Shown here piece after piece: positions 1 to 24,317 of a stretch of 24,317 nt of DNA; position 1 is the first letter of the stretch; the number at the start of each line of letters is the position of its first letter. The notes beneath the pieces are model-generated. The model did not search any database, was not told the DNA's origin, and saw nothing but the letters and a program-made list of their open reading frames with translations. The position numbers were made by a program, and so were the translations under genes. Origin of the DNA: a virus; the IMG/VR virus record IMGVR_UViG_3300037071_000605, positions 1 through 24,317 of that record. One strand, 5' to 3'.

Positions 1-323
1 GCCTTCAGCACGCGGTCCATGAAGGCGGCGTTGTAGTCCTCCAGGACCGGCTCCCACTGCCGCTGTGCCGCCACCCTGAGCGGTCCCCGCGCCGGCCTGC
101 GCTCACCGATGAAGCCGCCCGCGATCGTGGTCGGCGAGGCGTCGGACTCCGTGACCACCCACTCCTTCATCGGAGAGGCCGGGTCCGCCGTGCCCGTGGT
201 GTCATCGAAGACGATGGAGCCCGCCGCCACTTCGCCCGCGTGCGCCTTCATCTGCAGCGCCCACGACTCCCAGCGGGTGAGCGCGGTTACGTCAGTGCCA
301 TCGACCGTGATGGTGCGGCTCAT
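1..323 (-). CDS. Minor tail protein, N-terminal part (3' end outside window)
   Basis: ATG at 323 overlaps the tape measure stop (ATGA). The minus strand stays open to the window edge, giving 107 residues: SRTITVDGTDVTALTRWESWAL, EVAAGSIVFDDTTGTADP, EWVVTESDASPTTIAGGFIGERRP, and then NAAFMDRVLKA. The pattern of a short domain followed by (A/G)GSxVxDDxxG and GGFIxxRR resembles the baseplate-type minor tail proteins after the tape measure of actinobacterial siphophages, probably a distal tail or hub component. Domain identity is uncertain because only the start is seen. The plus-strand ORF over the same region is a shadow. Confidence 0.72.
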   Translation of the reverse strand, partial: MSRTITVDGTDVTALTRWESWALQMKAHAGEVAAGSIVFDDTTGTADPASPMKEWVVTESDASPTTIAGGFIGERRPARGPLRVAAQRQWEPVLEDYNAAFMDRVLK

Positions 324-2221
324 AGGGCATTGTGGCCCTGACGCCCTGTGGCGTTGACGCGTGTCGTCTCACGGTTCGTCTCATAGGCCGAGATGACGTG
401 GCGCACCGCGACCCTGATGGGCTCGCTGCGTCCTCCGCTCATCGGCTCGATGACGGTGATCCCGCCCTTATTGGACACGCGCTCAGGACCACGCTCGCCC
501 ATCGTCCCGTAGTCGCCGGGGTACAGGACGCCGCCCGTGGCGTTCGGACCCGTGTTTTGGCCGCCGCCTGCGCCGCTGAACAGACCGCCACCGAAGCGGT
601 TCAGCTTGCGCGAGATGTCCGCGGTGATATCGATGACGTATTCCTTGGCGGCGACACGCTCCAGGAGTCGCTCTGCGGAGCGAACCTTTCCGATGAGCCC
701 GTCCACACGATCGATGGCACGCTGGTAGGCGACCACCGCGCGCTCGTTCCCGGCCTCAGCGGCCTCGGCTTGCTTGCGATGTAAGACCCGCGACTCCTGG
801 GTCAGCTCCCGCAGTGTCTGTCCCGTATGATCCCGCTGCTTCGCGAGCCTGTCCGCCGTCTTGATGAGGTCATTGAGTCCCTTACGCTCATCGCGGAAGC
901 CCTTCGTCGCGTAGTCAGATGCCTCAGCCATGTCCAGCGTCTCGTACGTGACACGAGCGAAGGACCGTGTGACTTTCTGTGCTACATCCCCAGTCTTCGC
1001 GAACCCTGCCCGGAAGTCCTCATCCGCCCGTGCAGAGTGCGCGACCGCCCCGGCGAGCCTCTCCTGTGCAGTGGAGTTCCGTTCCAGCGTATCGCGTGTC
1101 TGCTCAAGCGTCAGGCCCAGCCGCTCGGCTTCGTCGATGAGGATCGCCATCTCGTCATTGGTGAGCCCGAGTCCCTTCTGGACTTCGCTCAGGGCTGCCG
1201 TCCACTCGCGCTTCTTGACGAGGTTCGGCAGCAGCCCGAGGTCAGCCGCCGTGTTCTGAAGGTCCTGGAGCCCAGCTACAGCGTCATCGAAGACCGGGAA
1301 GTCATGGTGCGCTTCCTCGCCTGCCGCTGCCACGTCACGGAGCGCGCCCGCCGTATCCCTCAGAGTGTCGATGAGTGCGGGCATCCCGCCGCCGCCCGCG
1401 CTGGTCAGCTTGCTGATGATGTCCGCGAACAGGGAAATGCTGCCCGTGGCGAGTTCGGTGAAGCCCCGATGCAGCGGTATGAGCGCCCGCCCCAAGTCTT
1501 CAGAGGCATTAGCCGCTGCTATCTGCGAGCGCACCACCTTGCCCTCGACAGTCTCAGCGTATGTCTCAGCCTGACCCCGCGCTCGTCGCTGTATCTCGGC
1601 CAGCGCCTCGGTCGCCGTCGCACCCTTCTGGAGGACGATGCCGTACCGAGACAAGATGCCAAGGTTGCCCGCGTACACTTTGCCGAGTAGGTTGGTCGCG
1701 TCGCCGAGGCTCATGCCCTTCAGGCGAGCAAGGTCCATCGCCGTGCGCTGGACTTCCAGTGCCTTGTTGACATCACCCGTGACCGCGACGAGTGCCCGCA
1801 GGGACTCGCGCTGTTCGTCGTCGGAGAACGCCAAGTCCTGACGCGCCGCGATGACACCCTCGACGGCGTCGATGTTCCCGTCCCAGCTCTTGGAGTTCTC
1901 TTCGATGGACCGGGTAAGCTGGGCGATAGCGGCGTCTTCTTCTTCAGCGCCCCGGATGGCGTCACCCAGCGCGTTAGCGACGCTCGCGATACCCGCTGCC
2001 GCCAGGTTGAAGCCAACGATACCGGCGCCCATCCCGACGCCTGTCAGGACGGTATTCTTCAGCCCGCCAGCAGCCTTGCCCAGACCGCCGACGCTCTTGG
2101 TCGTCTTGGTGGTGGTCTTGTCGAGCGTGTTTAGGTTCTTCGACGCGGACGCAACGCCCTTGTCGAAGTTGCCCGTGAGGTTGAGACTGACCGCTAGGTT
2201 GGCTTGATCAGCGAATGCCAT
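320..2221 (-). CDS. Tail tape measure protein
   Basis: A 633-aa tape measure protein, which sets tail length and leaves with the DNA. It is mostly helical and Ala-rich. Residues about 45-90 are hydrophobic and Gly/Ala-rich (GGLGKAAGGLKNTVLTGVGMGAGIVGFNLAAAGIA), as in the usual membrane-prone segment. Long charged heptad-like helices run from 90 to 560, and a disordered Gly-rich end has GGLFSGAGGGQ, GERGPERV and GGITVIEPMSGG, a common tape measure C-terminus. ATG at 2221 overlaps the chaperone stop by 14 bases. At about 0.15 nm per residue it implies a tail near 95 nm, which is short for a siphophage. The stop overlaps the next ATG (ATGA). Confidence 0.92.
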   Translation of the reverse strand: MAFADQANLAVSLNLTGNFDKGVASASKNLNTLDKTTTKTTKSVGGLGKAAGGLKNTVLTGVGMGAGIVGFNLAAAGIASVANALGDAIRGAEEEDAAIAQLTRSIEENSKSWDGNIDAVEGVIAARQDLAFSDDEQRESLRALVAVTGDVNKALEVQRTAMDLARLKGMSLGDATNLLGKVYAGNLGILSRYGIVLQKGATATEALAEIQRRARGQAETYAETVEGKVVRSQIAAANASEDLGRALIPLHRGFTELATGSISLFADIISKLTSAGGGGMPALIDTLRDTAGALRDVAAAGEEAHHDFPVFDDAVAGLQDLQNTAADLGLLPNLVKKREWTAALSEVQKGLGLTNDEMAILIDEAERLGLTLEQTRDTLERNSTAQERLAGAVAHSARADEDFRAGFAKTGDVAQKVTRSFARVTYETLDMAEASDYATKGFRDERKGLNDLIKTADRLAKQRDHTGQTLRELTQESRVLHRKQAEAAEAGNERAVVAYQRAIDRVDGLIGKVRSAERLLERVAAKEYVIDITADISRKLNRFGGGLFSGAGGGQNTGPNATGGVLYPGDYGTMGERGPERVSNKGGITVIEPMSGGRSEPIRVAVRHVISAYETNRETTRVNATGRQGHNAL

Positions 2222-2827
2222 CAGCAGCCTCCATCGCGGCAGCTACGGCAGCGTCCTCGGATCGCGCCTGACGACGTAGGACGGCCCCTAAGCGCATCTC
2301 GGCCAGATACTGGAGTCTGACCACGTACTCGGCCCAGGACTCCGCTGGCGTGGCGTAGTGGGCGTCGTGGATGGCCTTCACCGCGAGCGGTGAGGTCAGG
2401 TAGAGACTAGGGTCGCTGATGTCGATGCCACCGTCCGCCCATTGCGAGAGGGTCGCGGCATCGCCTTCTGTAAAGGGCGCATCAGTTCGGGGACGTACAG
2501 GTCCGCAGCCTCGTCCAGGATGGGCTTGATGGTCGTTTCCCAGTCGAGCGCCCCGCCCATCATCGTGTCCACATCGCAGGGGATGACATCGTGATCCTCG
2601 GACAAGATGTTCCAGCGCAGGACCTCCCCGAGCAGGATGGGCGTCAGTTCTCGCATCAGCTCTTCCTTGCCCAATCCTGAAGTCAGTACGGTCGTGGCTG
2701 CCCATGCCGCATCGGGTCGGATACGAGGACGCAGCCACGCCTTGTCTCCTTCCTGATGCGGTGTCTCGGGACATTCGCATGGCCCGATGTTGACCTCGAC
2801 AGGTTCTGTGGCCCGTAGTCTTGACAC
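2208..2827 (-). CDS. Tail assembly chaperone GT, by -1 ribosomal frameshift
   Basis: Fused long chaperone of 206 aa. Ribosomes read 119 codons of G up to CGC CCT TTA, slip back one base on CCCTTTA, and continue ACA GAA GGC GAT. This adds 87 residues: TEGDAATLSQWADGGIDISDPS, LAVKAIHDAHYATPAESWAEYVVRLQYLAEMRLGAVLRRQ, and so on. The second frame has no credible start of its own; upstream of the slip site it reads as Arg-rich shadow. Such G/GT pairs are conserved in tailed phages, with a low share of ribosomes making GT. It overlaps the tape measure start by 14 bases. Confidence 0.88.
2396..2827 (-). CDS. Tail assembly chaperone G (short form)
   Basis: A 143-aa protein starting at GTG 2827 (SRLRATEPVEVNIGPCECPE), overlapping the tail tube stop as TAGTG. 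It contains KEELMRELTPILLGEVLRWNILSEDHD and ETTIKPILDEAADLYVPELMRPLQ. In siphophages, two overlapping genes between tail tube and tape measure encode the chaperones that load onto the tape measure during tail assembly. Most ribosomes should make this form. Its last 24 codons after the slippery site are a short Arg/Ser/Thr tail. Order and the frameshift site support the call more than the sequence itself. Confidence 0.85.
   Translation of the reverse strand: MSRLRATEPVEVNIGPCECPETPHQEGDKAWLRPRIRPDAAWAATTVLTSGLGKEELMRELTPILLGEVLRWNILSEDHDVIPCDVDTMMGGALDWETTIKPILDEAADLYVPELMRPLQKAMPRPSRNGRTVASTSATLVST
2471..2477 (-). other. Slippery heptamer CCCTTTA for -1 frameshift
   Basis: In the G frame the minus strand reads C-CCT-TTA, fitting the X XXY YYZ rule for a -1 tandem slip to CCC-TTT. 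It lies 75 bases before the G stop, and the T frame is open across it. I did not identify a clear stimulating stem downstream. Confidence 0.85.
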
Positions 2828-3867
2828 TAGGGCAGCGTCGCCAGTTGGTTCGTGACGGACGAGCGGTACGCGTAGCCCAGTGAGGCATCGTAGCCGCCGA
2901 CCAGCATCAGCTCCACGACCGCGTTGCCGCCGATCTCAGCATCGGTCCGGGTACGCCATGTCCCTCGGAGCCGCTGGTCCCAGGAGAACGGGATACCCGC
3001 CGATGCCTCGACCTCGGATGTGGTCAGGAGCTTGACGTACCGGTTGACCGCAGTCCCGTTCAGCCAGTCCACCGTCTCGCTGTTGAGGGCCGCGACGATC
3101 TGGCTCGTCTTGGCGAAGCGGAACGTGGCGGTGATGGCGCGGGCACTGAGCCCGTAGCCGACGATCTGGAACCGGGTATTGGAGCCCTGCGCGAAGCGCT
3201 TCAGGTCGATGGTGTTCTCGATGGTGATCTCTGCCGAGTGCATCGAGTCCGCGATGAGCGTCCCGCCGATGCTGCCAGAGGCGTCGTCGATGTAGAGCGC
3301 GGTGTCCGCACCGAAGACCAGCGGCAGATTGGAGCCGACCGTCAGGCCCGCTGTCCGGGTACGGTGGGCGTTGACGCCACTGAAGCGCCAGTCCGACGCG
3401 ATCTGCCACGGACCCAGCGTCTCATCGAAGCCCATCTGTAGGCTCTCGATGATGCCGCCGTAAAGTTGCATCCCGTCTTCGGGTGCCGGGGTCACGTCAT
3501 CGCTGAACTCGTCTGTGAAGTAGTCCAGCGTGGTTCCGGTCAGGGACAGGGCCTGATGCGCCCACGTGAATGAGGTCCCCGACGATGACGGGGAAACGCC
3601 GCCACGAACACCCGCCGCCATGAGCAGCGGGATGTGGTGATACGTCATCGACGCCGCGAGTGGGAGCGTGATGTCCGCACCGACCCTGTACGGCGGGAGA
3701 GTCGGGTCGATGGACCCGGTGTCTACGTCGTCCTGCTCGGTCCAGTTCGGGTTGATGTCCGGAACACCACGGAAGGCGATACGCCGCGTCGCCGCTACCG
3801 GGGTGTTGATGACGGTCTGTAGACCGAACTGATGGGATCGGTTCCGAGTGAACCCTTGGATCGGCAT
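2827..3867 (-). CDS. Major tail (tail tube) protein
   Basis: A 346-aa protein directly before the tail chaperones, as expected for the tail tube. It is beta-rich with Gly, Ser and Thr: TRRIAFRGVPDINPNWTEQDDVDTGSIDP, GADITLPLAASMTYHHIPLLMAAGV, SLTGTTLDYFTDEFSDD, YGGIIESLQMGFDETLGPWQIASDW. The AEITIENTIDLKRFAQGSN and KLLTTSEVEASAG segments are typical tube elements. ATG at 3867 has GGGAGA 6 bases upstream, in a 17-base sequence also present before the portal gene. TAG overlaps the chaperone GTG. It should be abundant and is a candidate target for glycosylation by the island enzymes. Confidence 0.88.
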   Translation of the reverse strand: MPIQGFTRNRSHQFGLQTVINTPVAATRRIAFRGVPDINPNWTEQDDVDTGSIDPTLPPYRVGADITLPLAASMTYHHIPLLMAAGVRGGVSPSSSGTSFTWAHQALSLTGTTLDYFTDEFSDDVTPAPEDGMQLYGGIIESLQMGFDETLGPWQIASDWRFSGVNAHRTRTAGLTVGSNLPLVFGADTALYIDDASGSIGGTLIADSMHSAEITIENTIDLKRFAQGSNTRFQIVGYGLSARAITATFRFAKTSQIVAALNSETVDWLNGTAVNRYVKLLTTSEVEASAGIPFSWDQRLRGTWRTRTDAEIGGNAVVELMLVGGYDASLGYAYRSSVTNQLATLP

Positions 3868-3873
3868 AGCTGA

Positions 3874-3890
3874 TCTCCCGGCCCGCCCGT
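3874..3890 (-). promoter_or_regulatory. Shared 17-base ribosome-binding region
   Basis: The minus-strand sequence ACGGGCGGGCCGGGAGA occurs here, just before the tail tube start, and again at 19314-19330 before the portal start. It ends in the GGGAGA Shine-Dalgarno core. It may be a duplicated translation-initiation region. Confidence 0.65.
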
Positions 3891-3902
3891 TACCCTGAGT
3901 CC

Positions 3903-4334
3903 CTAGTCACCCTCTTGGATCGCGAGGTCACTTATCGTGACGGCGATCGCAGTGTACACCGTCTCCCCGACCTGGACGATGGTGTCGGCAGCCGTCACCC
4001 GGTCGAAGATCGTATTGGACCCGAACAGGTGCGGCGTCGCCAGGAGCTGCGCCACCATCGCGTCCACGATATCGTCCAGCGCCTGCTTGTTCGTGTTGTT
4101 GTCGATGGCGTCCGAGACGAAGACGCACTCCACCGCCGACGACGGCGACACCATGCGGATGTTCCCCGCTGCCACCATCTCTAGCCTCATGTCCCCGACG
4201 TAGGCCGCTGGCAGGGCACCGAAGAAGCCGGGGCGTACCTGATACGTGGCCCGCAGCACGTCGGGATTGGCAGCCGCGTAGGAGGCCAGGAGGTCGTGAA
4301 GGTTGGTCCGCACGACCGAGCGCCACGGTCCCAT
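3903..4334 (-). CDS. Tail terminator-like / tail completion protein
   Basis: A 143-aa protein between the gp10-like and tail tube genes, the usual position of the tail terminator, the ring that ends tail polymerisation and joins tail to head. Sequence parts: RTNLHDLLASYAAANPDVLRATYQVRPGFFGALPAAYVGD, ECVFVSDAIDNNTNKQALDDIVDAMVAQLLATPHLF, and GETVYTAIAVTISDLAIQEGD, consistent with the alpha/beta terminator fold. The assignment rests on order, size and general pattern more than on a signature motif. ATG at 4334 overlaps the mini-ORF stop. An internal GTG at 4313 is a possible alternative start. The stop is followed by a 35-base gap with the tail tube ribosome-binding site. Confidence 0.7.
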   Translation of the reverse strand: MGPWRSVVRTNLHDLLASYAAANPDVLRATYQVRPGFFGALPAAYVGDMRLEMVAAGNIRMVSPSSAVECVFVSDAIDNNTNKQALDDIVDAMVAQLLATPHLFGSNTIFDRVTAADTIVQVGETVYTAIAVTISDLAIQEGD

Positions 4335-4402
4335 CAGGAAACTGGGGACTCCAGCCGAGCAGGCCAGCTAAAACCAGAGTCCCCAGCATTCATTCGTGCC
4401 AC
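4334..4402 (-). CDS. Possible 22-codon mini-ORF spanning the intergenic gap
   Basis: From GTG 4402 the minus strand reads 22 codons (VARMNAGDSGFSWPARLESPVS), ending in TGA that overlaps the next gene's ATG as TGATG. It fills the gap exactly, and the inverted repeat at 4342-4386 lies inside it. ATG at 4393 is another start. There is no good ribosome-binding site. It could be a coupling leader peptide, or just an open frame. Confidence 0.3.
   Translation of the reverse strand: MARMNAGDSGFSWPARLESPVS
4342..4386 (-). repeat. 10-bp perfect inverted repeat in head-tail gene gap
   Basis: Arms ctggggactc (4342-4351) and gagtccccag (4377-4386) are perfect complements around a 25-base loop. On the minus strand the 3' arm is followed by TTTCC, too weak for a clear terminator. 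The hairpin ends 7 bases before the next ATG, which lacks a Shine-Dalgarno sequence, so control of that start is possible. Confidence 0.7.
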
Positions 4403-4404
4403 GG

Positions 4405-4872
4405 TCACGCCGCGCCGTTCCAGCGGGTGATGATGCTGTCTCGCGGGATGCCCGCGTCCCTCAGCATCTCCTCGGCAGCGGGAATCAGGTACGGCTGCGC
4501 CCGTGTGCCGGGGTGGTTGACGTAGCGGGCGAAGACGACGGCAGCGCCCCGTCTGGCCGAGCCCGAGAGGCGTTGCCCAGCCGCCGTCGCAGCGAAGCGC
4601 AGCGCCTTGACGTTACGGGGCCGGATGATGTGGGGCCGGGTGCCCTTCTCGACGGCAGCGGCGTAGCTCGCCCGCGCCTCGATGACGGCACGGTCACTCG
4701 TGACCGATGCGACCTCGATGGAGCGCTGGAGGTTGCGGGTCCGGTACGGTGCCTTCTTGATGGCGCGGCGTGCAGTCTCAGCCGCCATCGCGTTCATCAT
4801 GGCCCGGTGTCCCTGCGCCGATGCGATGGCGGCGAGGCGTTTCTGGAGGCCCGTCGCGCCCTGGAGGGTCAC
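4405..4872 (-). CDS. HK97 gp10-like head-tail / tail completion protein
   Basis: A 155-aa protein of the HK97 gp10-like family. Typical parts: GLQKRLAAIASAQ at the N-terminus, ARRAIKKAPYRTRNLQRSIEV, a VEKGTRPHIIRPRNVKALRF segment (the family's E-x-G-T-x-P-H-x-I motif), and VNHPGTRAQPYLIPAAEEM at the end (H-P-G-T-x-A-x-P-Y). Family members join head and tail or complete the tail. GTG at 4872 overlaps the connector stop (GTGA); the ATG at 4911 lies too far inside the connector gene and only adds Arg-rich shadow. A 70-base gap with an inverted repeat follows. Confidence 0.9.
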   Translation of the reverse strand: MTLQGATGLQKRLAAIASAQGHRAMMNAMAAETARRAIKKAPYRTRNLQRSIEVASVTSDRAVIEARASYAAAVEKGTRPHIIRPRNVKALRFAATAAGQRLSGSARRGAAVVFARYVNHPGTRAQPYLIPAAEEMLRDAGIPRDSIITRWNGAA

Positions 4873-5555
4873 ACGCCCGCCACGGCGACGGCCTGCTCGC
4901 CCAGCGTCCACTCATCGATGAAGCCCCGGACTTCCATCGGCAGCTCACGGTACGAGAGCAGCGCGCCCTCCGGCGTGACCTGAGCGCCGGCGAGGACCGA
5001 CTGCGGACGCAGGGTGTAGAAGCTCGCCAGTACCTTGACGGCGTGGAGCACGTCGTCGGGCATCACCGGAGCGGTGCCGGGTATCTGCGGGTTATAGCCC
5101 CAGTCCCCGGTTATCACGAGGTCGTTCGCCTCGGACGAGTACGAGGACCCTGAGCCCCACGGAGGATGATCGAGGTTCTTGTCCCACCACAGCGGGTCCG
5201 ACTTGTACCAGTCGCCGTAGCCCACCGAGGGCACCCGGAACTGGATGCCGGTGTAGATGCCCGTGCTCATCCGGTCGGGGAGCAGGTGATACCCGGAGTC
5301 GGCCACGAGGTCCGATGTGTTCTTGGCAACGGACGATGCGCTCCGAAGGTCGGGGATGGTGACGATGGCGCGGCCCAGCGTCGTGAAGACCTTGGTCGTG
5401 TCCTCCTGGGGTTCGAACTGCCGCCCCGTCTGCCGCTGGAGGAACGCCTGCGCCGCCCTGATGTTGGACCCGATCTGAGCGTCACTGAACCGGCCCGTCG
5501 TGGACGGCTGCTGGAGATAGTCCCGAACGTCTGAGACTGCCAGGAAGAGGGCCAT
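4869..5555 (-). CDS. Head-tail connector (gp6/gp15-like adaptor)
   Basis: A 228-aa protein at the place where adaptor genes usually follow the capsid gene. N-terminal helices: LAVSDVRDYLQQPSTTGRFSDAQIGSNIRAAQAFLQRQTGRQF, then the short beta segment TTKVFTTLGRAIVTIPDLRSASSVA. Then ITGDWGYNPQIPGTAPVMPDDVLHAVKVLASFYTLRPQS, a layout typical of phage head-tail adaptors, with the W-G-Y and D-V-x-x-A-V pieces. It forms a ring beneath the portal. The ATG at 5555 has only a poor GGGG upstream. TATCAT lies 8 bases before it in a 22-base gap, so a leaderless promoter is possible. Stop overlaps the next GTG (GTGA). Confidence 0.82.
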   Translation of the reverse strand: MALFLAVSDVRDYLQQPSTTGRFSDAQIGSNIRAAQAFLQRQTGRQFEPQEDTTKVFTTLGRAIVTIPDLRSASSVAKNTSDLVADSGYHLLPDRMSTGIYTGIQFRVPSVGYGDWYKSDPLWWDKNLDHPPWGSGSSYSSEANDLVITGDWGYNPQIPGTAPVMPDDVLHAVKVLASFYTLRPQSVLAGAQVTPEGALLSYRELPMEVRGFIDEWTLGEQAVAVAGV

Positions 5556-5577
5556 CGCCCCGCATGATAGCGGACGG

Positions 5578-6210
5578 TCAGGTCAGGAGATGCGCTATGA
5601 GATGCCCACCGATCCATTCGGTGTACGCGGGCGGGATAGCAAGACCTACCTCCTCCTGTGTCTCTGCCCACGGCATCCCCATCAGGTCACGGTTCATTGT
5701 GAACGGAGCCTGTCGAGAATGGGGATAGTCAACGATGCCCCTGCTACCCGTGTCGGTACTCTGCGTGATGGTCACTGGCCGCGACCCGGAATGGTCACAG
5801 ACGAACGGCAGGAGTATCAGGTCCCTCGTCTCAAAGTTACGATGCCGCCGTATGCCTAGCCCGAACATCGAGCCGCACAGCACGAAGCCATGCGTATACG
5901 GGGCTCCGATGACGTTCTCGATAACGAAAGGGACACCCGCCCCTAGCACCCTCTCCCTGGTCAGTGAATAGAGGTCTGGATGGCTTGACTGTAGGCCCGC
6001 CGCCTTAGATCCGGTCGTGTACGCCTGGCAAGGCGGCGATGCATGGATCGCGTCGAAGCCGTCCAGCGGATAGGTCATCGCGTCAGCCTGCACGAAAGCG
6101 AACGGGTAGTTCGGCTGTGGGTTGATGTCCACGCCCACCACGTCGAAGCCTGCCCGCGAGTAGCCCATCGCGGCCCCGCCTGCCCCGCAGAACAGGTCCA
6201 GCAGCCTCAC
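5578..6210 (-). CDS. C5-cytosine DNA methyltransferase (Dcm-like, compact)
   Basis: A 210-aa DNA cytosine-5 methyltransferase. Motif I: LLDLFCGAGGAAMGYSRAGF (3-22). Motif IV with the catalytic Pro-Cys: ASPPCQAYT (Cys61). Motif VI: VIENV (96-100). Motif VIII-like: GIRRHRNF (119-126). Motifs IX-X: GLAIPPAYTEWIGGHL. At 210 aa it is far shorter than bacterial Dcm (over 400 aa), so the target-recognition region is very small, as in other phage versions. GTG at 6210 overlaps the previous stop; an upstream ATG at 6255 adds only shadow sequence. Its DNA has less G+C than the tail genes. It may protect phage DNA from restriction. Modification of an unusual base is also possible, because the PCQAY context differs from the common PCQ(D/G)FS. 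Confidence 0.88.
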   Translation of the reverse strand: MRLLDLFCGAGGAAMGYSRAGFDVVGVDINPQPNYPFAFVQADAMTYPLDGFDAIHASPPCQAYTTGSKAAGLQSSHPDLYSLTRERVLGAGVPFVIENVIGAPYTHGFVLCGSMFGLGIRRHRNFETRDLILLPFVCDHSGSRPVTITQSTDTGSRGIVDYPHSRQAPFTMNRDLMGMPWAETQEEVGLAIPPAYTEWIGGHLIAHLLT

Positions 6211-6386
6211 CAGACCTTGACCGGTAGCCGAGACTCGCGGGCGCGGCGCACCCACTCAGGCTCCACGGTGTTCATGCGCTGCCAGAGCCCTACGCCACCG
6301 CAGACCGGGCACCGATTGCCCGAGAAATGATGGAGCCGGTTCGGGCATCCTGGATCGGTAGTCGGAGCCTTGGTGGTCTTTCTCAC
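6207..6386 (-). CDS. Small zinc-ribbon-like protein
   Basis: A 59-aa basic protein starting at GTG 6386 (RKTTKAPTTDPG). Cysteines lie in GCPNRLHHFSG and RCPVCGGVGLW, and with the HH pair they could bind one zinc. The C-terminus is EPEWVRRARESRLPVKVW. GTG overlaps the previous stop (GTGA), and its TGA overlaps the C5-methyltransferase GTG. The in-frame ATG at 6410 would need a longer overlap and is less likely. Possibly a partner of the methyltransferase, by position only. Confidence 0.65.
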   Translation of the reverse strand: MRKTTKAPTTDPGCPNRLHHFSGNRCPVCGGVGLWQRMNTVEPEWVRRARESRLPVKVW

Positions 6387-6547
6387 TTGATTCGATCCCC
6401 CTCGGTCCATCCGCCCTTCGGTGCGTTGTTGAAGATGCTGGGCTTGTTCGCGACCTTGGCCTCGTGGGCCTCCATGCTGGCCTTCAGCGCCTTGTAGGCT
6501 GCGATCTGCTTCTCTGTCCAGTTGGCCGGTAGGTCGTTCGTGTTCAT
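6383..6547 (-). CDS. Small helical protein, possibly from a leaderless mRNA
   Basis: A 54-aa protein, MNTNDLPANWTEKQIAAYKAL onward, with one charged helix (residues about 10-34) and an IFNNAPKGGWTEGDRIK end. Starts at TTG 6583 or ATG 6556 are in frame, but they lie in the promoter's -35 box and at the edge of its -10 box. ATG at 6547 fits a transcript starting at or near the codon itself. Stop overlaps the next GTG (GTGA). The family is not recognised; it is the first gene after the regulated promoter, so a regulatory role is worth considering. Confidence 0.62.
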   Translation of the reverse strand: MNTNDLPANWTEKQIAAYKALKASMEAHEAKVANKPSIFNNAPKGGWTEGDRIK

Positions 6548-6554
6548 GTGGTAC

Positions 6555-6583
6555 ATGCTAGACACTCCGTAGCAGAGTGTCAA
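6555..6583 (-). promoter_or_regulatory. Promoter TTGACA-17-TAGCAT overlapping a perfect palindrome
   Basis: On the minus strand a consensus -35 TTGACA (6583-6578) is followed by 17 bases and TAGCAT (6560-6555), fitting the TAnnnT -10 form. GACACTC, 7 bases, GAGTGTC (6581-6561) is a perfect 7-bp inverted repeat filling the spacer and the end of the -35 box, a natural operator for a dimeric repressor or activator. The ATG at 6547 is 8 bases past the -10 box, so the message may be leaderless. Confidence 0.72.
6561..6581. repeat. 7-bp inverted repeat, operator-like
   Basis: Perfect arms gacactc (6561-6567) and gagtgtc (6575-6581), spacing 7. Arm centres are about 14 bases apart, more than one DNA turn. 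I found no second copy of the pair in the window. It sits between the -35 and -10 boxes of the promoter above. Confidence 0.7.
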
Positions 6584-7881
6584 GCCCTGATATCAGCGGA
6601 AGGTACGGGGTCGTATGGATCAGGGGTACCACCGCCGAGGATGGTGACGAAGCGCTCGGCGCTCTGCTTCCAGTCGAAGCGCGAGCGGACGTGACGTGGG
6701 CCCAGCGCGCCGATGGCGGCAGCGCGTGACGGATGGTCGAGCATCCAGGCGATACTCCGGGTCATCTGCTCCTCGTCGGGCCTCGCCCAGAAGTGGTCGT
6801 ACTCGTTGTCGGTCAGGGTATTGACGGGGACCACCATGCCAGCGGGACCGATGACCTCTGGGACCGCGCTGTACTGGAGCCCGATGGCGGGGACACCGCA
6901 CGCCAGAGCTTCAGCGATGGTCAGCCCGAAGCCCTCAGCACCCGTGCTCACGTACAGGTCGGCAGCGTTGTAGAGCGTGTTCAGTATCTCGCGGCTCAGG
7001 TTCCCGCCGAGGTCGGACACGAGGATGCGCTCATCGACCTTCTTGGGGAACTTAGATACGGTGTCAGGGATGAAGCCGCCCTGATCCCACGCCTTGCAGT
7101 GGAGCATGACCACCACGTCGTCCCGCTCCATGATGATGGGCACGAGGGACCGGATCATGGCCGGGTAGTTCTTGCGGGGCATGTTCCGGTCGGTGCGGAC
7201 GATGGTCTTCAGCCGGGGGTCGAGTCCCCAGAAGCGCTTGGCGTCGTCCTTGGTCCTGATGGGCTTGTCTGGGTGCTTCGCGAGGACGATGGGCCGCGAC
7301 GGGGACACCGGCCAGAAATCCTCGGTGACACCGTGATAGACCACGGGCGGGCGGTATCCGACGACGCGGGCCATCTCATCGGCTCCGAACGTGGACATGG
7401 CGACGGGCTTGATGAAGGACCAGATATCGGACCACAGCGGCGGGAGGTCCACGCCCTCGACGGGGCAGTAGTGGTACGTCGGCACCTGCTTGAAGGTTCC
7501 GGCCTTATAGCCCTCGACGCCCTGGACCATGAGCCGGGTCCCGCCGAAGTCGCCCAGCATGAGCGCGGCGTCAACGGGCCAGTCGCCCCATGCCACGCCT
7601 GACACCATGAACGAGTCCGGCGTCTCGTTGGCGATGACCTTGGGGATGAAGTCGGCGGCTCCGATGGACGAGGGCAGGACATCACCGAACGGCCCTGAGC
7701 GGGTCTGCGTCAAGGACGCGAGACTGAAGGTCCGGCTGGCATAGGGCTCGTCCAACGCCGGGATATCGTTCTGACTGATGAAGCGGACATCCTGCCCGAT
7801 GTCCAGCAGCGCCCGTCCCAGGTCCATCGTCACGGTCCCGAAGCCTGTCCGGGCGAGGTCCCCGAAGAACAGTATCCTCAC
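6580..7881 (-). CDS. Glycosyltransferase, GT4-like
   Basis: The clearest glycosyltransferase of the island, 433 aa, GT-B fold. N-terminal domain: RILFFGDLARTGFGTVTMDLGRAL, the glycine-rich acceptor-side loop of GT4 enzymes. C-terminal domain: KTIVRTDRNMPRKNYPAMIRSL, VVVMLHCKAWD, then LYNAADLYVSTGAEGFGLTIAEALACGVPAIG, the EGFGLxxxEA donor-binding signature, and AVPEVIGPAGMVV. GTG at 7881 overlaps the previous stop (GTGA). Its own TGA lies inside the -35 box of the promoter at 6555-6583, so island expression and the next transcription unit meet here. Retaining activity with a nucleotide-sugar donor is expected for the family; the acceptor is unknown. Confidence 0.92.
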   Translation of the reverse strand: MRILFFGDLARTGFGTVTMDLGRALLDIGQDVRFISQNDIPALDEPYASRTFSLASLTQTRSGPFGDVLPSSIGAADFIPKVIANETPDSFMVSGVAWGDWPVDAALMLGDFGGTRLMVQGVEGYKAGTFKQVPTYHYCPVEGVDLPPLWSDIWSFIKPVAMSTFGADEMARVVGYRPPVVYHGVTEDFWPVSPSRPIVLAKHPDKPIRTKDDAKRFWGLDPRLKTIVRTDRNMPRKNYPAMIRSLVPIIMERDDVVVMLHCKAWDQGGFIPDTVSKFPKKVDERILVSDLGGNLSREILNTLYNAADLYVSTGAEGFGLTIAEALACGVPAIGLQYSAVPEVIGPAGMVVPVNTLTDNEYDHFWARPDEEQMTRSIAWMLDHPSRAAAIGALGPRHVRSRFDWKQSAERFVTILGGGTPDPYDPVPSADIRA

Positions 7882-8141
7882 GCCTCATCGACGGTGTAGC
7901 AGTCCACCATGTGAAAGTGCGGGCTGGTGTTCCAGTTTCTATGCTTGCCCGCCCACATGGCGTACCGCTTCAAGCGGAACCACCGCACCGGGTCCTCCGA
8001 ACAGTCGAGGGCAAACCCCTTCGCCTTGTCCTCTGACGAAGCGATCCCATCGATATACGTTCTGAACCGTCGTCCTACGTGATCCCAGTCATCTTCGTCA
8101 CGGCTGTCGTGAAACGCAGTCGTGGCAACGTACACCGTCAC
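7878..8141 (-). CDS. Small hypothetical protein (87 aa)
   Basis: An 87-aa protein, rich in aromatic residues, His and Asp: TAFHDSRDEDDWDHVGRRF, CSEDPVRWFRLKRYAMWAGKHRNW, HFHMVDCYTVDEA. No signal peptide or membrane segment. It starts at GTG 8141, overlapping the preceding stop (GTGA), and its stop overlaps the next GTG. Its place between two glycosyltransferase genes suggests a linked job, but I do not recognise the family. Confidence 0.62.
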   Translation of the reverse strand: MTVYVATTAFHDSRDEDDWDHVGRRFRTYIDGIASSEDKAKGFALDCSEDPVRWFRLKRYAMWAGKHRNWNTSPHFHMVDCYTVDEA

Positions 8142-9223
8142 GACAGCACGTCCTCCAGCATCCCCTTGATGACCTCGGCCTCATGCCCGAAGTCCACGAC
8201 CTCGCGGAACCGGGCAGCGGCGTTCTCGCTGATGCGCTGGTGGTACTCGTCATCGTCGCGGAGCCGGGTCAGGATGGCGGCAGTCTCTTCGAAGGTCCGA
8301 TCCTCGATGGCGAACGAGGTCACGCCTTCCTGGAACAGGATGCCCGCGAGCTTGTCGGCGTAGTAGTTCTGGAAGCCCAGCACCGGACGCCCGATGGCGA
8401 ACCAGTTATGCACGGTGTGCCCGTAGCCGTCGCTCAGTCTCTTGACGTGGAGTCCGACACGGGCTGCGCGCATCTTGTCTGCCAGTTCGGGGACCAGTGA
8501 CACGTCACCGGCCTTCCACTGGTCATCCGGTCCCCAGCCATAGGCACCGTACACCTTGAAGTCGAAGTCGTCCGCGTACCGCTCTGCCAGCGCCCGGAAC
8601 AGGGGATAGTCCGGGGACTCGGGAAAGCCGTTCACCCACGACGCGACCTCTCGCCGGTTGGCGGGCGGGTAGTCGTGGTAAAAGACCTTCTCGATGTCGA
8701 ACTCCTGATGGTAGACGACGGTCGGGACGCCCTTGTACATCGAACGCTTGGCGATGGCATCGAGCCCCAGTCCCGGCAGCGTCGAGCTGGACAGGATGAA
8801 CTCAGCGGCATCCCACAGCGACTCCTGATGATTGTTCCCGACCTGGACCCCGAAGCGCGCCCCGGTCTGCTTGGCGAAGGCCGAGAAGCCGGGATCGTTG
8901 TGGGGCAGGGACGAGAGGATGAGGTCCCACTCCATGTCTCTCGCCATCGCGAGACTGACACCCTTCTGAGTACGCCACGGGTGCCGAGGATCGGGCCTGA
9001 GCTTGATGTATTCCCCGCCCTCCGAGCCATCCCACCAGCCCATCAGGAACTGCTTCGCTACGGCGTCACCGTGGACCTTCTTCTCGAATTGCCAGATGTC
9101 CTCGGTGAACCAGTCCATGCCTTGGGGAAACCAGCACTCCCAGCCGTAGCGATCCTCGAAGAGCATGAGCAGGCTTTCTGCTAGGGCGTGATGGTGGAGG
9201 TCGGTCAGAACACGGATGGTCAT
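8138..9223 (-). CDS. Glycosyltransferase-like protein, GT-B fold (long DLHH paralog)
   Basis: A 361-aa protein starting MTIRVLTDLHHHALAESL. It shares with the 281-aa protein (10726-11571) the TDLHHxxLxESLxMLFxDR start, a YHxEFD or YHPEFH element before the linker, the donor-site block DGYGHTVHNWFAIGRPVLG, and the VDFGHEAEVIKGMLEDVL end. The extra length is in the first half (GMDWFTEDIWQFEKK to KLRPDPRHPWRTQKG). ATG at 9223 overlaps the previous stop (ATGA); an in-frame ATG at 9244 is rejected because it lies inside the previous gene and before the conserved start. It is probably a glycosyltransferase with an acceptor different from its paralog. Confidence 0.8.
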   Translation of the reverse strand: MTIRVLTDLHHHALAESLLMLFEDRYGWECWFPQGMDWFTEDIWQFEKKVHGDAVAKQFLMGWWDGSEGGEYIKLRPDPRHPWRTQKGVSLAMARDMEWDLILSSLPHNDPGFSAFAKQTGARFGVQVGNNHQESLWDAAEFILSSSTLPGLGLDAIAKRSMYKGVPTVVYHQEFDIEKVFYHDYPPANRREVASWVNGFPESPDYPLFRALAERYADDFDFKVYGAYGWGPDDQWKAGDVSLVPELADKMRAARVGLHVKRLSDGYGHTVHNWFAIGRPVLGFQNYYADKLAGILFQEGVTSFAIEDRTFEETAAILTRLRDDDEYHQRISENAAARFREVVDFGHEAEVIKGMLEDVLS

Positions 9224-9432
9224 TCCTCCCACCTGTAAACCCACGTCCCAAGCCTCCCCCGCCCATAGCGCCGATACGTGCCAGTCCGTACCGATGGCTT
9301 ACTGGGACTGGTCAAGCCGATCTCTGCTAATCGGAACGTCGGAAACGTCTTCACAGGCACGACGTATCTGGCGCGAAGATCAGAAACGTCAAGGTAGCCT
9401 TGGCGGGGCCCACCTTCAAAGAACACCCTCAT
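9220..9432 (-). CDS. Small hypothetical protein (70 aa)
   Basis: A 70-aa basic protein beginning MRVFFEGGPRQGYLDVSD and ending GRGRLGTWVYRWEE. The FEGGPxxGxxxxV start and YRRxGR...WVY end follow a pattern I associate with short phage proteins of one beta-rich domain, with no known role. ATG at 9432 overlaps the glycosyltransferase stop (ATGA), and its own stop overlaps the next ATG. Its DNA looks less G+C rich than the glycosyltransferase genes on either side. Confidence 0.65.
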   Translation of the reverse strand: MRVFFEGGPRQGYLDVSDLRARYVVPVKTFPTFRLAEIGLTSPSKPSVRTGTYRRYGRGRLGTWVYRWEE

Positions 9433-10535
9433 ACGACCTCCCTCGTCGCCACATCGGGCAGCTCATCAGGCTCCGGGTCAGGCTGGGTCCAGCCATCGAG
9501 CCAACCGCGCCATGCCTGATACACGCGATCCTTACCAAAGAGGGCGATGGCACGTTCGCGACTGACGGCCCCGACCTGTCCGGCGTAGTCATCATCGTCC
9601 AGCAGGCCACGCAGCATCTCGTTGGCCTCCATCGGGGAGTCCGACCAGAGCGGCGCGATCATGTGGCCCTCATAGATGCGGGGCAGATACGGCATCGCCT
9701 GACGCCCTACCCCGGCCCAGCTATTGGGACCGATGGCGACGACGGGACAGCCGGTCATCATCGCCTCGATGAGGCCCAGCGTGTACGAGGCCGGGATGGT
9801 CCCGGTCCATAGCACGGCACGGGCGGCACGCATCTCTTCCATGAGCTGCGCGGGCGGGACCTTGCCCAGCCCACGAGCGCCGATCTCCTCTGTCTGCGGC
9901 CCGACCCAGAGCGTGGGTAAGTCTTTCGTCGCGTCCAGCGCCCATGCGGTCCCGACCCATGCCTGCCGCTTGACGGGGTTCTGCGTGACGATGAGGACGT
10001 GCCCGCCCTGACCGTGCCAGCCGGTGTACTCATCGGGGTCTTTGTAGAAGCGGATCATCGTAGACTCGCCCGCGTAGTTGGGGATATTGCGTTCCTGCGG
10101 GGAGTAGCGGACCACCTCGCACCCGGCCTCGACGTAGGGCTTCGCCTGCCACTCGTTGGCGTGCGAGGACTGGCCCACGGTGCGCCAGATGATGCGCTTG
10201 CCCGCCGACTGGAACCTGGCGAACTGGGGCCAGAGCCAGCGGTCCAGGATGTGGTGGACCATGATCGTGTCGCACCAGTCGAGGATGTCATCCGGCACAT
10301 GGTCCTTGGCGGCCCACGTCGTACCGTGCTGCCCCGGAGATACCGGGAGTGCGTCTACGATCGCCTTCAGCTCCGGGTGGGCCTTAGCGTCCGGCAATGG
10401 CGGCCTCATGTCGTCCTGCGGGTTGGCGGGGTCGATGTAGGCACCGGGACTGAACACGTCGTGTCCAAGGTCGGTGAACATGCGGATGACGTCGTATTCC
10501 TCAATCGAGTGAGCAGTCAGGCTCAGTATCTTCAT
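9429..10535 (-). CDS. Glycosyltransferase, GT-B fold
   Basis: A 368-aa glycosyltransferase-like protein. N-terminal Rossmann half: MKILSLTAHSIEEYDVIRMFTDLGHDVFSPG, later IMVHHILDRWLWPQF, RIIWRTVGQSSHANEW and AGCEVVRYSPQE. C-terminal half: HVLIVTQNPVKRQAW, LWVGPQTEEIGARGLG, MRAARAVLWTGTIPASYTLGLIEAMMTGCPVVAIG. The last block fits the donor-site region of GT4-like enzymes, with Glu of LIEAMMTG in the usual place. ATG at 10535 overlaps the previous stop and its TGA overlaps the next ATG. It belongs to the four-enzyme island. Sugar specificity cannot be read. Confidence 0.85.
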   Translation of the reverse strand: MKILSLTAHSIEEYDVIRMFTDLGHDVFSPGAYIDPANPQDDMRPPLPDAKAHPELKAIVDALPVSPGQHGTTWAAKDHVPDDILDWCDTIMVHHILDRWLWPQFARFQSAGKRIIWRTVGQSSHANEWQAKPYVEAGCEVVRYSPQERNIPNYAGESTMIRFYKDPDEYTGWHGQGGHVLIVTQNPVKRQAWVGTAWALDATKDLPTLWVGPQTEEIGARGLGKVPPAQLMEEMRAARAVLWTGTIPASYTLGLIEAMMTGCPVVAIGPNSWAGVGRQAMPYLPRIYEGHMIAPLWSDSPMEANEMLRGLLDDDDYAGQVGAVSRERAIALFGKDRVYQAWRGWLDGWTQPDPEPDELPDVATREVV

Positions 10536-10729
10536 CGCGCCAGACGCCGCTTGACGGCGAGCCGGATGCCGTACTCCCGGCCCACCTTGGCGGCGTGGTC
10601 GGTGTAGGTCACAAGACGTACTGCCTCTCCGTCATCGTTCCGTCCCCACCACCACCACTCAGGATGAGGGTGCCGGCAACGCATCGGGCCATATCCACAC
10701 CACATACAGACCAGCGAAGGCAGCATCAC
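10532..10729 (-). CDS. Small Cys/His-rich protein between glycosyltransferases
   Basis: A 65-aa protein with a likely metal site: CMWC near residues 8-11, Cys18, then HPHP. A WWWWGR run and a basic C-terminus (GIRLAVKRRLAR) follow. GTG at 10729 or ATG at 10726 could start it; both overlap the previous stop. Its own stop overlaps the next ATG (ATGA). The close coupling on both sides supports a real gene. Function not recognised; a small accessory or nucleic-acid-binding role is conceivable. Confidence 0.6.
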   Translation of the reverse strand: MMLPSLVCMWCGYGPMRCRHPHPEWWWWGRNDDGEAVRLVTYTDHAAKVGREYGIRLAVKRRLAR

Positions 10730-11571
10730 AGCCGCGCCTCCAGGTAGTCACGCACCATGTCAGCCTCGGCGTCGAAGTCCACGAGGGAGTCGAACTCTGC
10801 ACGAGCAAAGCGCCCGATGGCGTCAAAGTGCATCGGGTCCAGCGTGTCACCCGGCTCCAAGTGCGACCAGCCCTGCCCGAACAGAGGCTCCGCGATCTTG
10901 CCCTCGTAATGGCTCTTGTGCCCGATGACGGCGCGGCCAGAGGCGAAGGCTTCATGGACGCCGAAGCCATAGCCATCGGCATCCTTGCAGTGCCAGATGG
11001 CGATGCAGTCGCTCCGGGCCTGCGCGACCTGATGCGGGCGCAACTGATCCTCGATGGTCCCGAAGATGCGCCACTCGTACTCCGGGTGCGCTTCGGATGC
11101 CTCGTCCCACCACTTGCGACAGGGGCTATGGGCGAAGGACGCATGGAACGAGCCGATACGGTTCCCGGTCGGCGGCACCCACGGCACCCGGTGAAACTCG
11201 GGGTGATAGGTGACGCCGGACGTGCCGCCGTTGGTCACGGCCCAGAGAATGTTCGGCCCGATGGGCTGGTCCCAGGCGTTGCCGATGTGGTCGATGTACA
11301 ACGCGCCGACACTCTCAGCCAGCGAGCGCATCGGCTCCCGTGTCCCGCCCACGGTGGAGATGACGATATCGGCTCCCATCCGCTTCAACCATTCGGATGA
11401 CACGAGCACCGGGAACCTCCCGAACTCTTCGGTGCCATAGCCGACCTTCGCCTGATAGTGCCCATCCACCCAGCCGAACAACTCAGCCTCACCCAGGATG
11501 GCGCGGTCCACGAAGAGCATCGCCAGGGACTCATAGAGTACCGAGTGATGGAGGTCGGTGACGATCCTCAC
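10726..11571 (-). CDS. Glycosyltransferase-like protein, GT-B fold (short DLHH paralog)
   Basis: A 281-aa protein starting RIVTDLHHSVLYESLAMLFVDR. The C-terminal half has a GT-B donor-binding pattern: WRIFGTIEDQL, then DADGYGFGVHEAFASGRAVIGHKSHYEGK, comparable to the E-G-x-x-x-x-x-EA block of GT4-type enzymes. The same N-terminal DLHHxxLxESLxMLF motif, the DGYGxxVHxxFAxGRxVxG block and a VDFxxEA ending recur in the 361-aa protein at 8138-9223, so the two are paralogs. This one is about 80 residues shorter, mostly in the N-terminal half. GTG at 11571 overlaps the FkbM stop. It probably transfers a sugar to a phage or surface glycan; donor and acceptor are unknown. Confidence 0.78.
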   Translation of the reverse strand: MRIVTDLHHSVLYESLAMLFVDRAILGEAELFGWVDGHYQAKVGYGTEEFGRFPVLVSSEWLKRMGADIVISTVGGTREPMRSLAESVGALYIDHIGNAWDQPIGPNILWAVTNGGTSGVTYHPEFHRVPWVPPTGNRIGSFHASFAHSPCRKWWDEASEAHPEYEWRIFGTIEDQLRPHQVAQARSDCIAIWHCKDADGYGFGVHEAFASGRAVIGHKSHYEGKIAEPLFGQGWSHLEPGDTLDPMHFDAIGRFARAEFDSLVDFDAEADMVRDYLEARL

Positions 11572-12302
11572 TTGGCGACGGCCCGGAAGATGCCTGAGCC
11601 ACCGTAGTCGTCCAGCACTTCGATGACGTGGTTCGGTAGGACGCGGGCGATGTCAGCGGGTGCAGCGTCGTGGGCTTCTCCGACGATGAGCGGCATGAGT
11701 CCCGGTGTCGCGCCCCGTAAGAACTCCCACTCGCAACCCTCGCAGTCGATCTTGACGAACGCCCATGCACCGCTCGGGTCACTCAGCAGATGGTCAGCAG
11801 CGATGTCCCATGCCGTGACGATGGGCACCTCCGCGACCTCGGAGTCCACCTTCTCGTCATCGGTCAGACGCCAGATGTTGCCGACGTAGGCGTTCTGAGT
11901 GACGAAGCCGGGGTCTGCGAAGCCCTCCAGGCTCCGGTAGTCCCAGCGACAGGTCGCCGTGCCCTGCCCGTAGCCCGCCATCGCCTCGATGACGGTGACA
12001 CGATCGGAGACGCCGTTCAGCTCGGCGCTCTGCCGACACAGTTCTGCGTTGTCGGGGATGGGCTCGACCATGACGACACGCAGCCTCGGATGGTCTACCG
12101 CGAGCGCGATGCCCACGGTCCCGACATGGGCACCGATGTCCAGCGCCACGCCCTCCATGTCGTCGGGCAGCTCGGCCAGCCGGTACTCGTCCCCGCCAAG
12201 GATGCCGACCACGAGGGCTTCATCGTTGACGTGGGGCCGCGTCCAGAAGCGGACGGTGTTTCCCTTCGGCGTCGTCGCGATGGTCAGGCGTTCAGTCGGC
12301 AT
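11568..12302 (-). CDS. FkbM-family SAM-dependent methyltransferase
   Basis: A 244-aa methyltransferase of the FkbM type, usually an O-methyltransferase for sugars or small molecules. SAM-binding motif I is VALDIGAHVGTVGIAL (about 52-67), followed by the acidic loop VVMVEPIPDN (76-85). The family's second block VKIDCEGCEWEFL is at 183-195, a form of the FkbM signature KIDVEGxE. Lying first among the enzyme genes and next to four glycosyltransferases, it probably caps or decorates a glycan by O-methylation. ATG at 12302 overlaps the membrane protein gene; its stop overlaps the next GTG (GTGA). The acceptor is unknown. Confidence 0.88.
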   Translation of the reverse strand: MPTERLTIATTPKGNTVRFWTRPHVNDEALVVGILGGDEYRLAELPDDMEGVALDIGAHVGTVGIALAVDHPRLRVVMVEPIPDNAELCRQSAELNGVSDRVTVIEAMAGYGQGTATCRWDYRSLEGFADPGFVTQNAYVGNIWRLTDDEKVDSEVAEVPIVTAWDIAADHLLSDPSGAWAFVKIDCEGCEWEFLRGATPGLMPLIVGEAHDAAPADIARVLPNHVIEVLDDYGGSGIFRAVAK

Positions 12303-12465
12303 CGAGAACCCAGAGCATCACGCCTGCCCCCACCGGCAGACCGACCAGCATCCCGATGAAACTCGGGGCATGGAGGACGCTGTTCACCAGAGCCCACACG
12401 ATGCCCGTCGCGAGTACCGCTAGGACCCATACGACGGCCCGCTGCTTACGTGTCGCCAGTGTCAT
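12292..12465 (-). CDS. Small two-helix membrane protein
   Basis: A 57-aa protein, first gene after the promoter. After a basic start (MTLATRKQR), residues 10-31 and about 35-54 are hydrophobic (VVWVLAVLATGIVWALVNSVL and FIGMLVGLPVGAGVMLWVL), giving two membrane helices with a short HAPS turn. ATG at 12465 is preceded by GGGAG with 7 bases spacing. An upstream in-frame ATG at 12603 would put the terminator and leader inside the gene and is rejected. It overlaps the FkbM-like gene by 11 bases. It might anchor glycosylation enzymes at the membrane or be a holin-like protein. Nothing in its sequence names a function. Confidence 0.75.
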   Translation of the reverse strand: MTLATRKQRAVVWVLAVLATGIVWALVNSVLHAPSFIGMLVGLPVGAGVMLWVLDAD

Positions 12466-12530
12466 GTGCCACTCCCTTCGGAAACGGAGCCGGGACGGAC
12501 AGACACCCTGATAGGTGGCACCCGGCTCCG
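12466..12530 (-). promoter_or_regulatory. Structured leader with perfect 10-bp stem and possible pseudoknot
   Basis: The leader starts with CGGAGCCGGG (12530-12521), has a 26-base loop, and closes with CCCGGCTCCG (12494-12485), a perfect 10-bp stem. GTGCCAC at the start of the loop (12521-12515, using one stem base) is exactly complementary to GTGGCAC at 12472-12466, between the GGGAG ribosome-binding site and the ATG of the next gene. Pairing would make a pseudoknot covering the start region. This could control translation of the island. The structure is read by eye only. Confidence 0.5.
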
Positions 12531-12538
12531 CTGCACAG

Positions 12539-12566
12539 GATATAGCGTCGGTGTCGGGGTCCGCAA
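12539..12566 (-). promoter_or_regulatory. Candidate promoter TTGCGG-16-TATATC
   Basis: Between the terminator and the small membrane protein gene, the minus strand reads TTGCGG (12566-12561), 16 bases, then TATATC (12544-12539). These are fair matches to bacterial housekeeping -35 and -10 boxes. A transcript would start near 12532, exactly where the leader inverted repeat begins. Position after a strong terminator supports it. No experimental evidence. Confidence 0.5.
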
Positions 12567-12570
12567 GACC

Positions 12571-12609
12571 CAAAGAAAGAGCCCCGGTGGGGGATGAGTC
12601 CACCGGGGC
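12571..12609 (-). terminator. Intrinsic terminator after capsid gene
   Basis: On the minus strand, GCCCCGGTGG, a 9-base loop and CCACCGGGGC form a perfect 10-bp G+C-rich stem, followed directly by TCTTTCTTTG. Stem plus U-rich tail is the form of a Rho-independent terminator. It lies 50-90 bases past the capsid stop and just ahead of the promoter at 12539-12566. It probably limits read-through from the head genes into the glycosylation island. Confidence 0.85.
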
Positions 12610-12658
12610 CGAAGGGAGGAGGGGACCGGAGGAGGCCAGTCCCGACCCTCACATGGTA

Positions 12659-14131
12659 CTAGGCGACGGCATCCTCGATGAGGGCGAAGTAGCCCGCGTA
12701 CACGGCAGCCCGTGCATCGAGAGCCAGCTCCTCCTCACCACGGAACCCGGTGAGGTTGGTGTCCCATCGGGTACCAGCCTCGGAGCTGGTGTCGATGCGG
12801 ACATCATCGCCGTGGTACACCTTCACGCGGTCCCACTGCCCGATGACAGCGTGGTCCGCTTCCATGTTGATATCCGGGAAGACCGGGATACCCCACGGAC
12901 TGATGAGCGTCCCCGGATTGACGGTCCCGCCGTTGAGCTGCGGGAGCGCGGTCGGCCCGTTGGCCGGCGTGACCCAGAAGCCGGCGGTATCGGAGCCCTG
13001 TGCGACGAACGTCCAATAGTTGGCCGGCGACACGACTGCCGACAGCCGACCCTCGACGCCACGTCCAGCGAGTGCGCCTGCGGACTTCGCCAGCGCCGTC
13101 GCGAACGAACCCGCGACCGTGCTGTTGGAGGCCGTGTGCGACACGTCGAACGCATCCGCCGACGCATCGAGCGCGGTGAGGACGCCGTAAGGCTCCGATG
13201 ATCCCGAGCCCCGCAGGATGTAGTAGCCCTCGCCGCGCAGGAGCGCGTCGGCAAGCTCTGTCATCACGTCCTGCTCCGCCGCACCCTGTGACTGGCGCAG
13301 GAACTGGTTGGCGACGTCGTAGATGCGAGCGATGGTGTACATCGTCGCCGTGTACCCGTCATAGACGAGGTTGGTATTCGGCTTGGTCGCGCCCCAGGCC
13401 GTGACCGTGGCGCGGGTGTTCACGTTCTGCACGTAGTTGCGGAACGGGATATCGACGTTGCCGTTGACGCCGAAGATGTGGGTGCAGATCTGCCGGAACC
13501 ACGCTCGGTACGCGGCAGGCTTGATGAAGTTATCGACCAGGTTGTTCGGGATCAGGAACGCGCCGGTGGCGTCCGTGGACCCGAGCGTGGCCTTGCCCAG
13601 AGGGACATCGCCACCGCTGGACGCGGCCCATGCCTCGGTCGGGAGAGCCCCGGCCATCGGCTTGCGGCGTTCGACGCCAAGCTCGGCGAGCTTCGCCTTG
13701 CCCCAGACCTGCTCGTCGTGGTCGCCTGACCGTGTGGCCAGGACAGCCGCGATGAACGAGCCGTTCTGGTACTCGGCCTTGGCCTGCCCCACGAAGGAGC
13801 CGATGAGCCCCGCCTTGGAAGGCTTGCGGACGGTGGAAAGAAAATCGTTCATGTCCGCGACGGCCTTAGCCGTCTGGGCTTCACGCTCCCGCGCCTGATG
13901 CTCCTCGGTGAGCACCTGGAGCTTCTCGCTGATCTCCTTGCGCTCCGCGTCGGCGGCTTCCCAGCGAGCTTGATCGTCACCCTTGGCCTCGGTCATCACA
14001 TCGATGACGGCCTTCAGGCGTCCGGTCAGCTCGCCGATCTGCTCCGTCGCAGGCTCGGCCATGATCCTGGCGACGGACGCATCCGTCGTCTGGTAGATGG
14101 GTGTCTCGTCAGAGGCGGTCGGTTCCGCCAT
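12659..14131 (-). CDS. Major capsid protein, HK97 fold
   Basis: Major capsid protein, 490 aa, phage HK97-like. Residues about 30-95 form a charged coiled coil (AEPATEQIGELTGRL to HQAREREAQTAKA), the delta or scaffold domain normally removed by the protease. The mature part begins somewhere after about residue 100. It contains GAFLIPNNLVDNFIKPAAY, VDIPFRNYVQ, VTAWGATKPNTNLVYDGY, IARIYDVANQFLRQS, ELADALLRGEGYYILRGSG, and the closing FRGEEELALDARAAVYAGYFALI, all typical of this fold. ATG at 14131 is chosen over one at 14161 because GGAGG lies 8 bases before it. A strong intrinsic terminator follows 50 bases after the stop. Its product should be the most abundant head protein. Confidence 0.95.
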   Translation of the reverse strand: MAEPTASDETPIYQTTDASVARIMAEPATEQIGELTGRLKAVIDVMTEAKGDDQARWEAADAERKEISEKLQVLTEEHQAREREAQTAKAVADMNDFLSTVRKPSKAGLIGSFVGQAKAEYQNGSFIAAVLATRSGDHDEQVWGKAKLAELGVERRKPMAGALPTEAWAASSGGDVPLGKATLGSTDATGAFLIPNNLVDNFIKPAAYRAWFRQICTHIFGVNGNVDIPFRNYVQNVNTRATVTAWGATKPNTNLVYDGYTATMYTIARIYDVANQFLRQSQGAAEQDVMTELADALLRGEGYYILRGSGSSEPYGVLTALDASADAFDVSHTASNSTVAGSFATALAKSAGALAGRGVEGRLSAVVSPANYWTFVAQGSDTAGFWVTPANGPTALPQLNGGTVNPGTLISPWGIPVFPDINMEADHAVIGQWDRVKVYHGDDVRIDTSSEAGTRWDTNLTGFRGEEELALDARAAVYAGYFALIEDAVA

Positions 14132-14828
14132 CGGTGTTTCCTCCAGTGTCGGCCCGCTCAAAGAGCGCCAACAGGCGCATCACCTGAGCGTCAGCAGCAC
14201 CTAGCGCATCCGCTAGTGCGCGCCCGTCCGATCGCCCCGCCTTCGCCCGTAGGAGGTCAGGCTGGAGGTCCCGAAGCGAGTCCAGCATCTCCTGCCAGAA
14301 CGCGTCGGATGGATAGTGCCCGCCCGTGAGCATGTCGTCAAGCGCAGCCTTCAGCGGGCGGATGATGGAGTGCGTGTTCTGCGGGGACGTAGAGAGGGTC
14401 TGGCGCATATAGGGCCAGACGTCGATGTGGCCCGTCGCCTTGTTGACCTTGGCGAGTCCGGGCATGGCCTCGGATGACCCGAAAAGCTGGGCACCCTTCT
14501 TGGCAAGGGACTCGATGAGGCGCAAGCGACGCTCGCCCGCCTTCAGCCAGACCGTGACCCACCAGCCGTCGTCCTCTTCGCGGAGGTCCACGGCATCAGC
14601 CAGCGTCGTGCGGGCCATCTTCCCGGTGGGGTCCTGCCCATGGTGCCAATCCACCGGGCGACTCTTGAACCAGTCGGGCTTGATGTCCGTGCGGTGCGTG
14701 AACGTCTCGCCGTCCATGTCCACGCCACCGGGCCAGACAGGGGACGGGATCGGCCCGGAGAACGGGATGGCGCGCAGGGCGAAGGCGTCATCGGAGAGCG
14801 GCGCGGCCTTCAGGGCCAGGGTCTTCAC
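14109..14828 (-). CDS. Prohead (capsid maturation) serine protease-like protein
   Basis: A 239-aa protein in the usual protease position just before the major capsid gene. It likely cleaves scaffold or delta domains during head maturation. Family-like features are VDWHHGQDPTGKMA (His62-His63, candidate catalytic His), a GWWVTVWLKAGERRLRLIESL strand-helix block, and QLFGSSEAM (Ser118 or Ser119, candidate nucleophile) preceding TGHIDVWPYMRQTLSTSPQNTHS. The C-terminal 80 residues are helical and charged and may serve as scaffold. GTG at 14828 overlaps the zinc-ribbon stop (GTGA). Upstream in-frame sequence to 14891 is the off-frame shadow of that small gene, so I do not use it. The gene overlaps the capsid start by 23 bases. 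The catalytic assignment is inferred from motif order, not proven. Confidence 0.8.
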   Translation of the reverse strand: MKTLALKAAPLSDDAFALRAIPFSGPIPSPVWPGGVDMDGETFTHRTDIKPDWFKSRPVDWHHGQDPTGKMARTTLADAVDLREEDDGWWVTVWLKAGERRLRLIESLAKKGAQLFGSSEAMPGLAKVNKATGHIDVWPYMRQTLSTSPQNTHSIIRPLKAALDDMLTGGHYPSDAFWQEMLDSLRDLQPDLLRAKAGRSDGRALADALGAADAQVMRLLALFERADTGGNTDGGTDRL

Positions 14829-14974
14829 GGTGTCCTGACCCAATCCCCGGACTCGTCCTTGACGTAGGTGTCGTGGTTTGGGACCGGGCAACGCAGCTTC
14901 CCGTTATCCGTTGGCTGGCACTCCTGCCCGCACAGGGTGCAGACCGGGGCCTTGGGCTTCTCAGTCTTCGCCAT
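14825..14974 (-). CDS. Zinc-ribbon microprotein (49 aa)
   Basis: A 49-aa protein, MAKTEKPKAPVCTLCGQECQ onward, ending SGDWVRTP. Cys12, Cys15, Cys19 and Cys29 with His34 form a likely zinc ribbon. ATG at 14974 has GGAGAG about 4 bases upstream. Its TGA overlaps the prohead protease GTG start (GTGA), so it is probably co-translated with the protease. Small zinc ribbons are frequent in phage operons and may act in nucleic-acid or protein binding. No specific role can be given. Confidence 0.78.
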   Translation of the reverse strand: MAKTEKPKAPVCTLCGQECQPTDNGKLRCPVPNHDTYVKDESGDWVRTP

Positions 14975-14985
14975 CGCTCTCTCCT

Positions 14986-15189
14986 TCACCAAGGATAACT
15001 GTCGAGGATGGCGAGCATCACCGCATCCTCTTCGGGGCTCTCATCGAACGAGAGCATGATCCGGGGACCCTTCGGCGGCTTGTGGGGCTTCGGCTTGTGG
15101 GGCCCGTGGGGCTTGGGCCCGCCCCCGCCTGGACTCGACTCGTCCCCGGTGTCGAAGATGGCCGAGTCGAAGATGGCGGCGTCGAACAT
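14986..15189 (-). CDS. Small FD-repeat, His/Pro/Lys-rich protein
   Basis: A 67-aa protein in three sections: an N-terminal triplet built on FD (FDAAIFDSAIFDT, residues 2-14), a flexible Gly/Pro/His/Lys-rich stretch (about 19-42), and an acidic helix (SFDESPEEDAVMLAILDSY). FD-repeat tags are common in small phage virion-associated proteins. I do not know the function. Its ATG overlaps the previous stop (TGATG), so it is likely translated with the fiber-like gene upstream. Codon pattern and overlap support a real gene. The opposite-strand frames here are shadows. Confidence 0.7.
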   Translation of the reverse strand: MFDAAIFDSAIFDTGDESSPGGGGPKPHGPHKPKPHKPPKGPRIMLSFDESPEEDAVMLAILDSYPW

Positions 15190-15863
15190 CAGGGCGCCAT
15201 GAGCCCTGCGGCGATGAGTGCGGTGATGACCGCATTGACGGCGAAGTCCGCGGGCTCGACCTCGGGCTCCACCAGCGGCACGTTAGCGGCTATCGCCATC
15301 GTCGGGCCCGGAGCCACGATACCGAGCGAGCCGATCGCGGTCGCAAGGTCTTGGATAGTGGCGTTGTTGGGAAGCGTGGTCTGCTGCGCGGGGCTGGCGC
15401 CGAACATGCCCATCGAGACGGTACCGCTGTCGTCCCAGAAGGAGAAACCCCCTCCAGCCGTGTGCCCAAGGATGTTGACCCGAGCGAACCCGCTTCCGTT
15501 GTCAGCGATGACCCGGAACACTTGCGACTGGTCGGACTTCATCACGACAAGGCCAGCCCCGCCATCAGACTGGTCGAGAGGACCGCGTAGCTGTAGCCCA
15601 CCCGTCGCGTCGTAGGTGAGCATCGGGTAGGACCCACCCTCGGCCATGACGTAGAGGACGTCGAACGCTCCGTCCACATTGCCCACGGGAGGCTGGACGA
15701 TCAGCGACACCTCGTCCGGGTCGGGCTGCTGGATCGTCAGCGTCTCGATGACGGGGTTCGCCAACAGCCCCGTCACGTCATGGTCCGCGTTCCAGTGGGT
15801 CGCGGAGACGTCCTTCGCGGCGTTGTTCGGGAGGACGGTCTGATGGGCGTGCTTGACGGTCAC
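15189..15863 (-). CDS. Virion fiber- or decoration-like protein
   Basis: A 224-aa protein starting at GTG 15863, with GGAGG 6 bases upstream, and overlapping the previous stop as GTGA. Residues 1-32 (TVKHAHQTVLPNN, then ATHWNADHDVTG) resemble the N-terminal attachment segment seen in phage fibers and collar or decoration proteins, where W-N-A-x-H is common. The middle (about 60-150) is Gly- and beta-rich: GAFDVLYVMAEGGSYPML, GLQLRGPLDQSDGGAGLVVM, GHTAGGGFSFWDDSG. The C-terminus has two short helical segments, ATIQDLATAIGSLGIV and FAVNAVITALIAAGLM, which look like copies of one oligomerising motif. It lies between capsid-associated genes, so attachment to the head is as likely as a tail-fiber role. 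Confidence 0.7.
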   Translation of the reverse strand: MTVKHAHQTVLPNNAAKDVSATHWNADHDVTGLLANPVIETLTIQQPDPDEVSLIVQPPVGNVDGAFDVLYVMAEGGSYPMLTYDATGGLQLRGPLDQSDGGAGLVVMKSDQSQVFRVIADNGSGFARVNILGHTAGGGFSFWDDSGTVSMGMFGASPAQQTTLPNNATIQDLATAIGSLGIVAPGPTMAIAANVPLVEPEVEPADFAVNAVITALIAAGLMAP

Positions 15864-16396
15864 TGCTCCTCCACTCGTGTCATGCGGCCCTGCTGATCGC
15901 GCTTGACCACGAAGTCCTTGGGACCGGGCCAGTTCGCCACGAAGACCGGGATCATGTCAGCGGACGCCTTCTCGTGTGGTGCCTCGATGTTCACCGTGGG
16001 CGCCTCGACGTTGACGATGGGCGCCTGCGCGGCTTCGACGTTGACGATGGGCGCAGGGACGACGACGGACGGACTCGGCTCCACGTTGACGACGGTCGGT
16101 GGCACGTCCACGTTGACCACGGTCGCCGGGATATCGACGTTGACGATGGGTGCGGGGATGTGGACATCGACGTTCCAGGTCTGCGTAGGCGGCTGGACGA
16201 CGACGGGCTCAGGGATGGGTGCGGCCTTGGCTTGTGGCAGCGGGATACCCTGTAGGGTCTGCCAGACCTCATCAGGCTCCCGCGTGTCCAGCAGACCGCG
16301 AACGTGGTCATGGGTCCGGCGATTGATGTCCGCCGCCGTGAGGCGTCCGCTCCTGACGCCCTCGATCATGGACGCCAGAGGATGTGAGCTACGCAT
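15860..16396 (-). CDS. Repeat-rich structural protein with VNV(D/E) repeats
   Basis: A 178-aa protein in three parts. Residues 1-50 look helical (SMIEGVRSGRLTAADINRRTHDHVRG). Residues about 73-140 are a run of roughly seven short repeats of 7-15 residues, each based on (V/I)NV(D/E) with Pro-Ala-Pro-(I/T)-V spacing. The C-terminus ends in KDFVVKRDQQGRMTRVEE, a KRDxxGR form often seen at the end of such phage proteins. The repeats are also visible in DNA as near copies of cgacgttgacgatgggcgc between 15990 and 16170. Alternating hydrophobic and polar residues suggest stacked beta strands or an extended rod. It sits among head genes and is probably a virion or head-associated component, exact role unknown. 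The ATG overlaps the previous stop. Confidence 0.8.
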   Translation of the reverse strand: MRSSHPLASMIEGVRSGRLTAADINRRTHDHVRGLLDTREPDEVWQTLQGIPLPQAKAAPIPEPVVVQPPTQTWNVDVHIPAPIVNVDIPATVVNVDVPPTVVNVEPSPSVVVPAPIVNVEAAQAPIVNVEAPTVNIEAPHEKASADMIPVFVANWPGPKDFVVKRDQQGRMTRVEEQ

Positions 16397-16623
16397 CAGT
16401 CCTCCGCGCTGAACATGTCACGAGCATAGTCCCGACCCGTATCACTATCGGCGTCGAACCGGACACCATCGTCGCCTTGGTACGGCTCGCGATGATCCCG
16501 CTCATTCTCGATGATGGCCTGTGGGATACCACCCGGAAACGCCTCGCATCGAGGCTTGTCCCAGTTGATGGGACGCACGAGATGCCGACAGTAGACACAG
16601 ATCGGCGGACGTTCTAGGGTCAT
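16396..16623 (-). CDS. Small cysteine-containing phage protein
   Basis: A 75-aa acidic protein with CVYCRH near the N-terminus, DKPRCEAFPGGIPQ in the middle, then DHREPYQGDDGVRFDAD. Cys9, Cys12 and Cys26 could hold a metal. The pattern Cys-x-AFPxGIP followed by DHRxPYxGDxGxRF is one I recall from short phage and bacterial proteins next to head genes, but I cannot name a function. ATG at 16623 overlaps the MuF-zincin stop (ATGA), and its own stop overlaps the next start (TGATG). Being directly after the fused metallopeptidase gene puts it where an immunity gene would lie in MuF toxin systems. That is only an idea from position. Confidence 0.78.
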   Translation of the reverse strand: MTLERPPICVYCRHLVRPINWDKPRCEAFPGGIPQAIIENERDHREPYQGDDGVRFDADSDTGRDYARDMFSAED

Positions 16624-17753
16624 CGCGAAAGCCTCTGGCGAACCGCTTCAGCAGCAGGGGTCCGCAATCCAGCCTCGTACTGCGCGAACGACTCTGCAAA
16701 CGCCTCGGCGGCATTCTTCTGAGCATACTTCGATGGGACAGCCGTCCCAGGAATGGAAGCCACTCCAGCGCTACCCGCACCGCGCTGGAAGTCTATGACA
16801 TGACCCCACTCATGCGTCAAGGTGTTCTTCAGGAATGACACTTGGGTCTGCGCCTTGATTTCGGGCCATACCGTCCAGTCCCCCGCCTTCTCATATGCCT
16901 CCTGTTCGACAGCAAGCGCCTGGGGCGACTTCAGGACCTTGCTATTCAGCTCCATCTCAATCCTAGTCGGCCCATCGACCAACTTCTTGGTCACAGGATC
17001 ACGCAAAATGGGCGTATGGGCCGTCACCTTCGCCGTGGCCGTCTTCATGGCCTTAACGGTGAAAGTGTGGACATGAGCATCGGGATAGCGTGCCGCTAGG
17101 CCTTCTAGCACGCTCGTAACCTCTATCCGTAGTTCTGGGTGTATGCCCCGTAGATTGGTCATCGTCGCGTTCGGGAACGATCTAGACAGGCGAGCACCCA
17201 TCTCATCCGCCGACAATGATATCGGCATGGGTAACGTGGACGGCGGAGGTGGCACGAACTCAGGGACAGGCGGCAGCGTCGGGTCACGGTCCAGCGGAGC
17301 CGGGGCGAAGGTCAGGGTGCCGTTGGGATGCTCGGCCAGCATCGCCTGCTCGGCCTCCTCCATGCTCACGATCTGGCCGTTCCGGGCAGCGCATACGGGG
17401 TCGTCATCGCCGTCCAGCAGTTCCACCTGACGCACGCCCAGCCCGGTGAAGGCGTCGATCTGTGCCGCGTTCTGGGCCACGCGCATCTCGGTCCTGGCGA
17501 TCGTCTCGGCGCGCAGTTCGGAGCCGAACGAGCCCAGCTTGCGAGCCAGCTCGTTGCCCACCTTGTCCGATGCCAGCGGGTCCACGAGGCCACGGAAGAC
17601 ACGGGCCAGCTCGCGCGGGGACGTGCCCTCGGCCACGGCCTGCACGGTCAGGTCCTTGATGCGCTCCCGCGTCGTGGCGTTGATCTGCGTGACACGGCGG
17701 GCCAGACGCTCCCTCGTGGTGCGCTCCACGACGGCCTGCAGGATGTCATCCAT
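16620..17753 (-). CDS. MuF-like minor head protein fused to a zincin metallopeptidase-like domain
   Basis: A 377-aa two-part protein. Residues about 1-155 are the phage Mu gpF-like minor head domain: ELARVFRGLVDPL, AETIARTEMRVAQNAAQIDAF, and ELLDGDDDPVCAARNGQ, with a HPNGTLTFAPAP end. A Pro-rich linker follows (about 158-177). Residues 185-377 form a separate domain with HEWGH (314-318, HExxH zinc motif) in TLTHEWGHVIDF, and a downstream AEAFAESFAQYE where Glu350 or Glu354 could be the third ligand. MuF proteins with C-terminal toxin or enzyme domains are known in temperate phages, and such domains may be delivered with DNA. DNA for the C-terminal half is poorer in G+C (57-58% on two sample lines) than the MuF half (70% on one line), suggesting a swapped domain. 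It overlaps the portal gene by 8 bases. Substrate unknown; a structural, inactive role cannot be excluded. Confidence 0.85.
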   Translation of the reverse strand: MDDILQAVVERTTRERLARRVTQINATTRERIKDLTVQAVAEGTSPRELARVFRGLVDPLASDKVGNELARKLGSFGSELRAETIARTEMRVAQNAAQIDAFTGLGVRQVELLDGDDDPVCAARNGQIVSMEEAEQAMLAEHPNGTLTFAPAPLDRDPTLPPVPEFVPPPPSTLPMPISLSADEMGARLSRSFPNATMTNLRGIHPELRIEVTSVLEGLAARYPDAHVHTFTVKAMKTATAKVTAHTPILRDPVTKKLVDGPTRIEMELNSKVLKSPQALAVEQEAYEKAGDWTVWPEIKAQTQVSFLKNTLTHEWGHVIDFQRGAGSAGVASIPGTAVPSKYAQKNAAEAFAESFAQYEAGLRTPAAEAVRQRLSR

Positions 17754-19305
17754 CCACGCGCCTTGCAGCCTGCGCTGCCGAGTCCATCGCCGTCTCGGTG
17801 ATGTAGGGCTGGAGCACCCGCATCAGGGCCTCGTCCTCGGCGTGCTGGTCCCACCAGACGTCCTCGTCACGCGGCTTCTTGGCTAGGTGACTCGCGTTCC
17901 GCTCGATGCGCTTGCCGATACGCTCCTTCTGGTCCTCTAGGAACGTCTCCAGAGCATCGGCCAGAGCGTTCGTCTCTTGGTCCAGACGGGCCTTCATCGC
18001 CATGTCGCCGGGGTCCAGCGGCGGGGCTTGCCACTTCTGCTCGATGTTGATGGGCATGACGATGGCGTCATCGAGCACCGGATCGCCGAACGGCTCCAGC
18101 CCGATGATGGCGCGGCGCTCGCTATTCCGCATCGGTACTCCCTGCGCCTGCTGCGCCATCTCGTAGCGGGGTGCCTCGTTGTCGAACTCGGGCACCTCGA
18201 AATGGATGCTCAGGGTGATGCCGAACTTCTGATAGCGGTCCAGGTACTGGGTCTGGAACGTCTCAGCGAACGAGCGCAGGCGCGGGCCCAGCGCGCCGTT
18301 CCACATGGCCTCGTAATCCTTGTCCTCGCTGCTGTCACCGATGCCACCGGGGCGCTCATAGCCGACCTGGGACATGGGCACGCCCCAGAGCGCGAAGATG
18401 TCCTTGGCCGCCATCTCGCTGATGGGGCCGAGCTGCATCTCTGCCGGGGTGGATGCCGTGCTATCGAACTCCACCGGCCCCTTCAGGATCAGGCTGCGCT
18501 TGGCGGCGTCGGGCATCTCCACGATGCTGCGAAGGTCGCGCTTCAGGGCTTCGTAGACCTCATCGGGGAACGAGCCGCCCGCAGGCGGGTGATAGATGCC
18601 GGGTTGTCGGCCACCGGACGCCATCGAGTAGAGCGCGTGACGGTCTGCCGCCCGCGTGATGTCCACCTTCGCCATCGCGGTATCGACCAGCCCGACCGGC
18701 AGGAAGCCCTCGTCTGCGGGCTCCAACTGGTAGGCGATGACCTCATCCAGGGTGAAGTGGACGGGGTTGCGGCTACGGTAGTCCAGCCAGTAGCCCGCAA
18801 GGTGCCCGCTGTCATCGATGTCTGGGACCATGCGGGTCGGTGAGATGTACAGCGTCTCCAGCGGGGTCCGGGCGAGGGCCTCGATGCCGTCCAGGTACCA
18901 GTAGCCGACACCGGCCAGACCCATGTGGCGGAACGTCAGGTCCCACAGTCCGCTCCGGGTCTTGGGCGTCGGGGACTGGGGGTCGTTCTCCTGCGGCGTG
19001 TACGGGGACTCGATGCTGTCCCTGATGGCGACGAGGTTGGGCGGGGACTCATCGGTGACACGCTCGCCATCGGCGTCCTCCAGCCACCACGGGATGACCG
19101 CAAGCCTGCTCTTGATGGCGCGCTCGGCGGTGCGGATGTACAGGTTCGACAGGTACGCCGCGATGGCGCGCTCGGCGCGCTTGGCCGGATCGTTGGAGTA
19201 GGCGTGCAGCGGGTAGCCGTGTGACACCATCGCGGCCCCGACGCCGATGGCGGCTTTCTGAGGGACGGCGCTCCGTCGCTCTAGCAGTCCCTCCAGGAAG
19301 CCCAA
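17746..19305 (-). CDS. Portal protein
   Basis: Portal protein of 519 aa, of the HK97/SPP1-like class. It forms the dodecameric ring at one head vertex through which DNA enters and leaves, and to which terminase and connector bind. Recognisable stretches are MGFLEGLLERR at the start, IKSRLAVIPWWLEDADG, VGYWYLDG, LETLYISPTRMVPD, ITRAADRHALYSMASGG, KDIFALWGVPMSQVGYERPGG, and MRNSERRAIIGLEPFGDPVLDD. The last two are typical of portals (the wing region and the substrate-like C-terminal loop). It starts at TTG 19305 with GGGAGAG 7 bases upstream, and residue 2 onward matches usual portal N-termini. The last 8 bases overlap the next gene. The C-terminus beyond about residue 430 is charged and helical, as in portals that contact the minor head protein. 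Confidence 0.92.
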   Translation of the reverse strand: MGFLEGLLERRSAVPQKAAIGVGAAMVSHGYPLHAYSNDPAKRAERAIAAYLSNLYIRTAERAIKSRLAVIPWWLEDADGERVTDESPPNLVAIRDSIESPYTPQENDPQSPTPKTRSGLWDLTFRHMGLAGVGYWYLDGIEALARTPLETLYISPTRMVPDIDDSGHLAGYWLDYRSRNPVHFTLDEVIAYQLEPADEGFLPVGLVDTAMAKVDITRAADRHALYSMASGGRQPGIYHPPAGGSFPDEVYEALKRDLRSIVEMPDAAKRSLILKGPVEFDSTASTPAEMQLGPISEMAAKDIFALWGVPMSQVGYERPGGIGDSSEDKDYEAMWNGALGPRLRSFAETFQTQYLDRYQKFGITLSIHFEVPEFDNEAPRYEMAQQAQGVPMRNSERRAIIGLEPFGDPVLDDAIVMPINIEQKWQAPPLDPGDMAMKARLDQETNALADALETFLEDQKERIGKRIERNASHLAKKPRDEDVWWDQHAEDEALMRVLQPYITETAMDSAAQAARRVDG

Positions 19306-19309
19306 ACGG

Positions 19310-19486
19310 TCACTCTCCCGGCCCGCCCGTATCTTCTGGCTTCGGTTTCACGTTGAGCCACGCCCACAGCACCGCCGCCGCGAGCATGATAGCGCCACCG
19401 ATGACGATGGCGAGCGGCCACCAGATGAAGGCCACGCCGATGACGAGGATCAGGGTCGCGATGATGGCGAGCCGGTCAGGGGTCAT
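19310..19486 (-). CDS. Small two-helix membrane protein (holin-like)
   Basis: A 58-aa protein that starts MTPDRLAIIATLILV. Residues 6-21 and 24-44 are hydrophobic, separated by a short WWP turn, giving two likely membrane helices. The tail NVKPKPEDTGGPGE is charged and hydrophilic. ATG at 19486 overlaps the preceding stop (ATGA), and its stop lies 4 bases before the portal TTG start, so it is translated as part of the operon. The ribosome-binding site of the portal gene lies inside its last codons. Size and topology fit a small class II holin, which would pair with the lysozyme at 23075-23473, but many phage membrane proteins look like this. No family is recognised. Confidence 0.75.
   Translation of the reverse strand: MTPDRLAIIATLILVIGVAFIWWPLAIVIGGAIMLAAAVLWAWLNVKPKPEDTGGPGE
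19314..19330 (-). promoter_or_regulatory. Shared 17-base ribosome-binding region (portal copy)
   Basis: Identical to 3874-3890. Here it encodes the last residues (TGGPGE) of the 58-aa membrane protein and also supplies GGGAGAG for the portal TTG start. Confidence 0.65.
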
Positions 19487-19695
19487 ACCGCCAGCCCCAG
19501 CCCAGACTGCACATCGACCATACGCTGTTCGGCGATCGCGACGTACTCGGCCTCTCTCTCGATGCCGATCCAGTCGAAGCCCTCCTGCTCTGCGGCCACC
19601 GCTGTCGAGCCTGATCCGAGGAATGGGTCGAGGACGGTGCCGCCCTCCGGCGTCACGAGGCGCACGAGGTGGCGCATCAGCTCGACGGGCTTCAC
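19483..19695 (-). CDS. DNA methyltransferase, C-terminal part (split gene)
   Basis: About 70 residues carrying the missing C-terminal half of the interrupted methyltransferase: KPVELMRHLVRLVTP, then SAM-binding motif I as DPFLGSGST, then GFDWIGIEREAEYVAIAEQRM. This is the usual end of beta-class phage methyltransferases. It is in the same frame as the HNH gene, separated from it by the HNH stop codon. It is offset from the N-terminal piece, so a -1 shift or indel would be needed to join them. GTG at 19695 is the first plausible start but has no Shine-Dalgarno sequence, and the frame continues upstream as SPDLT. Its stop overlaps the next ATG (ATGA). It may be made as a separate subunit, be joined by frameshifting, or be a remnant. 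Confidence 0.7.
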   Translation of the reverse strand: MKPVELMRHLVRLVTPEGGTVLDPFLGSGSTAVAAEQEGFDWIGIEREAEYVAIAEQRMVDVQSGLGLAV

Positions 19696-19697
19696 GG

Positions 19698-21020
19698 TCA
19701 GGTCGGGTGAGCGTTTACACGCTCACGCCGACTGATGACCACCTCCCTTCCGCAGTTGCCGCAAACGCTTGGCTTCGATGACCTTTCGGATATGACAGGC
19801 TCGGCATCGTCCGTAGAGGGGCCATCCTTCAGGTGAGAGATACCAGTCGGTGTCGATGGGCTTGTACTCGCCGCAGATGCCGCAGGGCTTCCACCATCGC
19901 CCATCCCGTAACTCGGCTCCTGAGTGAAGCCGTTTGTGGGTGACGGTATCCACGAGTCGGAGGTTGTCGAGTCTGTTATCGGCCTTGTCTCCGTTGACGT
20001 GGTGGACCTGGAAGCCGGGGTCGATGGGTCCGTGGGCTCGCTCCCAGACGACGACGTGCTCCATACGAAGCCGTCCTCCGAAGGTGCCGCGTCGGTAGCC
20101 CTTGACTGTCGTGTAGACCATGCCCCTAGTTTAACGGTTTGACAGTCGCAAGTGCGGCCCGATATGGGCTCTCTGTCACTCCGTGAACTCTTAGGCACCA
20201 AAAAGAAGCGGGAGTAGGTGCCGGTGTCGCCGTAGCCCGACTCCGTGTCGAGCATCCCCATGCCCTCACCGATGCCGTTCGCATGGGGGATGCGCTGCGT
20301 ACCCGGTACACCGCTGCTCGTCTCACCCCCGCCCACCACGCCGTCCCAGCCGCCGTCGAAGATGGGGTCGGTGAGGATGACGTTGGCGGGCCAGCGACCG
20401 GCGTCCGAGATGTTCACGGTGCGGGTCGCGGGGATGTTCGTCACGCTGCCACCGATGTACTCGGCCCCGTTCGTGTTCGGGCGAGCCGTGGCCCGCATCC
20501 AGTCACGCTCGTCCTGCGTCGTGGCGATCCGGCAGCCCTCGATGTCCAGGTCCCGCAACGGTCCCGGCTTGCGGGCCATGACGATGGGCTCCCATGCCGG
20601 CTTCAGGCTCGCCTTCGACTTCGGGAAGCCAGAGGCGTAGGCCCAGACCAGCGTGTCCCTGATGATCCAGCCCGCGTCCTCGATGGCGACGGCGAGCCGG
20701 TGGAAGGTGCGCGTGCCGCCGAAGGCGAGCAGGTAGGCTCCGGGCTTGGCGACACGGAGGGCGGCGGTGGCCCAGCGTTCGTGCCACGCCTGCATCGAGG
20801 TGTCCTGTCGCCCGATGCTCTTGCCCCGCATCTTGAACGCGGGCGTAGTCGCTGCTATCTGGGCTGGCGAGAGTCGCTGCGAGGCAAGGGCGCCATCCCC
20901 GAGCCGGTCCCACTCCTTGCCCATGAACTCCAACCCGTAGGGAGGGTCCGTGACGATGGCGTCCACCGACTCGGGCTCCATCGAGGCCATGACGGTCACG
21001 CAATCCCCCGTGCGGATCAC
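19698..21020 (-). CDS. DNA methyltransferase, N-terminal part, interrupted by an HNH gene
   Basis: Second beta-class DNA methyltransferase. GTG at 21020 overlaps the previous stop (GTGA). The catalytic motif TDPPYG is at residues 24-29, followed by typical family sequence: [54 protein letters not shown] and [16 protein letters not shown]. Homology appears to end near residue 284 (about position 20165). From there the frame stays open for another roughly 155 codons through the region of the HNH gene, giving a Ser/Thr/Pro-rich sequence that looks like an off-frame shadow. It ends NAHPT-stop at 19698. The SAM-binding motif I is missing here and lies in the next piece, at 19483-19695, in another frame. 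HPT directly before the break recalls the family motif HPTVKP. It could be a broken gene or a two-piece enzyme. Confidence 0.8.
19702..19732 (-). repeat. Strong hairpin with GUAA tetraloop at the HNH/methyltransferase junction
   Basis: The minus strand reads GTCGG, one bulged C, GTGAGCGT, loop GTAA, ACGCTCAC, CCGAC: 13 base pairs with one bulge and a GNRA-type tetraloop. It contains the HNH stop codon and ends one base before the TGA of the N-terminal methyltransferase frame. There is no U-run, so it is not a classic terminator. Confidence 0.8.
19723..20121 (-). CDS. HNH homing-type endonuclease inserted in methyltransferase gene
   Basis: A 132-aa HNH endonuclease of the small phage type. 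N-terminal GYRRGTF and [14 protein letters not shown] lead into the HNH core: His40-His41 in [12 protein letters not shown], Asn53 in LDNLRL, and His62 in THKRLHSG. Two Cys pairs, CGIC (80-83) and CRAC (106-109), probably bind a structural zinc. Such enzymes nick or cut DNA and spread by homing. The gene sits between two pieces of one methyltransferase and overlaps the first piece in a different frame. AGGGG precedes the ATG by only one base, so ribosome binding is poor. A strong hairpin overlaps its stop codon. There is no room for a complete group I or II intron around it, so a free-standing insertion is more likely than an intron ORF. Confidence 0.88.
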
Positions 21021-21733
21021 AGCGCTTCCCAGACGCGACGCATGGCAGCGTTCATCGTCCAGTTCTTGCCTGACTCGGCGTGGTCCACGTCGAAGTAGCA
21101 GGCCGCAGAGACACCCTGTACATCTTCGATGGACCTGAGCCAGCCCGCCCTGCCGATGAGTCCCCAGAGTGACCCGAACTCGCCGACGACGATGGGTGCC
21201 CCGGACAGCTCCCGGCAGGCGGTGACGCGCTTCGCCCATGCCAGCGGCAACGGGCGCAGGGGAGCCCTGTCAGCGTACTGGTCCCAGCCGATGTGACTGA
21301 TGTACTCATCGCCGGGAAAGTAGGCGCTCCATCGCTCTGTGACGCTCGTGGGGCACCAGAACATGGGACCGAGGAACTGGGACACGTAGCGCCAGACGTC
21401 GGTGTACAGCTCGGGGTCCATGCCGCCCCATCGTCGCCACTCGTTCTGAGGCCCGTCCATCTCGTGGTCCCAGCGGACGATGGGGTCGCGTGCCCAGAGC
21501 AGCGTGTCCCTGACCTGGAGCAGACGCCGGTCGTACTCGCCGCGCAGGATGGCCCGGTACCCGGCCTCGTCCAGATGGGACTCCAGGTAGACCAGCGGTC
21601 GGCCCTGACTGGGACGCAGACAGACGCCCGCCCAGCCCGGTGTCAGGGACAGCCACTGCGCGACGATATCGGCCTTGGCTTCTGGCACGCCGTGGTACGC
21701 CTCGATGCGGGCCAGACCAAGCGTCGGCGTCAT
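21017..21733 (-). CDS. GH26-like glycoside hydrolase
   Basis: A 238-aa protein that reads as a compact TIM-barrel glycosidase resembling family GH26 (beta-mannanases and relatives). The acid/base motif is WDHEMDG, with Glu91 matching HEMNG in GH26. A YFPGDEYISHIGWDQY stretch (138-153) matches the conserved YYPGDDYVDWVG region. The nucleophile motif is VVGEFGS with Glu185, and a late YFDVD follows the usual strand. No signal peptide is visible, so the enzyme would stay in the cell or be carried in a virion. ATG at 21733 overlaps the preceding methyltransferase stop (ATGA), and its own TGA overlaps the next GTG. Sitting between two DNA methyltransferases is odd. It might act on capsule or cell-wall glycan, or on sugars added by the phage. 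The substrate is not predictable here. Confidence 0.72.
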   Translation of the reverse strand: MTPTLGLARIEAYHGVPEAKADIVAQWLSLTPGWAGVCLRPSQGRPLVYLESHLDEAGYRAILRGEYDRRLLQVRDTLLWARDPIVRWDHEMDGPQNEWRRWGGMDPELYTDVWRYVSQFLGPMFWCPTSVTERWSAYFPGDEYISHIGWDQYADRAPLRPLPLAWAKRVTACRELSGAPIVVGEFGSLWGLIGRAGWLRSIEDVQGVSAACYFDVDHAESGKNWTMNAAMRRVWEAL

Positions 21734-23088
21734 CCTGCCACCAGTCCCAGGACTTCGTTCTGGTTCCGGGTCCCGGCCTGCTCGATGTACTCCGCGTTCA
21801 GCTCGATGAGGACAGCGCGGCGACTCAGCTTGTTGGCGACCTTGCCCACGGTGCCGGAGCCAGCGAAAGGGTCGAGGACGACAGCGGGCACGGGCTCGGC
21901 GTCGTGGGCGCAGGAGGGACGCCATCCGGTCGTCTCTCGCGTGGTCCCGGTCGCCGTCCCGTAGATGCTGGACAGGGACCGCGCTTCCCATCCCCCGCGT
22001 CGGCCACTGTTCGTCATGTAGTCCGTGTCCACGTCGGCGTAGGACTCCATGTAGCCCTCGGGCCGCGTGACCTCCACCACCCGCTCCCACGGTGCCCCGC
22101 ACTCGGGGCAGACGCCGCGCTCTGAGGTCCCGGCCTTGATGCAGGGCACCACGAGGGCTTCGGGGAACACCGCGAAGTGCGCGCCGGGGTAGGGCTGCGT
22201 GGCGATGTTCCAGACGGAGCGGATGTTGCGACCGGAGGCGTTGCCGCGAGAGTGGATGCTGGCGCTGTTGTTCTGTCCCGCTTCCACGACGGCGAGGTCG
22301 TAATGCTTCGCATAGCGGGCGTTGTGCGCCGCCTGCTCCGGCGACACGTTCGGCTCCCGCACCGCCTCCTGGTCGAAGTAGTACCGCTCCCGCTTCGACA
22401 GCAGGAACACGTACTCATGCGACTTCGTCGGCCTGTCCGTCACCGACTCGGGCATCGGGTTCGGCTTCGACCAGATGATGTCCGAGCGCAGATACCAGCC
22501 ATCGGCCTGGAGCGCGAAGGCGACGCGCCAAGGGATGCCGACGAGGTCCTTGTTCTTCAGTCCGGAAGCGACCTTGGGAACGACTTTCCCCGGTCCAGAC
22601 ATGAGCCTCTGTCGAGTCGTCGCGCTACCCGATAGCCCGCTCTTCTCCCACTGGGAACCGTCCTGTGTCGGGTTCGGGTGGTTGTTGACGTAGGAGTCCC
22701 CCAGGTTCAGCCACACCGTGCCGTCGTCGCGGAGCACGCGCCGGACCTCGCGGAACACGTCCACCATCGCGGCCACGTACTCCTCGGGCGTGGGCTCCAG
22801 ACCGAGCTGCCGGTCGCTGCGACGGGCTCCGCACAGGCAGTCGCCCGCCATGACCGACAGGGCACCACGGTTCGATGCCTGCTTCTCAGTGCCGGGTGGC
22901 GCGGTGCGCTGGATGGAGCCGACGTGCTCGTGACTGGGGTCCCCGCCGTCCCACGATGCCGTCCCATAGTCCCGCAGGCCCCAGTAGGGCGGCGAGGTCA
23001 CGACGCAGTGGACGCTGCCGGCATCGAGCGTGGGCAGGATGTCGCGACAGTCGCCGTGATGGACGGTGAGCCAGTCAGTACCAGCCAT
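21730..23088 (-). CDS. DNA methyltransferase, N4-cytosine/N6-adenine type, beta class
   Basis: Predicted site-specific DNA methyltransferase of 452 aa, transferring a methyl group from SAM to an exocyclic amino group. The catalytic motif IV, TSPPYWG (residues 31-37), precedes the SAM-binding motif I, DPFAGSGT (about residues 406-413). This order defines the beta class. The SPPY version fits either N4mC or N6mA; the sequence does not decide. Between them are WLNLGDSYVNN and two Cys pairs, CLCG and CPECG, which may form a small zinc-binding insert. ATG at 23088 is chosen over an in-frame ATG at 23175 because AGGA lies 6 bases upstream and homology begins right after it. Its stop overlaps the next start as ATGA. 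Likely role: protecting phage DNA from host restriction. No partner endonuclease is seen. Confidence 0.9.
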   Translation of the reverse strand: MAGTDWLTVHHGDCRDILPTLDAGSVHCVVTSPPYWGLRDYGTASWDGGDPSHEHVGSIQRTAPPGTEKQASNRGALSVMAGDCLCGARRSDRQLGLEPTPEEYVAAMVDVFREVRRVLRDDGTVWLNLGDSYVNNHPNPTQDGSQWEKSGLSGSATTRQRLMSGPGKVVPKVASGLKNKDLVGIPWRVAFALQADGWYLRSDIIWSKPNPMPESVTDRPTKSHEYVFLLSKRERYYFDQEAVREPNVSPEQAAHNARYAKHYDLAVVEAGQNNSASIHSRGNASGRNIRSVWNIATQPYPGAHFAVFPEALVVPCIKAGTSERGVCPECGAPWERVVEVTRPEGYMESYADVDTDYMTNSGRRGGWEARSLSSIYGTATGTTRETTGWRPSCAHDAEPVPAVVLDPFAGSGTVGKVANKLSRRAVLIELNAEYIEQAGTRNQNEVLGLVAG

Positions 23089-23473
23089 GCGCGTCCTGAT
23101 AGCGCAGGGCCGCGCAGAACGAGCCGTAACGGCCCCTGACGTACCGGGTGCCCCACCGGACCTGTGTGGTGCCATCGGTGCGCCAGTCGCTGCCAGCGGC
23201 GCGCATACGCGTCCCTGGGTACGCCTGCGGTATCCCGTAGGCGCGATGGATGGACCCGGCGTGGACCGCCCAGCCGCTCTCGTTCTCCCAGAGCCGGTGC
23301 GCGCAGCGGAAGGCGCGGTCGCTGGTGTGCTCCCTGAGCCACTGTCGAGCGTGCCTGACGTTGACGGAGTAGGGGCGTCCGTGGTTGGCCTCGGTGGCCG
23401 TGACGGCGACGAGCGCCGTGGTCGCAGCGATGACGACGGCCAGGAGCGCAGCGAGCAGGATCAGGCGTGCCAC
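23075..23473 (-). CDS. Membrane-anchored lysozyme / lytic transglycosylase-like protein
   Basis: Small (132 aa) predicted peptidoglycan-cleaving enzyme, probably acting in cell lysis. Residues 3-26 are hydrophobic and form a signal peptide or signal anchor. The remainder resembles the SLT-like C-terminal domain of aggregation-promoting-factor and resuscitation-type proteins: a WENESGW motif with candidate catalytic Glu65, AYGIPQAYPG, a GSDWRTD stretch, TQVRWGTRYV, and a terminal HGWY. Cys57 and Cys120 could form a disulfide once exported. The start is GTG at 23473, with no obvious Shine-Dalgarno sequence. The 15-base gap before it holds a TACGCT hexamer 7 bases from the start, a weak candidate for a leaderless -10 box. 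It overlaps the next methyltransferase start by 14 bases. An exported endolysin or a virion-associated lysin are both possible. Confidence 0.82.
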   Translation of the reverse strand: MARLILLAALLAVVIAATTALVAVTATEANHGRPYSVNVRHARQWLREHTSDRAFRCAHRLWENESGWAVHAGSIHRAYGIPQAYPGTRMRAAGSDWRTDGTTQVRWGTRYVRGRYGSFCAALRYQDAHGWY

Positions 23474-23488
23474 GCTAGATAGCGTACA

Positions 23489-24317
23489 TCATGCGATGGA
23501 GCTGCCGCCATACCCGCCCCACGGATCATCGAGCATGAGGTCAGTGATGGCCCAGACGAGAGCGTCGATGCGGTCAGGACTGGCCCCGCCCTCGCGTGGG
23601 TCCCAGTTGCACATCTGATCCTCCAGGTCGGGCATCGGCTCCACGTGGAACACCTTGGACTGCTCGTACAGGGACATGACGGGCTCGGCTCGGGCCTGCT
23701 TGCCACGGCTGGCATGGACGAGGGTGATGGGTACGTTGGCGTCCACGGTGCCCAGAGTCAGCCTGACCATCTCCCCGCCGTTGTTCGCCTCCGCGACGAT
23801 GCGGTCTGCGGCGTGCCACTTGTAGGCGTCTACCGCCATCCGGGCCCACGAGCTGGGTGCCATACGTCCAGAGCGGTCCTGCATGACGTAGGCGAGCCCG
23901 TCCACGCCACGGCCTGCCACGACGATCCCCGTCTCGTCCGAGTCGGCGGTGTTCGACACAGCGGGGTCGATGGCGACGACGATGCGCTGCAACTCGACAG
24001 GCGGGCGGTAGCGGATGAGGTCCCTGCGCCAGAGCGCGCCATCGGAGTCATCCAGCACCTCCCCGTACAGTTCCTGCCGGCCCAGCGTGGTGCCCTCGTA
24101 CTGGGACTTCCAGCGGGCCACGGTGAGCGGGTCCAGGTTGTCGATGTTGTCCTCGGTGAGCAGCAGGGTCTGGGCCACGTCGGGGTTGGTCATCAGGAGC
24201 TTGGGCAGCGGGTGCCCGCGCTTCGGTGTCCCCGTGGCGATGCGGATGCTGGGAGCGATGCGGACGGCGAAGCCGATGGACTCGTCCCACGCCTTGCGCC
24301 ACTGCGTGGGCTTCCAC
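23489..24317 (-). CDS. Terminase large subunit, C-terminal part (5' end outside window)
   Basis: Large terminase: the ATPase-nuclease motor that cuts concatemeric phage DNA and pumps it into the prohead at the portal. The reading frame is open to the window edge, so about 275 residues are visible and the N-terminal ATPase part is missing. The first visible residues run WKPTQW, then ATGTPKRGHPL, which is the end of the ATPase domain where many phage terminases carry a similar TGTPK stretch. YEGTTLGRQELYGE follows, then an RNase H-like nuclease domain with acidic residues in VAIDPAVS, VAEANNGGE and DRIDALVWA. These match the metal-binding positions of the terminase nuclease fold. It stops 15 bases before the lysozyme gene. 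An internal ATG at 24193 is not the true start, because conserved sequence continues upstream of it in frame. The family is clear; the subfamily (HK97-like versus other) is not resolved. Confidence 0.93.
   Translation of the reverse strand, partial: WKPTQWRKAWDESIGFAVRIAPSIRIATGTPKRGHPLPKLLMTNPDVAQTLLLTEDNIDNLDPLTVARWKSQYEGTTLGRQELYGEVLDDSDGALWRRDLIRYRPPVELQRIVVAIDPAVSNTADSDETGIVVAGRGVDGLAYVMQDRSGRMAPSSWARMAVDAYKWHAADRIVAEANNGGEMVRLTLGTVDANVPITLVHASRGKQARAEPVMSLYEQSKVFHVEPMPDLEDQMCNWDPREGGASPDRIDALVWAITDLMLDDPWGGYGGSSIA

Follow-up and report, generated by a model that had tools for sequence, protein, structure and literature searches.

The tailed phages related to IMG/VR virus record IMGVR_UViG_3300037071_000605 probably glycosylate their own virions, with a sugar chain that varies, because genes for sugar enzymes follow the capsid gene in all readable genomes, one of these genes being constant and the others often swapped. 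The window, i.e., the whole stretch analysed (24,317 nucleotides, positions 1 to 24,317 of that record), carries four glycosyltransferase genes (GT1 to GT4), an FkbM gene, and small ORFs between the major capsid protein (MCP) gene and the head-tail connector gene, all on the minus strand and at the positions originally proposed (Table 1). The best explanation, and a fairly probable one, is that this cassette is fixed in the head operon and glycosylates a head protein, most likely MCP, late and in the cytosol.

The identities of the flanking MCP, portal, and connector genes were all confirmed by profile matches (PF04860 for the portal), and the MCP gene lies directly upstream of the cassette. 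Most cassette genes are joined through 4-nt start/stop overlaps. The chaining described earlier was confirmed as an unbroken series running FkbM/GT4/s65/GT3/s70/GT2/s87/GT1. The span of 5578-12465 given for the locus does hold the genes assigned to it, but it also contains a C5-cytosine methyltransferase gene (~5578-6210) and a 57-aa membrane ORF (12292-12465) that had gone unmentioned.

Table 1. Features of the cassette and its flanks in the window
Feature	Coordinates	Strand	Remarks
Major capsid protein (MCP), HK97 fold	12659..14128	-	PF05065 1.8e-17; TIGR01554 68.5 vs 27.5 bits; phrog_10 7e-23
Hairpin, attenuator-like	12580..12610	-	49 nt past MCP stop; followed by CTTTCTTTG
57-aa ORF, hydrophobic segments	12292..12465	-	max KD19 2.2; overlaps FkbM start
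FkbM-family SAM methyltransferase, putative sugar O-methylase	11568..12302	-	PF05050 8e-8; TIGR01444 64.3 vs 37.7 bits
GT4, short GT2 paralogue	10726..11571	-	same place in L082 and L083
65-aa ORF (s65)	10532..10729	-	bridges GT4 and GT3 via 4-nt overlaps
GT3, GT-B fold	9429..10535	-	Ala249 for first Glu of EX7E; second Glu257 invariant
70-aa ORF (s70)	9220..9432	-	bridges GT3 and GT2
GT2, divergent GT-B fold family	8138..9223	-	invariant D8, H11, K261, D265-G-x-G
87-aa ORF (s87)	7878..8141	-	bridges GT2 and GT1; weak DUF7336 match, E 0.02
GT1, core GT4-type glycosyltransferase	6580..7881	-	PF00534 9e-10; EX7E E316/E324
66-aa ORF after GT1, start codon uncertain	6383..6583	-	
67-aa ORF, Cys pairs, zinc-ribbon-like	6207..6410	-	weak Lar match, E 0.023
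C5-cytosine DNA methyltransferase, accessory	5578..6210	-	PPCQ and ENV motifs; phrog_363 1.3e-33; PF00145 1.8e-5
Head-tail connector/adaptor	4869..5555	-	phrog_442 1.2e-11; directly downstream of cassette
Conserved tail-region protein, probably major tail protein	2827..3867	-	anchor of the second reverse test

Is the cassette an insertion? Glycosyltransferase and SAM-methyltransferase genes lie between MCP and the head-tail connector in the window, and its relatives have GT1 (54/54) and often FkbM (38/54) there as well. The MCP-to-connector stretch was readable in 54 non-redundant relatives, fetched via the MCP or the tail protein alone. GT1 was present between MCP and connector in every one of these 54, and in 40 of 40 when the MCP-selected non-redundant genomes were taken alone. 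MCP was followed directly by the connector in none of the 54. The description of the locus as an inserted island is thus misleading, since the cassette is the standard gene order of this lineage. The companion statement that capsid and connector genes are normally contiguous applies to phages such as Streptomyces phage OnionKnight but to none of the readable relatives. Of the gene set searched for at this place, GT1 is present throughout, and GT2 (41/54), GT3 (41/54), and FkbM (38/54) are present in part of the relatives. GT2 and GT3 were replaced in 13 of the 54, mostly by genes that also serve sugar metabolism or transfer. Pfam matches among 75 gap ORFs from genomes lacking GT2/GT3 comprised 15 family-2 glycosyltransferases and six epimerase/GDP-mannose-dehydratase proteins, along with hexapeptide acyltransferase, FdtA, and NTP transferase. 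Overlaps of 4 nt (ATGA type) joined FkbM to GT3 in 34 of 49 pairs, GT3 to GT2 in 47 of 72, GT2 to GT1 in 48 of 69, and GT1 to the connector in 28 of 58, with 13 more GT1-connector pairs overlapping by 23 nt. Because these overlaps continue up to the connector, the cassette enzymes would be made together with head-completion proteins.

The enzyme assignments come from profiles, motifs, and structure models. GT1 matches PF00534 at 38.7 bits, above the cut-off of 26.4, and has the GT-B C-domain with EX7E that is required of a GT4-family glycosyltransferase. The catalytic pair of this motif is invariant in 72 of 72 GT1 sequences. The FkbM protein likewise exceeds curated cut-offs (33.0 vs 22.7 bits for PF05050; TIGR01444 in Table 1). 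GT2 and GT3 score right at the PF13524 cut-off, and the GT-B fold proposed for them was supported by confident AlphaFold models (pLDDT 96 and 94, respectively) that matched solved GT-B/GT4 enzymes (ManT 7qsg, MshA, BshA, SdgB, and PimA) with a Foldseek probability of 1.00. In these canonical enzymes the EX7E is as in GT1, whereas the GT2 and GT3 sequences do not have the full pair: GT3 has A249 and E257, and in GT2 this region contains D265 and H272. The GT4 gene product has no Pfam match and was recognised solely as a GT2 paralogue (29-30% identity).

Further evidence for a special position of GT1 comes from divergence. GT1 divergence tracks that of MCP (Spearman 0.71) and of the connector (0.78), and the MCP-connector value itself is 0.71. 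Linkage could be a partial cause of this co-divergence. GT2, GT3, and FkbM do not diverge in step with MCP (0.20, 0.17, and 0.02, respectively). Judged from sequence, the cassette is a swappable glycan locus headed by one inherited core transferase and apparently co-translated with the connector, because GT1 is universal and co-diverging, the other enzymes are out of step, and GT2/GT3 are replaced in about a quarter of the relatives.

How would such a cassette work? In this uncultivated line of tailed phages, it would be a constant component of the head operon, expressed late. It very probably acts in the cytoplasm during head assembly, because it always sits beside the capsid gene, has no membrane glycosyltransferases, and in relatives shares its translation with the connector. 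GT1 would serve as the core transferase that the lineage has inherited. Chain extension or variation may be the task of GT3, GT2, and, in the window, GT4, and FkbM is predicted to O-methylate a sugar. No membrane segments were found in members of the GT1 or GT2 families. Cytosolic nucleotide sugars are the probable donors, since the cassette enzymes lack membrane segments, and some relatives encode sugar-nucleotide genes themselves. A head protein, and above all MCP, is predicted to be the acceptor; the linkage and the order of the sugars are likewise predictions of this model. The finished particle would carry a coat of partly methylated glycans that differs in composition from phage to phage and may act as a shield or an adhesion layer. 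Of the original prediction of a methyl-capped glycan on the virion, the part that is supported is that the phage encodes a glycan cassette and that the methyltransferase in it is of a sugar type.

Two other proposals were not sustained. The small proteins had been considered possible partners of the enzymes, and no homologue of them was found among six-frame ORFs of 125 non-redundant related loci; this holds for the 65-, 70-, 87-, and 66-aa ORFs, and the longer frame around the 57-aa ORF (12292-12603) is also without a homologue in relatives. A promoter of the cassette's own had been invoked for its timing. The sole sigma-70-like site (6555-6583) lies downstream of GT1, and one site was found vs 1.6 expected. 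A strong hairpin occurs 3' of MCP in 29 of 40 relatives vs 3-5 of 40 at the GT, FkbM, and connector junctions, and also 3' of the conserved tail-region protein gene in 23 of 40. Taken alone, the window hairpin falls within the shuffle range (-23.9 vs a mean of -18.7 and a best of -26.6). A role of the post-MCP hairpin as a cassette-specific regulator was rejected because Thibault, OnionKnight, L003, and many tail genes have one.

The layout is also seen outside this lineage. In another lineage, whose capsid belongs to a separate family (phrog_283) and does not match the MCP profile of the present lineage, GT2 and GT3 homologues lie straight 3' of MCP, the position evidence here resting on GT-selected loci. 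The isolate Microcystis phage Mae-JY09 (PP395641) is a cultured phage with the order MCP, GT1 homologue (2.8e-37), sugar epimerase, and head-tail adaptor; it differs in that matches to GT2, GT3, FkbM, and the lineage MCP are all absent. Enzymes of these classes recur at this position in unrelated capsid lineages. Several other phages carry the same enzymes kilobases away from MCP, which counts against a virion glycan. The window MCP, GT3, GT4, and tail protein, and the GT2/GT3 homologues from relatives, had no match in 50,697 isolate phage records; therefore, neither an isolate of the lineage nor a host was inferred from one. Single-sequence scans of viral contigs with GT4 and GT2 returned nothing, matches requiring alignments. 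The MCP alignment had no match in 84,980 species genomes. The GT2 alignment matched only five MAG contigs, which are probably binned phage fragments, so no host claim is made from GT2.

Could the enzymes instead act on the surface of the host, altering its wall teichoic acid, lipopolysaccharide, or capsule and thereby blocking superinfection or aiding release? Among the relatives of GT3 with solved structures are TarM, a teichoic acid enzyme, and the lipid-linked glycosyltransferases PimA and PglA, temperate phages are known to carry serotype-converting glycosyltransferases (PMC12619734), and viral and host targets were both left open for a similar locus in mycobacteriophages (PMC3706429). However, the cassette lacks the flippase and integral-membrane glycosyltransferase of serotype-converting gtr modules, and none of the 75 gap proteins has at least three predicted membrane segments. 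Lysogenic conversion is unlikely because the MCP alignment found no prophage of this capsid lineage in the species genomes. Strict linkage to the head operon would not be expected of such a role, and under this explanation co-expression with head genes would be incidental. Modification of the host surface is therefore considered unlikely.

Glycosylation of phage DNA is less probable still. Here, the C5-methyltransferase would make 5mC, an oxidase would convert it to 5hmC, and the glycosyltransferases would add sugars (TET-type hypermodification). A gene for a C5-cytosine methyltransferase does belong to the gene chain of the window, and hypermodification of DNA by multiple glycosyltransferases is published (Pyle 2024, as summarised in PMC12619734). 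Yet, in searches with responding controls, the C5-methyltransferase family was matched in only two of 30 relatives and thymidylate-synthase/hydroxymethylase-type (ThyA family) genes in one of 30. TET/JBP was found in 0 of 50 records, a weak negative as this search had no positive control. The searches for hydroxylated-base enzymes cover the relatives, the window being a fragment of its genome. GT1 is universal without these partner enzymes, and the fold matches are to sugar, lipid, small-molecule, or protein glycosyltransferases. It is equally improbable that the post-MCP region is a tolerated landing site for morons, its sugar genes having no virion-tied function. In Arthrobacter cluster AL phages, large insertions of an unrelated kind do lie between MCP and the tail genes (PMC5513430), and the C5-methyltransferase and small ORFs of the window resemble passengers. 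A landing site does not account for a GT1 that is always present, keeps its EX7E, and evolves along with MCP and connector, for the dominance of sugar functions among gap genes, or for the recurrence of these enzyme classes in unrelated capsid lineages.

Capsid glycosylation in phages has so far been documented mainly for some mycobacteriophages. Here, throughout a large lineage from the environment, one transferase is as conserved as its capsid gene, and the remaining pathway genes are exchanged. If glycosylation of the head is correct, many environmental phage particles would be glycoconjugates with variable coats, with consequences for adsorption, the stability of the particles, grazing, and recognition by antibodies.

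In bacterial O-antigen and flagellin-glycosylation loci, a conserved frame encloses a middle part in which glycosyltransferases, methylases, and nucleotide-sugar genes are exchanged. The cassette resembles them in this respect; unlike them, it lies among phage head genes, and no lipid-carrier or flippase genes were seen. A tentative extension, given somewhat less than even chances, is that the cassette corresponds, in a phage, to the surface-antigen loci of bacteria and specifies "capsid serotypes", with a single, vertically inherited GT1 priming a capsid glycan and recombination swapping the other genes. On this reading, the genes that are swapped would be those for the remaining transferases, the methylases, and sugar nucleotides, and the coats of related phages would differ chemically.

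Among phages, glycans on capsid and tail-tube proteins are documented in mycobacteriophages, where they sit at C-termini (Freeman 2023, as summarised in PMC11256854 and PMC12619734). The consensus C-termini of the MCP and tail protein of the present lineage are not Ser/Thr-rich. According to the same summaries, phage-encoded glycosyltransferases were proposed to build the capsid and tail-tube glycans of Che8 and its relatives; the present cassette likewise encodes glycosyltransferases, the acceptor, demonstrated there, is a prediction here. In the F1 relative Maravista, the glycosyltransferase genes are near the 3' genome end, outside the head operon, unlike the cassette. A comparable insertion of glycosyltransferase and methyltransferase genes at the MCP/connector position is already known from Cluster J mycobacteriophages (Thibault, Omega, LittleE, and Courthouse), which carry 8-10 genes there (PMC3706429; JN201525) and for which the authors in 2013 left undecided whether the target is viral or host (PMC3706429). 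The two are alike in position, in having several glycosyltransferases and SAM methyltransferases, and in a content that varies between phages. Cluster J differs in having, in addition, genes for a Ser/Thr kinase and a lethal-factor-like peptidase, and profiles of GT1, GT2, GT3, and FkbM had no match in Thibault (positions 1-26,000, E 0.01). Whereas the Cluster J paper covered six related isolates (PMC3706429), the present cassette has one core glycosyltransferase shared by all readable members of a broad, uncultured lineage.

The 24,317-base IMG/VR fragment carries a single minus-strand late operon in which the C-terminus of the terminase large subunit is followed by two DNA N6/N4 methyltransferases, portal, MuF-like, protease-like and major capsid protein (MCP) genes, and then by the cassette, the head-tail connector and tail genes. 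From 5' to 3', the cassette consists of a 57-aa membrane ORF, the methyltransferase FkbM, the glycosyltransferase (GT) gene GT4, a 65-aa ORF, GT3, a 70-aa ORF, GT2, an 87-aa ORF, GT1, two small ORFs, and a C5-cytosine methyltransferase. Every junction from FkbM through GT1 is a 4-nt ATGA or GTGA overlap, and these overlaps in themselves speak for translation of the small ORFs. Elsewhere in the operon, a protein with repeated P-x-VNV units is encoded just upstream of the capsid genes, and the gene between the two DNA methyltransferases has a GH26-like match below threshold (E 0.0016); homologues of both were looked for in related loci and not found. A frame change splits the second N6/N4 methyltransferase precisely within its HPT|VKP motif, where the DNA resembles a short local duplication; this may be a broken gene, a slip site, or an assembly error.

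Positions of the features discussed (window coordinates)
Feature	Position	Strand
Tail protein (conserved, probably major tail protein)	2827-3867	
Head-tail connector	4869-5555	minus
GT1	6580-7881	minus
GT2	8138-9223	minus
GT3	9429-10535	minus
GT4	10726-11571	minus
FkbM	11568-12302	minus
Post-MCP hairpin	12580-12610	
MCP	12659-14128	minus
P-x-VNV repeat protein	15860-16396	minus
Second N6/N4 methyltransferase	19483-21239	minus
Gene with GH26-like match	21017-21730	minus

GT1 has a Pfam match above cut-off, and the EX7E glutamates, a feature of retaining GT4-family enzymes, are kept in 72/72 of its homologues. By sequence, GT2 and GT3 score at the Pfam threshold. Their structures, predicted with high confidence (pLDDT 96.0 and 94.4) using 78 and 76 aligned natural sequences, match GT-B enzymes: ManT, MshA, SdgB and BshA for GT2; PimA, BshA and PglA for GT3. 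GT4 is a shortened GT2 paralogue. The original observation of four GT-B-like glycosyltransferases chained by ATGA/GTGA overlaps is confirmed, for GT2 and GT3 by the structure prediction and comparison that it proposed. The first EX7E glutamate is gone in GT3 and both are gone in GT2, yet each family holds its own set of invariant residues and is therefore divergent but strongly constrained. The GT2 family, which counts 78 or more members among viral contigs, keeps D8, H11, K261, D265, G266 and G268, and judged from these sequences its donor chemistry may be unusual.

Is the cassette inserted or inherited? In a GT-selected survey, dozens of contigs had their genes arranged as MCP-FkbM-GT3-GT2-GT1-connector, a figure biased by the selection. 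Two tests without GT selection fetched loci by alignment to the MCP only or to the tail protein; all counts refer to IMG/VR contigs reached through short-pattern scans, a sample of the lineage, with redundancy removed via shared 60-mers. GT1 was present in all 44 MCP-fetched loci (40 non-redundant genomes) with both MCP and connector visible, where the MCP-connector distance was 2.2-7.7 kb and never near zero. Among tail-protein-fetched loci GT1 adjoins the connector in 56 and lies 1.2 kb upstream in one more, and none of the loci of sufficient length contradicts this. In the combined sets GT1 occurs in 54/54 genomes, GT2 and GT3 in 41/54, and FkbM in 38/54. The readable relatives therefore do not bear out an inserted island, and the expectation of the same gene set in the same place holds for GT1 but only in part for GT2, GT3 and FkbM. 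The Streptomyces phage OnionKnight, a relative by terminase, has no GT at this position, which ties the trait to the MCP/tail lineage. Two short contigs binned with one Nanopelagicales and one Acidobacteria MAG carry gene sets of this kind (L206, GT3-GT2-GT1; L210, GT2-GT1-tail protein) and are likely phage fragments.

GT1 diverges together with its structural neighbors. Across 54 genomes its pairwise divergence correlates with that of the MCP (0.71) and the connector (0.78), as the MCP does with the connector (0.71), although these are linked genes and the high values may partly reflect linkage. GT2, GT3 and FkbM, at about the same distance, nevertheless correlate weakly or not at all with the MCP (0.20, 0.17 and 0.02). 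GT2 and GT3 are missing in 13/54 genomes, where other genes occupy the gap. The Pfam families of 75 gap ORFs included family-2 GTs (15), epimerase/GDP-mannose dehydratase (6), methyltransferases, hexapeptide acyltransferases, FdtA, NTP transferases, and one GDSL hydrolase. By analogy, a fixed core with an exchanged middle is how a polysaccharide locus is built.

In 41/58 relatives the end of GT1 overlaps the start of the connector gene by 4 or 23 nt, and most of the remaining cassette junctions are 4-nt overlaps; the enzymes are therefore co-translated with genes for head completion. In the window, GT1 and the connector have become separated by small ORFs and the C5-methyltransferase. The promoter that the cassette was originally thought to possess is not borne out, as a search found none above chance. 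A strong hairpin usually follows the MCP gene, beating all shuffles in 29/40 relatives compared to 3-5/40 at cassette junctions, and another follows the tail protein (23/40). Across many loci (e.g., L041, L081 and L118) the post-MCP hairpins have unrelated sequences, mostly lie within 100 nt past the MCP stop, and often have no clear U tract; what is retained is a structure at this position, not its sequence. It appears general rather than cassette-specific, because Thibault, a Cluster J mycobacteriophage, and OnionKnight have comparable hairpins. The hairpins are read as damping transcription past the most abundant structural genes, giving many capsid copies and few enzyme copies.

The data show the genes, their folds and position, the coupling to the connector, the co-divergence of GT1 and the replacement of the other enzymes; from these we infer an acceptor, sugars, their order and a biological benefit as part of one model. 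Most probably the enzymes work on a head protein in the cytosol as heads form. GT1 would attach or extend a conserved first sugar, a step guessed from its conservation; GT3, GT2 and GT4 would add more sugars, and FkbM would O-methylate one of them. Could the GTs instead act on phage DNA? DNA glycosylation requires a hydroxylated base. Of 30 relatives, one has a thymidylate-synthase-type enzyme and two have C5-methyltransferases, by searches whose positive controls gave hits; a search of 50 records of relatives without a control found no TET/JBP. This reading is very improbable. Modification of the host surface is somewhat less remote but still unlikely: it usually requires membrane partners, of which none were seen among 75 gap proteins or in the GT1 and GT2 families, and a search of 84,980 species genomes for a prophage of the MCP lineage found none. 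The region after the MCP could also be a neutral insertion site holding sugar genes without virion function, which fits the C5-methyltransferase and small ORFs but does not fit GT1, and is highly doubtful for the cassette.

The association of these enzymes with capsid genes extends beyond this lineage. In L003 and ~14 other loci the capsid belongs to another family (phrog_283), which has no match to the window's MCP profile, and GTs, with GT3 and GT2 homologues among them, directly follow the MCP; because these loci were GT-selected, they speak for an association but not for how often it occurs. Some larger genomes carry the same GT families kilobases away from the MCP. MCP and adaptor flank a GT1 homologue (2.8e-37) and an epimerase in an isolate, Microcystis phage Mae-JY09. 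GT3 and GT2 homologues also occur together in stretches of 32-34 kb contigs (L207, L208, L209) in Omnitrophota and Patescibacteria MAGs; these may be phages and may point to hosts of the second lineage.

A 2013 description of Cluster J mycobacteriophages placed 8-10 genes between MCP and connector, GTs and methyltransferases among them, and left their target open (PMC3706429); glycans on capsid and tail-tube proteins of mycobacteriophages are reported in work cited in PMC11256854 and PMC12619734. At profile level, Thibault's enzymes show no homology to those of the window's lineage, and the present finding is therefore a variant of a known arrangement. What is new is a lineage in which a single GT, no less fixed than the capsid gene, stands at the head of a swappable cassette, together with enzyme families common to unrelated capsid lineages.
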